Below the pieces are notes generated by a model. The model saw only the letters and a list, made by a program, of their open reading frames with translations, made no database searches and was not told the DNA's origin. Positions 1 to 64,000 of a stretch of 64,000 nucleotides of DNA are shown here, in pieces; within the stretch, counting starts at the first letter, position 1, and every line of letters begins with the position of its first letter. This DNA comes from Elusimicrobia bacterium GWA2_61_42 (GTDB taxonomy: Bacteria; Elusimicrobiota; Elusimicrobia; Elusimicrobiales; UBA9959): contig MGTU01000025.1 of NCBI GenBank assembly GCA_001799615.1, positions 124,001-188,000 of the forward strand. Reading direction: 5' to 3'. Both the position numbers and the translations under genes were made by a program.

Positions 1-138
1 CTGGGCTCGCATGTGGTGACTTCCGCCGTCGCCGGCAAGGCCGACGCGCCGGTTAATCCGTCCGTGATAGGCTCCAGCATCGGCATCTGGCTCGAGGCTT
101 GTACATCACCGGCTATGGGCAGGGTATTGTTAAGGTAA
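1..138 (+). CDS. 3' end of an unidentified upstream gene (partial)
   Basis: Frame 1 is open from the first base to a TAA at 136-138 and would encode 45 residues of Val/Ala/Gly/Ser-rich sequence. There is too little to assign a family. The last third could be a shifted frame: reading +1 after about base 95 gives a plausible beta-strand-like ending, so either a natural end or a sequencing/real frameshift is possible. The next gene begins 37 bases later on the same strand. Confidence 0.3.
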   Translation: MGSHVVTSAVAGKADAPVNPSVIGSSIGIWLEACTSPAMGRVLLR

Positions 139-175
139 GGCTAAGAGAAAGCAGGAGCGCGTTTTTGAAGCGACA

Positions 176-3100
176 ATGAAAAGACTAGCTGCGGCGGTAC
201 TGCTGTTATTGGCGCAAACAGCCGCCGCGGAGAATAAAAGCGCCGGAAACCTGGCCGTGCTCGGGGACTCCCACGAATTTTCTTCGGGGAGCCTGGGCCT
301 GGCGGGGGGACTTTATGCCCTGGACGGCGCTTTCGCGGGTGTGGCGTACGGCACTTCCGCGGCCGGGGCGCTCGGCCTGGAATCGGGTTTTTACTCCAGG
401 ATGGTCTCCTCGCCCGCGGCGCCCGGCTACTCCGGTACTTCCACCGGCAGCTACGCGCTGGCCTGGGGCGGCGCCAGCCCGTCCGGCACGCTCTACGAGC
501 TGCAGGTTTCCACCTGGGGGGAGGCGGACCCGTACATGGCTTATTATTCCACGGACCAGAACGGGTACCCCGTGGAAAGCCTGGGCGCGAATACCAGCTT
601 TTATAATTTCATTTTCTCCAATTATATGGAAGGTGATTATTCCGCCATAGCTGCCACCACGGCCGTTACCTTGGCCGTAACGCCTTCGTCCGGGCCTTTT
701 ACGCTGGAAGACGCCGGTCACAGTACGATAAGTCTTTCTTTCGCCGGTTTCGAGAACCCCGCGGCGGTCTCGGGCAAACCCTGGGCTACGGACTCCTTGG
801 CGCTGGACGCCGCGCGCTACGGCCAGGCCTCGGTGGTTTACGGTTCCCACGTTTTCCTTGCCGGGGGCTTTAACGGCATCACTTTCTCCAGCGTGGTTTA
901 CCGCGGCGCCCTGGGTCCGGGCGGGACGCTGGCCGGCTGGGAAACCGCCTCCTATCTGCCCGCGGCGCGCTACGGCCACCAGCTGCTGGCCGCCAAAGGC
1001 AGGCTTTATTCGCTGGGGGGTTATGACTCCGCCGGCTCCCACGCCGAGGTCTGGTCGGCCGATATCTCTTCCGCGGGCGTGATCGGGGCCTGGCTGCCGG
1101 AGGCGCCGCTGCCGGCCGCGCTCTACTTCCACGCCGCGGCGGTGGCCGCGGGCAAGATCTATGTGTCGGGGGGCTACGCCAGCGGTTCGGGGGTGCAGGG
1201 TACTATTTACCGCTCGCAGGTGGGCGACGACGGCGTCCTGGGCGGTTGGACCGCTCCCGACGCGCTGCCGGCTCCGCGGTATTCGCACACCATGACCCTC
1301 ATCGCCGGCAGGCTTTACGTGGCCGGGGGCAAGGACGGGGCCGCCGCCAGGAGCGAAGTGTGGGCTACCCAGCTGGACGCCCAAGGCGAACTGCCTGTTT
1401 CCTGGACGGAGTACACACCCCTGCCGGCCCCGCGCTTCGGCCACAAGGCGCTGGCCGCGGCCAACAGCCTTTACGTTATAGGCGGCAGCAACGGAAGCGC
1501 GGCGCAGGCGCAGGTTTTCCTGTCCACCGTTTCGGCCGCCCTTTCCGCCCAGGCTCCCTGGCAGGCCTATAACCCGCTGCCTTCCGCGCGGCAATTCCCG
1601 GCCGCCGAGATCGTCGGGGAAAAACTCTGGGTTTTCGGCGGCTCCTCCGGCTCGGCCGCCCGCGGCGAGATCTTTACCTCCGATATTTTCGGCACGCAGT
1701 ACCTGGTCGAGGTCTCGTCCAACGCCGGCTTCGGCTCGGCCGTCAGGTCTTCGGGCTGGATGAGCAGCCCGGCCTGGCGCGAAGCGCTGCTGGAGCCCGG
1801 CCTGCAGTATTATTTCAGGGCCAAGGCCAGGAACTGGACCGGCACCGAGACCGGCTACTCCGCGGCCGGCTCCACCACCACCTACGCGGCTTTGCCCGCC
1901 ACCGCCCCCTGGAGCGGCGTCGGCGCGGCCGCGGGCACCGTGAACTGGCTGGCCAACGGCAATCCCGCCGGCTACACTTACGAAGTAGTGTATTCCAAAT
2001 TCCCGGACTTCTCCTCGCCGACCTCGCTGCAGACCACCGACAGCTTCTACACGCTCGGCGGGCTGCTGCCCACCACCACTTATTACGCCAAAGTCCGCGT
2101 CCTTAATATTTTCGGACGCAATACCCGCTACGTCGAGCTGCCGCCGCAGCGCACCAGTTTCGACCCGGCCCTGGACGTCTCCAGCCCCACCTATACCGAC
2201 AACCAGGCCGACTTTAACGACTGGAAGGGCACCAATACTTTCACCTGCGACGTGGATTTCGCTGACCTGGGCGGTTCCGGCATACAGAAGTTCCAGGTGC
2301 AGGTGGCGACGGACGCGGGCGGGGCCTCGGGCATAGTGGCGGCCTGGAGCGACGCCGTGACCGGCATAGACCAGGATGCCTATGCCGCCGACTGGACCAT
2401 CCCACAGGGAACCTGGGAGCAGCTGCCGGAGGGCGCTTCCAGCTATATCTCCGTGAAGGTCTTCGACAACTCCGGTAATTACGCGGCCTATACCGACCTG
2501 TTCTCCCTTATCAAGGACACCACCCCTCCCGAGATAGCCGTCACCTACAGCACGCCCGCCGTCTGGTACACGGAATACCCCGGCGACGTGGACGGCCTGC
2601 GCTTCGGCGACGGGCTGTCGGGCCTGGCCAAGGTACAGTACAGCGTCAGCGCCAACAAGCTGTTCGCCGACGCCGCCATCATCCCCTGGACCGATATCGG
2701 CGCCCTTACTCCGGGCGCTACCTGGTACCGGCCGGTCATCACTTACAGCTTCCCGCAGCTGGCCAACGCCGCTTCCAATTATTTCAGTTTCCGGGCCGTG
2801 GACGTGGCCGGCACCACGCGCACCGTGGTGGACGCTTTCGGGATAGGCAAGAACGTCAGCGGCCCCGTCGTGACCATCTCCACGCCGGCGCTGACCTTCC
2901 TGTCCACCTTCACCTGGCTCTCCGGCAACGCCTACCCGACCAATGATCACGCCATCCGGGGCACGGAAGTTTCGCTGCGCGACCTGAGCAACGGCCTGTA
3001 TTACAACGGCGCCGCTTTCCTCTCCGGCTCCCGGGCCTGGCAGGACGCCTCCGACACGGCCAGCACTTTTACGATCACCCTGCCCGGTCTGCCGCTGGTC

Positions 3101-4759
3101 AGCGGCCGGCAGTACCAGGCGGTAGCCCGCTCCTCGGACGCGGTGGGGGACTATTCGCAGGTGTTCGCTACTTACACCTTCACCTTTGACTCGCAGCCGC
3201 CCTCGGCCCTGGTCCTTTATCCCGCGGACGGGGCCACGGCGTATTCCGCGGCCTCCATCAGCGGCACGGCGGCCGACCCCGTTTCCGGCATCACCGCGGT
3301 GGACGTGACGCTGAAGCGTCTTTCCGACGGAAAATGGTGGAAGAACAGCCTCTCCTCCTGGGATACGGTCCCCGAGCCGCTGCAGGCCGGCACCACGCCT
3401 TACTGGACCTGGAACTTCAATTCCTACCTGCGCGACAGCCTGGCCAGCGGCGCGTCCTACTACGCCACTGTGCGCGCGGCGGACGCTTCCGGCCCCAGGA
3501 ATTACGGCGAGTTCCACGTGTCCGGCTCCACTTTCACCTACGTCGACGACACGCCGCCGCCGGCTACGCTTACACTGGCCGCGGCCCCCGGCGGAGTCAG
3601 CGGCGCCGTGGCCCTGTTCTGGCGGACGGCCGGTGACAACGGGGTTTCCGGCTACCTGCTCGCGGGGCGCTACAAGATAGCTTATTCCACGTTCACGGGA
3701 GCGGCGGTCTCTACCACGTCGGCCCAGGTGACCATCACCACCGCCACGCTGACCGCCGGTTCTACCCAGGCGGCCACGGTGACGGGGCTCAGCGCGTCAG
3801 CCTCTTACTACTTCACGCTTTGGACCGCGGATGACGCGCTGAACTGGTCGCCGGCCTCTAACGAAGCCTCGGCGACTTCGGGCGCCCCCGATACCGGCTC
3901 GCTCAGCGGCCGCGTTACAGACGCCTCCGGCAACCCGGTCACGGGCGTGCTGGTGGAAGCCCTGGGCGCTTCAGGCGCGGTCGAGGGCAGCGATTATACC
4001 GACGTTTACGGCAATTATTCCATTCCGTCGCTGAATTCGCTGTACCTCACCATAAGGGCGGTCTGGGCCGCCCAGGACATCGAGAGCTCGGTTTCCAAGG
4101 AACAGGTCCCCAACGGCTCTGCCGGCGTCAATTTCAGCCTGAGCGTAACCTACCAGCTGGCCAGCATCACCGGGTTCATCCCGGCGAACTTCCTGCCCCG
4201 GCAGGCGGCCAGGCCGGCCGGGTTCTATACCACCCGCGAAGTAAATATAAAGACCAGCGGGGCGTTCGTGGAGATCTACCGAAAGGGGCGGCGCATAGGG
4301 GCGGCCTTCACCGGCCAGGACGGCTCTTTCGCCGTGCCCAACCTGCTGCCCGGCACTTACAGCCTGCGCGTCTACAACGGCGCGGAGTACAGCAGGATGC
4401 AGACGGTAACTCTCCGCCCCGGCGAGAACCTGGTGTTCACCCCCAAGTGGGAGCTGCTTACCAAGGCCGGCGTTTACGCTTATCCCAACCCGGCCAGGAC
4501 CACGGTCAACTTCCATTTCACCTCCGGAGCTTCCGAGGGCGAAGTCGAGATCTTCGACCTGACGGGCCGCCTGGTAAAGAAACTTACCGGCGTTTCTTCG
4601 GACGCCGACAAGGTGCCCGGCTTCAACAGCAAGAAAATTTCCTGGGACCTGTCCCGCGAGAACGTCGCTTCCGGTGTCTACCTCTATATACTGCGCGTAA
4701 AGGACGCCGCCTCCGGCGAGTCGGAGAAAGTGGTAAAGAAATTTGCGGTCATACGCTGA
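176..4759 (+). CDS. Secreted kelch-repeat / fibronectin-type surface protein with FlgD/T9SS-like C-terminal domain
   Basis: This 1527-aa protein begins with a signal peptide (MKRLAAAVLLLL...AAA, cleavage near residue 19). Residues about 200-500 contain five or six kelch-type blades with recurring GG, YVxGG and paired-aromatic motifs. They are followed by fibronectin/Ig-like beta domains through about 1240 and a carboxypeptidase-regulatory-like domain (about 1240-1300 and again 1340-1420). The last 95 residues start with YPNPARTTVNF and contain VEIFDLTGR and SGVYLYIL, the signature shared by FlgD Ig-like domains and T9SS sorting tails. Role is inferred as an exported, surface-attached adhesion or carbohydrate-binding protein; the target is unknown. 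No good Shine-Dalgarno lies in the usual place (AGGAG is about 20 nt upstream of the ATG). Confidence 0.75.
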   Translation: MKRLAAAVLLLLAQTAAAENKSAGNLAVLGDSHEFSSGSLGLAGGLYALDGAFAGVAYGTSAAGALGLESGFYSRMVSSPAAPGYSGTSTGSYALAWGGASPSGTLYELQVSTWGEADPYMAYYSTDQNGYPVESLGANTSFYNFIFSNYMEGDYSAIAATTAVTLAVTPSSGPFTLEDAGHSTISLSFAGFENPAAVSGKPWATDSLALDAARYGQASVVYGSHVFLAGGFNGITFSSVVYRGALGPGGTLAGWETASYLPAARYGHQLLAAKGRLYSLGGYDSAGSHAEVWSADISSAGVIGAWLPEAPLPAALYFHAAAVAAGKIYVSGGYASGSGVQGTIYRSQVGDDGVLGGWTAPDALPAPRYSHTMTLIAGRLYVAGGKDGAAARSEVWATQLDAQGELPVSWTEYTPLPAPRFGHKALAAANSLYVIGGSNGSAAQAQVFLSTVSAALSAQAPWQAYNPLPSARQFPAAEIVGEKLWVFGGSSGSAARGEIFTSDIFGTQYLVEVSSNAGFGSAVRSSGWMSSPAWREALLEPGLQYYFRAKARNWTGTETGYSAAGSTTTYAALPATAPWSGVGAAAGTVNWLANGNPAGYTYEVVYSKFPDFSSPTSLQTTDSFYTLGGLLPTTTYYAKVRVLNIFGRNTRYVELPPQRTSFDPALDVSSPTYTDNQADFNDWKGTNTFTCDVDFADLGGSGIQKFQVQVATDAGGASGIVAAWSDAVTGIDQDAYAADWTIPQGTWEQLPEGASSYISVKVFDNSGNYAAYTDLFSLIKDTTPPEIAVTYSTPAVWYTEYPGDVDGLRFGDGLSGLAKVQYSVSANKLFADAAIIPWTDIGALTPGATWYRPVITYSFPQLANAASNYFSFRAVDVAGTTRTVVDAFGIGKNVSGPVVTISTPALTFLSTFTWLSGNAYPTNDHAIRGTEVSLRDLSNGLYYNGAAFLSGSRAWQDASDTASTFTITLPGLPLVSGRQYQAVARSSDAVGDYSQVFATYTFTFDSQPPSALVLYPADGATAYSAASISGTAADPVSGITAVDVTLKRLSDGKWWKNSLSSWDTVPEPLQAGTTPYWTWNFNSYLRDSLASGASYYATVRAADASGPRNYGEFHVSGSTFTYVDDTPPPATLTLAAAPGGVSGAVALFWRTAGDNGVSGYLLAGRYKIAYSTFTGAAVSTTSAQVTITTATLTAGSTQAATVTGLSASASYYFTLWTADDALNWSPASNEASATSGAPDTGSLSGRVTDASGNPVTGVLVEALGASGAVEGSDYTDVYGNYSIPSLNSLYLTIRAVWAAQDIESSVSKEQVPNGSAGVNFSLSVTYQLASITGFIPANFLPRQAARPAGFYTTREVNIKTSGAFVEIYRKGRRIGAAFTGQDGSFAVPNLLPGTYSLRVYNGAEYSRMQTVTLRPGENLVFTPKWELLTKAGVYAYPNPARTTVNFHFTSGASEGEVEIFDLTGRLVKKLTGVSSDADKVPGFNSKKISWDLSRENVASGVYLYILRVKDAASGESEKVVKKFAVIR

Positions 4760-4785
4760 TACTTACAATACGGCCTAAAACTTAA

Positions 4786-6702
4786 ATGAAACAACAACAC
4801 CTCCTCAAAGTTCTGCTCTTAAGCCTGTTGCTCGCGCCGCCCGTTTTCGCACAGGACAACGCCAGCCTCCAGTTCACGGTGGCGGCCCCCGACCCCGTGA
4901 TGGCCGGCGACGAAGTGCGGCTGCAGACCCTGGTGGTCAACACCGGTACCCGCCCCTGGCCCAAGGGCAGCTATTACTGGACGGGCGAGATCTACACGCT
5001 GGAGGGGGAGAACAGGAAATTCCTGGCGCAGACCGAGTCGGTCTCGCCGGCGGAGGACGTGCCGGCGGGGGGCGCGCACGGGGTGCAGATCCCTTTCACC
5101 GTGCCGGAGACTTTGCAGGGCCGCCGGCTCCTTTACAGGCTGTTCCTGGTGAAGGACGGCAGGCGCATCCTTGAGACGGATTACAAGGGCTTCCAGGTCA
5201 TAGAGAAGGAATTCCGGCCGCCGCCCCCGCAGGATTTTAAAATAGGCGGCGACGTGACTTTCAGCTATAAAAATTCCAGCGGGGACGGCTGGGACAACCA
5301 CCAGGGCATAACCTCCGCCAATATCGTGGGCAAGGTGAAGCAGTCCTCATTCCTGTTCAACACCTACGTGGTGCACACCTACCACAGGCCTATAACCCCG
5401 ACGATAGTGCTGCTGAACTTCTACGCGCCCTGGGGTACGCTGGGCATAGGCGATATCTCGCCCGGCCTGACGCCGCTCTCCATGGACGGGCAGGGCATGA
5501 GGGGCGTTTCCTTCGAAAGGGCCCGGGACAAGCTGTCCGTCACGGCGGTGATAGGCAGGATAGTGGCCCCGCTGGAACCGGGGCCGTCGAGCGGCGGCCG
5601 GTTCGCGCGGTACTCGGGCGGGTTCAAGGCCGGCTGGCAGTTCACGCCGAACCTGAAAATAGCCGCCGACGCGGTGATGAGCCGCGACGACGAGCATTCC
5701 ATAAATATCAGCACCACGGCCATAACCATCAAGCCGCAGCAGAGCGTTGTTTACGGGCTCAACGCAGAGTGGCGGTTCTGGGACAAGTTCATGCTGAACA
5801 GCGACTACCAGATGAGTTCCTACCGCGCCGACCTCAACGCCGCGGAACCGGGCGCGGCCGGCACGGCCTGGAAGCAGGAAGTGAAGTACAAAGGCGCGCT
5901 GCTGACCGCGCGCACGGCGGTGTCCCGCATAGACCCCAAGTTCTCCTCCTTCGCCAGCCCGTCGGTGATCTCCGACCGGATGGTTCTGGACGGCGAGCTG
6001 GGGCTTTTCCCCGCGGACTGGACCACGTTCACGCTGGGCTATAACAAGTATTCCGACAACCTCGACAAGGACCCGGCCAAGACCACTACGGACCAGGCCC
6101 AGGTCACGCTGGCCAACTCCCTGCGCTTTCCCAGCCAGACCATGCTGAACACCTCCCTTATGACCAACACGGCCAAGGGCAAGCCCGCGGCCGTGCAGGA
6201 CAACCAGACCACCACGCTGAACTTCTCCGTGACGCAGCCGCTGAAGGCGCATACGCTGAACCTCGGCTACCAGATGAGCAGTTTCAAGGACAATACCCGC
6301 CTGTCGCACGACCTGGATACGGCGCTGGTCTCCTTCAACGGCTCCTTCCGGCTGACGCCCAGGCTGGCGATGTCGGCGGGCCTGGTGAACTCCGCCACCA
6401 AGGACAAGATAGATTCCACTACGGCCAAGAACAACAGCGTGACAGCGAACTTCTCCTATTCGCTGCCGCGCCGGTCCATGGCGTTCCAGTTCTGGACCAC
6501 GCTGTCCACCACCCAGAACGATTCACCGGTCTCGCCCGCCGATCTCAGCTCGGTTTCGCTGAACCTTGAGACAGCGTGGGTAAAAAGCCAGACCTCCCGC
6601 TTCACTTTCGGGGTGGGCGCCCTGTCCAAGACCGATAACCTGCACCCGGAGGCGGACTCGAGCGAGCTCAGCGTGCTGACCAGGTATAATTACTCGTTCT
6701 AG
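4786..6702 (+). CDS. Outer-membrane beta-barrel protein with N-terminal Ig-like domain
   Basis: The protein has 638 aa and a clear signal peptide ending at PPVFAQ. Residues about 25-140 look like an Ig/CARDB-type domain (alternating strands, VVNTGTRPW). From about 150 the sequence is a long run of amphipathic strands rich in aromatic and polar residues and ends in YNYSF, the terminal Phe expected by the Bam machinery. No plug or TonB box is evident, so a porin-like or scaffold barrel is more likely than a TonB receptor. It lies 26 bp after the kelch protein and is probably co-transcribed, and may serve as its outer-membrane partner (inference). A strong terminator follows. Confidence 0.65.
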   Translation: MKQQHLLKVLLLSLLLAPPVFAQDNASLQFTVAAPDPVMAGDEVRLQTLVVNTGTRPWPKGSYYWTGEIYTLEGENRKFLAQTESVSPAEDVPAGGAHGVQIPFTVPETLQGRRLLYRLFLVKDGRRILETDYKGFQVIEKEFRPPPPQDFKIGGDVTFSYKNSSGDGWDNHQGITSANIVGKVKQSSFLFNTYVVHTYHRPITPTIVLLNFYAPWGTLGIGDISPGLTPLSMDGQGMRGVSFERARDKLSVTAVIGRIVAPLEPGPSSGGRFARYSGGFKAGWQFTPNLKIAADAVMSRDDEHSINISTTAITIKPQQSVVYGLNAEWRFWDKFMLNSDYQMSSYRADLNAAEPGAAGTAWKQEVKYKGALLTARTAVSRIDPKFSSFASPSVISDRMVLDGELGLFPADWTTFTLGYNKYSDNLDKDPAKTTTDQAQVTLANSLRFPSQTMLNTSLMTNTAKGKPAAVQDNQTTTLNFSVTQPLKAHTLNLGYQMSSFKDNTRLSHDLDTALVSFNGSFRLTPRLAMSAGLVNSATKDKIDSTTAKNNSVTANFSYSLPRRSMAFQFWTTLSTTQNDSPVSPADLSSVSLNLETAWVKSQTSRFTFGVGALSKTDNLHPEADSSELSVLTRYNYSF

Positions 6703-6716
6703 GGCCGGCTGACGAC

Positions 6717-6748
6717 AAAAAAGGCTGAGCTTTCGCTCAGCCTTTTTT
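6717..6748. terminator. Bidirectional rho-independent terminator
   Basis: An 8-bp perfect stem GGCTGAGC/GCTCAGCC (6723-6730 and 6735-6742) with a TTTC loop is flanked by six A on the left and six T on the right. It can therefore end both the rightward barrel operon and the leftward motor-like operon that converge here. Confidence 0.9.
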
Positions 6749-6771
6749 CTTGTTTCCGGTAAGGGCGGCGG

Positions 6772-7656
6772 TCAGCCCTTTTTGCGGGAGGGCTTCGGGG
6801 CGGCTTCGTCCAAAGCCTGCAGGTATTGTTTAAGCTGTTCGTCGTCCGGCGAGAGCTCCAGCGCCCGCTGCCAGGCCAGCCTAGCGTGGCGGTAATCTTT
6901 GAGCTGGAGGTAGGCCGAACCGGCCCGTTTCAGGGCCATTACGTCATCGGGCTCCAGGCGCAGCACGCCTTCCAGTTCCTTGACGGCCAGGTAGAATTTG
7001 GAATCGTAGATGTCGTGGAGGGCCAGTTCCTTCTTGTGCTCCAGGATGCCCACGTTCTCAGGCTTGGTGTCGTTGAGCTTGAGCTGCGGTTCCTCGTCCT
7101 CCAGGGCGGCGATCAGGCGGCCCAGGGTGGTTTCGGCGGGGGCCAGTTCCGCGGCGTAGCGCAGCGCGTCATAGGCGAAAGGCAGGTCCTCCTTTTCTCC
7201 CAGCCAGGCCTGGATGCCGTCCGCGGCGGCGTTCCAGTGCTTCGCGGCCGAGGGCTTACGGGGCAGCAGGCCCGCTATCTTGTGCAGCTGCTTCTGGACC
7301 TTGAGGTAGTAGGGGTTGGTGGGATCGGTGGAAAGCAGTTCCTCCAGCTTGACCAGCGCGTCGGAGTAGCGGCCTTTTTCGAGCAGGCGGTTGAAGGCCG
7401 CCTTGAGGTTCACGGACGACCCCGCCATTTTCTGCCTGGCTTCCCCTATCATGTTGCGGGCGGTCACCTGCTTGGGGTCGGCGCGCAGCACCATGTTCCA
7501 GTATTCCATGGCCTTGGGATAATCGCCGGCCAGGTAGAGGCCGAAGGCCTTGTCGTAATATTCCTTGATCTCCGAGGAGGGCACGGCGGAGGCCGGCTGG
7601 GCGCCCGCTGCGGAGGCCAGGCAGAGCGCGGCTGCGAAGACGGCGTAAAATTTCAT
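6772..7656 (-). CDS. Exported tetratricopeptide-repeat protein, last gene of the motor-like operon
   Basis: This 294-aa protein has a signal peptide (cleavage near AAGAQ) and TPR helices at about residues 28-75, 90-130 and 215-285 (motifs such as YYDKAFGLYLAGDYPKAMEYW and DPTNPYYLKVQ). TPR domains scaffold protein complexes; here a periplasmic location is expected. Its ATG overlaps the TGA of the upstream MotB-like gene (ATGA, 7653-7656), so translation is probably coupled. The context suggests it works with the MotA/MotB/FliF-FliG-like proteins, perhaps as a periplasmic adaptor; this is inference. It ends 24 bp before the shared terminator. Confidence 0.75.
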   Translation of the reverse strand: MKFYAVFAAALCLASAAGAQPASAVPSSEIKEYYDKAFGLYLAGDYPKAMEYWNMVLRADPKQVTARNMIGEARQKMAGSSVNLKAAFNRLLEKGRYSDALVKLEELLSTDPTNPYYLKVQKQLHKIAGLLPRKPSAAKHWNAAADGIQAWLGEKEDLPFAYDALRYAAELAPAETTLGRLIAALEDEEPQLKLNDTKPENVGILEHKKELALHDIYDSKFYLAVKELEGVLRLEPDDVMALKRAGSAYLQLKDYRHARLAWQRALELSPDDEQLKQYLQALDEAAPKPSRKKG

Positions 7657-8309
7657 GAGTTGTTGACCCCTTTATCCAGCGCTCCCTGGCGCATGATTAT
7701 CATCTCTATCCTGCGGTTCTTCACCCGGTCGGCTTCGGCCTCGTTGGGCGCGGCCGGGCGGAATTCCCCGTAGCCGAAGGCCGTCAGGCGCGCGGGGGAG
7801 ACGCCTTTTTTTATCAGGTAATCTATGACCGAGAAGGCCCGCATGAGCGAAAGCTCCCGGTTAGAGGCGAATTTCTTGCCCAGCATCCTCGCCGCGTCAG
7901 TGTGGCCTTCCACCACTACCTGGTTGTCCATCTTCATCAGGCTGTCCGCCACCGGGTCCAAAACCTCTTTGGCCGATACCTTAAGGGCGGCGGAGCCCGA
8001 ATCGAAAAGGATGGGGGAGGCGAAGGTAAGGCGGATGCGGGAGGTGGTGACCTCCACGCCCAGCGACCCTTCCTGGATCTGTTTTTTCAGGTCCTCTTCC
8101 ACCTGCCTGGTGGCTTTCATTTCCTTGACCTTGGCCGCGGCTCCCTTTACCCCGAGCTCTTTCTGCAGCGCCGCTATAGCGGACTCGTAGTCCGACTTCT
8201 TCATGTTGAACGAGAAGACGTACAGCGCCAGGAAAAGGATGACGAGGCAGGACATGAGGTCCGCGAAGGGCACCATCCAAAGCTGCGAGTGGTCTTTCTT
8301 GTCGCTCAT
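7653..8309 (-). CDS. MotB-family stator protein, second paralogue
   Basis: The protein has 218 aa. The N-terminal cytoplasmic tail is short, and a single TM helix (about 10-32) carries the motif WMVPFADLMS, whose Asp17 matches the proton/sodium-binding Asp of MotB/PomB. A coiled/plug-like stretch follows (about 35-80), then an OmpA-type peptidoglycan-binding domain (about 95-210) with VVEGHTDAAR and NRRIEMI. It overlaps both neighbours by four bases (ATGA), consistent with a translationally coupled stator operon. ExbD/TolR is unlikely because those lack the OmpA domain. Whether it pairs with the upstream MotB paralogue as a heterodimer or acts separately cannot be decided from sequence. Confidence 0.85.
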   Translation of the reverse strand: MSDKKDHSQLWMVPFADLMSCLVILFLALYVFSFNMKKSDYESAIAALQKELGVKGAAAKVKEMKATRQVEEDLKKQIQEGSLGVEVTTSRIRLTFASPILFDSGSAALKVSAKEVLDPVADSLMKMDNQVVVEGHTDAARMLGKKFASNRELSLMRAFSVIDYLIKKGVSPARLTAFGYGEFRPAAPNEAEADRVKNRRIEMIIMRQGALDKGVNNS

Positions 8310-8980
8310 TTGCGTGAAATGATTATCTCTATCCTGCGGTTCCTGGCCCGGCCCTGCGGCGTGGCGTTAGAGGCGGCCGGCCTGTGCTCGCCGTAGGCGG
8401 CCGCGATAAGGCGCTGCTCGGGGACGGCGTACCTCCCGGCCATCAGCGTCACCACGGCGTCGGCCCTGGCCGCCGACAGTTCCCAGTTGGTGGCGTAATC
8501 CCCGGATTTTACCGGGACGTTGTCGGTATGCCCCTCCACGATGATGTCGTTGGGCAGACGGACCACGACCTTGGCCACGGCGCCCAGCACTTCGGAGGAG
8601 GTCTTGCTCAAAGCGGCCTTGCCCGAAGCGAAAAGCACCGGCGCGGCGATATTGACCTTTATCTGTTTGTCGGTGATCTGCACGTCGGCCATGTCCTTCA
8701 GGCCGGCCTTGTAAAGCTCTTCGGCCAGCTTTTTCGCCACGTCCTCTTCCTGGAACTTCTGTAGCACCTTGTCCGCTTCCTTTTCTTTGGCGGAAACTTT
8801 CTTATCCTTGTCGAAGCCGGACATGAACATCGCCTGGGCCTCGCTCTCCGGCTGAACATTGAAGACGTACAGGATCAGGAAGAACAGCATCAGGTTGGTC
8901 ATGATGTCGGAAAGCACCACCAGCCACAGCGGGTTTTCCGCCGCCTTATGTCCTGAATAGCGTTCGATGAAGAACTTCAT
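8306..8980 (-). CDS. MotB-family stator protein, first paralogue
   Basis: The protein has 224 aa. I chose the ATG at 8978-8980 rather than a longer open frame because the extension reads as out-of-frame MotA sequence and because this ATG overlaps the MotA stop as ATGA. The TM helix (about 18-40) contains WLVVLSDIMT, with Asp25 in the ion-binding position. Residues 45-95 are Lys/Glu-rich, as in MotB linkers, and the OmpA domain (about 100-222) has VEGHTDNVPV, YGEHRPAA and NRRIEIII. In flagella MotB anchors the stator to peptidoglycan; here there are no flagellar structural genes alongside. Having two MotB genes per MotA resembles some gliding and PomB-type stator sets. Confidence 0.87.
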   Translation of the reverse strand: MKFFIERYSGHKAAENPLWLVVLSDIMTNLMLFFLILYVFNVQPESEAQAMFMSGFDKDKKVSAKEKEADKVLQKFQEEDVAKKLAEELYKAGLKDMADVQITDKQIKVNIAAPVLFASGKAALSKTSSEVLGAVAKVVVRLPNDIIVEGHTDNVPVKSGDYATNWELSAARADAVVTLMAGRYAVPEQRLIAAAYGEHRPAASNATPQGRARNRRIEIIISRK

Positions 8981-9750
8981 TTTACCGTTTTGGCTTTGCG
9001 GCGCAGCGCCAGCGAGAGGTAGCCTTCCAGTTTTTTGGAGACCAGCCACGGGACGTCGCCTTCGTAGATGGACAGCACGCCCTTGGCTATGATCTCCCGG
9101 CTGAGGATGTCCTCGTCGGAATAATAGCCGAGCTTGCTGGCGATGGGCAGGAACAGGAAGTTGGCCGAGAAGATGCCGTAGAACGACGCGGTCATGGCGA
9201 TGGCCATGGAGGAGCCCATCATGGCGGGGTTGGAAATATTGCGGAGCACCTGCACGACGCCGATCAGCGTGCCCAGCAGGCCGAAGATGGGGGCGAAGGT
9301 GCCGGCCGAGGTGAAGATGTTGGTCTGCTGCTGGTGGCGCAGGCGCGTGGTGTTGATGTCGTGCTCCATGCGCTCGCGCAGGATGTGGATGTCCACGCCG
9401 TCGACCATCATCTGGATAGCGTCGGTCAGGAAGGCGTGGGGGGAGGCGCGCAGCTCCCCGGCCAAAGCCTCTATGCCGTTCTTCTTGCTGAGCTCGGAGA
9501 AACTGACGATGGAGCGGATCAGGTCGGCGATGGGCGGGCGCTTGGGCGGGAAGAGGACGATCTTCATCGACGAGCTCGTCCATTTAAGGGCCGCCCATGG
9601 GTAGGAGATCATCACCGACCCGAGGGTGCCGCCGAAAATAAGCACGATGGCTTCCCAGTTGAGCAGGAACCTGAGCATGCCGCCGGCCGAGAGCACGAAA
9701 ACTATGACGCCTATGCCGATCGTGGCGCCGAGTAAGGTCATCAAATCCAT
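8977..9750 (-). CDS. MotA/PomA-family stator protein
   Basis: The protein has 257 aa and four predicted TM helices (about 3-22, 30-50, 150-175, 183-205), with the cytoplasmic loop between TM2 and TM3 that characterises MotA rather than the shorter ExbB/TolQ. The TM3 motif FAPIFGLLGTLIG and TM4 motif FLFLPIA keep the two prolines required for torque generation. The loop retains Lys/Glu-rich segments (SKKNGIEALAGEL) where E. coli MotA contacts FliG. A good SD (GAGGAG) precedes the ATG. It lies 23 bp downstream of the FliF/FliG-like gene and overlaps the MotB gene by ATGA. Function is inferred as an ion-driven stator powering whatever the FliG-like domain is attached to. Confidence 0.88.
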   Translation of the reverse strand: MDLMTLLGATIGIGVIVFVLSAGGMLRFLLNWEAIVLIFGGTLGSVMISYPWAALKWTSSSMKIVLFPPKRPPIADLIRSIVSFSELSKKNGIEALAGELRASPHAFLTDAIQMMVDGVDIHILRERMEHDINTTRLRHQQQTNIFTSAGTFAPIFGLLGTLIGVVQVLRNISNPAMMGSSMAIAMTASFYGIFSANFLFLPIASKLGYYSDEDILSREIIAKGVLSIYEGDVPWLVSKKLEGYLSLALRRKAKTVK

Positions 9751-9773
9751 TAGCGTTCTCCTCTCTTATCCGT

Positions 9774-11288
9774 TCAGGGTTTGGGCGCCGCGGCGGGCGG
9801 CGTGGCCGCGGCGGCGGGCTTCAGGCCGGCGGGGGCCGGGGCGGGCTGCGGTTTCAGTCCGGGCAGGGCCGGCTGGGGCTTAAGACCCGCCGCGGGGGCG
9901 GTCCCGGGTTTGGGCGCCAGCGCCGCGGGCTTCTGGCCTTGCGGGGTCAGGGTGATGAACCCTTCTTTGATCAGCTGGCGCAGGGCTTCCACCACCTTGG
10001 CGCGCTCGGCCTTGTAGGCGTCGGCGGGCATGGACCGCGTGAGGTCCAGTTCCTGGCGGAAGCGCTCCTGCATGCCGCCGGAAAGCTTGGCCAAAAAAGT
10101 TTCGGCGTGGGGCGAGCCCTTCAGCGCGGCGGCTATCACGCGCATCGGCAGGCGGCGGGCCAGGGTCTGGGCCTGCGAAGGGTCCAGGGAGGCCAGGTCG
10201 GCGAGTTTCACGATAGCGGCGTTGAGCTTCCTGGACATGGCGGGGTCCAGGCGGCCGAAGGCCGACAAAGCTTTTTCCTGCACGGCTTCATCCAGGCCGT
10301 TGAGGATGCTGATGGCTTTATCTTCACCGCCTACGACGTAATCCAGGGCCGCGAGGAGGTCCGCTTCAAGGGCTTTTATGCGGCTTTCGGTCATCAGCGT
10401 GACCTTGGGCAGCGCGGCCAGGGCTTCGACGCTCCTGGGATAAAGGGCTTCGGCCAGTTTGGACGCCAGGTCTTCCGGCGCGTAGTTGAGCACGATGGTC
10501 AGGTCCTCCACCGGGCGCGTCTTAAGGATGAAGGCCAGGCTGGAGGCGCTGTTGGCGTTAAGGAACCAGAACGGGGGCTTCCTGCCGTCGGCGGACTGCT
10601 GCGCGCGCGCCGCTTCTACGGCCTTGGCCGGGGTTTCCTTCTCGCGCTGGTCGGCGCGGTAGTCCTGGTCGGGGCCGGCGCCCGCCGCCGCTTTAACGCT
10701 GAAAGCTTCCACGAAGGCCTTGGCGCTCTTTGTGAGGGGGGAGAGGAAGGACAGGACGGTAAAAAGCGCCAGCAGCGCCACTACCACTATCCAGGCCAGG
10801 CTCCAGAGGTTCGGCGGAAGGAACAGGTCGGCGAAGGCCAGGGGGCGGGTTTTGCGGAAATTCATCTTTTCCACGCTGACCAGGTCCTGCCTTTCGGGGG
10901 GCAGGCCCAGCAGGCCGGCGGCCAGTTTGCGCGCGAGCTGCGTGTCCTCCTCCGAGACGGCTTTGTCCAGGATAAGGCTGGCGGAAAGTTTCTTTACCAT
11001 CGTGAGCGTGGAGGACAGGGACGGCTCGCCCATCTTGTCCTTCTCGGGAATGCCGGGCAGGATCTCGGCCGATTTTTTTTCCTGTTCCTGGAGCTCGGCG
11101 GAAATTATCACTATGATATCTTCGGTGCCGAGGGCTTCCGAGAGCACCATCCTCACCCTTTTCTCGAGAGAATTTTCCAGCGCGAGCCTGGCTTCAAGGG
11201 AGGACCTGCTGCCCGTCTGGGCCCGCAGCGGCGCGTGCGGCGCCAGCGCCAGCAGCCCGAACAAGGAGAGCATAAGTATCCGCTTCAT
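9774..11288 (-). CDS. FliF C-terminal domain fused to FliG middle and motor domains (signal peptide, one TM helix)
   Basis: The protein has 504 aa. The signal peptide runs to about residue 24. Residues 28-145 resemble the periplasmic C-terminal (YscJ/FliF-C, RBM3-side) region of FliF: LEKRVRMVLSEALG, then VKKLSASLILD and LPPERQDLVSVEKMNF. A TM helix follows at about 158-180. After a charged linker, residues about 230-440 resemble FliG-M and FliG-C: RPVEDLTIVLNYAPEDLA, YVVGGEDKAISILN, ALKGSPHAETFLAKLS and an RxEL torque-helix position. FliG-N, which normally binds the FliF tail, is missing, as expected if the two proteins are covalently joined. The C-terminal 50 residues are Pro/Ala-rich with repeated GLKP. 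It heads an operon with MotA, two MotB and a TPR protein. The family match is by eye only. Confidence 0.78.
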   Translation of the reverse strand: MKRILMLSLFGLLALAPHAPLRAQTGSRSSLEARLALENSLEKRVRMVLSEALGTEDIIVIISAELQEQEKKSAEILPGIPEKDKMGEPSLSSTLTMVKKLSASLILDKAVSEEDTQLARKLAAGLLGLPPERQDLVSVEKMNFRKTRPLAFADLFLPPNLWSLAWIVVVALLALFTVLSFLSPLTKSAKAFVEAFSVKAAAGAGPDQDYRADQREKETPAKAVEAARAQQSADGRKPPFWFLNANSASSLAFILKTRPVEDLTIVLNYAPEDLASKLAEALYPRSVEALAALPKVTLMTESRIKALEADLLAALDYVVGGEDKAISILNGLDEAVQEKALSAFGRLDPAMSRKLNAAIVKLADLASLDPSQAQTLARRLPMRVIAAALKGSPHAETFLAKLSGGMQERFRQELDLTRSMPADAYKAERAKVVEALRQLIKEGFITLTPQGQKPAALAPKPGTAPAAGLKPQPALPGLKPQPAPAPAGLKPAAAATPPAAAPKP

Positions 11289-11412
11289 AGTGTAAATCCC
11301 CCGCGGCGCGACTTAACCGCTTATAAATTCCCGCCATAAAAAATAATTATATGAATAAGGCCGCGGCGGCGCAAGAGGCGGCCGGCGCGCCCGCGGCCGC
11401 GCTTTTTTGCGG

Positions 11413-11441
11413 TTGACTTGGAGCGGGTCGTTTACTAATAT
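11413..11441 (+). promoter_or_regulatory. Sigma-70-type promoter of the clostripain-like gene
   Basis: TTGACT at 11413-11418 and TAATAT at 11436-11441 are separated by 17 bp. The ATG lies 48 bases downstream, preceded by an SD sequence (AGGAGGGG, 11473-11480). Confidence 0.7.
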
Positions 11442-11488
11442 TGGCGTTGTGCTGTTAAAGTTCAAATTGTTCAGGAGGGGTTCCTAAA

Positions 11489-12742
11489 ATGAAGAATAAA
11501 TTGTGCGGCGCGCTGCTTTGCCTTGTCATGGTCTCCGGCGCTTTCGCGGCCGTTACCTTCGACCAGAAGGGCAGCGTCCCTGAAATGGTTTCGCAGTTGA
11601 AGTCAGTCAGCCCGGGCGCGGAGATAGTGCCGCTCCCCGGCGATCCGAAGGCGCTCGCCAAGTGGACCGTAATGGTCTACGTGAACGCCAAGAACAACCT
11701 GGAGACCTACGGGCTCAAGGACGTCAATGAGATGGAGCAGGTCGGGTCAACCCCCGAAGTTAATATCGTGGCCGAGCTCGGCCGCATCAACGGCTACTCC
11801 TCCGAAGACGGGGATTGGAAAGGCTCGCGCCGCTATCTGGTCCAGAAGGACGCCGACGCCTCAAAGATCACTTCCCCCGTGGCGCTGGAACTCCCCAAAT
11901 CCGACATGGGCAACTGGAAGAACCTGGTGGAATTCGTGAAATGGTCGCAGGCGCGGTATCCCGCCCAGCGCTACGCGCTGGTGATCTGGAATCACGGCTC
12001 GGGCTGGAACAAGAATATGCCAGCGGAATCCGGCAAGGGCATCTCCTACGACGATGAAACCGGTTCCCATATGACCACCCAGCAGCTTAAGCTGGCCCTG
12101 GCCGAAACCGGCAAAATGGAGATCCTCTCCATGGACGCCTGCCTGATGCAGATGATGGAAGTGGCTTACGAAGCCCGCACCGGCGCCGACTACATCGTGG
12201 CCTCGGAAGAGACCGAGCCGGGCGACGGCTACACCTACAATACCTGGCTGGCCCCGCTGGCCGCCAAGCCTTCCATGACCCAGGCCGAACTCTCCAAAGT
12301 CATGGTGGATTCCTACACGGACCACTACCAGTCTATCAACCAGGGCGCCACGCAGTCCTCGGTACGGACCGAAAACCTTTACAAGCTGGGGCAGCTGGTG
12401 AACGGCTGGACCTCCGCCGTAATGGCCGCCGGTGAGCTGGCCGGAGTAAAGAACGCCCGCGCCAAGGCGCAGGCTTTCTATTACTCCAGCAACAAGGACC
12501 TGGCCCACTTCGTAAAGCTGGTCAACGACGGCTCGCAGAACGCCGAAGTGAAGACCAGGGGCGCCGAGCTCCTGGGTTTCCTGTCCGGTTCCGTCATCTA
12601 CCACAACAGGGCCACCGGCGCCAAGTACGTCAACGCCTCGGGGCTCGCGATCTATATCCCGACCTCCTATACCGCGTCTTACGACGCGCTGGAGTGGGCT
12701 AAAGATTCCAATTGGGACGACTTCACCAAGTGGATAAAATAA
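11489..12742 (+). CDS. Secreted clostripain-family (C11) cysteine peptidase
   Basis: The protein has 417 aa. A signal peptide ends near GAFAA (residue 21) and the C11 domain covers about 58-400. The catalytic dyad is visible as His169 in NHGSGW and Cys218 in MDACLM, both in the family's usual context. The N-terminal strand KWTVMVYVNAKNN and EVAYEARTGADYIVASE are also typical. C11 peptidases cleave after Arg/Lys and are often self-processing; the substrate here is unknown. It is a stand-alone transcription unit with its own promoter, a strong SD and a terminator. No C-terminal sorting tail is seen, so a periplasmic or freely secreted enzyme is likely. Confidence 0.88.
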   Translation: MKNKLCGALLCLVMVSGAFAAVTFDQKGSVPEMVSQLKSVSPGAEIVPLPGDPKALAKWTVMVYVNAKNNLETYGLKDVNEMEQVGSTPEVNIVAELGRINGYSSEDGDWKGSRRYLVQKDADASKITSPVALELPKSDMGNWKNLVEFVKWSQARYPAQRYALVIWNHGSGWNKNMPAESGKGISYDDETGSHMTTQQLKLALAETGKMEILSMDACLMQMMEVAYEARTGADYIVASEETEPGDGYTYNTWLAPLAAKPSMTQAELSKVMVDSYTDHYQSINQGATQSSVRTENLYKLGQLVNGWTSAVMAAGELAGVKNARAKAQAFYYSSNKDLAHFVKLVNDGSQNAEVKTRGAELLGFLSGSVIYHNRATGAKYVNASGLAIYIPTSYTASYDALEWAKDSNWDDFTKWIK

Positions 12743-12759
12743 CGGGTTAAAACCTCGGG

Positions 12760-12793
12760 AAGGGCGGGGCCGCGGCCCCGCCTTTTCTTTTTT
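12760..12793 (+). terminator. Rho-independent terminator
   Basis: A very GC-rich hairpin GGCGGGGCC/GGCCCCGCC (12763-12771 and 12774-12782) is followed by TTTTCTTTTTT. It closes the clostripain-like gene. Confidence 0.88.
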
Positions 12794-12822
12794 GCGGGCC
12801 GCGCGGCGCAACAATTTGGACA

Positions 12823-12850
12823 TTGAAATAATTTGTCATTAGTGTATACT
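12823..12850 (+). promoter_or_regulatory. Probable promoter of the PorV-like gene
   Basis: TTGAAA (12823-12828) and TATACT (12845-12850) are 16 bp apart; an overlapping TATAAT sits at 12850-12855. The gene's ATG is at 12896. Confidence 0.5.
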
Positions 12851-12895
12851 ATAATACGGAACTGGAGCGGGCACGGGCCCGGTCCGGTTTCTGCT

Positions 12896-13936
12896 ATGAG
12901 AAAGCAGGCTATCAGGTCCGTCCTTATCGCCGCGGCCGCGCTGGCCGCCTGGCCTTTCTGCTCCCCGGTTTTCGCCGGCGGGGCCGGCACCACTTCGGCT
13001 AATTTCCTGAAGATCCCGGCAGCCGCCCTGCCGTCCGGCATGGGCGAGGCTTACACGGCCATGGTGGGGCCCGATTCCGCGCTTTACAATCCCGCCGGCC
13101 TCGGCCTGCTCGGTTACTCTTCTTTCTCGGGTTCGCATAACCAGTACATCGACGGCATAACGCAGGAATACCTGGCGCTCACCTGGCGCTCGCCTTACGG
13201 CACCGTCGGCGCGTCTTTCTCGACGCTTTCCAGCGGCGACATCGACGCTTACGATTCCAACGACATGCTCATCGGCAACACGTCTACCGGGCACCGCATG
13301 CTGTCGTTCTCCTTCGCGCAGTCCTGGCCCCACTTCAACTCGGACATCGGCAAACTGGACCCCATGCTGATAACCCCCAGCTGGACCCGGGTCGAGCCGG
13401 TCAAGGATTACCGCCCCAAGGCCTACCGGCTTTCCGTCGGAGGCACCGTCAAGAAGATCAGCGAAAAACTCGGCAAGGATTCAGCCGGCACCTACGCGTA
13501 CGACGCCGGCGTCCTGCTGGTGCTGCCGTACCATTTTCACGTCGGCGCGTCCGCCATGAATATGGGGGGCAAGGAAAAATTCGTCGAGGAAACCTATAAG
13601 CTGCCCTCCGCCCTGCGCTTCGGCATCGCCAAGGATTTCCACACCGTCAACGACGTGATGGTCTTTACGGTGGCTTCCGACATCGTAAAGTATTCCGACC
13701 GGGACACCCTTAACGCCACCGGCCTGGAGGCGGACATCATGAAGATGTTCCAGATGCGCCTGGGCTACAAGACGCAGAAGGATTCGGGGTCGCGCATCTG
13801 CGGCGGCTTCGGCATGAACTTCGACCGGCTGTCGGACAAGAACAGCTTCCTGCGCGGGGCGCGCATGGACTATGCCTACGTGGATTACGGCAGCCTGGGC
13901 GCGACGCACCGTGTAGGCGTGCAATTCATCTGGTAG
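12896..13936 (+). CDS. PorV/PorQ/UPF0164-family outer-membrane barrel protein
   Basis: The protein has 346 aa from the ATG at 12896. An upstream in-frame start at 12833 would overlap the -10 region and put 21 non-signal residues before a good signal peptide, so I rejected it. After the signal peptide (ending PVFAGG) comes GTTSANFLKIPAAALPSGMGEAYTA, then DSALYNPAGLGLL, the N-terminal signature of PorV and UPF0164 proteins. The rest alternates strands typical of a 14-strand FadL-like barrel. PorV is the type IX secretion shuttle; UPF0164 members also occur where T9SS has not been shown. Together with the sorting-tail-like C-terminus at 4.4-4.7 kb it hints at T9SS-like export, but no PorK-N, PorL/M or SprA is in the window. 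Confidence 0.75.
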   Translation: MRKQAIRSVLIAAAALAAWPFCSPVFAGGAGTTSANFLKIPAAALPSGMGEAYTAMVGPDSALYNPAGLGLLGYSSFSGSHNQYIDGITQEYLALTWRSPYGTVGASFSTLSSGDIDAYDSNDMLIGNTSTGHRMLSFSFAQSWPHFNSDIGKLDPMLITPSWTRVEPVKDYRPKAYRLSVGGTVKKISEKLGKDSAGTYAYDAGVLLVLPYHFHVGASAMNMGGKEKFVEETYKLPSALRFGIAKDFHTVNDVMVFTVASDIVKYSDRDTLNATGLEADIMKMFQMRLGYKTQKDSGSRICGGFGMNFDRLSDKNSFLRGARMDYAYVDYGSLGATHRVGVQFIW

Positions 13937-13966
13937 CTCCCGGGCTTCCCGGCCTTTCCTTTTTTG

Positions 13967-13972
13967 TATAAT
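13967..13972 (+). promoter_or_regulatory. -10 box placed for leaderless transcription of ispA-like gene
   Basis: A perfect TATAAT is followed by six bases and then the GTG start at 13979. No SD is present. The -35 region is not recognisable. Confidence 0.45.
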
Positions 13973-13978
13973 TACCCC

Positions 13979-14908
13979 GTGATAGATATCGAAAGCTATA
14001 TTAAGGCGCGCGCCGCCGCCGTTAACGCGGCCTTGCCCCGTTTTATCAAGGGCCTTAAGCACGCCGACCCGCGCCTCGCGGAGGCCATGGCCTATTCCCT
14101 TTCGGCGGGCGGCAAGCGCCTGCGCCCCCTGCTGATGGGGGCTTCCTACGAAATTTTCGGCGGCAAGGCCGGCGACATCCTGCCGGCCGCCTGCGCCCTT
14201 GAAATGGTGCATACTTATTCCCTGGTGCACGACGACCTGCCGGCGATGGACGACGACGACCTGCGCCGGGGCCGCCCCACCAGCCACAGGGTTTACGGCG
14301 AGGCGCTGGCCATCCTGGCCGGCGACGCGCTGCTGACGGACGCTTTTACGCTGCTGCTTTCCTCCCGCTACCCGCGCCGCGTGCGGCCGGCGGGCCTGCT
14401 GGCGGCGGCCCGCGTCCTGGGCGAGCGGGCGGGGGCCCGCGGCATGGTCTCCGGCCAGGCCGCCGACCTGGAAGCCGAGGGGTTCCTGAAGGGGCGCGCG
14501 ACGCCCGCGCGCCGGCGGGCCGGCCTTAAACTGCTTTCCTACATCCACCTGCATAAGACGGCGGACCTGATAACGGCCGCCGTGGAGATGGGCGCTTTGC
14601 TGGCCGGCGCCCCGGCGCGGGACTTCGCCGCGCTGTCCTCCTTCGGGCGCGACATCGGGCTTTGTTTCCAGGTCGCGGACGACATTCTCGACGTGGTGGG
14701 AGACAAGGGAAAACTCGGCAAGAGCGGCAGCGACGCCCGCAACCAAAAGCTTACTTACGCGTCCCTGCTCGGGGTGGAAGAGGCGCGCCGCCGGGCGCGG
14801 GCCCTGATGCGCCGGGCCCTGCCGGAGCTCGCGCGCGTGCGCGGCGCCGCCGGCCCGAAAGCCGCGCTGGCGGGCATAGCGGAATTCGTTTACAGGCGGG
14901 ACAAATAA
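13979..14908 (+). CDS. ispA: Polyprenyl (farnesyl/geranylgeranyl) diphosphate synthase
   Basis: The protein has 309 aa. It condenses IPP with allylic diphosphates in the isoprenoid pathway, in the cytoplasm. The first Asp-rich motif is DDLPAMDDDDLRRGRPTSH and the second is VADDILDVVGD; GGKRLRPLL near residue 40 is also a family hallmark. An upstream TTG in frame at 13964 overlaps the -10 box, so GTG 13979 is preferred. The stop codon abuts the dxs ATG, which places two steps of isoprenoid synthesis in one operon. Chain length (C15 or C20) cannot be assigned with confidence. Confidence 0.9.
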   Translation: MIDIESYIKARAAAVNAALPRFIKGLKHADPRLAEAMAYSLSAGGKRLRPLLMGASYEIFGGKAGDILPAACALEMVHTYSLVHDDLPAMDDDDLRRGRPTSHRVYGEALAILAGDALLTDAFTLLLSSRYPRRVRPAGLLAAARVLGERAGARGMVSGQAADLEAEGFLKGRATPARRRAGLKLLSYIHLHKTADLITAAVEMGALLAGAPARDFAALSSFGRDIGLCFQVADDILDVVGDKGKLGKSGSDARNQKLTYASLLGVEEARRRARALMRRALPELARVRGAAGPKAALAGIAEFVYRRDK

Positions 14909-16798
14909 ATGGGACTGCTTTCCAACATCAGGGGCTCCGAAGATCTGAAGAAGCTCAACCCCGCGGCCCTGCCGGCCCTGGCGGCCGAGGTCCGCGCGCT
15001 TATCATCGAAGGCGTCAGCAGGAACGGCGGCCACCTGGCTTCCAGCCTGGGCGCGACCGACCTGATCCTCTCCCTGCATTACGTGTTCGACACGCCCAGG
15101 GACCGCATAGTTTTCGATACGGGGCACCAGGCCTACGCGCACAAGATCCTGACGGGCCGCGCGGACAGGTTCTGCACCATAAGGACCAAGGGCGGGTTGT
15201 CCGGGTTCCTCAAGCGCTACGAGTCCGAATACGACGCTTTCGGCGCCGGCCACGCCTCTACCGCGCTTTCAGCCGCCGCGGGCATGGCGGCCGCCAGGGA
15301 CCAGTCCGGCGCTCCCTACCGGGTGGTGGCGATGGTCGCCGACGGCGCGATGACCGGTGGCATGGCCTGGGAGGCCATGCAGAACGTGGGCCAGCTGCGC
15401 ACCGACCTGCTGGTCGTCCTGAACGACAACCAGATGTTCATTTCGCAGCGCGTGGGGCGCCTGGGGCGCATCCTGACCAAGCTGCTGACGCTGGGCACCG
15501 TGCAGAGCGCCGAGCGTAAGGTGGAACTTTTCCTCAACCGCTTCCAGTTCTGGGGCAAGCGGATCCTGCGGGTGGCCAAGCGGGCCCGCGTGCTCTTTTT
15601 CCCCGGCATGATCTTCGAAGAGATGGGCTTCACGTATTTCGGGCCGGTGGACGGTCATAACATCGAGGAACTGGTGGAGGTCCTGGGGTACGTCAAGGCG
15701 CTGCAGGGCCCGGTGCTGCTGCACGTGGTCACCAAGAAAGGCCGCGGCTACGAACCGGCCGAGGACTCGCCCATTTCTTTCCACGGCGCGCCGCGTTTCG
15801 ACGTCGAGACCGGCGAGGTCACAAAGACCGCCTCCACGGCGCCCGCCGTTCCTACTTTTACCTCGGTGTTCGGAAAGACGCTGGTGGCGCTGGCGAAGAA
15901 AGACCCGAAGATCTGCGCCATAACCTGCGCCATGCCGGAAGGCACCGGCCTGGACCTGTTCCGGGACGCCTTTCCCAAGCGCTACTACGACGTAGGCATC
16001 GCCGAGGAGCACGCCCTCACGTTCGCCGCGGGCCTGGCCGCCGACGGAATGAAGCCCGTGGCCGCGATCTATTCCTCTTTCATGCAGCGGTCTTTCGACC
16101 AGGTGCAGCACGACATCTCCCTGCAGAAGCTGCCCGTGGTGATAGCCATGGACCGCGCCGGCATAGTGGGCGAGGACGGGCCTACCCATCACGGCGTGTT
16201 CGACCTGTCCCTTTTCCGCATGCTGCCCGACGTGATCATCATGGCGCCGGCCGACGAGAACGAAATGCAGCACATGCTGGCCACGGCTTTCGCCTGCGGG
16301 GCTACGGCGCTGCTGCGCTACCCGCGCGGCAAGGGCTTCGGCGTGCCCATGGACCCGGCCCCGGCCGTGCTGCCGCTCGGCAAAGGCCGCGTGCTCGCTC
16401 CCGGCCGCGACCTGACTTTCCTGGCCATCGGCAACCGCGTGCATCCCGCGCTGAAGGCCGCCGCGCTGCTGAAGCCCATGGGCATAGACGCGGGCGTGGC
16501 TGATATGCGCTTTGTCAAGCCGCTGGACACGGACCTCATAAAGTCGCTGGCCGCGGCCGGCCCGCTGGTCACGGTGGAGGACAACGCGCTGGCCGGCGGC
16601 TTCGGCTCCGCCGTGCTGGAGTACCTGAACGCCGCCGGGCTGGACACGAGGCTGCTGCGCCTGGGCATCCCCGACGCCTACGTGGAGCAGGGCAAGCCGG
16701 ATGAACTTTACGCCGACCTGGGGATAGATCCCGAGGGGATGGCGCGCGCGGCCGCCGCCTGGCTGCGCAAAACAGATTTGGTAAAAAACAGCATCTAA
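14909..16798 (+). CDS. dxs: 1-deoxy-D-xylulose-5-phosphate synthase
   Basis: The protein has 629 aa, the normal DXS length. It makes DXP from pyruvate and glyceraldehyde-3-phosphate, the first step of the MEP pathway, using thiamine diphosphate. Visible motifs are NGGHLASSLGATDL, FDTGHQAYAHKILTGR, the TPP-binding DGAMTGGMAWEA...LNDN, the linker PVDGHN and the transketolase Pyr-domain signature VGIAEEHALTFAAGLA with FMQRSFDQV. The ATG follows the IspA stop directly, so translation is probably coupled. The pairing with ispA is a common operon order. Confidence 0.96.
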   Translation: MGLLSNIRGSEDLKKLNPAALPALAAEVRALIIEGVSRNGGHLASSLGATDLILSLHYVFDTPRDRIVFDTGHQAYAHKILTGRADRFCTIRTKGGLSGFLKRYESEYDAFGAGHASTALSAAAGMAAARDQSGAPYRVVAMVADGAMTGGMAWEAMQNVGQLRTDLLVVLNDNQMFISQRVGRLGRILTKLLTLGTVQSAERKVELFLNRFQFWGKRILRVAKRARVLFFPGMIFEEMGFTYFGPVDGHNIEELVEVLGYVKALQGPVLLHVVTKKGRGYEPAEDSPISFHGAPRFDVETGEVTKTASTAPAVPTFTSVFGKTLVALAKKDPKICAITCAMPEGTGLDLFRDAFPKRYYDVGIAEEHALTFAAGLAADGMKPVAAIYSSFMQRSFDQVQHDISLQKLPVVIAMDRAGIVGEDGPTHHGVFDLSLFRMLPDVIIMAPADENEMQHMLATAFACGATALLRYPRGKGFGVPMDPAPAVLPLGKGRVLAPGRDLTFLAIGNRVHPALKAAALLKPMGIDAGVADMRFVKPLDTDLIKSLAAAGPLVTVEDNALAGGFGSAVLEYLNAAGLDTRLLRLGIPDAYVEQGKPDELYADLGIDPEGMARAAAAWLRKTDLVKNSI

Positions 16799-16815
16799 AC
16801 TTCAAGGAGTACAAC

Positions 16816-17676
16816 GTGAAAACCAAGATCCCGATGATGAAACAGGTTCTGAAGCTTCGCAAGGCCAAGGCCTACAGGAAGGCCTACCTCGACCCCGAAT
16901 TCCTTACCCGCGACGAGCTGCGGCCGATGCGCCTGCAGCTGGAACTGCTGAAGCCCGAAATGACGCTGGCTGAATACGGCGTGAAATCCACCGTGGTGGT
17001 TTTCGGCAGTGCCCGCATCTGGGACAAGGAGCAGTCGGAAGGCCGCGTGGCCGAGATGAAAAAACTCCTCAAGAAGGATCCCAAGGACCAGGTGCTGCGC
17101 AATAAGGTGGCCTCGGCCGAGCGCCTGGGCGCCTCCGCCAAATATTACGAGGTCGCCCGCGACTTCGGCCGCATCGTCTCCACCAAGGACTGCATCCCCG
17201 GCAGGAAACTGGTGGTGGTCACCGGCGGCGGCCCCGGCATCATGGAAGCGGCCAACCGCGGCGCTTACGAAGCCGGCGCGAAGAACATCGGCCTGAACAT
17301 CACGCTCGACATGGAGCAGGGCCCTAACCCCTACGTCTCCCCCGAGTTCTGCTTCCGCTTCCACTACTTCGCCATCCGCAAGATGCATTTCGTCATGCGG
17401 GCGCGTGCGCTGGTCGCGTTCCCCGGCGGCTTCGGCACGATGGACGAGCTGTTCGAGGTGCTGACGCTGGTGCAGACCGGCAAGAAGACTCGCCTGCCCA
17501 TAGTGCTGGTCGGCAAGAAATACTGGGACGACGTCATCAACTTCTCCAATATGGCCAAGTGGGGCTATATCTCCAAGGAAGACCTGAAGCTCTTCACTTA
17601 CGCGGAAACCGGCGAGGAGATCTGGCAGCACATCGCCGATTTCTACCGCGAATTCCCGCTGGCCAACGGAAAATAA
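16816..17676 (+). CDS. LOG-family Rossmann-fold nucleotide phosphoribohydrolase (TIGR00730-type)
   Basis: The protein has 286 aa with a GTG start at 16816 and an SD AAGGAG just upstream. The family signature PGGFGTMDELFE is at about residue 200, with GGGPGIMEAANRGA at about 136-150. Canonical members hydrolyse cytokinin or purine nucleoside monophosphates to base plus ribose-5-phosphate. This is a longer type-II form with about 80 extra N-terminal residues and an insert between the first strand (VVVFGSARIW) and the nucleotide loop. It follows dxs by 17 bp in the same operon. Its physiological substrate here is not known. Confidence 0.85.
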   Translation: MKTKIPMMKQVLKLRKAKAYRKAYLDPEFLTRDELRPMRLQLELLKPEMTLAEYGVKSTVVVFGSARIWDKEQSEGRVAEMKKLLKKDPKDQVLRNKVASAERLGASAKYYEVARDFGRIVSTKDCIPGRKLVVVTGGGPGIMEAANRGAYEAGAKNIGLNITLDMEQGPNPYVSPEFCFRFHYFAIRKMHFVMRARALVAFPGGFGTMDELFEVLTLVQTGKKTRLPIVLVGKKYWDDVINFSNMAKWGYISKEDLKLFTYAETGEEIWQHIADFYREFPLANGK

Positions 17677-18906
17677 ATGCCCTGGAACTGGCGGGGGAAA
17701 ACGGCGTGGCTCCTGGCCGCAACTGCGGCCGGCGCCGCGCTGGGGGCTTCCGCCTTTTTAGCTTTCTACCCTCCGCCGTCCACCTTCTCGAAACTGTATC
17801 CGCCCCGCAGCCCGCACGTGCGGGACGGGCGCTTCGCGGCCCCGGTCTGCAACGGGGTGCAGTGCCGGCTGTGCCCGTATAACTGCTTCCTGCCCGAGGG
17901 GGCGCGCGGGCGCTGCAAGGTAAGGATCAACTACGGCGGCAGGATCAAAACCCTGGTTTACGCCCAGCCTGCCGCCGTGCACGTGGACCCCGTGGAGAAA
18001 AAGCCCGTCTACCACATGTACCCCGGCAGCCTTATCTATTCGCTGGCGGCTCCCGGCTGCAACCTGTCCTGCCGCGGCTGCCAGAACTGGGAGATCTCCC
18101 AGCTTTACCCGGAGCAGGCTCCCGCGCGGGTTTCGGTGCCGGCGGCGCTGGAGGTCACCGCGGACGCCGCCGGGCGCGTTTACGGCCGCCTGCGCACCGA
18201 GGAGACCGGGGAACTGACCCCCGCCCATGTGGTGGCTTACGCCCTGGCTACCCGTTCCAAAGCCGTGGCTTACACTTACTCGGAGCCGGTGGTCTTTTAC
18301 GAATACATGTACGATACCGCCGTGCTGGCCCGCCGGCGCGGCCTGAAGAACGTGCTGGTCAGCGGGGGCTACATAAACCCCGGCCCCCTGGCCGAGCTGC
18401 TGCCCCTGATGGACGTGGTAAAGATAGACCTGAAGGGCTTCAGCGAGAACTTCTACCGCCGCTACACCGGCGGCCGCCTCGAGCCGGTCAAGCAGGCCCT
18501 GCTGGAAATAAAAAAAAAAGGCGTCCTGCTGGAAGTAGTGAACCTGGTGGTGCCGGGGCTTAACGATTCCTCCTCCGACCTGGAAGCCATGGCCGGCTGG
18601 GTAAAAGACAACCTGGGGGCCGCCACCCCGCTTTTTTTTTCCCGCTTTACGCCTAACTACCTGCTTTCCGACCTGCCGCCCACGCCGCTGGCGACGCTGG
18701 CCGCGGCCAGGGCCGCCGCCGTTAAAAAAGGCCTTAAATACGTCTATCTCGGCAATGTGCCGGGGCAGGAAGGGGAGAGCACCTACTGCCCCAAATGCGG
18801 CAGGGTGCTTATCCGCCGCTACGGCTACGCCGTGCTGGAGGACCGCCTGACCCCGACGGGGGGCCGCTGCCCTTGGGACGGGGCGAAGGTGCCCGGGATC
18901 TGGTAG
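17677..18906 (+). CDS. amrS: AmmeMemoRadiSam system radical SAM enzyme with N-terminal hydrophobic leader
   Basis: The protein has 409 aa. The radical SAM cluster motif CxxxCxxC is APGCNLSCRGCQNW (Cys128, 132, 135). Further cysteines near residues 58-80 (VCNGVQCRLCPYNC) and a C-terminal CPKCGR...CPWDG pair match the AmrS family. The first 30 residues (WRGKTAWLLAATAAGAALGASAFLAF) form a signal-anchor or Tat-like leader, unusual for an oxygen-sensitive cytoplasmic enzyme. It starts directly after the LOG gene stop and is followed 20 bp later by the AmrB-AmrA fusion. The chemistry of the AMMECR1/MEMO1/RadSAM trio is not established. Confidence 0.88.
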   Translation: MPWNWRGKTAWLLAATAAGAALGASAFLAFYPPPSTFSKLYPPRSPHVRDGRFAAPVCNGVQCRLCPYNCFLPEGARGRCKVRINYGGRIKTLVYAQPAAVHVDPVEKKPVYHMYPGSLIYSLAAPGCNLSCRGCQNWEISQLYPEQAPARVSVPAALEVTADAAGRVYGRLRTEETGELTPAHVVAYALATRSKAVAYTYSEPVVFYEYMYDTAVLARRRGLKNVLVSGGYINPGPLAELLPLMDVVKIDLKGFSENFYRRYTGGRLEPVKQALLEIKKKGVLLEVVNLVVPGLNDSSSDLEAMAGWVKDNLGAATPLFFSRFTPNYLLSDLPPTPLATLAAARAAAVKKGLKYVYLGNVPGQEGESTYCPKCGRVLIRRYGYAVLEDRLTPTGGRCPWDGAKVPGIW

Positions 18907-18926
18907 GCCGGAAGGCGGGGGACTTT

Positions 18927-20384
18927 ATGACACGCATATTTTTATTCCTGGCTTTAACAAGTGCGGCGGCACAGGCCTGCGCGCGCGAACCCGCTGTGGC
19001 CGGGCAGTTCTACCCGGCCGACAAGGCCGCGCTGACCGCTTTCGTGGACGCCGCGCTGGCCGCCGGCGCCATCAAGCGGCCGCCCGGCCAGGTGGTGGCC
19101 GTGCTGGCGCCGCACGCGGGCTACGACTATTCCGGCGGGATGGCGGGCCTGGCCTATAAATTTATAGCCGACAGCTACGATACGGTGGTCATACTCGCCA
19201 CCGGCCATACGGAAGGCGTAAAAGGCGCGGCCCTGCTGGCTTCCGACGCCTACGAGACGCCGTTGGGCAAAGTACTGCCCGACCGGGAGCTGGCCGCCGC
19301 CCTGCTGAAGTCGAGTCCGCTCTTCGAGGACCGGCCTTCGGCCCACGCGCGCGAGCACTCCGTGGAAGTGCAGCTGCCGTTCCTGCAGCGGCGGCTCAAG
19401 CGGCCTTTCAGGCTGCTGGCCGCCACGCTGAACACGGGCGACCTGGGGAACCTTAAAAAAATAGGGGCGGCCCTCGCGGCCGCCCTGCGGGGCAAAAAAG
19501 CCCTGATCGTGATCTCCACCGACTTCTCGCATTACCCGTCCAAAGAGACGGCGGCCGCCGCCGACGGAGCGCTGCTGCTGGCTATGGGCGGCATGGACCC
19601 GGCTTTTTTCTGGACCGCCGCCCGGATGCTGGACGAAAAAAGAGTGCCCGGCCTGGAAACCTGCGCCTGCGGCGAAGCGGCGGTGGAGGCCGGCATGGAA
19701 GCGGCGCGCCTGCTGGGCGCGGCTTCTTTTTACCCGCTGAAGCTTTCAGATTCCTATTCCGAGAACCCGGGGCTGACGGGCCCCGGCAGGGTGGTGGGGT
19801 ATATTTCCGGGCTGTTCCTGAAAGGGGGGAAAGCGGACCGGCTGGAACTTTCACGGGAGCAGCGCGAGGCGCTGCTTAAAGAAGCCAGGCTTACGCTGGA
19901 GAATTCTTTCGCGAAAAAAGAAAATTCGCCGGGCTTGTCGGCCGAGCCGCGGCTGAACCTGCCCGGCGCGGTCTTCGTCACGCTTACGCTGGGCGGGAAC
20001 CTGCGCGGCTGCGTGGGCACCGTGGAGCCGGCGCTGACGCTGCTGGACGCGGTCCGCTACGCGGCGGCTTCGGCCGCTTTCCGCGACAAGCGCTTTTCCC
20101 CGCTTACGGCTGAAGAGCTGCCTAAGGTCCGGATAGAGGTTTCGGTGCTGTCCAGGCTGGCGCCGGCTAAGGCCGACGGGATCAAGCCCCACGCGCACGG
20201 GGTGGTGCTGGTCCGGGCCGGGAAGTCCGGGCTTTTTCTGCCGCAGGTCTGGGAGCAGCTGCCGGCGAAAGAGGAGTTCCTGGGCGAGCTGTGCGCGCAG
20301 AAAGCCGGCCTGCCGCGGGCTTGCTGGAAAGACCCGGAAACCCGGCTTTACACTTTTACCGTGGACGCTTTCGCCGAAAAATAA
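18927..20384 (+). CDS. AmrB (MEMO1) - AmrA (AMMECR1) fusion protein, probably exported
   Basis: The protein has 485 aa from ATG 18927; a longer open frame from 18795 overlaps amrS and was rejected. A signal-peptide-like N-terminus (FLFLALTSAAAQACA) leads into the MEMO1 domain (about 22-300) with AVAGQFYPAD, LAPHAGYDYSGG, REHSVEVQLPFLQ and STDFSHYPS. The AMMECR1 domain (about 310-480) shows GAVFVTLTLGGNLRGCVGT and AFRDKRFSPLT. Both proteins are normally separate partners of the radical SAM enzyme, and fusion fixes them 1:1. MEMO-family proteins resemble extradiol dioxygenases, but the reaction here is unknown. The 3' end overlaps the convergent gene by 37 bp. Confidence 0.87.
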   Translation: MTRIFLFLALTSAAAQACAREPAVAGQFYPADKAALTAFVDAALAAGAIKRPPGQVVAVLAPHAGYDYSGGMAGLAYKFIADSYDTVVILATGHTEGVKGAALLASDAYETPLGKVLPDRELAAALLKSSPLFEDRPSAHAREHSVEVQLPFLQRRLKRPFRLLAATLNTGDLGNLKKIGAALAAALRGKKALIVISTDFSHYPSKETAAAADGALLLAMGGMDPAFFWTAARMLDEKRVPGLETCACGEAAVEAGMEAARLLGAASFYPLKLSDSYSENPGLTGPGRVVGYISGLFLKGGKADRLELSREQREALLKEARLTLENSFAKKENSPGLSAEPRLNLPGAVFVTLTLGGNLRGCVGTVEPALTLLDAVRYAAASAAFRDKRFSPLTAEELPKVRIEVSVLSRLAPAKADGIKPHAHGVVLVRAGKSGLFLPQVWEQLPAKEEFLGELCAQKAGLPRACWKDPETRLYTFTVDAFAEK

Positions 20385-22408
20385 ACGCGGGCCGCGCCGG
20401 CCAGGGCGCAGGCGGCGGCCAGGCCGGCCAGTAAAAACGCGCCGCGTATGCCGCCCAGCGGGGCCGCGAAGCCCGCGGCGATAAAACCGCCGGCCGCGCC
20501 GCCTATCAGGTCCAGGGCGTAAACGTCCCGAGGTCTGCTCCCGGCGGCGCGCGCGAAGAAATAACCCGTTATAAAACCTGAACCCGTTATCAAAAGCCAG
20601 ACCGGCGCGCCGCCCGAAAGCAGGGCCGGCGCGGCCGCGGCACAGCCGAAAGCGGCGGCGGCAGCGGCCAGTTCCGCGGCCGCCAGGTTTCCGCGGCCGT
20701 TCCTGCCCGCCCAGGCCCCGGCGGACCCGCCCGCCATGAAGACGGCGAACAGCAGCCCCAGCTCCGGGGCCAGGCGCCCGGTTTTGGCGTGGTAGGCCAG
20801 CAGCAGGGCGGTTTCGAAAGCCAGGGCCCAGAAGCCCATAAAGAAGGCTTCGCCGGAACGATTCTCCGGCGTGAAGCCCAGCAGCGCGGCCGCTTTGGCG
20901 GCCGCGTACAGCGCGCAGCCCGCCAGTGCCAGCAAGCCCAGCAGTGAAGCGGGGGACGCTACCATGGACAGCCAGACCCGCCAGAAACGGAAATAGGCCA
21001 GCGGGTTGAGGTCGGTGTTAAGCGGCGCGTTCTTTACCCGCGCCAGTTCGCCGGCCGCCCAGGCCCGGCGGTACGGATCCAGCATAAAAGAGAAAGCGGA
21101 CGGCACGACGGTCCTGTTCCTGATCCCCCGCGCCGCGTAAGCGGCTGCCAGCGCGGCCGGGTCCAGCCTGATGCTTTTATCCGAAACCAGCACCGTCAGG
21201 CGCGCGCCCGGGATCAATTCCACAAAATCGAAAACCGTTTGGGCGGAAGCCAGCACGCAGGCGGCGGCGTAGGCCGTTTCCCCGGGGACGTAATTCTCGG
21301 CGAAGGGCAGCTGGAAGACCAGCAGGCCGCCGGGCCTCAGCAGCGCGGCGGCCGCGCGGAAGTACTCCACCGTGAAATACCTGTTGAGCGCCGCGTTCTC
21401 CGGCGCTGAGGCGGTCTGGAAAATGGCGGCATAGCCGCCGGTTTTAGGCTTAAGCAGGCGGGCATCGGACCTGAGCAGGGTAAAGGTCCTTTCGTCGGCT
21501 TGAGTTTCACGCGCCAGGGCCGCCGCCTTGAAACTGTCCGGCTCGGCTATATCGATGGCGGCGGGCTTGTGCTTAAGCACTTCGGGCAGCAGGAAAAAAG
21601 CCCCGCTGCCGGAGAGCAGGACGCGCCGGGGCTTCTTAAGGGCCAGCAGGGGGAGATGCGCCAGTTCCTCGGCGGCGGCGCTCTCCGGGGCGTGCAGCAG
21701 GCGGCCGTCTTCGTAAAAAGAAAGCTCTTTGCCGCCGGCCAGGGCCAGCCTGGAACCTTGCGTCTGTATTACCCGGGCGGGTTTGGGAGCGGGGGGCTTC
21801 AGCGTCCAGCAGAAAGGCTGCGCCCAGGCCGCCAGGCCCAGCGCTGCCGCCGCGGCCGCGGCGGCGGCGAGCCGCCGGGGCTGGAAAGGTTTTTGCGCGG
21901 CGCAGCCTCCGGCCAGCAGCAAGGCAGGCGCCGCCAGGGCGGCAATGACCGGCAGGCCGGGAAAATAACGGAAATAGCAGACGGTGAACAAACCAGCCGC
22001 CGCGGCGCCGGCCGCCTCGGCGGCGTAAAAACGCGCCGGCCGCCCGGGCAGGGCGAGGCCGACGGCCAGGCCGTTGGCGAGCCCTGCGGGAAAGGTCAGC
22101 AGCAAAGAGCCGGCCAGCATGGTAAAAAGCCCCGGCTGGGACAGCCCGGGCAAAAGCGAAGGGGCCAGCCTGGCCAGGAGCGTGCCGGCCGGGGCCAGCG
22201 CGGCGAACAGCAGGGCCCCGGCGCCGAAATCCCAGCCCCTGGCGCCGGCCCGCGGGGCCAGCCGCGCGCCGGCGGCGGTCCAGAGCAGCCAGGAGGCCAG
22301 CGCCGCCGCCAGGGAAAGCTCATGCGCCGTAAAGACCTGGGAGATCTCGCGCAGCAGCAGCACCTGCGCCAGCAGCGAGAAAAAGCCGAACAGTAGGAAC
22401 ATCGCCAT
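20348..22408 (-). CDS. Polytopic membrane protein with spermidine-synthase-like domain
   Basis: The protein has 686 aa. About seven TM helices at residues 1-215 and another set at about 480-680 flank a soluble methyltransferase-fold domain (about 215-470) of the spermidine/spermine synthase type: VLLSGSGAFFL, IDIAEPD, LLRSDARLL and LRPGGLLVFQLP. Such fused MFS/SpeE-like proteins are widespread but poorly characterised; the polyamine-binding acidic residues are only partly recognisable, so the substrate may differ. It is strongly Ala/Leu-rich with GC-rich codons. It is divergent from the NapH-like gene with a 28-bp intergenic gap, and its 3' end runs 37 bp into the AmrB-AmrA gene. Confidence 0.75.
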   Translation of the reverse strand: MAMFLLFGFFSLLAQVLLLREISQVFTAHELSLAAALASWLLWTAAGARLAPRAGARGWDFGAGALLFAALAPAGTLLARLAPSLLPGLSQPGLFTMLAGSLLLTFPAGLANGLAVGLALPGRPARFYAAEAAGAAAAGLFTVCYFRYFPGLPVIAALAAPALLLAGGCAAQKPFQPRRLAAAAAAAAALGLAAWAQPFCWTLKPPAPKPARVIQTQGSRLALAGGKELSFYEDGRLLHAPESAAAEELAHLPLLALKKPRRVLLSGSGAFFLLPEVLKHKPAAIDIAEPDSFKAAALARETQADERTFTLLRSDARLLKPKTGGYAAIFQTASAPENAALNRYFTVEYFRAAAALLRPGGLLVFQLPFAENYVPGETAYAAACVLASAQTVFDFVELIPGARLTVLVSDKSIRLDPAALAAAYAARGIRNRTVVPSAFSFMLDPYRRAWAAGELARVKNAPLNTDLNPLAYFRFWRVWLSMVASPASLLGLLALAGCALYAAAKAAALLGFTPENRSGEAFFMGFWALAFETALLLAYHAKTGRLAPELGLLFAVFMAGGSAGAWAGRNGRGNLAAAELAAAAAAFGCAAAAPALLSGGAPVWLLITGSGFITGYFFARAAGSRPRDVYALDLIGGAAGGFIAAGFAAPLGGIRGAFLLAGLAAACALAGAARVYFSAKASTVKV

Positions 22409-22436
22409 TAGATTTTGATATTATCATTATATAACC
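22409..22436. promoter_or_regulatory. 28-bp divergent promoter region with back-to-back -10 elements
   Basis: The whole gap between two divergent start codons is AT-rich. TATTAT (22419-22424) reads rightward and TATAAT (complement of 22426-22431) reads leftward. Neither gene has an SD, and the -35 elements would lie inside the opposite gene's coding region. Confidence 0.5.
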
Positions 22437-23576
22437 ATGGAAGAAACGGGTTCACAGAAGCTGCGGGCCGCTGAGGCCGGGATTTTTTCGCTGGCGGTAT
22501 TCCTGCCGGTTTTTATTTTATCCGCGCATATCGGCGAGCGCGAGCTCAGCCGCGCCTACCCGCTGGCCTGGTCGCTTTTCGCCGCGGCCGCCGCTTTCGC
22601 CATCGCCTATACCGGGCGCGTTTCTTTTTACCGCAGGATCTTTTTCTCGGTTTCGGCCCTGGCCTTCCTGGCGCATTTCAAGCTCAGCCTGTTCAGCAGG
22701 ATCTTCGAGGCGTCCTGTTTCAAGGACACGCCTTTCTGCCATATCGCCATCGCGCCTAACTTCCTGAACTATCTTTACCAGCAGTACCTGGCCTTTATGA
22801 GCGGCGGCTGGAAACTCTGGGGCCCCCTGACGCTGGGCGCGGCCTGGATCTTCATCACGCTGGCTATAGGCCGGGCTTGGTGCTCGTGGGCCTGCTTCTA
22901 CGGCGGGATCGACGACGGCCTGAGCGCGCTGCCCCGCCGCCCGCTGCTGAAGGGGGGGAGCTGGGCGCTGAAACTGCGCGATTTGCCGGCCGCCCTGCTG
23001 GCGTTCATGCTGCTGGTCTCTTTCGCGTACACCCTGCCGGTGTACTGCCTGTGGCTCTGCCCCTTCAAGCTGACCGACGTTTTTATGGACGCCGGGGCCG
23101 CGACGCACCGGCTGCAATACGCGCTGATGGCGCTGGCGCTGGCCGCGCTGGTAATAGGGCCCTTGCTTACCAAGAAACGCGTCTTCTGCTCTTACCTCTG
23201 CCCCTTCGCCGCCTGGCAGGCTTTCTGGGGCAGGGTCAACCCTTTCAGAATCACCGTGGACCGGGAGCACTGTTCCGGCTGCCTGGTCTGCGCCACGGCC
23301 TGCCCCATGACCGCCATAAAATGCGGGCCCGACGGCCGGCCCGAAGTGCTGCCCTATTGCAACCTGTGCGGGGAATGCCTGGGGGCCTGCCCTTCGGGCG
23401 GCTTCCGCTACACGCTGCTGGGGCTGGACCTGCCGGCCGCCGGCCCGGCCGCGCGGCTGCTTACGGCGCAGAACTTTTTTGTTTTTTCCGCGCTGACGCT
23501 GGGCGCGGTATTCTCTTCGCTTTGGGCCCCGGCCGCCCTGCGGGACGTAGTTAAACTGCTGGCCGGTGGAAATTAA
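22437..23576 (+). CDS. NapH/NosR-like polytopic membrane protein with ferredoxin domain
   Basis: The protein has 379 aa. About six TM helices carry two cytoplasmic Cys-Pro motifs (LWLCPFK at about 203 and CSYLCPF at about 246), as in NapH/NosR/RdxA. The CP motifs are followed by a 2[4Fe-4S] ferredoxin domain at about 275-325: CSGCLVCATACPM and CNLCGECLGACP. Such proteins carry electrons from the quinone pool or flavoproteins to periplasmic partners. The two small genes after it (zinc ribbon; DsbD/TauE-like membrane protein) follow within 12 bp and may form a redox-related operon. No nitrate, nitrous-oxide or methylamine enzyme gene is nearby, so the acceptor is unknown. Confidence 0.85.
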   Translation: MEETGSQKLRAAEAGIFSLAVFLPVFILSAHIGERELSRAYPLAWSLFAAAAAFAIAYTGRVSFYRRIFFSVSALAFLAHFKLSLFSRIFEASCFKDTPFCHIAIAPNFLNYLYQQYLAFMSGGWKLWGPLTLGAAWIFITLAIGRAWCSWACFYGGIDDGLSALPRRPLLKGGSWALKLRDLPAALLAFMLLVSFAYTLPVYCLWLCPFKLTDVFMDAGAATHRLQYALMALALAALVIGPLLTKKRVFCSYLCPFAAWQAFWGRVNPFRITVDREHCSGCLVCATACPMTAIKCGPDGRPEVLPYCNLCGECLGACPSGGFRYTLLGLDLPAAGPAARLLTAQNFFVFSALTLGAVFSSLWAPAALRDVVKLLAGGN

Positions 23577-23585
23577 GGGAGGCTT

Positions 23586-23780
23586 ATGAAAGACGGCAGA
23601 TGGCTCGCTCCTCGCTACACCAACAAGGAGATCTTCGAAAAGGACTACTCCAAGCTGGACCTGTCCGCCATGGAAGTGAAGTGCCCCGGCTGCAAGGACG
23701 CGGTGCCGCTGCACCGCAAGAATAATTTCGGCAAGAACGCCGGCTGGTGCAAGCGCTGCAACCGAGCCGTAGATATTTAA
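23586..23780 (+). CDS. Small zinc-ribbon protein
   Basis: The protein has 64 aa with CPGC at residues 34-37 and CKRC at about 55-58, a four-Cys metal site with a 17-residue spacing. It starts 9 bp after the NapH-like gene with an SD (GGGAGG). The rest is charged and probably soluble. Its place between two redox membrane proteins suggests a role in metal or cofactor handling, but I do not recognise the family. Confidence 0.7.
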   Translation: MKDGRWLAPRYTNKEIFEKDYSKLDLSAMEVKCPGCKDAVPLHRKNNFGKNAGWCKRCNRAVDI

Positions 23781-23791
23781 GCGGGTAATAC

Positions 23792-24403
23792 ATGCCGGCC
23801 TTGTTCTCCGAGGGTTTCCTCCTCGGCCTTTCCACGGGCTTTTACTGCCTGGCTTCCTGCCTGCCCCTGCTGGCGCCCTACCTGATGGCGGAGGGAAAGG
23901 CGCTTTGGAAATTCAACTTCTTTATCTTCCTGCAATTCACCGGCGGGCGTTTCGCCGCTTACATGCTTTTTGCCCTGCTGGCTTCGCTGGCGGGCCGGGC
24001 GGGGCAATATGCGCTGCCGGCCTGGGCGCTGCCCGCGGGGCTGCTGGGCTGCGGCCTGGTCATGGCGGCGCTGGCAATCTTCAGGGTTTCCGGGGCTTCC
24101 TTCTGTTTGCTGCACCGGGATTTCAGTCCTTTCTTCAAACGCCTGCCCCTGGCCCTGGGCTTTGTGACCGGCATTAATATCTGCCCGCCTTTCGCCGCCG
24201 GTTTTTTACGGCTGATGGAACTGGCCGATATCGTCAAAGGTTTCGTTTACTTCATCGGCTTTTTTGCCTCCACTTCTCTTTTTATTTCTCCTGTGCTGCT
24301 GGGTACCCCCTGGCTGGGGCGCCGGGCCAATGAAATAGGCCGCCTTACGCTGCTATTGGCCGGGCTTTGGTATATAGTGCTGGGGCTTCAGGGCCTGCTT
24401 TAG
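23792..24403 (+). CDS. DsbD/CcdA- or TauE/SafE-like six-TM membrane protein
   Basis: The protein has 203 aa and six predicted TM helices. TM1 carries GFYCLASCLPLLAPYL, and TM4 carries GINICPPF after a positively charged loop. The pair of Cys-Pro containing helices in pseudo-symmetric halves matches the DsbD transmembrane / UreH-like (DsbD_2) fold, which passes reducing equivalents across the membrane; a TauE/SafE sulfite-exporter annotation is also commonly given to such proteins. It lies 11 bp after the zinc ribbon gene. A role in electron transfer alongside the NapH-like protein is inferred from context. Confidence 0.7.
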   Translation: MPALFSEGFLLGLSTGFYCLASCLPLLAPYLMAEGKALWKFNFFIFLQFTGGRFAAYMLFALLASLAGRAGQYALPAWALPAGLLGCGLVMAALAIFRVSGASFCLLHRDFSPFFKRLPLALGFVTGINICPPFAAGFLRLMELADIVKGFVYFIGFFASTSLFISPVLLGTPWLGRRANEIGRLTLLLAGLWYIVLGLQGLL

Positions 24404-24442
24404 CTGTTTTTTTTATTATAAATAGTAGTATTGACATTTATC

Positions 24443-24460
24443 ATAGGCCCAAAGGCCTAT
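24443..24460. repeat. Inverted repeat upstream of the carboxypeptidase gene
   Basis: ATAGGCC and GGCCTAT (24443-24449 and 24454-24460) form a perfect 7-bp dyad around CAAA. It lies 12 bases after a TTGACA (24431-24436) and is not followed by a T-run, so it is more like an operator or leader hairpin than a terminator. Confidence 0.45.
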
Positions 24461-24481
24461 AACAGCCTGGGTCCTTTGGCC

Positions 24482-24511
24482 TTGCCGTTTTTACCTTTTG
24501 GACCCTATAAT
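24482..24511 (+). promoter_or_regulatory. Probable promoter of the M14 carboxypeptidase gene
   Basis: TTGCCG (24482-24487) and a perfect TATAAT (24506-24511) are 18 bp apart. An SD AAGGA at 24536-24540 precedes the ATG at 24548. Confidence 0.5.
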
Positions 24512-24547
24512 CAATATACATTGATAATAGTCAACAAGGAATTCAGC

Positions 24548-25858
24548 ATGAAGAGACTTCTACTGTCGCTAGCCCTGGCAAACCTGCTGCCTTATACCGC
24601 GTTCGCGGGGGAAACTCCCGTTGCTCCGAATATTTCTTTCGACCAGCTTTTGAGCCACCTGACCGCGGCTCCCGCCGAAACCGCCGTTATTCCCGAACCC
24701 TCCGCCGAGAGAGCCGCCTACTCGCCCGAAGAAGCCGGCCGCTACTGGGTTACGGTAGAGGCCGCGGACAAGCGTGCCCGCACCCGCCTGCTTGAGGCCG
24801 GCCTGGATATAGTAGAGATAAACAAGGACAGCGTTTCCGGCGTGGCCGGGGCTTACACGCTGGGGCAGCTTTCCAGCAAGGCTTTCACGGTCTTAAGCAA
24901 GACGACGCTGGCGCAGCGCGCGTTCTCGGTCACCAAGGATTTCCCCGCGGGCGACGCCGCCTACCACAATTTCAGGGAGACCACCGATCTCCTCAGGGAG
25001 ATGGCCGCCAAAAATCCCGACATCGCCTCCCTTTTCTCCATAGGAAAAACGGTGGAAGGCCGTGACATCTGGTGCCTGCGCATCAATTCCGGCGCCAAAG
25101 GCACCGCCGTCAGCGCCAAGCCCGGCGCGCTCTATATCGGCAATCACCACGCCCGCGAACACTTGTCCAACGAGGTGCCGCTGCTGCTGGCGGCCTGGCT
25201 GCTGGAACACAGGAACGACGCCGACATTAAAACCTATATCAACGGCCTGGATATCTACATCATCCCGATGCTTAATCCCGACGGCGCCGAGAACGACATA
25301 AAGACCGGCAGCTACCAGTACTACCGCAAGAACATGAGCGTGAACGCGGATAAGTCCAGGGGCGTGGACCTGAACCGCAATTACGATTCCTGGTGGTGCG
25401 AGGCGGGCGCTTCCAACTATCCCGGCGCCGACACCTACTGCGGCCCTAAAGCCTTTTCCGAGCCGGAGAGCCAGGCCGTGAAGAAGTTCATAGAGGCCCG
25501 CAGGAACCTGAAGACCCACATAAGCTACCACTCCTACGCCAGCGAGATCCTTTATCCCTGGGGCGGCAGCGACGCCGACGTCCCCAGCGTCAAAGACAGG
25601 CAGGTGTTCGAGAAGGTAGGCGCCGAGATGGGCAAGCTGACCGGCTACCGCTCCTATAAGTCCAGCGAGATGTACGTGGCCACCGGCGACAGCTGCGACT
25701 GGGCCTATGCGGCAGCGGGCATTTTCGCTTTCACCTTCGAGCTGGAAGGCAGGGGTTTTTACCCCGGCGCCGCCATCATCACCGGGGCCGTCGCCAGGAA
25801 TATCAAGGCGGCGGTTTACCTGCTCAGCGTTACCGACAACCCTTATAAGGCGATCTAA
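24548..25858 (+). CDS. Secreted M14-family zinc carboxypeptidase
   Basis: The protein has 436 aa from ATG 24548, chosen because it gives a clean signal peptide (ending AFAG) and has an SD; the longer frame from 24431 runs through the promoter. A pro-region covers about 21-135. The peptidase domain (about 138-430) shows zinc ligands HARE (His201, Glu204) and His328 in SYHSY, substrate-binding DLNRNYD and the catalytic Glu in FTFELEG. Family members remove C-terminal residues from peptides; TYCGPKAFSEPESQ is typical of the carboxypeptidase A/T branch. It is a single-gene unit ending in a terminator, probably serving extracellular protein digestion along with the clostripain-like peptidase. Confidence 0.9.
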   Translation: MKRLLLSLALANLLPYTAFAGETPVAPNISFDQLLSHLTAAPAETAVIPEPSAERAAYSPEEAGRYWVTVEAADKRARTRLLEAGLDIVEINKDSVSGVAGAYTLGQLSSKAFTVLSKTTLAQRAFSVTKDFPAGDAAYHNFRETTDLLREMAAKNPDIASLFSIGKTVEGRDIWCLRINSGAKGTAVSAKPGALYIGNHHAREHLSNEVPLLLAAWLLEHRNDADIKTYINGLDIYIIPMLNPDGAENDIKTGSYQYYRKNMSVNADKSRGVDLNRNYDSWWCEAGASNYPGADTYCGPKAFSEPESQAVKKFIEARRNLKTHISYHSYASEILYPWGGSDADVPSVKDRQVFEKVGAEMGKLTGYRSYKSSEMYVATGDSCDWAYAAAGIFAFTFELEGRGFYPGAAIITGAVARNIKAAVYLLSVTDNPYKAI

Positions 25859-25875
25859 GGGCCGCGGCCCCAGGG

Positions 25876-25905
25876 AAAAGCCCGGTACCGCCGGGCTTTT
25901 TCTTT
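25876..25905 (+). terminator. Rho-independent terminator
   Basis: AGCCCGG/CCGGGCT (25879-25885 and 25891-25897) forms a 7-bp stem preceded by AAAA and followed by TTTTTCTTT. It closes the carboxypeptidase gene. Confidence 0.85.
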
Positions 25906-25908
25906 GGT

Positions 25909-25938
25909 TTGACCGGGGGTCGGCATAAAAGATACGAT
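25909..25938 (+). promoter_or_regulatory. Candidate promoter of the GNAT/DUF2156 operon
   Basis: TTGACC (25909-25914) and TACGAT (25933-25938) are 18 bp apart, and the ATG at 25951 is 12 bases further. No SD is visible, so the mRNA leader would be very short. Confidence 0.4.
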
Positions 25939-25950
25939 TTTTTTCCGGAT

Positions 25951-26370
25951 ATGCTCCAATACCGTTTCATTAAAAAAGCCGACAAAACCATGCTGGCCCA
26001 GCTTATCTCGCTTTACCGGGAACAGGGCTGGTGGACCAGGGCCGACAAACCGGCCATGCTGAGGCGCATGCTGCGCGGCAGCCACCGGTTCCTGGTGGCG
26101 CTGGAAGACGGCAAGGTCGCCGGGATGGGCCGCGCCATAAACGCGCACTCGAAGGAAGCCTATATCCACGACGTGGCGGTGCTTAAAGCTTTCCGCGGCC
26201 GGGAGATAGGCACCGCCCTGGTGGCGCGCCTGGTAAAACGCCTGAAAGCGGACGGCATGCGCTGGATAGGGCTTATCGCCAGCTCCAACTCCGCCCCGTT
26301 CTACAGGCGGCTGGGGTTCCGCAGCCCCGCCGGCACCAAGGCCATGATGCTGGGCGGCCATAATGTTTAA
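25951..26370 (+). CDS. GNAT-family N-acetyltransferase
   Basis: The protein has 139 aa from ATG 25951; the longer frame from 25909 would include the promoter. The acetyl-CoA-binding motif A is visible as DVAVLKAFRGREIGTALVARL (about 70-90), followed by motif B SNSAPFYRRLGF. The substrate cannot be told from sequence. Its last 8 bases overlap the start of the DUF2156 gene, so the two acyltransferase-fold proteins are probably made together. Confidence 0.82.
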   Translation: MLQYRFIKKADKTMLAQLISLYREQGWWTRADKPAMLRRMLRGSHRFLVALEDGKVAGMGRAINAHSKEAYIHDVAVLKAFRGREIGTALVARLVKRLKADGMRWIGLIASSNSAPFYRRLGFRSPAGTKAMMLGGHNV

Positions 26371-27268
26371 GAAAATACAGCCGCACGATTACCGGCGCCT
26401 GAAGCCCTTTTTCGAAGGACAGCTTTACACCCTTTGCCCCTATTCCCTGGCTTCCATGATAATCTGGAGCGGCTGTCTGCACGAAGCCTTTTACCTGGAA
26501 GAGAACGGCAGCGTCTATCTTTCGGAAGTGGATATAGAAGACCGGTCGCGCCGCCGGATGCTGCTGCCCGTCACGCGCCCTTTCCGTTTTCTCACGCCCA
26601 GGGAACTCGCCGAAGCCGCCCGCAAACTGGACTTCCCGGCTTACCATTATGTGCCGCAGGAGTACGTGGACATTATCGGGGCCGCAAACCTGGAAGGCTA
26701 TTTCTCCGTCCAGGAGGAATCCGGCTACGGGGATTATCTTTACCGCACCGCCGACATGGCGCATCTTAAAGGCCGCGATTACGCCAAGAAGCGCAACCTT
26801 ATTGCCCAGTTCAACAAGCTCTCCGGGCCCGAAGCCAGGGTGAAGCCCATGGAGGGCGTCTGCCTGGAAAGCTGCCTGGAACTCTTCGACCACTGGGAAA
26901 AAGTACAGGGCGGGCCGGTCATAGCGGACATTCCCAATTGCGAGCGCAAAGCCATAGTGAACGGGCTGACCCATTTTAAAGAACTTGAAATGTCGGGCGT
27001 GGCCGTGGAGCTGGGCGGCCGCCTGGCCGGGTTCGCCTTCGGTTCGCGTCTCAGCGCCGACACTTTTACGCTTAATTTCGAGAAGGCCGACGCCGGGGTG
27101 AAGGGGCTTTACCAATTCCTGGACGCCGAAGCGGCCAAGGCCTTGCCGCCGCAATATACCCTGCTGAACAAAGAGAACGACCTGGGGCTGTCCGGCCTGA
27201 AAAAAGCCAAGGAATCCTACTTCCCGCTAAGGCTGGTAAAGTCGTATATTCTTACTTTGAAGTCCTGA
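26363..27268 (+). CDS. DUF2156 (LPG-synthase C-terminal-like) protein
   Basis: The protein has 301 aa. It matches the double-GNAT-fold domain found at the C-terminus of lysyl-phosphatidylglycerol synthase (MprF), here without the membrane flippase part: YDYLYRTADMAHLKGRDYAKKRNLIAQF and the late NKENDLGLSGLKKAKESYFP are typical. MprF domains transfer an aminoacyl group from tRNA to lipid; stand-alone DUF2156 proteins are uncharacterised, and a lipid or peptide aminoacyl transfer role is inference. It overlaps the upstream GNAT gene by 8 bp, and pgeF follows after 23 bp. Confidence 0.8.
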   Translation: MFKKIQPHDYRRLKPFFEGQLYTLCPYSLASMIIWSGCLHEAFYLEENGSVYLSEVDIEDRSRRRMLLPVTRPFRFLTPRELAEAARKLDFPAYHYVPQEYVDIIGAANLEGYFSVQEESGYGDYLYRTADMAHLKGRDYAKKRNLIAQFNKLSGPEARVKPMEGVCLESCLELFDHWEKVQGGPVIADIPNCERKAIVNGLTHFKELEMSGVAVELGGRLAGFAFGSRLSADTFTLNFEKADAGVKGLYQFLDAEAAKALPPQYTLLNKENDLGLSGLKKAKESYFPLRLVKSYILTLKS

Positions 27269-27291
27269 AGCCGCGCGTAACAGGGGGAAAA

Positions 27292-28074
27292 ATGCATACT
27301 GAAGAAAAGAATGGTCTGAAACTCTTGCGTTTCGACACTTTAGGCCTGCCCGGCCTGGACTGCGCCGTCTCCACCCGCCAGGGCGGGGTAAGTACCGGAG
27401 CTTACGCCGGGCTTAACCTGGGCAGCGGCACCGGCGACAAGATAGAGAACGTAGAGGAGAACCTGGCCCTGCTCTGCGGCGCGCTGGGCGCCGAGCCCGC
27501 CAGGCTGGAGCGCATGCGCCAGCGCCATACCGCCAACGTGGCCGTGGTGGAAGGCGGGGGCGGCACGCCGCCGGACAACATCGACGCGCTGGTCACCAAC
27601 GTCCCCTGGGTGCCGCTGCTGGCCCTGTCAGCCGACTGCGCCCTTACCGTTTTTTACGACCGGAAGCGCCGCGCGGTAGCGGCCGCGCACAGCGGCTGGC
27701 GCGGGGCCATGCTGGGGATCTACGCCGCCGTGCTCAACGTGATGAAGCTGCGCTACGGCACTGAGCCCGGGGACGTCGTGGCGGGAGTATCGCCGATGAT
27801 CTCGGCCGCGAATTATCCGGTGCGCTCCGATTTTCTTGAAAAGTTCAAGGCTTTTTACCCGGAGGGGGCGGACAAGCGCTTCCTGACCGTGAAGGACGGG
27901 CTGCATTTTTTCAGCCTGCGCGAGCTGCTCCGGTCCCAGCTGGAAACCCTGGGCGTCAAGAACCACGAATTCATGCATCTCTGCACTTACTCTGAGAAAG
28001 AAATGTTCTATTCCTGGCGTCGGGAAGGGGAGAAGACGGGACGGTTCGGCCTGCTGGCGATGCTGAAGGATTAG
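27292..28074 (+). CDS. pgeF: PgeF/YfiH-family multicopper-oxidase-like protein (peptidoglycan editing factor)
   Basis: The protein has 260 aa. The metal site is visible as His79 (RQRHTANV), Cys116 (LSADCAL) and His133 (AAHSGWRG), all conserved in the YfiH/YlmD family. Family members act on purine nucleosides in vitro, and the E. coli protein keeps L-Ala at position 1 of the peptidoglycan stem. GVSPMISAANYPV and YSWRREGEKTGRFG are typical C-terminal motifs. An SD (AGGGGGA) precedes the ATG. Its stop is only 2 bases from the stop of the convergent TSUP gene, with no terminator between. Confidence 0.9.
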   Translation: MHTEEKNGLKLLRFDTLGLPGLDCAVSTRQGGVSTGAYAGLNLGSGTGDKIENVEENLALLCGALGAEPARLERMRQRHTANVAVVEGGGGTPPDNIDALVTNVPWVPLLALSADCALTVFYDRKRRAVAAAHSGWRGAMLGIYAAVLNVMKLRYGTEPGDVVAGVSPMISAANYPVRSDFLEKFKAFYPEGADKRFLTVKDGLHFFSLRELLRSQLETLGVKNHEFMHLCTYSEKEMFYSWRREGEKTGRFGLLAMLKD

Positions 28075-28076
28075 GG

Positions 28077-28850
28077 CTACCGCACCAGATCCCAGGCGAT
28101 CTTCGCCAGCAGCGCGGTAGAAACCATAAAAAGCATGGGGCGTATCACCCAGGCGCCCCTTTTCAAAGCCATGTGGGAACCGGCGTAATTGCCGGCCATG
28201 CCGGCCACGCCCATGGCCAGGCCCAGCCGTACGTCCACGCGGCCCAGGTAGAGGAAAGCGCCCAGGGCCGCCAGGTTGGAGACCAGGTTGAGCAGCTTTG
28301 CCAGGGCGGTCGCGCGCAGCAGGTCGTAGCCGCAAAGCCGCGTGAAGGCCAGCGCCAGAAAAGTGCCTGTCCCCGGCCCCAGCAGCCCGTCGTAAAAACT
28401 CACAAAAAAAGAAATGCCGCCGCCGCGCGCCAGCAAAGCGTCGTCCGTGAAGCGCGCGCTGGTGTCGCCGAAGCCGAAGCTTTTTTTAGCCGCCAGGAAG
28501 GCGGCCACGGGGGGAAGCAGGACAAGGAGCAGGTAGCGTATGGTTTCCGGCGGCACCAGCGCTATGGCGCGCGCCCCGAGGAAAGAACCTCCGGCAGCCA
28601 GCGCTATGATTATGAACAGGAACTCGGGCCTGAGGCGCGTTTCTTTGAGGAACCGGGCGGCCGCCACGGCAGTGCCCATCGACGAGGACAATTTATTGGT
28701 GCCCAGCAGCAGGGCCGGGCTGAGGCCGTGCGCCAGGTAGGCCGGCAGGGTGATCAGCCCGCCGCCGCCGGCTATGGCGTCTACGAAGCCGGCCAGGAAG
28801 ACCAGCAGGGTAAGCGGCAGGTAAGGCTGCGCTGAGTGGAAGAGCTCCAT
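28077..28850 (-). CDS. TSUP-family permease (TauE/SafE, DUF81)
   Basis: The protein has 257 aa and about eight TM helices. The family repeat is visible: FLAGFVDAIAGGGGLITLPAYL in the first half and SFYDGLLGPGTGTFLALAF in the second, each containing the Gly-rich re-entrant segment. TSUP proteins export sulfite, sulfoacetate or related organosulfur anions; the substrate here is unassigned. Its ATG overlaps the last base of the histidine-kinase stop (TAATG), so it is probably co-translated with the kinase. Confidence 0.87.
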   Translation of the reverse strand: MELFHSAQPYLPLTLLVFLAGFVDAIAGGGGLITLPAYLAHGLSPALLLGTNKLSSSMGTAVAAARFLKETRLRPEFLFIIIALAAGGSFLGARAIALVPPETIRYLLLVLLPPVAAFLAAKKSFGFGDTSARFTDDALLARGGGISFFVSFYDGLLGPGTGTFLALAFTRLCGYDLLRATALAKLLNLVSNLAALGAFLYLGRVDVRLGLAMGVAGMAGNYAGSHMALKRGAWVIRPMLFMVSTALLAKIAWDLVR

Positions 28851-31800
28851 TAAGCCGCCTGGCCGCCGTGTTTAAGGCACAGCGCCTCTATTTCAGCGCG
28901 GGTAACGGGAATTTCCTTCTCCAGGGCCGCCACAAGTTCGCCGGCGCCTTCCAGGCTGCCGGACTTGCCCGTGAATTCCAGCCTCAGGCAGAGCTTCTGC
29001 AGGCGCTGCGCGCCTATGTTGCCGCTGCTGCCTTTAAGCGCGTGCGCGGCCTGCTGCAGGGCCTCGGCGTTGGCGGCCGCGGCCGCCGCCCGTATAGCCT
29101 CCAGGCGCGCCGGCAGGTCCCTCAGGTAAGTTCCCAGCAGTTCGCACAGGAACCCCGGGTTCTCCGGGCCCGCCAGTTCTTTGAGTTCCCGGATCATCGC
29201 GGCGTCCAGCGGGGTGTCCCACCGGGTCATCACTTCCTGCAGGGTTTCCATGCGGACGGGCTTGGGGATGTAGCCGTCCATCCCGGCCGCCAGGCATTTT
29301 TCCCGGTCACCTTGCAGGGCGTTGGCGGTCATGGCTATTATGGGCGTATGCCGCTGGTCCTGCTCCAGTTTGCGGATCTCGCCGGTGGCCTGGAACCCGT
29401 CCATCTCCGGCATCTGGCAGTCCATGATCACCAGGTCGTAGGGGATGCGCTTTACGGCCTCTACCGCCTCCAGGCCGTTGGCGGCCACGTCGGACTCGTA
29501 GCCGAGTTTCGCCAGCTGGCGCACCGCCACCTTCTGGTTGACGGCGTTATCCTCGGCGACGAGGACCCTGAAATATTTATTAAGTTCCTTCACTTCCTCC
29601 GGGGCCGGCTTGTGCTCCGGTTCCGGGGCCGCGCGCGTTGCGGTCAGCGCGGCGCCCAGGGCGTTGAGCAGGGCGGAGGGCCGCACCGGCTTGGCCAGGC
29701 AGACCTGGATGCCCGCGTCAAAAAGTTCCCGCGCGCCAAGGGCGCGGCCGAGCGAGGTCATCATTACTTTTCTTACGGCGGCCATGGCCGGGTCTTCCTG
29801 TATGCGGCGGGCCAGCGCAAGGCCGTCCAGCTCCGGCATCTGCATGTCCAGTATCGCCAGCCGGAAAGGGTCGCCGCCGTCGGCAGCGCGCCTGAGGGCT
29901 TCCAGGGCCGCCGCGCCGGAGGCAACGGCCTCGAAACGCATCTTCCAGGCTTCCAGGTAGCGGCTGATGATCTCCCTGTTGGTCGCGTTGTCGTCCACTA
30001 TCAGCGTCTTTACTCCCGTCACGTCGGCCCTGGCCTGTTCGGGCGCGGCGGCCTGGCCCTGTTTCTCGAACGGCAGGGTGAACCAGAAGGTCGAGCCTTG
30101 CCCGTGGACGCTTTCCAGGCCGATGCTCCCGCCCATGAGCTCCACCAGCTTTTTGGAAATAGAGAGGCCCAGCCCCGTGCCGCCGTATTTGCGCGTGGTG
30201 GAAGCGTCCGCCTGCGTGAAAACCTCGAAGAGGTTCTTCTGGACTTCGGCCGGGATGCCTATGCCGGTGTCCTTTACCGCGAATTTAAGCACTACGCCGC
30301 CTTCGGTCTCGCCGGCTTTAGAGACCTTGAGCACCACTTCTCCCGTCTCGGTGAACTTTACCGCGTTGCCCAGGAGGTTCAACAGCACCTGGCGCAGGCG
30401 TCCCTGGTCGCCGCGCAATGCGGAGGGGACGTCCTGGTCTATAAGGTAAGCCAGTTCCAGTTTCCTGTCCTGGGCCCGCGGGGCCAGCAGGTCGGCCGTG
30501 GTTTCCACGGTTTCGCGCAGGTCGAACTCCAGCTTTTCTATGGACAGTTTGCCGGACTCCATCTTGGAGAAGTCCAGGATGTCGTTGATGATGTCCAGCA
30601 GCGCCTCTCCCGCGCCGTTCACGGTTTTTACGTAATCGCGCTGCTGCGCGTTAAGGGGCGTGTCCAGCAGCAGGCCGGTCATGCCGATAATGGCGTTCAT
30701 GGGGGTGCGTATTTCGTGGCTCATGTTGGCCAGGAATTCGGATTTCATCCGCGCCAACTGCATCGCGACGTCGCGCGCCTTCTCGATCTCCCGCCGGGCC
30801 AGTTTCTGGTCGGTGATATCCAGTTTGACCGCTATAAAGTTGAGGATCTCGCCTTTTGAATTCTTTACCGGCGAGATGGCCGCGTGTTCCCAGAAGAGCT
30901 CGCCGTTCTTTTTGCGGTTCAGCAGTTCGCCGTTCCATTCGCGCCCGTCCAGCAGGGTGTCCCAGAGTTCCTTATAGGTTTCTTTCGAGGTGCCGCCCGA
31001 GCTTATCAGCCTGGGGTTCTGGCCCAGCAGTTCCTGTTCCGAGTAGCCCGTAAGTGCCAGGAATTTAGGGTTGGCATATTCTATCAGGCCCTCGCGGTTG
31101 GTGATGACTATGGAGGTGGGACTGGATTTCACGGCCGTGGAGAGCTTGCGCATTTCGAGTTCCGCGCGTTTGCGCGCGCTGATGTCCGTGGCCAGCCCGA
31201 GGAAGCCGGTCAGGTTGCCGGCGTGGTCCTTCATGGCCGTAACTACCAGGTCCGCGGGGAAAGTCGTCTGGTCCTTGCGGACATAGGTCCACTCCCTGCT
31301 TTCGAACCCGCAGCGGCGCGCCGTTTCCGTGAAGACGCCGAAGCCGGTTACCGGCGTTCCGGTCAGGGCGGTCAATTCGCGGCTCCTCGCCTCGATCTCG
31401 GCGGGCAGGTGTATCAGCGCCGGGGTTTTACCCGCCAGCTCCTCCGCGCTGTACCCCAGCATCTTTTGCGTTCCGGAGTTGGTGAGGGTGATGACCCCGT
31501 TAAGGTCCGTAGCTATGATGGAGATCTCGCTGGCCGAGTCCAGCACGCTTTTCAGCCTGGCGTGCGCGTCGGCCAGCTCCACTTCGGCTTTGCGGCGCGT
31601 ATTCCCGTCGTGCAGTACAAGGGCGAAAGCCCCCAGCAGGATAACGAAGGCAAAAAGGAAAATAATGGTCAGCAGCCTGTTGCGCTGCAGGGCCCCGGCC
31701 TTTTCTCCGGCTTTATCGTTCGCGAGCCCGGCGCGCTCCAGGTCCTGGATGGTCCTTAGGGCGGCGCGGATCTCCGAGGACAGGGCGCCGCCCTTGGCCG

Positions 31801-32230
31801 TCAGCTCCTGCAGGTCGGCGGCTTTAAGGCCTTTTGTCCTGCGGGAAAGGATGGACTGCTGGAACAAGGCCTGCCGCGCTTTTATGAGGCCGGCGAGCCT
31901 GGCCGTATGGTCGGTCTGGGCGGGATGGTATTTCTCCGCCTGCAGCAGGAACCTTGCATTCTTCTCCAGTTCCGTTAGCGCGGCGCTGACGGGGGTGAGG
32001 GCGTCCGCGCGCCCGGTGATCAGGTAGCCCCGCACCGCGGACTCCGCCGTAATGACCGCGGCGTAGAGCTCTTCGGCCGCGCCGATGGAAGTCTGCGCGT
32101 GACGGATGTCCTTATCCGCGGTTCTCCATTGGCTGAGGTTCTGAAGGAGGAACCACCCCAGGGCGGCCATCAGTAATAACAGCAGGACGGCGCCCGCCAC
32201 GCTTGCTGTTGTATTAAGTTCAAATCTCAT
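28850..32230 (-). CDS. Hybrid sensor histidine kinase: CHASE3-like, PAS x2, HisKA, HATPase, REC x2, HPt
   Basis: The protein has 1126 aa. TM1 (about 10-31) and TM2 (about 186-206) enclose a helical CHASE3-like sensor (AESAVRGYLITG). PAS domains lie at about 225-350 and 360-475 (NANPKFLALTGYSEQELLGQNP type). HisKA carries His505 in ANMSHEIRTPMNAIIG. HATPase (about 610-730) shows DTGIGIPAE and GGTGLGLSISKKLV. REC1 (about 750-865) has IVDDN and LDMQMPELDG, REC2 (about 890-1005) has VAEDN and MDCQMPEMDGF, and HPt (about 1035-1120) has AHALKGSSGNIG. The phosphorelay ends at HPt, yet no output regulator lies beside it, so its partner is elsewhere. It is probably cotranscribed with the TSUP permease. 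Confidence 0.93.
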   Translation of the reverse strand: MRFELNTTASVAGAVLLLLLMAALGWFLLQNLSQWRTADKDIRHAQTSIGAAEELYAAVITAESAVRGYLITGRADALTPVSAALTELEKNARFLLQAEKYHPAQTDHTARLAGLIKARQALFQQSILSRRTKGLKAADLQELTAKGGALSSEIRAALRTIQDLERAGLANDKAGEKAGALQRNRLLTIIFLFAFVILLGAFALVLHDGNTRRKAEVELADAHARLKSVLDSASEISIIATDLNGVITLTNSGTQKMLGYSAEELAGKTPALIHLPAEIEARSRELTALTGTPVTGFGVFTETARRCGFESREWTYVRKDQTTFPADLVVTAMKDHAGNLTGFLGLATDISARKRAELEMRKLSTAVKSSPTSIVITNREGLIEYANPKFLALTGYSEQELLGQNPRLISSGGTSKETYKELWDTLLDGREWNGELLNRKKNGELFWEHAAISPVKNSKGEILNFIAVKLDITDQKLARREIEKARDVAMQLARMKSEFLANMSHEIRTPMNAIIGMTGLLLDTPLNAQQRDYVKTVNGAGEALLDIINDILDFSKMESGKLSIEKLEFDLRETVETTADLLAPRAQDRKLELAYLIDQDVPSALRGDQGRLRQVLLNLLGNAVKFTETGEVVLKVSKAGETEGGVVLKFAVKDTGIGIPAEVQKNLFEVFTQADASTTRKYGGTGLGLSISKKLVELMGGSIGLESVHGQGSTFWFTLPFEKQGQAAAPEQARADVTGVKTLIVDDNATNREIISRYLEAWKMRFEAVASGAAALEALRRAADGGDPFRLAILDMQMPELDGLALARRIQEDPAMAAVRKVMMTSLGRALGARELFDAGIQVCLAKPVRPSALLNALGAALTATRAAPEPEHKPAPEEVKELNKYFRVLVAEDNAVNQKVAVRQLAKLGYESDVAANGLEAVEAVKRIPYDLVIMDCQMPEMDGFQATGEIRKLEQDQRHTPIIAMTANALQGDREKCLAAGMDGYIPKPVRMETLQEVMTRWDTPLDAAMIRELKELAGPENPGFLCELLGTYLRDLPARLEAIRAAAAAANAEALQQAAHALKGSSGNIGAQRLQKLCLRLEFTGKSGSLEGAGELVAALEKEIPVTRAEIEALCLKHGGQAA

Positions 32231-32343
32231 ACATAGGCTATCCGCGTTATCGCGCTCCCGGGGCCGTTCGCCCGCGGCAAAGCCTATAATACAAAAAATG
32301 CGGGCGCGGGTTTAGCCGCCCGGTCCCGCCCGCCCCGCCGGTT

Positions 32344-32372
32344 TTGCGCCGGGGCCCGCTAATATGTAGAAT
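32344..32372 (+). promoter_or_regulatory. Probable promoter of the adenine deaminase operon
   Basis: TTGCGC (32344-32349) and TAGAAT (32367-32372) are 17 bp apart. An AAGG-type SD at about 32388 precedes the ATG at 32403. The 172-bp divergent gap is otherwise GC-rich with no clear second promoter for the kinase. Confidence 0.45.
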
Positions 32373-32402
32373 TAAAAGATAAATTATAAGGCGGTGCCCG
32401 AT

Positions 32403-34148
32403 ATGATAGAAAAAGATTCCCAGCTTGAGAAATTAAAGAACACCATAGAGATCTCCGGCGGCGGCAAACGCGTCGACCTGCTGCTGAAGAACGCCCGCGT
32501 GATAAACACTTTCTCCGGCGACATCCACCGCACCCACGTGGCCGTGCACCGCGGCCGGGTGGTGGGCTTCGGCGACTATAAGGCCGCCCAGGTCATGGAC
32601 CTCAAGGGCGCCTACGTCTCTCCCGGCTTTATCGACGGCCACGTGCATATAGAGAGCTCCATGGTGAAGATCCCCGAGTTCGCCCGCGTGGTGCTGCCCC
32701 ACGGCACCACCAGCGCGGTCATCGACCCTCACGAGATCGCCAACGTGCTGGGCCTCGACGGGATAAAATACATGCTGGCCTCCAGCGAGGACAGCCCCCT
32801 CAGCGTCTACGTGATGCTGCCCTCCTGCGTGCCGGCCACGCACCTGGAAACCGCCGGCGCGGAACTTACCGCCCATGACCTGGGCCTGCTGCTCAATGAC
32901 GAGCGCGTCCTGGGGATCGGGGAGATGATGGATTACCCCGGCGTGATCGGCCGCAACGAAGAAGTGATGCGCAAGATCGCCATAGCGAAGAACAAGGTCA
33001 TAGACGGCCACGCCCCCATGCTCAAGGGCAAGCAGCTTTACTCCTACGTTTCGGCCGGCATCCGCTCCGACCACGAGTGCACCGACGTGGCCGAGGCCCG
33101 CGAGAAGCTGCGCGCCGGCATGTACATCATGATCCGCGAGGGTACGGCCGCCAAAAACCTGAAGAACCTGCTGCCGCTGGTAAATTCCGAGAATTCCCGC
33201 AAGTTCATCTTCGTCACGGACGACCGGCACCTGGAAGACGTGTTCCGCCAGGGGCACATAGACTACCTGGTGCGCACCGCCATCCAGCTGGGCGTGGACC
33301 CCATCCGCGCCATCCAGATGGCCACCATCAATACCGCCGAATATTTCGGCATCAAGAACCTGGGCGCCATCGCCCCGGGCTACGCCGCCGACCTGGTGGT
33401 TTTCGAGGACCTGAAGAAGCTGAAGATCTCCAAGGTCTTCAAGAGCGGCAAGCTGGTGGCCAAGGCGGGGGAGATAGAGCCCGGAGTGATCCACGAGTAC
33501 AAGGGCAAGACCCGCGGCACCATAAACGTGAAGTGGATAGAACACGAGGATTTCGCGCTGAAGGCGCAGGGCAAGTACGCCCGCGTGATGAACGTGATCC
33601 CCGACCAGATCGTGACCAAGGCCACTATAGAGAAGGTTAAAGAGGACGGCGGGTATGTTTCCTCCGACACCGAGAACGATATTCTTAAGATAGCCGTGAT
33701 AGAGCGCCACATGGCCTCGGGCCGGGTGGCCCTGGCGCTGGTAAAGGGCTTTGGCCTGAAAAAAGGCGCCATCGCCTCCTCCGTCTCGCACGACTCCCAC
33801 AACATCGTGGTGGTGGGCACGCACGACGGGGACATGTACACCGCCGCCGTGCAGGTTGTGAAGATGCAGGGCGGTATCGTGGCGGCGCTCAACGGCCAGG
33901 TGCTGGAAGCCCTGCCGCTGCCGGTGGCCGGCCTGATGTCCGACCGCAGCGCCGAGTTCGTGCGCGAAAAACAGGCGCGCCTTAACGAGATAGCCAAGAT
34001 GCTGGGCTCGAAGCTTTCCGACCCCTTCATGGCCATGTCTTTCCTTACGCTGCCGCCCATCCCGGAGATCCGCATAACCGACCGCGGCCTGATAGACGCG
34101 GTAAAGTTCAAGGTAACGCCGCTATTCTGCGGGCCCAAGGGGAAATGA
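32403..34148 (+). CDS. ade: Adenine deaminase
   Basis: The protein has 581 aa, the usual length. It converts adenine to hypoxanthine in purine salvage, using a binuclear metal centre of the amidohydrolase fold. Motifs include the metal-binding GFIDGHVHIESSMV (His80, His82), GTTSAVIDPHEIANVLG and the C-terminal SVSHDSHNIVVVG and PLPVAGLMSD, all typical of Ade. A GTG at 32394 is in frame but too close to the SD, so ATG 32403 is preferred. The TGA overlaps the next gene's ATG, coupling it to a secreted phosphatase and suggesting a joint nucleotide or purine scavenging role (inference). Confidence 0.95.
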   Translation: MIEKDSQLEKLKNTIEISGGGKRVDLLLKNARVINTFSGDIHRTHVAVHRGRVVGFGDYKAAQVMDLKGAYVSPGFIDGHVHIESSMVKIPEFARVVLPHGTTSAVIDPHEIANVLGLDGIKYMLASSEDSPLSVYVMLPSCVPATHLETAGAELTAHDLGLLLNDERVLGIGEMMDYPGVIGRNEEVMRKIAIAKNKVIDGHAPMLKGKQLYSYVSAGIRSDHECTDVAEAREKLRAGMYIMIREGTAAKNLKNLLPLVNSENSRKFIFVTDDRHLEDVFRQGHIDYLVRTAIQLGVDPIRAIQMATINTAEYFGIKNLGAIAPGYAADLVVFEDLKKLKISKVFKSGKLVAKAGEIEPGVIHEYKGKTRGTINVKWIEHEDFALKAQGKYARVMNVIPDQIVTKATIEKVKEDGGYVSSDTENDILKIAVIERHMASGRVALALVKGFGLKKGAIASSVSHDSHNIVVVGTHDGDMYTAAVQVVKMQGGIVAALNGQVLEALPLPVAGLMSDRSAEFVREKQARLNEIAKMLGSKLSDPFMAMSFLTLPPIPEIRITDRGLIDAVKFKVTPLFCGPKGK

Positions 34149-35317
34149 GGATCTTCCTGGCGGCCGCCCTGCTGGCCCTGGCCTGCGCGCCCGTGCGCGC
34201 GGCCCGGCTGGAGCGCGGGCCTTACCTGGAAAACATGGCCAAGAACATGGTCACGGTGCGTTTCCGCGTGGATACAGCCACCCCGGCCTGGCTTTCCTTC
34301 GGGGCCGCCCCCGACTGCGAGCGTTTCCTGACCACCGTGCCCGCGGTAAAAGAGCAGCGCGTGCCGCTCTTCGGCCTGGCGCCCGACACCACCCACTGCT
34401 ACCGCCTCTACCTGCCGGCTGACGAGAGCACCGGGGTCTATAAGGCTTTTGAAGGCAAGTTCACCACTTTCAGGGACGAGGACAAGCCCTGGTTCTCTTT
34501 CCTGGCCTTCGGCGATTCCGCGCCCGGCTCGCCCGAACAGCTCCAGCTGGCCGCCCAGATGGACAAGTTCTCCCCGGACTTCGTCCTGCACCTGGGCGAC
34601 ATGGTGGAGTCCGGCCTGGACGCCGACGCCGATGCTCAGTATTTCAGGCCTTACGCCGGGCTGCAGGCCCGGGTGCCGTTCTTCCAGGCGCTGGGCAACC
34701 ATGACTATGGCCCGGACGCCAAAACCCCCGATGGGCGCGGCTTCATCAAGGCCAACTACGCCCCGTTCCACAGCGTGCCGCTGACCGGGCTGCCGCCGCA
34801 CTACTATTTCTTCGACGTGGCCAACGCGCGCTTCTTCGTGCTGGACACCAACGCTTTCTTCGGGGCCAAATTCGCCCCGGGGCTGGAGCCCGGCTCCAAG
34901 CAGTACAAGTGGCTGGACTATTTCCTGGGCAAGACGGACAAGACCTGGAAGTTCGTGGTGGTGCACGAGCCGCTTTATTCCACAGGCGCGCACGGCATCA
35001 TAGAAGAAGAGGTCAAGGCGCTGGAGCCGCTGTTCCTGAGGCACAAGGTGGACCTGGTCTTCCAGGGCCACGACCATGACTACGAGCGCACTTTGCCGGT
35101 AAAAGAGGGCATTCCCGACGAGGCCGGCGGCATAGTTTACGTAACGCTGGGCGGCGGGGGGGGCACGCTGTACATACAGCGCCGCAACGAGGACTGGTCC
35201 GAGAAGTTTTTGCCCACCTACCATTTCGCGGTCCTGGAAGTTAAGGAAAAAGCTCTGAACATGGCCGTTTACAATAAGGACGGCGGCCTGCTGGATACGC
35301 TGGAAGTCCGGAAATAG
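34145..35317 (+). CDS. Secreted calcineurin-like (purple-acid-phosphatase-type) metallophosphatase
   Basis: The protein has 390 aa. A signal peptide ends near VRAAR (residue 19). An N-terminal fibronectin-like domain (about 20-105) is followed by the metallophosphatase domain: FGDSA, LHLGDMVESG, LGNHDYG, VVHEPLY and GHDHDYER, which supply all the usual metal ligands. It releases phosphate from phosphomonoesters or nucleotides in the periplasm or outside. The ATGA overlap with adenine deaminase suggests a pathway from extracellular nucleotides to salvaged bases, although the deaminase acts inside the cell. Confidence 0.88.
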   Translation: MRIFLAAALLALACAPVRAARLERGPYLENMAKNMVTVRFRVDTATPAWLSFGAAPDCERFLTTVPAVKEQRVPLFGLAPDTTHCYRLYLPADESTGVYKAFEGKFTTFRDEDKPWFSFLAFGDSAPGSPEQLQLAAQMDKFSPDFVLHLGDMVESGLDADADAQYFRPYAGLQARVPFFQALGNHDYGPDAKTPDGRGFIKANYAPFHSVPLTGLPPHYYFFDVANARFFVLDTNAFFGAKFAPGLEPGSKQYKWLDYFLGKTDKTWKFVVVHEPLYSTGAHGIIEEEVKALEPLFLRHKVDLVFQGHDHDYERTLPVKEGIPDEAGGIVYVTLGGGGGTLYIQRRNEDWSEKFLPTYHFAVLEVKEKALNMAVYNKDGGLLDTLEVRK

Positions 35318-35399
35318 CAGTTCACGGCTGGACTTAATTAATTTTCTTTTGTAAGTTGTCAGCAGGGTAAGGCAATCCCGCTTAATATAAGGAGTTTAC

Positions 35400-36119
35400 A
35401 TGAACTGGCTAATCGCTGCGATATTAGCGTTAGGGGCGGCGTCTTCGGTTATGGCGCAGGAAGCGCCTAAAAAGTGGAAGGATACGGCCGAGCTTTCTTA
35501 CGTGCAGACCTCCGGCAATTCCAAGACTTCCACCCTCTCGGGCAAGAACCTCTTTAATTACGACTGGGAGAAGGCGGCGCTGGAACTGGCCGCGGGCGGG
35601 CTGGGCACCAGCAGCGGGGACACGGTGACCGCGGAGCAGTACAACGTCTCGGAGAAGGTCAGCCTTAAGTTGACGGGTAAAAATTACGCCTTCGAAAAAA
35701 CCGGCTGGGTTAAAGACCGTTTCGCCGGCATAAAGGACCGCTATGACGCGGGCTTAGGCCTGGGCCGCAATTTCCTGGACAGCGCCGACGATAAACTGTT
35801 CGCCGAAGCCGGCGGCGGCTATATCTGGGAAGACAGGCTGCCCGGCGTCAAGAACCAGTCCTTCGGCACCTACCGCGCGTACGCCAAGTATATCCGCACA
35901 CTTTCGGCCTCGGCCAATGCCAGCCAGGACCTGGAATACCTGGGCAACCTCAAGGATTCAGCAGGCTACCGCATGAACGCGGAAACGGCGCTGGTAACCT
36001 CCATTTCCACTCATTTCTCGCTGAAGGCCGCTTACCAGTGGAAATTCGTGAACGCTCCCTCAGCGGGGTTCAAGAAGACCGATACCCTGACCTCAGTGGC
36101 GATCATAGTTAATTATTGA
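35400..36119 (+). CDS. DUF481 (YdiY-like) outer-membrane protein
   Basis: The protein has 239 aa with a signal peptide ending SVMAQ. The DUF481 pattern is visible: AELSYVQTSGNSKTSTLSG near the start, regular 10-12 residue amphipathic strands, and a C-terminal VAIIVNY strand ending in Tyr. DUF481 proteins form barrels whose function is unknown; some are salt-induced. SD AAGGAG at 35390-35395. It lies close to mscL and the OmpA-family gene, which makes an envelope-stress cluster plausible. Confidence 0.85.
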   Translation: MNWLIAAILALGAASSVMAQEAPKKWKDTAELSYVQTSGNSKTSTLSGKNLFNYDWEKAALELAAGGLGTSSGDTVTAEQYNVSEKVSLKLTGKNYAFEKTGWVKDRFAGIKDRYDAGLGLGRNFLDSADDKLFAEAGGGYIWEDRLPGVKNQSFGTYRAYAKYIRTLSASANASQDLEYLGNLKDSAGYRMNAETALVTSISTHFSLKAAYQWKFVNAPSAGFKKTDTLTSVAIIVNY

Positions 36120-36152
36120 TCTTGGCAGTCAGCGGGTATATTAAGGAGTGGT

Positions 36153-36596
36153 ATGCTTAAAGACTTCAAAGAGTTTATAATGAGGGGCAACGTGGTGGAT
36201 ATGGCCGTCGGCGTCATTATCGGCGGCGCTTTCGGCAAGATCGTGACCTCGCTGGTTAACGACGTGATAATGCCGCCCATAGGCCGGCTGACCGGGGGGG
36301 TGGACTTCTCAAGCCTCTACATCAACCTGTCCGGCACAGCTTACACCAGCCTGGCGGAGGCGCAGAAGGCCGGCGCCGCCACCATCAACTACGGCGTCTT
36401 TCTCAACACCGTCATTAACTTCCTCATCGTGGCCGGCGCTATCTTCGTCATGATCAGCCAGATGAACAAGCTGAAAGCCAAGTTCGACGCGCCAGCGGCC
36501 GCCGCCGCGCCCAGCACCAAAGAATGCCCGCTGTGCCTGTCTGTAATACCTCTCAAGGCCGTAAAATGCGCGCACTGCGCCTCGGATCTTAAATAA
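36153..36596 (+). CDS. mscL: Large-conductance mechanosensitive channel with C-terminal zinc ribbon
   Basis: The protein has 147 aa. MscL releases small solutes during hypo-osmotic shock from the inner membrane. TM1 is in [27 protein letters not shown] and TM2 in [23 protein letters not shown], both almost textbook. In place of the usual C-terminal helical bundle the protein ends with a four-Cys ribbon, CPLC...CAHC (about 126-144), after an Ala-rich linker. Such a ribbon might sense metal or redox state or hold the pentamer together; this is inference. SD TAAGGAG precedes the ATG. Confidence 0.93.
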
Positions 36597-36611
36597 TAGG
36601 GGGAAAATAAA

Positions 36612-37823
36612 ATGAAAGCAATTAAAATAGCCGCGCTGTTCCTGGCCATTGCCGGGCTGGCGCTGCCGGCCTCCGCCGAGCTGAAAGGCAAGAACGAACT
36701 TGCGGTGCAAGCCGGCGTGATGAACTTCGAGGGCGACGCCAATATAGATGCCGGGCTTATCTACGGGGCCCGCCTCGGGCATTTCTTTACCGAACGGCTT
36801 TCCGTCGAACTCTCGGCGCTCACCGGGAACACCGAAACCGGCGGCGGGGCGAACGTAGCCTCGCTGCACCCCGCCCTGGCGGCGTCCTATCATTTCCGTT
36901 TCGGGAAATTTATGCCTTTCGTACAGGCCGGGGCGGGGCTGCTCAGGCTTAACCCCGAAGGTGCCTCCGCCAGCAGCGGCCTGGCCGTGCACTGGGGCGG
37001 CGGCCTTAAGTATTTTTACAAGCCCGACTTCCTGCTGCGCGCGGATATAGCCCACGTGATAGACACGGAAATAGGCAAAGGCACGCACGACCTCGAGGCC
37101 GTGGTAGGCGTCTCCTGGCTGTTCGGAACTTCCAAGGAGGAAGTCGCGAAGAAAGTGGAAGAGGTAAAGCAGGCGCTCGCTCCCGACGCCGACAAGGACG
37201 GGGTGGAGGACTCTAAAGACGCCTGCGCCGGAACTCCCGCCGGAGCGGCCGTGGACGCCGCCGGGTGCCCGTTGGATTCCGATAAAGACGGCGCAGCGGA
37301 CTACAAAGATTCCTGCCCCGGCACCGCCGCCGGTGTTAAAGTTGACGCGAAAGGCTGCGCCCTTCCCGTAGATTCCGACGCAGACGGCGTAGCCGAAGAC
37401 AAGGACGAATGCGCCAATACGCCCGCCGGCACCGCGGTGGACGCCAAAGGTTGTCCGCAGGGGACCAAAGAGATCCCCGCCGACAACTGGGTACTCAAAG
37501 GCGTTACTTTCGAGATCGGTTCGGACGTTATAAAGGCGGAGGGCAAAACCATCCTGGACGAGGCCGCCGCTACGCTGCTGCCCCGTACTTCCGTGCGTCT
37601 TGAAGTGCAGGGCCATACCGACAATACCGGCAACGCCGCTGCCAATGTGACGCTCTCCGAAAAGCGCGCGGCTGCCGTAAAGGCTTACCTTGTGGAGAAA
37701 GGCGTAGCCGCCGACAGGCTGGAAGTTAAAGGCTACGGCGCGGACGCGCCGGTGGCCGACAACGCCACCTCGGAAGGCCGCGACGCCAACCGCAGGATAG
37801 AGTTCAAGGTTTTAAGCAGGTAA
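36612..37823 (+). CDS. OmpA-family porin with thrombospondin type-3 repeats
   Basis: The protein has 403 aa. A signal peptide ends SASAE and is followed by an eight-strand barrel (about 25-180). A calcium-binding TSP3 linker (about 195-285) has three repeats of the DxDxDGxxDxxDxC type (DADKDGVEDSKDAC, DSDKDGAADYKDSC, DSDADGVAEDKDEC). The OmpA peptidoglycan-binding domain (about 295-403) shows LEVQGHTDNTGN and EGRDANRRIEFKV. It tethers the outer membrane to the cell wall. It follows mscL by 15 bp and may be in the same operon. Confidence 0.92.
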   Translation: MKAIKIAALFLAIAGLALPASAELKGKNELAVQAGVMNFEGDANIDAGLIYGARLGHFFTERLSVELSALTGNTETGGGANVASLHPALAASYHFRFGKFMPFVQAGAGLLRLNPEGASASSGLAVHWGGGLKYFYKPDFLLRADIAHVIDTEIGKGTHDLEAVVGVSWLFGTSKEEVAKKVEEVKQALAPDADKDGVEDSKDACAGTPAGAAVDAAGCPLDSDKDGAADYKDSCPGTAAGVKVDAKGCALPVDSDADGVAEDKDECANTPAGTAVDAKGCPQGTKEIPADNWVLKGVTFEIGSDVIKAEGKTILDEAAATLLPRTSVRLEVQGHTDNTGNAAANVTLSEKRAAAVKAYLVEKGVAADRLEVKGYGADAPVADNATSEGRDANRRIEFKVLSR

Positions 37824-37848
37824 GAGGGGTAGCGAAAAGGAGAAAACT

Positions 37849-38403
37849 ATGAATAGCAATAACATGCAGCTGATCTTCGCGGGTCTTTTCATGTTCGCCG
37901 CGGCCGTCCCGGCCCTGGCGCAGGAAAAGTCCGCCGAAGAAAAACAGATGGACAAGGTGGAGGCGGACTTGAACACTGACGCGGCCCAGCCGGAAGGCCA
38001 GGCGGTCGTGGCCGAGAAGCTCAAGAAGGACTTCAAGGTAGACGACGCGCGGCTTAACGGCCTGCGTGACAAACAACTGAAAGACGGCGAGATGGCCATC
38101 GCCCTCGCGCTGGCGGAAGGCCTGCCCGGCGGCATAACCGACGAGAACGTGCAGAAGGTAGTGGCTATGCGCCAGGGGCCGCCCGTAGCCGGCTGGGGCA
38201 AAGTGGCCAAGGACCTGGGCGTCAAGGTAGGCCCCGCGCTCAGCAAGGCCAAGAAAACGGCGGCCGAGGCCCGCAAGAGCGCCAAGGCCGAAAAAGCCAG
38301 GAAAGAGAAGAAAGAAAAAGCCGAGAAGATGAAGGCCGAGAAAAGCGGTAAAGCCGAAAGGCCCGCCAAGGCCGAGAAAGGCGGCGGCAAAGGCAAACAC
38401 TAA
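37849..38403 (+). CDS. Exported Lys/Ala-rich protein of unknown function
   Basis: The protein has 184 aa. A signal peptide ends PALAQ. Residues about 65-135 form a small helical domain (LRDKQLKDGEMAIALALAEGLP then GWGKVAKDLGVKVGP) that recurs in exported proteins of several uncultured diderm phyla, to my recollection without a known role. From about 140 to the end the sequence is a low-complexity run of Lys, Ala and Glu, likely a long basic helix or disordered tail. It lies 25 bp after the OmpA-family gene and ends at a strong terminator, so it is probably the last gene of the envelope operon. Confidence 0.75.
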   Translation: MNSNNMQLIFAGLFMFAAAVPALAQEKSAEEKQMDKVEADLNTDAAQPEGQAVVAEKLKKDFKVDDARLNGLRDKQLKDGEMAIALALAEGLPGGITDENVQKVVAMRQGPPVAGWGKVAKDLGVKVGPALSKAKKTAAEARKSAKAEKARKEKKEKAEKMKAEKSGKAERPAKAEKGGGKGKH

Positions 38404-38431
38404 GCCGCAGTTGTATTGCCAGTATCAGTTC

Positions 38432-38464
38432 AGAGCCGGAGGTTAACCCCTCCGGCTCTTTTAT
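38432..38464 (+). terminator. Rho-independent terminator
   Basis: A perfect 11-bp stem AGAGCCGGAGG/CCTCCGGCTCT (38432-38442 and 38449-38459) is followed by TTTTA. It closes the mscL-ompA-type operon. Confidence 0.9.
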
Positions 38465-38526
38465 CTCTCATGCGGGTTCTTTTCCCGGTGCCAGGGTGTA
38501 TAAGAGCTGTTTTGTGCGCTGCAGGC

Positions 38527-39117
38527 TTAGTCGGAGGATTTGCCCGCGCAGACGACGACGTTTAGGATAGCCGCCAGCAGCGAAAGCAGGCACAGCAGCG
38601 GGTAGAGCTTGTAGCCGCCGCTGCCCGGCAGGTTCGGCCCCCAGCCGGGGGTGATCATCAGCGTAAAGAACAGGGTGGCGGAAGCGAGCGAGAGGTAAAA
38701 GGATACCTTGCAAAAGAGGCCGGGGCGGCGGCCATTCTTGTTGCCGCGGCGCCGCGCCTCCGCCCACAGCAGTATCAGCCAGGACGGGTAGCTCAGCATC
38801 ATAAGCCCGTCCCAGGTATTGCCTTTATAAAAATACCAGGCGGCCACTACGGGGCTGCCCCAGGCCAGCAGTTTGTTTATAGCGGGCCAGAATTCTTCTC
38901 CCTGCCTGCCGTTCAATTCTTCCTGCAGTTCCTTGCGGGATAGTTCCGAAACTCCCATAAGTATCAGCGGAAGTGCGCCGGCCGCCGCCAGCCACCGTCC
39001 CACCCAGGTGACTGTGTCCTGGTTGGAGGGGTCGGCTATCTGTCCTCCGGCGAAAGTGAAGATCCCTGTAAGGATATAAAAGGTCATCACCCCGCCGCGG
39101 GTAGTGCTTATGTTCAT
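38527..39117 (-). CDS. Polytopic membrane protein of unknown function
   Basis: The protein has 196 aa and about five TM helices (for example MTFYILTGIFTFAGG, WLAAAGALPLILMGV, SWLILLWAEA, VSFYLSLASATLFFTLMI, LLCLLSLLAAILNVVVCAG). I do not recognise the family. An alternative start at the ATG in codon 11 (39087) has a better SD. The annotated ATG sits exactly 6 nt after TATTAT (complement of 39124-39129), so leaderless initiation is possible. It is transcribed alone on the minus strand, next to the island boundary. Confidence 0.6.
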   Translation of the reverse strand: MNISTTRGGVMTFYILTGIFTFAGGQIADPSNQDTVTWVGRWLAAAGALPLILMGVSELSRKELQEELNGRQGEEFWPAINKLLAWGSPVVAAWYFYKGNTWDGLMMLSYPSWLILLWAEARRRGNKNGRRPGLFCKVSFYLSLASATLFFTLMITPGWGPNLPGSGGYKLYPLLCLLSLLAAILNVVVCAGKSSD

Positions 39118-39239
39118 CCTGAAATAATACTAAAATCCGCCATGCTTATGCGTGGAGCGGGGGGGCCGGCGCCCCGTGATTAATGCATGTTCTCTCGCAG
39201 GGGAAAGTGACTTTTCTTTTTCCTTGTGTATACCCTCTC

Positions 39240-39270
39240 TACAGGGTAGAGCAGCCTGGCAGCTCGCAAG
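39240..39270 (+). repeat. tRNA-fMet 5'-half copy 1 (probable att remnant)
   Basis: These 31 bases match the first 31 bases of the tRNA-like gene at 49865 at 28 positions: acceptor 5' strand, D-stem and loop, and the start of the anticodon stem, ending GCTCGCAAG. A TATACC -10-like box (39229-39234) sits at the same distance upstream as in the other two copies. The 3' half of the tRNA is absent. Interpreted as the left end of a region inserted at, or duplicated from, the tRNA gene. Confidence 0.7.
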
Positions 39271-39323
39271 CTGGTGGCGGGGCGAAATCAGGACATTGAA
39301 TTCATAGAATAAAAAATAAAAAG

Positions 39324-39352
39324 TGGACAATCGCTTGATATTAGCGTAGAAT
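39324..39352 (+). promoter_or_regulatory. Promoter of the DUF1646/trehalose operon
   Basis: TGGACA (39324-39329) and TAGAAT (39347-39352) are 17 bp apart. The expected start near 39359 leaves a leader of about 145 nt before the first ATG. Confidence 0.6.
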
Positions 39353-39359
39353 CAGTTCA

Positions 39360-39504
39360 CAAGGGTTCGGAGACAGCTCCGGAGGTTTGGAATGGTCGGG
39401 CCGCCATTCCGGTTTAAACTACCGGACGGCGGCTATTTCTTTTATACGCATGTAGCGTAGCCGCCTGCCGGTAATCGGGCTTAGTGCCCGTAACTGGAGG
39501 CGGC
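39360..39504 (+). promoter_or_regulatory. Structured leader, candidate cation-sensing riboswitch
   Basis: The leader can fold into hairpins GGAG/CTCC (39370s), GGAATGG/CCATTCC (39389-39395 with 39404-39410), a long compound stem ACCGG..GGCGGCTA with TAGCCGCC..CCGGT (39421-39435 with 39458-39472) and CGGGC/GCCCG (39476-39490). GCCGCC segments at 39400-39405 and 39460-39465 can instead pair with GGCGGC (39499-39504), which overlaps the SD GGAGG, giving a translation on/off switch. The downstream transporter is DUF1646 family, and a DUF1646 RNA motif is a known sodium riboswitch; whether this leader matches that consensus I cannot test. Confidence 0.5.
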
Positions 39505-39663
39505 ATGACCAAAAATACCGATAAAAATACCGGCACTACAAGGCCGGTTGTAATTGAATCCGGCTGGGGCACTTTTCTGCTGCTTTTGGCTAAAACTATT
39601 GCCATTGCGGTGGTGGTAGTGATAATCCTTAAATATGTTTTCAAGATCCCGATAGCCATATAG
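39505..39663 (+). CDS. 52-aa single-TM membrane protein (short gene)
   Basis: The ATG at 39505 follows a strong SD (GGAGG, 39496-39500) and the frame runs to TAG at 39661-39663. The product has a polar N-terminus with many Thr/Asn/Lys residues (MTKNTDKNTGTTRPVV) and one TM helix (about 25-45, FLLLLAKTIAIAVVVVIIL), ending in KIPIAI. It lies between the structured leader and the DUF1646 transporter gene (9 bp gap), so it may be a small accessory subunit of that transporter. The minus-strand open frame over it is a shadow. Confidence 0.72.
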   Translation: MTKNTDKNTGTTRPVVIESGWGTFLLLLAKTIAIAVVVVIILKYVFKIPIAI

Positions 39664-39672
39664 GGGGCCGTT

Positions 39673-40719
39673 ATGTCTTATTGGTCAGTCTGGGGCCTGG
39701 CACTCATAATGGCGCTGGTGCTGTTGCTGCCTTTCTCCGTCAAGCGGGTCGAGGAAGAGCTGGAGCTCTTCCTGCTCGTCATGGGCTGCGTCGCCATGAC
39801 GGTTTCCGGCCTGTGGAACTGGCACGTGATCAAAGAATCGCTGGCGGAGCCGGTAAAGATCTCCGTCGCGGTCCTGGTCGCCGGCTACCTGTTCCGTTAC
39901 GGCAGGGGCGGCATCGAAGGTTTCATAATCCGGCTTGAGCGCCGGCTGGGCGTAAAGCACGCCCTCTTCGCGCTCATAACGGCCCTGGCTTTCCTATCGA
40001 GCCTGCTTACGGCCATAATCGCGGCCCTGATCCTGTGCGAGATAATTTATCACTTAAGGCTGGACAGGCCCTCGCGCGTGCGCGCCGCCGTTTACGGCTG
40101 CTTCGCGATAGGCCTGGGGGCGGCGCTGACTCCGTTAGGCGAGCCGCTGTCCACCATCGTGACCGCCAAGCTGCAGGGCGCCCCGCACAATGCCGGCTTC
40201 TTCTGGCTGGCAGAACTGCTGTTTCTTTGGGTCGCCCCGGCGGTGATCGGGGTGGCCGCGCTAGCGGCATATTGGCGGCCTTTGGGCCGGGAAGCCGCCG
40301 CCGCGCCCAACGCGGATATTCCGCATGAGACAAATAAAGTCTTGCTTTTACGCGCCGCCAAGGTGTACGTCTTCGTGGTGGCGCTGGTTTACCTGGGCGA
40401 AGGCTTAAGCCCGATTGCCGGCCGGCTGATCCCGGCACTGAAGACCTGGCAGCTTTACTGGCTGGGCGTCACTTCCGCCGCCCTCGACAACGCCACGCTG
40501 GCCGCCGCCGGGATAGTCCCTTCCATGAGCCGGGAACAGGTCCTTTCGTTCACCCTGAGCCTGCTAATCTCAGGCGGCATCCTTATCCCGGGAAACATCC
40601 CTAATATCATCAGCGCCGCAAAGCTTGACATCAAAAGTCGGGAGTGGGCCGGGGCGGCTCTGCCCGCCGGCGTGGCGCTGCTGCTGATTTACTTCCTGGC
40701 CCTTGGGGCGATTTATTAA
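39673..40719 (+). CDS. DUF1646-family ion transporter
   Basis: The protein has 348 aa and about ten TM helices. The two pseudo-symmetric halves each carry a polar break typical of the ion-transporter superfamily: GLGAALTPLGEPLSTIV (about 150-170) and SGGILIPGNIPNII (about 300-315), with SAALDNATLAAAGI before the second. The family is related to NhaD/ArsB-type carriers and is predicted to move sodium or another cation. A structured leader upstream and trehalose-synthesis genes downstream support a salt-stress role. SD GGGGG precedes the ATG. Confidence 0.75.
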   Translation: MSYWSVWGLALIMALVLLLPFSVKRVEEELELFLLVMGCVAMTVSGLWNWHVIKESLAEPVKISVAVLVAGYLFRYGRGGIEGFIIRLERRLGVKHALFALITALAFLSSLLTAIIAALILCEIIYHLRLDRPSRVRAAVYGCFAIGLGAALTPLGEPLSTIVTAKLQGAPHNAGFFWLAELLFLWVAPAVIGVAALAAYWRPLGREAAAAPNADIPHETNKVLLLRAAKVYVFVVALVYLGEGLSPIAGRLIPALKTWQLYWLGVTSAALDNATLAAAGIVPSMSREQVLSFTLSLLISGGILIPGNIPNIISAAKLDIKSREWAGAALPAGVALLLIYFLALGAIY

Positions 40720-40737
40720 AGTAGTTAAGGGGTTCCT

Positions 40738-42993
<2,256 letters not shown>

Positions 42994-43836
42994 ATGAAGT
43001 CTTTCTGGAAAAATTCCGAAGCGCTTTCAGCCCGCCTCGCCGCCGCGCCGAAGCTCCTTGTGACGCTGGACTTCGACGGCACCTTGGCGGCGCTGGCCGA
43101 GACCCCGGGGCAGGCTCGGCTTACGCCGGAGTTTCGCTCCGCCTTGAGGGCTCTTGAGGCTTCGCCGGGGGTTTCTGTTTTCATCCTGAGCGGGCGCGCG
43201 CTGCAAAGCGTGCGAAAGCTGGTGGGCCTGCGCGCCCTTTACTATGGCGGCAACCATGGTATTGAGATCAAAGGCCCGGGCTTCTCCTGGCGCGACGGCA
43301 AGGCCGCTAAAGCGCGGAGCCTTGTGACCGGGATAGTCGCCGACATGCAGGAGAGATTCCCTCCCGGTACCGGAGTCCTGGTGGAGAATAAAGTGTTCTC
43401 GGCCAGCGTGCATTACCGGAATATAAAGGCTGCTTACAGGCGCGGCTTTTTCAACCGGATGAAGGCGCTCATGGCGGCCCCGAGCGCAATCCTTAAGTGG
43501 CGGCGCGGCCACATGGTCTTTGAACTGCTCCCCCGCGGGGCCTCTCATAAAGGCGACGCGGTGATCCTGCTCGCCAGGCAGCTGGGAAGTCCGCTCAGCA
43601 TTGCGGTCGGGGACGATCTGACCGACGAGGATATGTTCAAGGCGCTTGCCGGCAGCGGGGTAACGGTAAGGGTGGGACGCAAAGCCGGCTCCAACGCCGG
43701 GTATTTCCTGTCGGAGCAGACCGAAGTCTTGCGGCTGCTGCGTCTTATCGCGGCGGCAAAGGATTGGGGGAAGAAATGGGAACAACAGCTCTGGAGTCAT
43801 TCAAATTCTGCACGCGCCTCACGCTCACCGAAGTAA
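42994..43836 (+). CDS. otsB: Trehalose-6-phosphate phosphatase
   Basis: The protein has 280 aa of the HAD superfamily. Motif I is LDFDGTLA with the nucleophile Asp and the general acid/base Asp two residues on; motif II is ILSGR; motif III/IV is GDAVILL...VGDDLTDEDMF. YYGGNHGIEIKG is typical of OtsB. It removes phosphate from trehalose-6-phosphate made by the upstream enzyme. The ATG directly follows the otsA stop codon. Its 3' end overlaps the DUF5752 gene by 61 bp in another frame, an unusually long overlap. Confidence 0.93.
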   Translation: MKSFWKNSEALSARLAAAPKLLVTLDFDGTLAALAETPGQARLTPEFRSALRALEASPGVSVFILSGRALQSVRKLVGLRALYYGGNHGIEIKGPGFSWRDGKAAKARSLVTGIVADMQERFPPGTGVLVENKVFSASVHYRNIKAAYRRGFFNRMKALMAAPSAILKWRRGHMVFELLPRGASHKGDAVILLARQLGSPLSIAVGDDLTDEDMFKALAGSGVTVRVGRKAGSNAGYFLSEQTEVLRLLRLIAAAKDWGKKWEQQLWSHSNSARASRSPK

Positions 43837-44450
43837 CTGGGCGCAAAGCCTCTAACATAGGTGAATTGCTGGAAGGGATCAAGGCCGCCGACGACGCGGT
43901 TATTTACCACCACACCCACCGCTTTATTAAACAGTCACACCACCTGGTGCCCGAGGGCGCCAACGACTTCGCCTATTGGGTGACAAATACCGTGCAGGCC
44001 GACCGCCTTGGAGAGGAACTGACCTCAATAGACATCGTGCGGTACAACTCCCTGGCGGATATACGCAATGCGTTCGTAAAAATGCTGGAGCGGCACATTG
44101 AGGAAAACCCCGGGCCTATGCGTACCGTGGCGCCTGGACGGGAATTCCACTTTATGCGGGCCATAAGGTTCTCACTTCCCACCGAGTGTTCGGCAAAGGA
44201 TTATGCTTCGTTCATCGAGTGTTTGAAGAACGTAAGCGTCTCCAGCCTTTATCTGCATGTTTTCGAGGCCAGGCTGCGGCCGCCTTATGGCGTGGACGAC
44301 TTCTCCCATTGGTTCAAGACTAATTTCAACGACGAGAAAGTAGAGCAGGAACTTTCCCGCCTTGACCCGTATTCCTACACGCTGGAAAGCCTGAGGCAAA
44401 GAATAATCCGCATAATAGAGCGCCGTCTCACGGAGGCCAGAAATGTCTAA
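43776..44450 (+). CDS. DUF5752-family protein associated with TreT
   Basis: The protein has 224 aa from ATG 43776 (SD GGGGGAAG just upstream; a TTG at 43764 is in frame but overlaps the SD). It appears to be two copies of a helical domain: AVIYHHTHRFIKQSHH...FAYWV in the first half and SLYLHVFEARLRPPYGVDDFSHWF in the second. DUF5752 genes are commonly found beside trehalose synthase genes; no activity is known to me. It overlaps otsB by 61 bp and treT by 8 bp, so translation of all three is likely linked. Confidence 0.82.
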   Translation: MGTTALESFKFCTRLTLTEVTGRKASNIGELLEGIKAADDAVIYHHTHRFIKQSHHLVPEGANDFAYWVTNTVQADRLGEELTSIDIVRYNSLADIRNAFVKMLERHIEENPGPMRTVAPGREFHFMRAIRFSLPTECSAKDYASFIECLKNVSVSSLYLHVFEARLRPPYGVDDFSHWFKTNFNDEKVEQELSRLDPYSYTLESLRQRIIRIIERRLTEARNV

Positions 44451-45663
44451 AATAGACGAATATATCCCCGCGGCGGGCCGCAGCGCCATCGAAGAACTCA
44501 AAATAATCGCCGCAAGGCTTAAAGGCAAGACCATTCTTAACGTCAATTCCACGGCGGTAGGCGGCGGCGTGGCTGAAATATTGAACCGCATGCTCCCGAT
44601 GATGACTGAATTGGGGATAAAGCCGCGCTGGGAACTTATTAAAGGCGGGGAAGACTTTTATGCGGTTACCAAGAAATTCCATAACGCCTTGCACGGAACG
44701 CGCCAGGAACTGACTCCTGCCGATTTCCAGCTTTACCGTGACACGCTTAAGGTCAACTTGGAGACTCTGAACCTCGACGCCGATATAGCCCTTATCCACG
44801 ACCCGCAGCCTGCCGGGCTTATAGACAAGAAGCCGGCGGGCGCTAAATGGGTATGGCGCTGCCACATCGACCTCTCCAATCGCCAGGCCGATGTCTGGGA
44901 TTTCCTGCACGGTTATGTTTCACGCTACGACGCCGCGGTCATTTCAGCCCCGTCCTTCTCGCAGGCGCTGCCTATTAAGCAGTTCCAGGTGCCGCCCTCT
45001 ATCGATCCGCTGGCCGACAAGAATAAAGAACTTGCCGCCGAGGAGATAGCGGAGATAATGGGGAGACTTAATATCCCCGTGGATAAGCCTTTGATAACGC
45101 AGGTTTCCCGTTTCGACCGGTTAAAGGACCCGCTGGGCGTGATAGAGGCTTTTAAAAAGATACAACCCTACGTCACGGCGCGACTCCTGTTGGTGGGTGG
45201 CAGCGCGGACGACGATCCTGAAGGTTCCCAGGTCCTGGCTGAAGTCCGTGCGGCGGCCGAGGGTGATCCGGACATCATAGTGTTGTGTCTGCCCCCGACC
45301 AGCAATATTGAGATAAATGCCATCCAGCGCGCCTCAGCGATAATTTTACAGAAGTCGCTGAAAGAAGGTTTCGGCCTGACGGTTTCAGAAGCGCTATGGA
45401 AAGGCAAGCCGGTGATAGCCGGCGCGGTGGGCGGCATACCGTTGCAGATAACCCACAAGTACTCCGGTATATTGACGCGTACTATAGACGGCACGGCCTA
45501 CTGGATGAAGCGACTGTTGCATGAACCCGCCTACGCCAAGAAACTGGGGGAGAACGGCCGCGAGCACGTTCGGGAGAATTTCCTGCTTACTCGTCACTTG
45601 CGCGATTACCTGCTGCTGGCTCTCTACCTTGAAAGCGGGAAACAGGACTTTATCCACCTCTAG
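44443..45663 (+). CDS. treT: Trehalose synthase / glycosyltransferase family 4 (TreT)
   Basis: The protein has 406 aa. TreT joins nucleotide-diphosphate glucose directly to glucose, giving trehalose without a phosphorylated intermediate. N-terminal NVNSTAVGGGVAEIL, WRCHIDLSN and IDPLADKN are typical, and the GT4 nucleotide-sugar site appears as VSRFDRLKDPLGVIEAF and KEGFGLTVSEALWKGKPVIAG. It completes a set in which both OtsA/OtsB and TreT routes are encoded in one operon, possibly for use with different glucose donors or in different conditions. No terminator is obvious after the stop before the tRNA-half copy. Confidence 0.93.
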   Translation: MSKIDEYIPAAGRSAIEELKIIAARLKGKTILNVNSTAVGGGVAEILNRMLPMMTELGIKPRWELIKGGEDFYAVTKKFHNALHGTRQELTPADFQLYRDTLKVNLETLNLDADIALIHDPQPAGLIDKKPAGAKWVWRCHIDLSNRQADVWDFLHGYVSRYDAAVISAPSFSQALPIKQFQVPPSIDPLADKNKELAAEEIAEIMGRLNIPVDKPLITQVSRFDRLKDPLGVIEAFKKIQPYVTARLLLVGGSADDDPEGSQVLAEVRAAAEGDPDIIVLCLPPTSNIEINAIQRASAIILQKSLKEGFGLTVSEALWKGKPVIAGAVGGIPLQITHKYSGILTRTIDGTAYWMKRLLHEPAYAKKLGENGREHVRENFLLTRHLRDYLLLALYLESGKQDFIHL

Positions 45664-45694
45664 CCTGCAGGCGATCGCTTTACCTATAGAGTGT

Positions 45695-45723
45695 TTGCAT
45701 TTCCCGCGGAGGTGTGCTATACT
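45695..45723 (+). promoter_or_regulatory. Promoter of tRNA-fMet 5'-half copy 2
   Basis: TTGCAT (45695-45700) and TATACT (45718-45723) are 17 bp apart, with an extended TGC before the -10. Spacing to the tRNA half is the same as at the complete gene. Confidence 0.65.
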
Positions 45724-45728
45724 ATTCC

Positions 45729-45759
45729 TGCGGGGTAGAGCAGCCTGGTAGCTCGCAAG
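45729..45759 (+). pseudogene. tRNA-fMet 5'-half copy 2 (truncated gene, probable att site)
   Basis: These 31 bases are identical to 49865-49895, the 5' part of the complete tRNA-like gene. After GCTCGCAAG the sequence diverges (CGGGTCGAG...), so anticodon loop, T-arm and acceptor 3' strand are missing. The intact promoter and a downstream terminator at 45799 mean a short transcript of about 90-100 nt may still be made. It marks the border between the trehalose island and the Fic/TIR island. Confidence 0.75.
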
Positions 45760-45798
45760 CGGGTCGAGTAGGCGAATCAGTACATATCACAAAGCATC

Positions 45799-45823
45799 AG
45801 CACGACGAGAGTCGTGCTTTTTT
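45799..45823 (+). terminator. Rho-independent terminator after tRNA half-copy 2
   Basis: AGCACGAC/GTCGTGCT (45799-45806 and 45811-45818) with a GAGA loop and a run of T's. A second dyad TTCTCCTGA/TCAGGAGAA (45825-45833 and 45838-45846) follows immediately. Confidence 0.85.
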
Positions 45824-45868
45824 ATTCTCCTGACGAATCAGGAGAAGTCGCTAGACATACCTAGAAGC

Positions 45869-45903
45869 GATCACTAATCCGATCACCATTCTCAACCGAT
45901 CAC
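45869..45903. repeat. GATCAC repeat array, left end of Fic/TIR island
   Basis: Three direct GATCAC hexamers start at 45869, 45881 and 45898. The intervening bases also match the array at 49734-49786, so the two are homologous. The arrangement resembles recombinase or excisionase arm sites near an att core. Confidence 0.6.
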
Positions 45904-45968
45904 TTTTCGATGAATCAGGGTCGTATAGCTGCCGAATTGGCACGATGCCGCCTAAGCCGATGTGCCTT

Positions 45969-45997
45969 TTGACTTTACGAATAACTTTATGTAAACT
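45969..45997 (+). promoter_or_regulatory. Promoter of the Fic gene, leaderless configuration
   Basis: TTGACT (45969-45974) and TAAACT (45992-45997) are 17 bp apart, and the ATG at 46004 follows the -10 box by exactly six bases. No SD is present. Confidence 0.6.
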
Positions 45998-46003
45998 TTA
46001 TGC

Positions 46004-47005
46004 ATGTATAAGCCTGAATTTGTAGTCCCGGCCCGGGTATATCGTCTACTGGAGAGCATAACGGAGATAAAAGAGCAGATCCGTGCCTCTGCCGTAAAGG
46101 TTCCCTGGGTGCCTTCCCTGGTAAAAGATGCCATGGCACGCGCCGCGTGGGGTTCTACCGCCATAGAGGGCTGCACGCTGTCTCTTGAGGCCGTAAAGGG
46201 CTTGATGGAGGGCAAAAAGGCGCTTGGTTATCCCAATAAAGACGTGCGCATGGCCCAGAACTACCTTGCCGCGCTGGAATGGCTGCAAAAGCGCGAGAAG
46301 GCCGCGCATATTACCGAGAAGGACGTGCTGTTCCTGCATAAGCTGATGGGGGAGGGGGCCTGCGACGATGGCCCTATTGGCGCGTATCGAAAGCTGGATG
46401 TGAGGGCAGGACTGCACGTGGGCGCTCCATGGAAGCAGGTCCCCGGCCTTATGAGGGATTTGCTGCATTGGCTCGATACCGGGGCCAAAGAGCTGCCGGC
46501 TGTTTTCTCTTCTGCCCTGCTTCATCTGCGCTTTGTGGAGATCCATCCGTTCCGCGACGGCAATGGGCGCGTAGCCCGGGCTTTAGCGACATGGCAGCTC
46601 TATAGAGCGGGCTTTGATACTCTCCATGTCTTTGCCCTGGATGAAATATTGCTTGAGAACCGCGCCTTATACATAAAAGCCCTTCAACGCGTACAAGTGG
46701 AGGGGGAAGACTTAGGCTCCTGGCTGGAGTTCATGTCCGAAGCCGTGCTTGAAACACTTGAGCGGGTACAGGGCCGCATGGCCGCTCTCGGATTAAAGGA
46801 TAAAGGATTGCCTGTATCCCTCACTTTGCGCCAGGAAAAACTCCTGCGCACACTGCGCGAGCGCGGTCCGCTAGGCATCCGGGAAATAGCCCGCGCCCTG
46901 CGCGTAACCTCTCCCGGGGCTCATTATGCGATAAAGCCGCTGTTGAAAGCAGGTGTAATATCCACGGAAGGGAAGCACAAGAATACGAAGTATTTGCTTA
47001 GATAG
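46004..47005 (+). CDS. Fic-family adenylyltransferase with N-terminal inhibitory motif
   Basis: The protein has 333 aa. The active-site motif is HPFRDGNGRVAR (about residue 183), complete with the catalytic His and nucleotide-binding residues. The N-terminal helix contains GSTAIEG (about 46-52), which fits the (S/T)xxxE(G/N) inhibitory motif of class II Fic proteins. A C-terminal winged-helix domain (about 265-333, LGIREIARALRVTSPGAHYAIKPLL) suggests DNA binding. Fic enzymes AMPylate target proteins; many with an HTH regulate themselves or toxin-like activity. It is the first gene after the island border and has its own promoter. Confidence 0.9.
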   Translation: MYKPEFVVPARVYRLLESITEIKEQIRASAVKVPWVPSLVKDAMARAAWGSTAIEGCTLSLEAVKGLMEGKKALGYPNKDVRMAQNYLAALEWLQKREKAAHITEKDVLFLHKLMGEGACDDGPIGAYRKLDVRAGLHVGAPWKQVPGLMRDLLHWLDTGAKELPAVFSSALLHLRFVEIHPFRDGNGRVARALATWQLYRAGFDTLHVFALDEILLENRALYIKALQRVQVEGEDLGSWLEFMSEAVLETLERVQGRMAALGLKDKGLPVSLTLRQEKLLRTLRERGPLGIREIARALRVTSPGAHYAIKPLLKAGVISTEGKHKNTKYLLR

Positions 47006-47060
47006 TCAGGGCACTACCTTCGATGTAGATTCTACTTTGGTAATGATTTGGGAGGCATTT

Positions 47061-47606
47061 ATGAGCATTAGTTTAGTGGAAATATTTTCGGACTTCTTAT
47101 TTCTCAGACTATATCTACCTGGCCTGTTAGTTGTTACAACCTTATCTGGATATTCCTTTTTTGATAAGTCGATAGGTTGGGAGAGGGTTTCTTTGGATAG
47201 TTCCCTGGTATGGGGCATTGCACCGTTGGTTATTGGTTTATGTTTACATGTAATCTATGCGTTTATAGCGCTCGCGACTGGCTTTGAGCATGTTTCTGAG
47301 GTGGGCTCTCCTTGTGTTCCAGTGTGTGTACTAACACGAGTTCAAAAGAGCAGACACATATATCAAAACAATGTCGATGCAGCCAAGCGTACCTTTGGCT
47401 TTGGAAACCTATATATCAATTGCTTTACGGGGTTGTTGTTTTGTAGATGGGGCGGATGTTTCGACGGTTTGAAAGGCTGGATGATCGCCTGGCCATGGGC
47501 CATTTCCGCTTTTTTTCTGCTTGCGGGAGTCTTGAATATCTTGTACGGTCGAGCTATTCTGGCAAGCCTTCCTTGTGACAATCTGTCCACAAAGAGTTCA
47601 GATTAG
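47061..47606 (+). CDS. Polytopic membrane protein of unknown function
   Basis: The protein has 181 aa from ATG 47061 (SD GGGAGG at 47051-47056; the earlier in-frame ATG at 47043 has none). Four hydrophobic segments are seen (about 10-30, 48-70, 120-140 and 145-165) around a Cys-containing loop. The composition is AT-richer than the chromosome to the left. I do not recognise the family. It could be a membrane partner of the Fic or TIR proteins nearby, but nothing in the sequence proves it. Confidence 0.6.
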   Translation: MSISLVEIFSDFLFLRLYLPGLLVVTTLSGYSFFDKSIGWERVSLDSSLVWGIAPLVIGLCLHVIYAFIALATGFEHVSEVGSPCVPVCVLTRVQKSRHIYQNNVDAAKRTFGFGNLYINCFTGLLFCRWGGCFDGLKGWMIAWPWAISAFFLLAGVLNILYGRAILASLPCDNLSTKSSD

Positions 47607-47697
47607 CGCGCATAAGTGGATTCTTGTTTCTTATCATTTGCTAGACTATAATTCGGAACTTGTTCGTCCGATTTTAATGTCTAGTGGGGGAGATGCC

Positions 47698-48624
47698 ATG
47701 AAATCGTTTAGAAAATTATCCCGCATTCTTTTTTCAAGCTTCGCCTTATTTTTTCTCCCTATCTTGGGGTATGGAGCTAAAAATCTTGTAAATAACACTG
47801 AGGTCTGGCTAGGGGAAAAAGTATTATTTCTGCCGCAGCCGGCAAAAAGTCAGCGATATGGCTATCAGAATTGGGGCTACATAAAGAAAATTTCTTCAAT
47901 TCCGAAAGCCTTTGGGGTTAAATACGAAGAACTCGCAGGGAAAGCTGGTGAGGTTGTTGATATACGCAAGGATGAGCGCCTCCCCTATCTATACACTACA
48001 GTTAAATTAGATGGGAGCAATGCTTTGGTTGTTAATAAATCACTCAGTGGCTACAGCGGGTCCTCCGATAAGAGGGCGGCATTAAGCGATATTGGGTTTA
48101 TTGGTGAATTCGGCCTTGCTAAAGAAATTGTTGGAGTTGAGGTGTGGAGTAATCGAGTCGCATATATTTCAACGACCACAATTGAGCCGGAGGATAGAGA
48201 CTATTTTGGGAAGTTGCCCATATCAAATCTTGAGCATTGTACAATCGCTAGTGTGGAATGGGGCTTTACGCATCTAGCCCCAATTCGCTTCAACTTGACT
48301 TGTGATGGCGGGAAGTCAGGTTTTTGGGATGGTAGTATGTCTGCGGATAACGTCATAGGTGTTTTTCGTCCATTCCCCATTGCATGGCATACTAAAAACC
48401 CTAAATTGATTTATCCTAAGTGGGCGCATGGAATGTGGGATGCTATAAAAGCGGCCAAGATTAAAATTGGAATGACGCCTGAGATGGTGGAAATGTCTTG
48501 GGGGAAACCTCAGAAAATTAATCAAACCGCAGGGTCTTGGGGTATACATGAACAATGGATATACGAAGACCAGTACTTGTATTTCGAAAACGGCACACTG
48601 ACTAGTTTTCAATCACCAAAGTGA
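47698..48624 (+). CDS. Exported protein with C-terminal BamE/SmpA-like domain
   Basis: The protein has 308 aa from ATG 47698 (SD GGGGGAG), which opens a signal peptide ending near LGYGA; the longer frame from 47575 was rejected. The central 200 residues are not recognised. The last 55 residues (KIGMTPEMVEMSWGKPQKI...QWIYEDQYLYFENGTLTSF) follow the pattern of the SmpA/OmlA (BamE-like) fold, found in envelope proteins and inhibitor-like domains. There is no lipobox. It is lower in GC than the core genes. Confidence 0.62.
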   Translation: MKSFRKLSRILFSSFALFFLPILGYGAKNLVNNTEVWLGEKVLFLPQPAKSQRYGYQNWGYIKKISSIPKAFGVKYEELAGKAGEVVDIRKDERLPYLYTTVKLDGSNALVVNKSLSGYSGSSDKRAALSDIGFIGEFGLAKEIVGVEVWSNRVAYISTTTIEPEDRDYFGKLPISNLEHCTIASVEWGFTHLAPIRFNLTCDGGKSGFWDGSMSADNVIGVFRPFPIAWHTKNPKLIYPKWAHGMWDAIKAAKIKIGMTPEMVEMSWGKPQKINQTAGSWGIHEQWIYEDQYLYFENGTLTSFQSPK

Positions 48625-48666
48625 ACCGCGCGACCCTTTTCACGTTTTCTGGGGTTAAGGTGTATC

Positions 48667-49668
48667 TTGCACTTTATGCACGATAACCCATTTTTAGGCA
48701 AAGAGAAGAGTGTTGTTGCCACCTTGTCTAGTATTTTTAAAGCGCAAGGTCGCAGCGAATACGTGAAAATACTTGATGCCTCCAGCCCTACAATTGAGGA
48801 GGCAGAGTACGATAATTGGAATGGTGGGACATATTACTACACCTTATCTCTTGAAATCCCCGTGGACATCTTTGCCAGGATAGAGTCGGCATTGAGCAAG
48901 CATGAGGGGGAAATCGGAGCCAAGCTTCAGCTCGTGGTGCGCGAGACAGGAAACGACATATTGAATCGGGTTATTATTCGCCCACAAATGGTCGAGTCTG
49001 TCTCGGAATTGGCCGTTGAGCATTCCGGCAATGAGCGTGTGCAAGCAATTTGGAAGAACAAACCCGTCAAAATCTTTATTAGTCATCAAAATTCAGACAA
49101 GGTGGCTGCTGCAAAGCTTAGTGCATTCTTGTCGAAGTTTAATATGGCGGCTTTTGTCGCGCACGAGGCTATTGAGCCAACTATTCCTTGGCAATCTGAA
49201 ATTAAAATTGCCTTGAATACGATGGATGTATTTCTGGCATTGTTAACGTCCAATTTCCGGAATAGCAAGTGGACAGATCAAGAGGTCGGATTTGCTGTGG
49301 CGAAGAAAGCCGTAATAATTCATGTCAGAGACGGTCAAGATCCCTATGGCTTTATCGGAGAAACGCAGTCTCTTTCAATGCCGATTGAGGAGAACGAGAA
49401 CCTCGGGATGGAAATAATATCGATATTGTTAAAAAACCCAGTTCTCAAAAGCAGAGTAAGGGAGACGCTGTTTGTAACGTTGGAGAATATTGGTAATTTC
49501 ACCTACGCATGTAAAACAATGAAGTTGCTGCAAAAGGCTGGGGCATTTTCTGAGCAGGAAATTCAAAGAATCCGTGAAGCCGCAGCAAGGAATACGTATG
49601 TGAGGGACGCATACAATGTTAAGGACTTTTTGGCTGAAAATGAGCCCCCAAAAGAGATCCCTTTTTAA
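48667..49668 (+). CDS. TIR-domain protein
   Basis: The protein has 333 aa from a TTG start at 48667 (SD AAGG about 7 nt upstream); ATG 48676 is an alternative. Residues about 138-245 form a TIR domain: VKIFISHQNSDK, FVAHEAIEPTIPWQSEIKIAL with the likely catalytic Glu, FLALLTSNFRNSKWTDQEVGFA. Bacterial TIR domains often cleave NAD+ in anti-phage immunity. The N-terminal 135 residues are a mixed domain I do not recognise (YYYTLSLEIPVDIF), possibly a sensor, and a helical C-terminus follows. No SIR2, Thoeris ThsA or CBASS synthase gene is adjacent, so it may act alone. Confidence 0.78.
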   Translation: MHFMHDNPFLGKEKSVVATLSSIFKAQGRSEYVKILDASSPTIEEAEYDNWNGGTYYYTLSLEIPVDIFARIESALSKHEGEIGAKLQLVVRETGNDILNRVIIRPQMVESVSELAVEHSGNERVQAIWKNKPVKIFISHQNSDKVAAAKLSAFLSKFNMAAFVAHEAIEPTIPWQSEIKIALNTMDVFLALLTSNFRNSKWTDQEVGFAVAKKAVIIHVRDGQDPYGFIGETQSLSMPIEENENLGMEIISILLKNPVLKSRVRETLFVTLENIGNFTYACKTMKLLQKAGAFSEQEIQRIREAAARNTYVRDAYNVKDFLAENEPPKEIPF

Positions 49669-49733
49669 ATGGCGGCGGGAGTCATATCAATAGGCATCAG
49701 TAGACATCACTTCACTGAATCTTTCGCCGAAGT

Positions 49734-49786
49734 GATCACAAATCCGATCACCATCATTTAGTTGATCACTTTTTTCATGTGATCAC
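49734..49786. repeat. GATCAC repeat array, right end of Fic/TIR island
   Basis: Four direct GATCAC hexamers start at 49734, 49746, 49764 and 49781. The first three share their surroundings (AATCC between repeats 1 and 2, then CACCAT) with the array at 45869. It lies about 80 bp before the complete tRNA gene. Confidence 0.6.
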
Positions 49787-49830
49787 TACATATCACCGTC
49801 TGAAAATGTAACTTTCTCCGACGAGAAATG

Positions 49831-49859
49831 TTGCAACTGCCGAAACCTTGTGCTATAAT
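49831..49859 (+). promoter_or_regulatory. Promoter of the tRNA-fMet-like gene
   Basis: TTGCAA (49831-49836) and TATAAT (49854-49859) are 17 bp apart, with an extended TGC element. A 14-bp direct repeat TCCGACGAGAAATG (49817-49830 and 49953-49966) brackets promoter plus gene. Confidence 0.75.
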
Positions 49860-49864
49860 ACATG

Positions 49865-49941
49865 TGCGGGGTAGAGCAGCCTGGTAGCTCGCAAGGCCCA
49901 TAACCTTGAGGTCGTAGGTTCAAATCCTACCCCCGCAACCA
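49865..49941 (+). tRNA. Initiator-type tRNA-Met (CAT), complete with CCA
   Basis: The cloverleaf is complete: acceptor TGCGGGG/CCCCGCA, D-arm GAGC/GCTC, anticodon stem CAAGG/CCTTG around loop CCCATAA, variable AGGTC, T-arm GTAGG/CCTAC with TTCAAAT, and encoded ACCA. A11:T24 and the CAT anticodon fit initiator tRNA. Departures from the bacterial norm are T1:A72 instead of a C1/A72 mismatch, only two G:C pairs next to the loop instead of three, and C rather than T at position 33. It could be a functional variant or a copy rebuilt by integration. Confidence 0.85.
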
Positions 49942-49963
49942 GTTTTCAGCAGTCCGACGAGAA

Positions 49964-49995
49964 ATGGCTTGTGGCACTAACCACAAGCCATTTTT
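49964..49995 (+). terminator. Rho-independent terminator of the tRNA gene
   Basis: A perfect 11-bp stem ATGGCTTGTGG/CCACAAGCCAT (49964-49974 and 49981-49991) with loop CACTAA is followed by TTTTA. Confidence 0.9.
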
Positions 49996-50040
49996 ATTGC
50001 CTCATGAGTGCGCAAGGTTCGACGACCTTCCGGAGGCAAT

Positions 50041-51018
50041 ATGAAGCTGCCCTTGCTCGCTAAGTCCAGTCCTGCATCCTGCAATTCACCAGAATCTCTA
50101 CAACCTCTCTTGGACGCCTTTATCCTGCGTTGCAAGGCTAAGTCCCTGTCTCCCGGTAGTGTCCGGTGGTATAAAGACAAGCTGGGGCCCTTCCTGGCGT
50201 TTTTGGAGGGGATAAAGATAACGGCAGCTAAGGATATCTCTCCTACGCATATTCGGGCCTATCTAGAGCATCTCCGAGAGGAAGGGCAATGTTCTGGGAC
50301 TATATACCGTGCCTATACGGGTTTGGGGACGTTCTTCGGGTTCTTGCTCAAGGAAGACTTCATCACGTCCAATCCTATGCTGCTTGTGGAGAAGCCCAAA
50401 CGTGTTAAACGGCTTATCCAAGCATTCTCTATGGAGCAGATACGGGCTCTCTTGGATCAATTTGACCACAATAACTTCCCGCATCTTCGTACGCGTACCC
50501 TGACAATCCTCCTGCTGGATACCGGGCTTCGGATTTCCGAAGGATTGGGGATTAAGAAGGATGACGTGAATCTACAGAGCAACACTATACGAGTCCTGGG
50601 GAAAGGCGGGAAAGAAAGGGATGTTCCCTTTGGGGCAACAGCGAAGCAGGCCATAATGCAGTACCTAATGCGGATTGGCGAGATTCCAGGGCAGGAGCTA
50701 CTATTTATCAACCGTTTCGGTGGGGGAGTAAATCGCCGGACAATTCAGCGCCAGCTACAGCTCTATGCTGGCAAGGCAGGGATAAAGGGTGTCAGGCCCT
50801 CTCCACATACATTGCGCCATACCTTTGCTACCCAGTATATCCTCAACGGTGGGGATGCCTTCAGTCTGCAACGGATTCTGGGGCATTCAACGTTGGATAT
50901 GGTAAGAGTTTACGTCGATATGGCGAACAGCAACGTGGCTCTTCAGCACAAGAAGTTCTCGCCCATGGACCGCTTGGGGCCAGTATCCGGAATCGGCAGG
51001 AAAGTAGCTATAAAATAG
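50041..51018 (+). CDS. Tyrosine recombinase (XerC/XerD-like integrase)
   Basis: The protein has 325 aa from ATG 50041 (SD GGAGG at 50032-50036). An N-terminal SAM-like core-binding domain (about 15-105) is followed by the catalytic domain with Arg in DTGLRISEG, Lys in GKGGKERDVPF, HxLRH in SPHTLRHTFATQYI, His in LGHSTLD and Tyr in RVYVDMANSN. It joins or exchanges DNA strands at specific sites; its position right after a tRNA gene fits an element integrase. A short dyad AAGGT...ACCTT (50014-50029) sits before the SD and could be an operator. Housekeeping XerC/D is less likely in this accessory setting. Confidence 0.9.
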   Translation: MKLPLLAKSSPASCNSPESLQPLLDAFILRCKAKSLSPGSVRWYKDKLGPFLAFLEGIKITAAKDISPTHIRAYLEHLREEGQCSGTIYRAYTGLGTFFGFLLKEDFITSNPMLLVEKPKRVKRLIQAFSMEQIRALLDQFDHNNFPHLRTRTLTILLLDTGLRISEGLGIKKDDVNLQSNTIRVLGKGGKERDVPFGATAKQAIMQYLMRIGEIPGQELLFINRFGGGVNRRTIQRQLQLYAGKAGIKGVRPSPHTLRHTFATQYILNGGDAFSLQRILGHSTLDMVRVYVDMANSNVALQHKKFSPMDRLGPVSGIGRKVAIK

Positions 51019-51052
51019 CTCAGGTGCAACCAGGATGACATTAGAGAGAGGG

Positions 51053-51076
51053 TCCATACATCCTTGAGATTTTGGT
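51053..51076 (+). repeat. 24-bp direct repeat, left copy
   Basis: It is identical to 60518-60541 over 24 bases (TCCATACATCC...TTTTGGT), with weaker similarity for about 30 bases on each side. It lies just after the integrase stop and frames the defence cassette together with the right copy. Confidence 0.75.
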
Positions 51077-51216
51077 TGCCGGAGATAGCTATAAGTGATT
51101 CTTCACTCGTAATACATGTCTGGTAAGGAGTCGCTCCCCGTGAAATAAGTTAGAATTTGTTTGTTAGGGTCTGTCCCAGCTTCTATGTCGTTTTAGGCTC
51201 TACGAGGAGATAATTG

Positions 51217-51816
51217 ATGCGCATTGTTTGCCTTGGATGGGGCTCCCTCATATGGGACGCTAGAGAATTGCCAATTCAGGGGCCATGGCTCTCAGATGGC
51301 CCGTTTGCTCCCGTAGAGTTCTCGCGGCAATCCGGGAATGGTCGCATCACACTTGTAATAGATGAGGCAGCGACTCCAGTTCAATTGCTCTGGGCGAGGA
51401 TGACTGTTTCTGATTTGAGTGAAGCGATGTCCACCCTAAAAGTTAGGGAAGGAATAACTGCAAGGAATTGGAAGCCTTTGATAGGTAACTGGTCCGCGAC
51501 TTCCAATGCTCCCAAGAGCATACCGTCTCTTCAGTCCTGGGCACAGCAGCATGATGCCGATGCGGTTATTTGGACTGCCTTGGGGCCACAGTATACTAAG
51601 CAAGGCGAAGCCAAGGTCACAAGGGAGAGACCTCCCATTGAGTGGGTTTTGGAGTATCTTGTAGGACTAAGTGGAGCTACACGGGATGATGCTGAAGGGT
51701 ATTTCCGTAATGCGCCTCAACAAATAGTTACGGAGTATAGGCGGCAAGTCGAAGCTAGGTTGGGGTGGACATATCAAGGCCAGGGAACAACTCACACTAC
51801 AGGGGAGGATAAATGA
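51217..51816 (+). CDS. Protein with gamma-glutamylcyclotransferase-like N-terminus, partner of DUF3883 nuclease
   Basis: The protein has 199 aa from ATG 51217 (SD GAGGAGA; the TTG at 51214 is too close). The opening IVCLGWGSLIWD resembles the nucleotide-free glycine-rich YGSL motif of the GGCT-like fold, and a strand ITLVID follows; beyond that the match is weak and I hold it loosely. The TGA overlaps the ATG of the next gene (ATGA, 51813-51816), so the two proteins are made as a pair. A role in a two-gene defence module is inferred from the neighbour and location only. Confidence 0.6.
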   Translation: MRIVCLGWGSLIWDARELPIQGPWLSDGPFAPVEFSRQSGNGRITLVIDEAATPVQLLWARMTVSDLSEAMSTLKVREGITARNWKPLIGNWSATSNAPKSIPSLQSWAQQHDADAVIWTALGPQYTKQGEAKVTRERPPIEWVLEYLVGLSGATRDDAEGYFRNAPQQIVTEYRRQVEARLGWTYQGQGTTHTTGEDK

Positions 51817-52703
51817 TTTGGAAGATATTCGCAAGGCTTCCCAGTAAGTGGAATGACGCTGAAGATTATGCAAGAGAGTGTTATCAGGCTGGCATCATAG
51901 CAATTGGGTGGAACAAGCTTGGAGACCTCAATGCTACTGAATCGTTCGCTGAACTACGAGGCAAGCTCAAGGAAGGATGGGGCGGCGAAGCTGAGAGTGG
52001 AGCTAAGACCATAGGGCAGTGGGCTGGGACACTGTGGAGCTTTCGTAATAAAGTTAAAGCAGGAGATTATGTGATTTGTCCGGACAGCGACTCCGGAAGA
52101 TACTATGTCGGGATCATCAACTCGGACAGTGTGTTCTACGATGAGACCACCCTTGGTGGTAAATGTAACTTCGCACATAGGCGCAAAGTGAAGTGGGTTA
52201 GAGTCTTGAATCTAGGTGAGATACAGTCTATTTGGCCGGGAGGCCGTTTCGGAGGGAATCAAACTCTATCTGAGGTCGAGAAAGGCGCTGAACGCTTTAT
52301 GAAGTTTCTTAAGAAGAAGCGCTCAGCATTCGTCCCTCGCTCTCGGGTGTCATCGCACCCTGATATGGAGTGGGGGAAAGAGGCAGAGGCACGGGCCATG
52401 GTCTGGCTTGGAGAACGAGGATATCAACCAACGAATGTCGCGCATCTAAACGTCGGCTGGGATATTACTTGTGGCAACAGCAGGTTCGAGGTGAAGGGGC
52501 GGAAATCGCCACGTTCAGCGGTACGCCTTAGTCAAAACGAATGGCGTGCAGCAAAGAAGTTTAAGCGGGAGTATACGGTCTTGATTTTTACGGCCCCCAC
52601 TAAAGAAGCATTGCAGATGACGACGCCGATGCAAATTCCAGACCCAACGAGAACTGAATCGTGGACGCCTAGGGTAATGTACGAATACATACTGGCAGAG
52701 TGA
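51813..52703 (+). CDS. DUF3883 (NOV C-terminal) PD-(D/E)xK nuclease with N-terminal EVE/PUA-like domain
   Basis: The protein has 296 aa. Residues about 25-135 (GIIAIGWNKLGDL, VKAGDYVICPD, YYVGIINSD) look like a PUA/EVE-type domain of the kind that reads modified bases. Residues about 190-290 match the DUF3883 or NO-VEIN C-terminal domain: EARAMVWLGERGYQ, NVGWDITCGNSRFEVKGR and RLSQNEWRAAKK, where D in WDI and E-x-K in FEVKGR form the restriction-nuclease core. The combination points to a modification-dependent restriction enzyme. It is translationally coupled to the upstream gene and lies 206 bp before the ABC-3C operon; that gap shows no clear feature. Confidence 0.75.
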   Translation: MIWKIFARLPSKWNDAEDYARECYQAGIIAIGWNKLGDLNATESFAELRGKLKEGWGGEAESGAKTIGQWAGTLWSFRNKVKAGDYVICPDSDSGRYYVGIINSDSVFYDETTLGGKCNFAHRRKVKWVRVLNLGEIQSIWPGGRFGGNQTLSEVEKGAERFMKFLKKKRSAFVPRSRVSSHPDMEWGKEAEARAMVWLGERGYQPTNVAHLNVGWDITCGNSRFEVKGRKSPRSAVRLSQNEWRAAKKFKREYTVLIFTAPTKEALQMTTPMQIPDPTRTESWTPRVMYEYILAE

Positions 52704-52909
52704 GATGTGCTGATTTAAAGCATGTTGTTTCAGCAGATTCAGTCCTTTTGCTATTATAAGAATAGTTAGGGGAAGTAACTGGCTAGTCTTGGACAATCCT
52801 CAATGATGCATATTGAAAGTCCGGGCTACCCTCTCCGAAAGTGGTTGGCTGTCCCTCGGACCTAGGTCGCCACTTATCTTCACAACGCAGTTAGGCTGGA
52901 GCTATAACC

Positions 52910-54127
52910 ATGGCAGGAGTAACTGGCGCGGGTAAATTCTCGGCTGCTGACTCTACGTTGGGATACCTCTATCAAGTGCGTTTAGCCTTACTCTGGGCTC
53001 TTCGTAGGTTGAAATCTGAGTCGGATTTCCTCGTTTCCGTTGAGACGCTTGATGACGTAGCTTTCGAGACTGCTGATGGGGACATTGCGGAGCTGCTTCA
53101 GACGAAGCATCACCGAAAAGGCATTGCTGATTTGACGGATAGTAGCGTTGACCTTTGGAAGACGTTTAGGATTTGGTTCGAAGGCCATGCGTCTGGACGC
53201 ATTCCACCTACCGCGAAGCTGTACCTTATAACAACCGCTACTGCTCCTAATGGAACAGCCGCATCACTACTCCGAGCCTCTCCCAGAAATGTTGCGGCAG
53301 CTCAACAGGCCTTAGATGCCGCAGCATCCTCTTCCACAAACAAAGTAAACCTTAGTGCATATACGGCATATTTAGGCGCAACTCCAAGTGGCCGTGGTGC
53401 AATACTCGAAAAGGTCGTAGTAATCGATGCGTCCCCGACGATAACAGATTTAGATTCGGAATTGCGGCAAGAGGTCTTTTGGGCGGTTGGAAAAGAGCAC
53501 CATGTCCCGTTTCTGGAAAGACTTGAAGGGTGGTGGATGCGCCGCGTGCGACTTCAATTAACTACTGCAACTGGTGACCGAATAGCTTCCTCCGAGCTAG
53601 AGGCTCAGATGTCAGACTTGCGAGAGCAGTTTAAGCAAGATGCTTTGCCTGTAGATGATGACCTTCTTGATTTTACGCTAGACCCTGAGACTAAGGCAGC
53701 TTATGAGGGATATAGTTTTGTCCTTCAATTAGAGATCATTAAAGCTGGAAAACGGCGTATCGCAGCGGCTATCCGCGATTATTACCGGGCGTTTGAACAG
53801 AGGTCTCGCTGGCTCCGCGATGATTTAGTGGTCGGCCTGGACCTTCATAAGTATGAGAAGCGCCTGTGTGAGGAATGGGAACTTGTATTCGAAGCAATGC
53901 GTGATAATCTCGGTGATGTCGCTGCCGACGAAGCTAAGGAACACGCAGCGCGGTCTGTCTTGGCTTGGGCAGAGCGCGCGGCAATTCCTATTCGCCTGAA
54001 CGTGACGGAGCCTTTTGTCTGTCGTGGCTCTCTGCACATGTTGGCAGATGAGGCAAAGATTGGATGGCATCCAGAGTTTAGCGACCGCCTTACAGCAATC
54101 TTAACCGCAAAGGGAGCAACCAAATGA
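52910..54127 (+). CDS. ABC-three-component (ABC-3C) system effector-type protein with Cap4-like nuclease domain
   Basis: The protein has 405 aa. The N-terminal 210 residues resemble the Cap4/DUF4297 dsDNA endonuclease group: GYLYQVRLALLWAL, VSVETLDDVAFE and LLQTKHHRKG, with D/E and K in nuclease positions. The C-terminal half (about 250-405) fits the ABC-3C C-terminal domain (DDDLLDFTLDPETKAAYEG, ERSRWLRDDLVVG type). It is followed by two genes each overlapping by ATGA, giving the classic three-gene ABC-3C order. The system is predicted to sense infection through the ATPase and release the nuclease. Confidence 0.72.
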   Translation: MAGVTGAGKFSAADSTLGYLYQVRLALLWALRRLKSESDFLVSVETLDDVAFETADGDIAELLQTKHHRKGIADLTDSSVDLWKTFRIWFEGHASGRIPPTAKLYLITTATAPNGTAASLLRASPRNVAAAQQALDAAASSSTNKVNLSAYTAYLGATPSGRGAILEKVVVIDASPTITDLDSELRQEVFWAVGKEHHVPFLERLEGWWMRRVRLQLTTATGDRIASSELEAQMSDLREQFKQDALPVDDDLLDFTLDPETKAAYEGYSFVLQLEIIKAGKRRIAAAIRDYYRAFEQRSRWLRDDLVVGLDLHKYEKRLCEEWELVFEAMRDNLGDVAADEAKEHAARSVLAWAERAAIPIRLNVTEPFVCRGSLHMLADEAKIGWHPEFSDRLTAILTAKGATK

Positions 54128-54621
54128 CTCTCTGGGAACAACGGTCGCGTGAAGAGAAGTGCCTGCTGAACCCCGGATTCTGTGCTAATCTTCTTTGGCA
54201 TTCAGCTTCTGGGTATGCGGCTGGCGGACACGGCGCATTATCGTTTGAGGAGTCTTTCTTGGTTTTGCCGTTTGTCCTTCACCGTGAGACTCGAGAGGAA
54301 TTACCTCGGTCCACTAGGACATCGCTGGCAGTCTGGCTTGAAGAAAACCCATTGGCCCGCGCTAGAGTGGCGAACCGTGCGCGCTTACTCGCTCCATTTA
54401 CAAAGGAAGCTTTGACGTTAGGCGGAATGCATGGTTTTATCCGATTCGATGGCGGCAAAGTATACGCTGATGAGGCTTGGACTAAGGCCGTCACGAAAGT
54501 GCTTAATAGTTCGAGTGATGAAGTCCGAAACTGTGCCAAGCGAGCAGAGTTTGTTGGGAAATGGTTCGCCGAGACCGGTAGCGCGGTAACTGTTCTAGCT
54601 CTAATTGGAGTGCGCCCATGA
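54124..54621 (+). CDS. ABC-3C system middle component
   Basis: The protein has 165 aa with an all-helical look, ending TVLALIGVRP. Residues LLWHSASGYAAGGHGALSFEESFLVLPFVLHRETRE and LARARVANRARLLAPFTKEAL match the small 'middle component' that couples effector and ATPase in ABC-3C systems. It overlaps both neighbours by four bases (ATGA at 54124-54127 and 54618-54621). It has no catalytic motif; a bridging role is known only by prediction for the family. Confidence 0.72.
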   Translation: MTLWEQRSREEKCLLNPGFCANLLWHSASGYAAGGHGALSFEESFLVLPFVLHRETREELPRSTRTSLAVWLEENPLARARVANRARLLAPFTKEALTLGGMHGFIRFDGGKVYADEAWTKAVTKVLNSSSDEVRNCAKRAEFVGKWFAETGSAVTVLALIGVRP

Positions 54622-56588
54622 CAATGCAGATACTAGATATCGTGGTTTATAGCCATCACGGAGAGAAACGAATACTTCCTCTGAAGGCAGGAGCTGTAAA
54701 TATCATTACAGGGGCTTCTAAGACTGGAAAGTCTGCCCTCATTGATATAGTCGATTACTGCTACGGTGCCGGGGAATGTCGGGTCCCAGAAGGCCCAATC
54801 CGAAGGTGTGTGTCTTGGTTCGGTCTCCGTCTACAGCTTGAGAAGGGACAGGCGTTTATTGCACGGCGGTGTCCAGGCCCCAGGTTTGCCTCCAGTGAAG
54901 ATTGTTTCGTGGATATCGGTGACGAAGTCGCGGTGCCAGAAGGGGGGAATCTTCGCCAGACTACGAACACGAAGGGGCTTTCTGCGCTCCTAACTAGCTG
55001 GAGTGGAATTAACGACACGCTCAATGAGCCACCGCCTGGCCAAACTCGACCGGCGCTGTCAGCCAGTGTTCGCCATGCCCTCGCTATGTGTTTCCAACCC
55101 CAGGATGAGATTATCCGTCGCCAGCAGCTATTCCACGGCGCCGCCGATACATACATCGCTCTGTCGATCAAAGACACCTTGCCGTATTTCCTCGGAGCTG
55201 TAGACGATGAATATGTCCGAAAACGGGAGAAATTGCGCTCGTTGAGAGACCAACTTCGCTCTTGTGAACGCCAGTTGACGGAGATGAAGGCCTTGAGCGG
55301 GGAAGGTATCAGTAAGGCTTCAATGCTTCTCGCTCAAGCGAGAGATGCCGGCTTGTCCCGCGCCGTTGTTACAACTTGGGGGGATACGGTTTCAGCCTTA
55401 AGGGCAGTTGCCGAAAGACCGCTAGCGACCAGTGATGTTGATGTGCCAAATGGCCAAGAGTATTCCAGGCTCACTGCTGAACGGGACCATTTACTCAATG
55501 AACAGCAGCGATTTCACAATGAGGTCTCTGTCGCCAGGGCCTTTGAGAGGGATGGGGTAGGGTTCTCACGAGAAGCCTCTGAACAGCGAGCTCGTCTTAG
55601 TTCAATTGGGATATTTGAAGGGGCGAATCCGGGACTGTCCTGCCCGTTATGTTCACATGAGTTCTCAAGTTCTGCCTCTGTCCCAAATGTGTTGCGGATT
55701 AAGGAATCCTTGACCGATGTCTCTTCACGTCTGGAATCCGTGGAGCGTGCGGCTCCCCATCTGAAGAAAGCCATTGCGGAATTAGATTCCAGATTGAGTC
55801 GGGTGAATTCTGCTCTTGAAAAGAACCGAGCGGAAATGGAGGCTGTGCGAAGCTCCAACGATCGTTTGCAACAGATGCAGGATGCGATGTCAAAGCGAGC
55901 ACTAATTATCGGTCGAATCTCACTTTACATGGAGAGTCTTCCTGAACTGCCAGATACTCGAGCTCTTGAAGAGCAAGCTCAACGTCTTATCGGGCAGTGC
56001 TCTGAGATTGAATCAGAGCTCAGCGATGAGAGAGTCCAAGAACGAATATCGTCCATTATCTCTATTCTGGGGCAACAGATGACCAGTTGGGCCCATGATT
56101 TGAATCTGGAGCATTCCAAATTCCCCTTAAGGTTGGATATTAAGAAGCTAACCATCATCGCTGATACTGTAGATGGTCCAGTCCCCATGGAGCGAATGGG
56201 GAGCGGAGAAAACTGGGTGGGCTATCACCTAATCGGGCATCTTGCGTTGCATAAATGGTTCACAGAGCGAGCTAGGCCTGTCCCCAGATTCTTATTCCTT
56301 GACCAACCTTCACAGGTCTATTTCCCGCCAGAGAAGGACATCGATGGCTCGATGGAATCAGTCGGAGAAGACGATAGGCGCGCTGTGTCCCGCATGTTCA
56401 AGTTCATCTTTGACGTTGTAACTAAGCTCACGCCTGGCTTACAGGTAATAATTACTGAACATGCCGATATTAATGAGGATTGGTACCGTGGGGCCATTGT
56501 AGAGCGATGGCGTAATGGATTAAAACTTGTCCCTGACAATTGGACTCGCAAAGCCAGTGATGTTGCCGACTCAACAACTGAGGCGTGA
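54618..56588 (+). CDS. ABC-3C system ATPase (DUF3732, SMC-like)
   Basis: The protein has 656 aa. Walker A is ITGASKTGKSALIDIVDYC (about 32-50), followed by the family's GAGECRVPEGPIRRCVSWFGL. A long coiled coil (about 195-480) contains a CPLC zinc-hook-like motif (SCPLCSHEF at about 342). The ABC signature MGSGENWVGYHL and Walker B FLFLDQPSQVYFP follow at about 530-570, then an H-loop ITEHADI. This order is that of DUF3732 ATPases of ABC-3C systems. It is the last gene of the three-gene set. Confidence 0.85.
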   Translation: MTMQILDIVVYSHHGEKRILPLKAGAVNIITGASKTGKSALIDIVDYCYGAGECRVPEGPIRRCVSWFGLRLQLEKGQAFIARRCPGPRFASSEDCFVDIGDEVAVPEGGNLRQTTNTKGLSALLTSWSGINDTLNEPPPGQTRPALSASVRHALAMCFQPQDEIIRRQQLFHGAADTYIALSIKDTLPYFLGAVDDEYVRKREKLRSLRDQLRSCERQLTEMKALSGEGISKASMLLAQARDAGLSRAVVTTWGDTVSALRAVAERPLATSDVDVPNGQEYSRLTAERDHLLNEQQRFHNEVSVARAFERDGVGFSREASEQRARLSSIGIFEGANPGLSCPLCSHEFSSSASVPNVLRIKESLTDVSSRLESVERAAPHLKKAIAELDSRLSRVNSALEKNRAEMEAVRSSNDRLQQMQDAMSKRALIIGRISLYMESLPELPDTRALEEQAQRLIGQCSEIESELSDERVQERISSIISILGQQMTSWAHDLNLEHSKFPLRLDIKKLTIIADTVDGPVPMERMGSGENWVGYHLIGHLALHKWFTERARPVPRFLFLDQPSQVYFPPEKDIDGSMESVGEDDRRAVSRMFKFIFDVVTKLTPGLQVIITEHADINEDWYRGAIVERWRNGLKLVPDNWTRKASDVADSTTEA

Positions 56589-56679
56589 AGTTAATGCGAG
56601 TCATGGAAACTCCATGAGGTTCAGCACCTCTTAGAACCCCGTGCGGGGCGACTCACCGCATTTGTCCGTCCGCTCACTC

Positions 56680-56697
56680 GTATATTTGTGGATATAC
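56680..56697. promoter_or_regulatory. Inverted repeat / shared element upstream of the AAA+ gene
   Basis: GTATAT and ATATAC form a dyad around TTGTGG, ending 10 bases before the AAA+ start codon and overlapping its SD approach. Bases 56677-56691 recur identically at 63500-63514, just before the DNA ligase gene. Confidence 0.5.
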
Positions 56698-56707
56698 AAG
56701 GAGAGCC

Positions 56708-58000
56708 ATGGCGCCCTACAACCCTGATATCGCGGTCAGAAAGAGATCATCTGCTAACACCAGGGAAGCAGTCCTGGTGGAGAGGCTTGAGTCGTCATCT
56801 CAACCGCATATTTTTCAGTTCCTCAGCATAACCGACGGCTCCGAGGCTCTTCGTCTCCACAAAGAGTATCGTGGAAACCTTGTGTGGCTGATGTACCGGG
56901 CCCTAACCGAGTGGTTCGCCTCTTCCGACGTTAAGATTCTGAAGCATCCCCAAGGACGTTCCTGCCAATCTCGCTATCTTTCGACGACTGGAAAGTTTAC
57001 GAATTCAAGCGGGGTCTACTTCCTAGAGGCTAATGGGGTACGGGCGGCTCTCACCATCTATCTAAGAAATATAGGCTATCAGGAACTCCACCTTTCGTTT
57101 TACGTGCGGACATCGGACGCTCCGAGCATACACTCCGTGTTAACTGACATCGAGAACACCCCATCCAGACTTAAGAATCTAATCCTCGACGGAGAGGGCG
57201 TCCCTTTGGCATCCTTCCCGCCGGTATCTTGGACGGACGTCGTGTTGCCCGAGGAGATGCGCAGACTCGTTAACTCCAACAGCATAGACCTCCTGGGCAA
57301 ATCGGACCTATACCGACGTATGGGCGTCCCTTTAAAGCGGGGACTTCTGTTTTGGGGGAGTCCAGGTTGCGGTAAGACCCTCTGCGCTAAGATGTTGATG
57401 TCGCAGTTCCCTCGAAGCATATACGTGACATGTGGGGATTTGGATAGCTGTCCTGGTTGGGGAATTCCAGAGATATACGGTCTAGCTCGACGTCTTGCTC
57501 CCTGCCTGGTCGTCCTGGAAGATTTGGATGTCCTCGGCGGGGTGGAGCGCCGCAGTCAGTCTGGAAGACCGTTGGGGCAGCTACTCGGAGAACTGGACGG
57601 CCTGGAATCGAATCAGGGGGTAGTGACGGTGGCGACCACCAACGATGTTGCCGTGCTTGATGAGGCCTTAAATAACAGGCCTGGAAGATTCGACATCAAA
57701 TTGCACTTTCCAAATCCAGGGCATGACCTCCGAATGCAACTGCTTAAGTTGTTTACTAAGAGCGTTACATTGGCTCCAGACGTTGACCTGACCACCCTTT
57801 CTAATCGCATGGAGTACGGAAACCTTTCAGCAGCCCACGTGCGGGAGGTGGTAACCCGCTCGATTATATTCGCTACAGATGAAGTTGCTGAATTCACGGA
57901 TACTGACCCTGTAGTGAGCCAGTCGCACCTGGAACGCGCTTTAACGATCATGGCTGACCCAAAGCGTGGGAAGATAGGGTTCAATCCGGAAAGGGGGTGA
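56708..58000 (+). CDS. AAA+ ATPase (BCS1/SpoVK-like) of unknown role
   Basis: The protein has 430 aa. The N-terminal 190 residues form an unassigned alpha/beta domain. The AAA+ module (about 190-400) shows Walker A GSPGCGKTLCAK, Walker B LVVLEDLDVL (with Glu-Asp rather than Asp-Glu order), sensor 1 VATTND and arginine-finger region NNRPGRFD, as in Ycf46/BCS1/proteasomal-type ATPases. SD AAGGAG. Neighbours (ABC-3C operon left, XRE regulator right) place it in a defence cassette; it might be a single-gene system or a chaperone for one. No partner protease or nuclease is fused. Confidence 0.8.
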   Translation: MAPYNPDIAVRKRSSANTREAVLVERLESSSQPHIFQFLSITDGSEALRLHKEYRGNLVWLMYRALTEWFASSDVKILKHPQGRSCQSRYLSTTGKFTNSSGVYFLEANGVRAALTIYLRNIGYQELHLSFYVRTSDAPSIHSVLTDIENTPSRLKNLILDGEGVPLASFPPVSWTDVVLPEEMRRLVNSNSIDLLGKSDLYRRMGVPLKRGLLFWGSPGCGKTLCAKMLMSQFPRSIYVTCGDLDSCPGWGIPEIYGLARRLAPCLVVLEDLDVLGGVERRSQSGRPLGQLLGELDGLESNQGVVTVATTNDVAVLDEALNNRPGRFDIKLHFPNPGHDLRMQLLKLFTKSVTLAPDVDLTTLSNRMEYGNLSAAHVREVVTRSIIFATDEVAEFTDTDPVVSQSHLERALTIMADPKRGKIGFNPERG

Positions 58001-58042
58001 AACCGCTTACACGAGGAGTTCCGTCCCTACCCTGAGGGGTGG

Positions 58043-58429
58043 TCAGTGACTCTTCTTGAGCTTGGCGCTCAAGGTTTTGGCGGACTTAATAATATAGGCC
58101 TGGTCTTTCTGGGAGTTCTTGCGAAGAGACTTGATAAGGGAAACCAGGACCTTATCCATATCAGGGGAAAGATACTGAGGCTGTTTTTCACGGGTGGAGC
58201 TGGGAGTGGCGCTCTTGGCACTGGCAAATAGGCTGCCTACTGGCCGGTTGAGGCTCTCTGCGATCTTCTTTAGGTTCAAGAGGGAAGGGTTGCGGGTTCC
58301 ACGCTCAATGTCTCCAAGATAACTGGGGTGCAGGTGCGCCCGGAAAGCCAATTCCTCAATGGTAAGTCCACGTTCCAGTCTAAACCGCCGTATTTGGCTT
58401 CCGACCTCAGTCTGCAAATTAGTTCCCAC
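58043..58429 (-). CDS. XRE-family transcriptional regulator
   Basis: The protein has 128 aa with a GTG start at 58429 and SD GGAGG. The helix-turn-helix covers about 8-64: IRRFRLERGLTIEELAFRAHLHPSYLGDIERGTRNPSLLNLKKIAESL pattern. The C-terminal 60 residues are Lys/Ser-rich and probably mediate dimer contacts. It is divergent from the lipoprotein genes, with a perfect palindrome in their promoter 90 bp away, suggesting it represses that promoter. Confidence 0.87.
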   Translation of the reverse strand: MGTNLQTEVGSQIRRFRLERGLTIEELAFRAHLHPSYLGDIERGTRNPSLLNLKKIAESLNRPVGSLFASAKSATPSSTREKQPQYLSPDMDKVLVSLIKSLRKNSQKDQAYIIKSAKTLSAKLKKSH

Positions 58430-58507
58430 GAGTCCTCCGGAGACAATCTAAATTCTAATCAATGCGTATATGCATATCCATAGAATATAAGTCTTGAGGA
58501 GCACGCT

Positions 58508-58536
58508 TTGACAACGCCACTTATAAGTGATAAATT
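58508..58536 (+). promoter_or_regulatory. Promoter with palindromic operator, upstream of lipoprotein genes
   Basis: TTGACA (58508-58513) and TAAATT (58531-58536) are 17 bp apart. Between them lies the perfect 12-bp palindrome CACTTATAAGTG (58518-58529), placed to block RNA polymerase. A second palindrome ATATGCATAT (58468-58477) lies upstream, nearer the XRE gene. Confidence 0.65.
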
Positions 58537-58593
58537 TAGGGGATATCCAGATGGCGAAGAAGCTATATCTGGGCCTGAAAACTAGGGGGACAG

Positions 58594-59298
58594 ATGAGTA
58601 TGACCATGAAACAGTCTTTATCCTTGATGCCAATACTTCTATTGGGGCTTGCATGTGGTAAAAAGGCGGAGGAAACGTCGCAAAGTGTTCCTGCACAGCC
58701 CGTGGCCGCAGTATCAGACCCTTCTCCCGCCGTAGCGACTATTCCCGCATTTAAGAGTTCTCTTAAGGATTTCGAGACCATGCTCAGCGAGGGAATGAGG
58801 CTATCAAGCTCTGAACAGATTCCCGACGGGCCTTTCAAGGGGTTTACAAAGAACGTCTATAAGGCCGGGGCAGACGCTAGTGCCTTGGAGGCGGCAGAAG
58901 TAATCACCAGGGATGGCGGGGTATATAGATTTCGCTTGATTGCCAATAAGGCAGTAGTGGATTCTATGGCCGCCTCGAACCCCAAGGCACCTGTCAAGGA
59001 TGTTCTGAACACGGTGTACAGATACTCGATTTACGAGGGGTATCTCTATGCCACAGCCTTCAATGTTCAGTATAAGCCGGAGACCAGGCCGGACGAGCTG
59101 ATTAAGGAATCTGGCTCTTACGCTTCTATGTGTGTGGATAACGTGCATTACAAATCCGGTGGGGCATATTACCAGGTTTATAATGGCTATGCTTTTGGGT
59201 GTTTGAATAAAGCCAATAAGACAATATCCTTCGATGTCGTATCAGAGGACGTATATAAGGCTGAAAAACTGGAGCGCATCCATGGGGGGAAATCATGA
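58594..59298 (+). CDS. Lipoprotein of unknown function
   Basis: The protein has 234 aa with SD AGGGGG; ATGs at 58594, 58600 and 58606 are all usable. A lipobox ILLLGLAC-GK predicts a membrane-anchored lipoprotein, followed by a Pro/Ala/Ser-rich linker (about 25-55). The globular part (about 60-230) contains two cysteines that may pair (MCVDN and FGCLN) and is not recognised. It is translationally coupled (ATGA) to the repeat lipoprotein. Located behind a repressor-controlled promoter, the pair might be a surface-exclusion or morphogenetic module (inference). Confidence 0.65.
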   Translation: MSMTMKQSLSLMPILLLGLACGKKAEETSQSVPAQPVAAVSDPSPAVATIPAFKSSLKDFETMLSEGMRLSSSEQIPDGPFKGFTKNVYKAGADASALEAAEVITRDGGVYRFRLIANKAVVDSMAASNPKAPVKDVLNTVYRYSIYEGYLYATAFNVQYKPETRPDELIKESGSYASMCVDNVHYKSGGAYYQVYNGYAFGCLNKANKTISFDVVSEDVYKAEKLERIHGGKS

Positions 59299-60434
59299 GA
59301 CCGCCAGTGTTGACGACGATGAAAGCATGTGTGCCCATAGTCCTTGCAGTGTTCCTGACCGGATGCTCAACCATCCAGTCGATAAAGACTGGTATGGACT
59401 GGGATAGCCATCGTATGGAATGGGAAGGCTGGTATGGGGGCGGAACACAATGGCGCGAAGCCGGATTTACCTACGCCGGAGCGAAGCAGTGGTATGATAC
59501 TGGCGTAACCGCTCCGTCGTTGGCCTTCGCGTGGGAAGGGATAGGGTTCTCGCCCCAGCAAGCTAGGGCATGGTCGGGAACCGGGTGTGGAATTGAAGCC
59601 ATAAAGAGTATGGCCGATATAGGGATATCAGCAGCTGAGGCCCGGAAGTGGGGAGGGAACTGCAACCCTCAATACATTTTGGTCTGGCGCAAGGTTGGAA
59701 TTGACCCCTCAGAAGTGGACGGATGGGTTCAGGCGAAGTTTTCCCCTGACTCTGCAAAGGCCTGGCATGACTTAGGTTTTTCCGCCATGGGAGCGTTGAG
59801 CTGCACAAGTAATAGCTACACGCTGGATGACATCAAAGTCTTATTGGATTCTAAGGCGGTACTTTCGGATATCAAATCTGTCTGCGCAAGACTATCAAAG
59901 ACAGAGAAGGCTAAGTGGGAGTCCAAATATGATTTAGCCAAGATGGCGTCATTGAGTGAGTACTTTTCGTTTGAAGAGATCACTGCCTTGAAGAAAGCCG
60001 GGTTTTCTATTGACGAGGCAAAGAACTTTAGGCGCGAAGGCTTCTCGGCTGAAGAGACCCTTACTTGGATGAAAGCTGGGTTTACCATTAACGAGGCAAA
60101 GGACTATAAAGTATTTGGTCTCTCCGGTGCAGTTGCCGTTAAGCGAGGGTGCCCTAAAGGATACGGGAATATTTACGCTCTGCTGTCGGCCAATCCGTAT
60201 GAAGTGGAAGGGAAGTGCTTTGAGTTTGCCGGTGATACTATGCAGCTAATCAATAGAACCACGGGCCTATTTACCCAGAGCCAGCAGGTGTTTTACATGG
60301 ACTTCGGGTCCGACTCGTTACCCAACATCGGATTCCACGGTATCGTCAAAGGCATGGGTGTGTACGAATACACAACCCGCTTGGGAGTAGCAAAGAAGAT
60401 ACCACATCTCAAGAAACTCCTGGTCCTGAACTGA
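59295..60434 (+). CDS. Repeat lipoprotein with Trp/Gly-rich tandem motifs
   Basis: The protein has 379 aa. A lipobox FLTGC-ST is at about residue 26. From about 35 to 280 the sequence is built of short units of about 17-19 residues of the form W-x3-GF-(S/T)-x3-A-x2-W, for example WREAGFTYAGAKQWYDTG, AWEGIGFSPQQARAWSGTG, AWHDLGFSAMGAL and LKKAGFSIDEAKNFRREG. These units resemble helical-hairpin repeats and may form a superhelix. The last 90 residues are a beta-rich domain I do not recognise. It overlaps the preceding lipoprotein by ATGA. Function unknown. Confidence 0.65.
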   Translation: MRPPVLTTMKACVPIVLAVFLTGCSTIQSIKTGMDWDSHRMEWEGWYGGGTQWREAGFTYAGAKQWYDTGVTAPSLAFAWEGIGFSPQQARAWSGTGCGIEAIKSMADIGISAAEARKWGGNCNPQYILVWRKVGIDPSEVDGWVQAKFSPDSAKAWHDLGFSAMGALSCTSNSYTLDDIKVLLDSKAVLSDIKSVCARLSKTEKAKWESKYDLAKMASLSEYFSFEEITALKKAGFSIDEAKNFRREGFSAEETLTWMKAGFTINEAKDYKVFGLSGAVAVKRGCPKGYGNIYALLSANPYEVEGKCFEFAGDTMQLINRTTGLFTQSQQVFYMDFGSDSLPNIGFHGIVKGMGVYEYTTRLGVAKKIPHLKKLLVLN

Positions 60435-60517
60435 GGGCGGTTCAACCTGTGCGGAATCCGGCTTGAAGAAGTCATTAAAAGAGTCCATATGCAACAGGGC
60501 TGCGATATGACGAGACT

Positions 60518-60541
60518 TCCATACATCCTTGAGATTTTGGT
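60518..60541 (+). repeat. 24-bp direct repeat, right copy
   Basis: It is identical to 51053-51076, about 9.47 kb apart in the same orientation. It lies 84 bp after the repeat-lipoprotein stop. Confidence 0.75.
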
Positions 60542-60562
60542 CGCCGGGAACTGCTATAGGTC

Positions 60563-60757
60563 AATTCTCACTGTTTGTGCAGGTGTGCAGGTAGGGTCCG
60601 GCTCTATTCCCCGGCCGAGCGGCTGCATAGTATAGGCAAGGGTATGGGGTATAAATACACTTAAATCAGTTAGGTATATAGAGTAGTTACTAAGAGTTAT
60701 ATATATACTAGATATCCCATAAGATAAGGGTGCCGAGCGCCTTCGTATCTTTAGGGT
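60563..60757. other. Non-coding AT-rich region before the DNA polymerase gene
   Basis: The second half (about 60635-60730) is strongly AT-rich with several overlapping TATA-like stretches (for example around 60646-60655 and 60700-60712), in contrast to both flanks. It could hold promoters or a replication start region; no iteron series or clear -35/-10 pair is certain. Confidence 0.35.
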
Positions 60758-62503
60758 GTGCCCTCCTGCAAACCCATTTCCCGTACAGACCTTAAGGCGC
60801 TGGCTCTTAGCCAGCCGTCCAACAAGCCGTTGTCCCTTGCCTTAGAAGCCTCGGGTCCGGACCCATTAAAGGACAAGCTCATCTCCGTAGCCTGGTCCGA
60901 CGGCTCTGCGGAGCCCTCCTGGTTCCAGCTTACCGGAGAGGACGACCGCGAAGCCCTAGCCAGTTTCCTCTCCCAGCGGCCACTAATCCTTTACGATTCC
61001 ACCCGCTGTTCAACCTTCCTGCGGCAAGCCGGCATAGCCCCCAACGTCCTAAGCGACCCCAAGCTGATGCGGTTCGCGCTAAACCCTTCAAGCCCGCTTA
61101 CCCTAAAAGCCTTGCTCCTGCGCTACGTTGAGTTTCCAGAGCTGGACTCAATCCCGGACACACTCGATGTCGGTGTCGTCGTGGTGCCCGAGGGCTTGCT
61201 CTCCGATAATAGAGAACTCTTAGGCTTGATGGCGGAGGCCACCAGGCTCCTCCACGACAAGCTTCACGATAGCCTCCACTGGGCCAATCCGGTCTACCAG
61301 CAAGAGCTCGGCATAGCCCCCATATGCACGGAAATGATTATTTTCGGTATCAAAATCCTTTTTGGAGCTCTCCAGGAAAAGATTTCAGGCCTAGAGGCTG
61401 CTATAGAGGAGCTAGAGGCGAAATTGACTTCCATGACGACGTTAATAGGGGTTGCTAATAGCGATTTTTCAATCAATTGGAGTTCCCCGGGAGATATCCG
61501 CAACCTCCTTCTTTCACTTGGAGTCGAGCTCAAAAACCATACCGCCGGCGGGAAGTTATCGGTCTCCAAGGATATCCTAGCCGGCTTTTCGGAATCGCAC
61601 CCTATCATCCCGGTACTGCTGGAATACCGGCACATGGTAAAGCTTCACGGGATTTGCCGCACACTCAAGCGTTTCTACAACCCAAGCACCGAAGCCATCC
61701 ATTGCCAGTGGCTACAGACGGGAGTTCCAACCGGAAGGTTCCGCTCAAAGGGCCCCAACCTCCAGCAGATACCAGACTTTATCCGGTCCGTCTTTGTTGC
61801 CCGCCCAGGCTACTACTTCCTGTCCATCGACTACGATCAACTTGAATACCGAATCCTGGCCGCCTGCGCCGGCGAGACCGCCTTGGTCGAAGCCCTTAAA
61901 AGGGGGGAAGATATTCACCGCAAGACAGCAGCTCTTATGCTTGGCCTGCCGGTGTTCAACGTTTCCCCTGAGCAGCGAGCTATGGGTAAGCAGCTTGGTT
62001 ACTCTCAGCTCTATGGCAGCGGCCCGTCGGGGCTGGCTCACAAACTTAACATCCCCACGAGCAGGGCCAACGCCTTGCTTGACCAGTACTTTGCCGCGGT
62101 GCCCCGGCTGGTAGCCTTCCTAGATACCTTGCAGCAACGAGCCTTAACCAATGGCTACGTTGAAAGTTATTACGGTCGCCGTCGTCCCTTGCCCGAGATA
62201 TCTAGCCCCAACGGCAAGCTCCGCGCCTTCGGGATGCGTAGCGCGGTTAATGGCTTCGCTCAGTCCACCGCCGCTGATGTCGCAAAGCAGTCCATGATTC
62301 GATTGGCCCCCGTCCTACGCTCCTACGGCGCCAAGATGCTCGTTCAGCTCCACGATGGGTTGCTAATAGAGGTCCCAGACAGCGTCCCTCCCGAAGTAAT
62401 AGTCCCAAAGATTAAAGCCGCCGCCGAGACAGAAATCGAGGGCCTGCCTTTAACTGTTACTGCCTCCATTGGTCCCACCTGGCACGACCTTAAGAAGTCA
62501 TAG
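60758..62503 (+). CDS. Divergent family-A DNA polymerase of a mobile element
   Basis: The protein has 581 aa with a probable GTG start at 60758. Residues about 20-180 resemble a 3'-5' exonuclease domain in which the first catalytic DxE is degenerate (LALEASG), so proofreading is probably absent. The polymerase domain (about 300-580) has TGRFRSKGPNLQQIP, motif A SIDYDQLEYRIL, motif B MGKQLGYSQLYG and motif C QLHDGLLIE. Motif B has Tyr where Pol I has Phe762, and motif C has HDG instead of HDE; the catalytic Asp residues are kept. No 5' nuclease domain is present. It is more like a phage or plasmid replicase than housekeeping PolA. Confidence 0.88.
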   Translation: MPSCKPISRTDLKALALSQPSNKPLSLALEASGPDPLKDKLISVAWSDGSAEPSWFQLTGEDDREALASFLSQRPLILYDSTRCSTFLRQAGIAPNVLSDPKLMRFALNPSSPLTLKALLLRYVEFPELDSIPDTLDVGVVVVPEGLLSDNRELLGLMAEATRLLHDKLHDSLHWANPVYQQELGIAPICTEMIIFGIKILFGALQEKISGLEAAIEELEAKLTSMTTLIGVANSDFSINWSSPGDIRNLLLSLGVELKNHTAGGKLSVSKDILAGFSESHPIIPVLLEYRHMVKLHGICRTLKRFYNPSTEAIHCQWLQTGVPTGRFRSKGPNLQQIPDFIRSVFVARPGYYFLSIDYDQLEYRILAACAGETALVEALKRGEDIHRKTAALMLGLPVFNVSPEQRAMGKQLGYSQLYGSGPSGLAHKLNIPTSRANALLDQYFAAVPRLVAFLDTLQQRALTNGYVESYYGRRRPLPEISSPNGKLRAFGMRSAVNGFAQSTAADVAKQSMIRLAPVLRSYGAKMLVQLHDGLLIEVPDSVPPEVIVPKIKAAAETEIEGLPLTVTASIGPTWHDLKKS

Positions 62504-62606
62504 ATTGGTGGGTATAAACCACCATGGGTGAACTTCTGGGTATCGATATCCTTGGATTTGTGTGCTAGACTATTTGGGTTCTAAGTCGGTTGTGCTTGAA
62601 GAAAAC

Positions 62607-63431
62607 ATGAGCCCCATTCCCACCTATTACCGTCGCTCTCTTTCTTTAGGGGGACTGCGCAAGCGCCGCCAGATTAGAGTGTCATACAGTCCTGCATCCA
62701 ATACGGTAACTCGGGTTGAGGGTTTAGCCATCTCTCCCGAGGATGTTGAGATTTCCTCAGAGCTCGGATTTAATCTCCCACTATATGTTCGGGTAGAAGG
62801 CCTGCCCCTCTTTCCTACTTCGTATGAATCCATTGGGACAGGGGAAATCATCTACCACGCGCCGTTTCCTCCACTACCTCAGTTCCATGTGCCTGAGCGT
62901 TCCAATCCCCTCTCAGAGCGCGCGAAGGTTATGCGGGTTACGCTGACAATACAGAAGCTTGAGGAACTCGGGGCGTATAGTAGTCGCAAACGGCTCCCCA
63001 CGCAGCTTGCTGTAATGGGAGAATCTGCACAGGATCATGCGCAGAAGCTTACAGGCGCAGGTCGACTAGTGCGCAAGTCTGGTAATGCGACGTGGCATTG
63101 GTGCCACCTCATTGCTTTTAGTATGCTGCCTGCGCAGCGTGCCCAATCTAAACAGAACTTGTTCTGCGGAACCTCGGCAGCAAATGGCCAAATGGCAAAC
63201 ATAGAGACATGTGTTCGGGCTTGGGTTTCGGAAAACAAGAAGCCGCTTGGGATTGAGGTTACCTGCTCGTATTTGGCCGATAGCCATCTGGGATTAAGAT
63301 TGCGGTATCGACTGCATAACAGGAAGTCCGATATGTCCCACACTGAGTATTATGACCCGCTTAGTGTTCAACAGTCGGAGTATGATGATTTGGACGCAGC
63401 ATTTGACCGGATGTCTGCGAACCTTCGATAG
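62607..63431 (+). CDS. Probable beta-beta-alpha-metal (DNA/RNA non-specific) nuclease
   Basis: The protein has 274 aa from ATG 62607; a GTG at 62562 is possible but lacks an SD. The N-terminal 120 residues are strand-rich and unrecognised. The region about 160-210 (WHWCHLIAFSML...NLFCGTSAANGQMANIE) has the spaced CHL, NL and N residues of the HNH/beta-beta-alpha-metal fold. This places the general-base His and metal-binding Asn as in endonuclease-G-type or toxin nucleases. No signal peptide is seen. It lies between polymerase and ligase genes, so a role in element DNA processing or as an element toxin is possible; family assignment is by eye. Confidence 0.55.
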   Translation: MSPIPTYYRRSLSLGGLRKRRQIRVSYSPASNTVTRVEGLAISPEDVEISSELGFNLPLYVRVEGLPLFPTSYESIGTGEIIYHAPFPPLPQFHVPERSNPLSERAKVMRVTLTIQKLEELGAYSSRKRLPTQLAVMGESAQDHAQKLTGAGRLVRKSGNATWHWCHLIAFSMLPAQRAQSKQNLFCGTSAANGQMANIETCVRAWVSENKKPLGIEVTCSYLADSHLGLRLRYRLHNRKSDMSHTEYYDPLSVQQSEYDDLDAAFDRMSANLR

Positions 63432-63515
63432 CCAAACCTTCCGCAAGTGTTACCTCCCAATAAATAATAGTTCTCTCGCTAATTGCTACGGCATGCCTCC
63501 TCGTATATTTGTGGC

Positions 63516-64000
63516 ATGTCTCGTTTGTCTTTAGACCAGATAGCACCGATGTTAGCCTGCGACTTGCGGGACCTGCCGCCAGCCGAGCAGGAACGCATCT
63601 GGTCCAATCCCGACTTCATCGCTGAGGAGAAATTCAACGGCGTTCGTGGCCTGCTTCACATAGGCAAGAAAGAGAATCGAATCAGTACCCGGTGCCTGAG
63701 CAAGCGCACAGGGCTTTACTCCGAGAAAACCGACCATTTCCAGCACCTCCGCAACCTGCCCTTGGACTTCTTGGATGGCACCGTCATTGACGGCGAAATC
63801 CTGATGAACAAGTCCAGGATGTTTACTGGCGAGACCTTTGCCTGCGGTACACTCTCCTGCACAATGGCGTTGTGCAACGCCTCCCCAGAGAAAGCCTTCG
63901 TCCTCCAGCAGGAGGAAGGCCACGCCAGCTTCCAGGCTTTCGATATCCTCCGGTACAAGGGGGAAAGTCTTGAAAACCAGCCCTTCTGGAGGCGCCGTCA
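63516..64000 (+). CDS. ATP-dependent DNA ligase, 5' part (cut by window end)
   Basis: The ATG at 63516 opens a frame that runs to the end of the window (161 codons visible). Motif I AEEKFNGVRG supplies the adenylated Lys at about residue 36. Motif III DGTVIDGEI and motif IIIa FQAFDILRYKG follow in the right order and spacing for an ATP-dependent ligase nucleotidyltransferase domain. With the nearby polymerase it suggests the element encodes its own DNA synthesis and sealing enzymes. The start shares a 15-bp upstream element with the AAA+ gene. Confidence 0.88.
   Translation, partial: MSRLSLDQIAPMLACDLRDLPPAEQERIWSNPDFIAEEKFNGVRGLLHIGKKENRISTRCLSKRTGLYSEKTDHFQHLRNLPLDFLDGTVIDGEILMNKSRMFTGETFACGTLSCTMALCNASPEKAFVLQQEEGHASFQAFDILRYKGESLENQPFWRRR

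Follow-up and report, generated by a model that had tools for sequence, protein, structure and literature searches.

An operon in the window—the whole 64,000-nucleotide stretch of DNA analysed here, from an Elusimicrobiota genome of 2.95 Mb in 34 contigs (completeness about 95%)—encodes a fusion of the flagellar rotor proteins FliF and FliG together with a flagellar-type stator. We regard these genes as very probably forming a rotor and stator without a filament, and we give a probability of roughly 0.55 to the fuller reading, in which a proton-driven, flagellar-type rotary motor lacking a flagellum would be linked through the envelope with surface proteins, serving gliding or adhesion. That its output is specifically gliding or the movement of adhesins we hold at slightly less than even odds. 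The same locus occurs in named relatives whose assemblies are called 'Elusimicrobia bacterium', several of them titled as groundwater isolates.

The operon, its fused rotor protein and its stator

The original prediction described five same-strand genes with 23-bp or ATGA junctions and a terminator at the end, and this layout is exact at 6772-11288. The five minus-strand genes run from 11288 to 6772 in the order FliFG, MotA, MotB1, MotB2, and a TPR protein, with successive junctions of +23, -4, -4, and -4 bp (the three overlaps being ATGA), and the terminator has a perfect stem of 14 pairs (z = -5.7). Next to the operon we saw no genes for export, rod, or hook. The features of the locus are:

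176-4759, plus strand: secreted kelch/fn3 protein of 1527 aa with a T9SS type A C-terminal sorting domain (TIGR04183, Por_Secre_tail)
4786-6702, plus strand: OMP638, modelled as an N-terminal Ig-like domain and an outer-membrane barrel of ~26 strands (AlphaFold, Foldseek, synteny)
6717-6748, unstranded: bidirectional intrinsic terminator, common to the operon and the convergent gene at 4786-6702
6772-7656, minus strand: TPR protein with signal peptide, 294 aa (Pfam TPR, synteny)
7653-8309, minus strand: MotB2, 218 aa, plug/TM segment with Asp17 and an OmpA peptidoglycan-binding domain
8306-8980, minus strand: MotB1, 224 aa, plug/TM segment with Asp25 and an OmpA peptidoglycan-binding domain
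8977-9750, minus strand: MotA, 257 aa, flagellar type (stator ring; Pfam, PDB, NCBIfam)
9774-11288, minus strand: FliFG, the FliF-FliG fusion, 504 aa (Pfam, profile against PDB, AlphaFold, Foldseek)
12896-13936, plus strand: outer-membrane protein of the PorV/PorQ family, encoded divergently upstream and probably associated (NF033709)

Pfam places FliG_C at residues 347-447 of FliFG (1.4e-14, above cut-off) and gives a sub-threshold match to FliF_C at residues 97-144 (1e-3). The predicted topology comprises an N-terminal signal/TM helix, a periplasmic RBM-like domain (residues about 25-142), a TM helix (about 158-180), and a cytoplasmic part consisting of FliG_M and FliG_C (about 245-447) and then a Pro/Ala-rich tail. 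A profile built from 59 relatives matched FliG middle/C-terminal structures in the PDB at 1.6e-48 and FliF structures at 2.1e-7, the FliF homology covering only the C-terminal RBM3/TM part, which is fused to FliG. In agreement with this, AlphaFold (from a 59-row alignment) models the periplasmic domain with an alpha-beta-beta-alpha-beta fold, followed by a single membrane helix and a cytoplasmic part made up entirely of helices, with pLDDT above 90 over most of both domains; Foldseek ranks FliG as the best match to the model (7.5e-8), followed by FliF RBM3 rings at weak E-values. The FliG ARM/motor fold that had been sought in the 504-aa protein is present in this model, and profile, PDB, AlphaFold, and Foldseek results bear out the predicted set of a FliF-FliG fusion with MotA, two MotB proteins, and a TPR protein. 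From the profile, AlphaFold, and Foldseek evidence together, we therefore interpret FliFG as a minimal M-ring protein with its own FliG torque domain. FliG_C was found in all 30 of 30 aligned FliFG orthologues. The FliM-binding EHPQ motif is unconserved in FliFG, consistent with the absence of FliM/FliN from the genome.

MotA matches MotA_ExbB in Pfam (3.8e-24), and its nearest PDB chain is flagellar MotA 9lu9 (1.6e-53); in NCBIfam it matches flagellar motor models at values down to 4.8e-57, all under the curated cut-offs of those models. Aligned MotA orthologues keep a basic pair at the position that we take to correspond to Arg90 of E. coli, while the position presumed equivalent to Glu98 is unconserved. 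MotB1 and MotB2 each match MotB_plug and OmpA, with no match to ExbD (Pfam); the operon thus shows two features of MotAB-branch ion-driven 5:2 motors, the MotA fold and a TM Asp in MotB. A static FliFG scaffold, beside which MotA, MotB1, and MotB2 would form an Agl-like motor pushing some other cytoplasmic or periplasmic target, appears very unlikely, given that FliG_M and FliG_C are both retained and folded in the model, that K390, R409, E413, and R418 of the window-type torque helix are invariant or nearly so, and that the MotA surface retains its basic pair. The scaffold draws its case from the incomplete conservation of the FliG torque charges, several of which are out of register in FliFG, and from M. 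xanthus, whose AglRQS likewise combines one MotA-like protein with two MotB-like ones (PMC9389320).

The two MotB proteins were compared in 31 window-type pairs, drawn from 20 family genomes and 11 distant loci. One partner alone lacks the proton-carrying TM Asp in 7/31 pairs and both lack it in 0/31, although with so few losses the lack of double losses is not significant on its own. MotB1 has C in place of Asp at loci L093 and L097, and MotB2 has A at L100 and L176 and N at L162, L163, and L179; the seven losses amount to about five events on the FliFG tree, where L100 was placed by its genome. Because loss of the Asp is repeatedly tolerated in one partner, MotB1 and MotB2 would act as one heteromeric unit, and we consider their pairing as a heterodimer likely. 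The ATGA overlap between the two genes is exact in 19/19 genomes measured. An apparent MotB-MotB fusion at L182 proved to be an artefact of a masked N run.

Rotor loci and flagellar genes across the phylum

FlhA is absent from the window genome, as are FliM/FliN (FliMN_C), which are present in 2/41 relatives, and no rod, hook, or filament genes were seen near its motor loci. These loci number five: the genome holds five FliG_C genes, each with its own adjacent MotA and with MotB nearby, plus two more MotA/TolQ/ExbB-family genes away from the rotor loci. The original prediction had proposed a reduced, filament-less machine, against which a flagellar regulon elsewhere in the genome would have counted. 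The search for one found neither FlhA nor FliM/FliN, and instead returned four more loci of the same rotor-stator composition; on these two grounds the operon is no fragment split from a flagellum. A genome-wide regulon is ruled out by the lack of FlhA and FliM/FliN, and the filament-less reading gains support, with no export, rod, or hook genes seen beside the operon.

A survey of gene order, also suggested at the outset, points to a phylum-wide system. FliFG is present in 122/295 phylum genomes and 60/90 genera, FlhA in only 3/295. The operon's gene order is kept in 20 family genomes (L100 being the twentieth) and at 11 loci in other families and classes. Named genomes were scanned with the window-type alignment, profile A1 being too diverse, and all named matches were to Elusimicrobia or Elusimicrobiota; where six-frame FliFG matches contained in-frame stops, as some did, the alignment was taken to overrun the gene end. 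Beyond what had been foreseen from the letters of the operon, the analysis brought out five paralogous modules, outer-membrane and T9SS-like surface partners, and an asymmetric MotB pair.

The FliFG tree has three main paralogue groups—the two-MotB group (window type), the FlbD group, and the kinase group—each spanning several families. Compared with near relative L081, the five operon genes have dN/dS values of 0.06-0.16, and, judged by these ratios, they are under purifying selection. Five loci, low dN/dS, and paralogue groups that span families together imply that the system is old, has multiplied, and has been maintained. They also weigh on the idea that the operon is a decaying remnant or split part of a real flagellum, for which one could cite the flagellar character of FliF, FliG, MotA, MotB, and FlbD and the FlhA genes of the three sampled phylum genomes; with an invariant operon at low dN/dS, five paralogous loci in classes that each span several families, and a genome lacking FlhA and FliM/FliN, this idea is largely refuted and now extremely improbable.

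Family f15 has no FliFG, and in family f2 a single sampled genome has it; both families have smaller genomes. These lineages are presumably host-associated; if so, the absence would fit a role in motility.

Probable outer-membrane and surface partners

We surveyed the neighbourhoods of 40 FliFG loci drawn from further families and classes. Most of the FliFG genes come after a gene for a PorV/FadL-type barrel with TPR repeats, and the barrel's profile matches PorV in the PDB at 2.9e-27; large secreted proteins with FlgD-Ig/T9SS-like tails (CTDs) lie upstream of the barrel-FliFG pair. The window has a free-standing TPR protein and, close by, a PorV/PorQ-family protein (NF033709, 96.9 bits against a cut-off of 90), the latter being a neighbour in 17/18 relatives (L081-L098). 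The TPR protein, which may serve as a periplasmic adaptor, holds the same operon position in family genomes and at distant loci L160-L162, L175, and L182. OMP638 is convergent to the operon in the window and lies within it at distant loci L162, L175, and L182; its model (pLDDT 87) retrieved only generic large outer-membrane barrels in Foldseek, with MtrB 6r2q best, and it matched no transporter family in the libraries searched. In most family genomes, OMP638 is adjoined by the gene for the 1527-aa kelch/fn3 protein, whose sorting domain scores above cut-off in TIGR04183 (38.1 bits, cut-off 23) and in Pfam Por_Secre_tail (33 bits, cut-off 27). On this linkage, coupling of the motor to outer-membrane and surface proteins is probable, by a force path that would run through them.

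Some of the surface proteins are very large. An 11,824-aa ORF with a signal peptide and T9SS-like tail precedes the FlbD-type locus of the window genome, whereas the CTD protein near the two-MotB module of the window reaches only 1,527 aa; in other genomes, ORFs adjoining FliFG extend to 17,000-18,641 aa, and a still longer one, of 19,358 aa, is located in a different part of its genome. The giant gene is apart from FliFG in some families. Of the genomes with FliFG, 81/122 have the strong tail subtype, against 0/168 of those without FliFG (Fisher p about 2e-41, uncorrected for phylogeny), a test biased toward that subtype because its profile, A7, was built from FliFG-adjacent genes.

These partners raise the main rival to adhesin movement: that the motor energises a T9SS-like secretion system in place of GldLM, with CTD proteins exported through a divergent SprA and PorV acting as shuttle. 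The window genome does encode an 1813-aa SprA/Sov-like protein (TIGR04189, 1.1e-33, 115.7 bits, below the cut-off of 200; no match for the single sequence in the PDB), as well as the PorV/PorQ-family barrel and A-type CTD cargo, both above the cut-offs of their T9SS models. GldM (TIGR03517) had no credible match in 199 genomes, though it may merely be too diverged for detection, and in Bacteroidota a single motor does both jobs (PMC13104615). Yet the divergent SprA-like protein, found below cut-off in 209/248 phylum genomes, is equally present in f2 and f15, and since f15 and nearly all f2 genomes have this translocon without FliFG, the motor would be unnecessary for secretion as such. Secretion without FliFG in those families favours the movement of adhesins, in gliding or attachment, over the powering of export; five separate motors per genome also exceed the needs of one translocon. 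We judge the secretion reading unlikely, at somewhat better than one chance in five.

Somewhat less probable still is an envelope machine with no part in motility, of a Tol/Ton-like or Agl-Nfs-like kind, serving import, lipid or polysaccharide handling, or the sensing of load by motor-linked histidine kinases. Agl-Nfs, for example, moves the glycan of the spore coat. Histidine kinases and response regulators do occur in sister loci, those of the third (kinase) group, and in other families they are sometimes fused to FliFG; OMP638, moreover, is a large, transporter-like barrel. Tol, Ton, and Agl systems, however, to our knowledge include no FliG torque ring, the linkage to giant adhesin-like proteins points outward, and OMP638 has no transporter-family match in the libraries searched.

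Proposed machine and its relation to known systems

In the gliding or adhesion machine that we propose, FliFG subunits would assemble into one ring, with the RBM-like domains in the periplasm and the fused FliG domains forming a cytoplasmic torque ring; as the FliG domains would be built into the ring, a FliM/FliN switch would be unnecessary. MotA pentamers would surround the MotB1/MotB2 heterodimer, whose OmpA domains would anchor it to peptidoglycan, and would push the FliG ring. The rotating periplasmic ring would then transmit force via the TPR protein to the outer-membrane barrels (OMP638 and PorV-like), and these would relay it to the proteins at the surface that bear T9SS-like tails, and so set adhesins moving for gliding or surface attachment. 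Points against this machine are that the canonical MotA Glu98 and several FliG torque-helix charges are out of register, that the giant CTD gene adjoins the FlbD-type module and not the two-MotB one, and that we found no report of gliding Elusimicrobiota in the literature searched.

In its circuit the system is like the gliding machines T9SS/SprB and Agl-Glt minus their motors; its own motor parts are flagellar homologues. With the flagellar motor it shares FliF RBM3, FliG middle/C-terminal domains, MotA, and MotB with plug, Asp, and OmpA; it differs in having FliF and FliG as one protein with a single RBM, two MotBs, five copies per genome and outer-membrane barrel and surface-protein partners. 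FliM/FliN and FlhA are missing, and nothing for rod, hook, or filament was seen nearby. That a fused rotor could work mechanically is made plausible by an engineered Salmonella FliF-FliG fusion (the FliF-G fusion-deletion mutant), which still turns (PMC9389320), although that is a laboratory mutant of a full flagellum rather than a natural stand-alone system.

Type IX secretion and Bacteroidota gliding, the latter with a rotary motor that moves an adhesin of ~6,500 aa (PMC13104615), have in common with this system PorV-family barrels, A-type sorting domains, and surface proteins of great size close to a motor run by protons, to which may be added a SprA-like translocon, although the protein here scores under the curated SprA cut-off; the motor parts differ, being FliFG and MotAB, and GldM went undetected. 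The Agl-Glt machinery of M. xanthus similarly pairs one MotA-like protein (AglR) with two MotB-like proteins (AglQ and AglS), along with TPR and outer-membrane proteins. However, AglQ and AglS are of the ExbD/TolR type without an OmpA domain (PMC3169522), whereas MotB1 and MotB2 have plug and OmpA, and a FliF/FliG rotor is undescribed for Agl-Glt. The likeness of MotB1 and MotB2 to ZorB models of the Zorya system (ZorAB) reflects generic MotB similarity; identity with Zorya was rejected, as MotA matches no ZorA model and FliFG, MotA, the TPR protein, and OMP638 are all unmatched in the defence library.

The open literature that we searched, outside of which lie subscription papers and some preprints, holds no description of a FliF-FliG-MotAB system without a flagellum in this phylum. 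A categorically new machine is possible, and we tentatively suggest, at less than even odds, a new class of envelope machine: a rotor and stator of flagellar descent, in at least three old paralogous types across the phylum, that would drive megadalton T9SS-tailed adhesins and whose window-type stator would be heterodimeric. Whether AglQ and AglS pair as a heterodimer is stated as unknown (PMC9389320), and the window-type proteins provide natural sequences with which to settle whether a stator can combine two MotB-like subunits of different kinds. Conserved, present in several copies, and with partners that can be named, the locus offers a concrete case that bears on the evolution and reuse of the flagellar motor and on whether a FliG ring can drive force across two membranes. 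With outer-membrane and giant surface proteins for neighbours, such motors look like flagellar machinery turned to a new use, the moving or releasing of material at the cell surface.

Surroundings of the motor operon

A gene for a secreted protein lies beside the motor operon of the window:
11489-12742 (window), clostripain-family (C11) protein, secreted, oriented divergently to the operon
The same divergent arrangement is seen in most near relatives, and in L100 the gene is present as a duplicate. Across positions 44000-64000 of the window, G+C lies at 0.47-0.53, down from about 0.58-0.66, and codon usage shifts as well, changes that together suggest an acquired island.

Possible stator-gene exchange, and kinase fusions

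The MotB1 genes of two family relatives, L093 and L097, are 82% identical even though their FliF-FliG fusion proteins (FliFG) each group with a different genome, suggesting that this stator gene was exchanged singly. At three other loci (L164, L172, and L173), a histidine kinase and FliFG form one fused protein, which may tie the motor directly to signalling.

Giant reading frames and a putative T9SS-like translocon

Three further features were located:
C21:36767-72241 (own genome; L184:2767 to L185:18241), giant ORF, 11,824 aa, signal peptide and T9SS-like tail
L013:12804-13028, FlbD-family protein, 74 aa, within the giant-protein motor operon, a position kept across families
L197:2368-7809 (own genome, C22), putative T9SS translocon, divergent SprA/Sov-like protein, 1813 aa
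The giant ORF is rich in Thr, Ser, Ala, and Gly, with 0.3% Cys, and yielded weak bacterial Ig-like matches and no others; the same tail ends frames of 17,000-19,358 aa in several other Elusimicrobiota genomes. Relatives of the SprA/Sov-like protein occur in 209 of 248 genomes from the phylum, and Elusimicrobiota apparently possess a T9SS-like system that has so far gone unrecognised.
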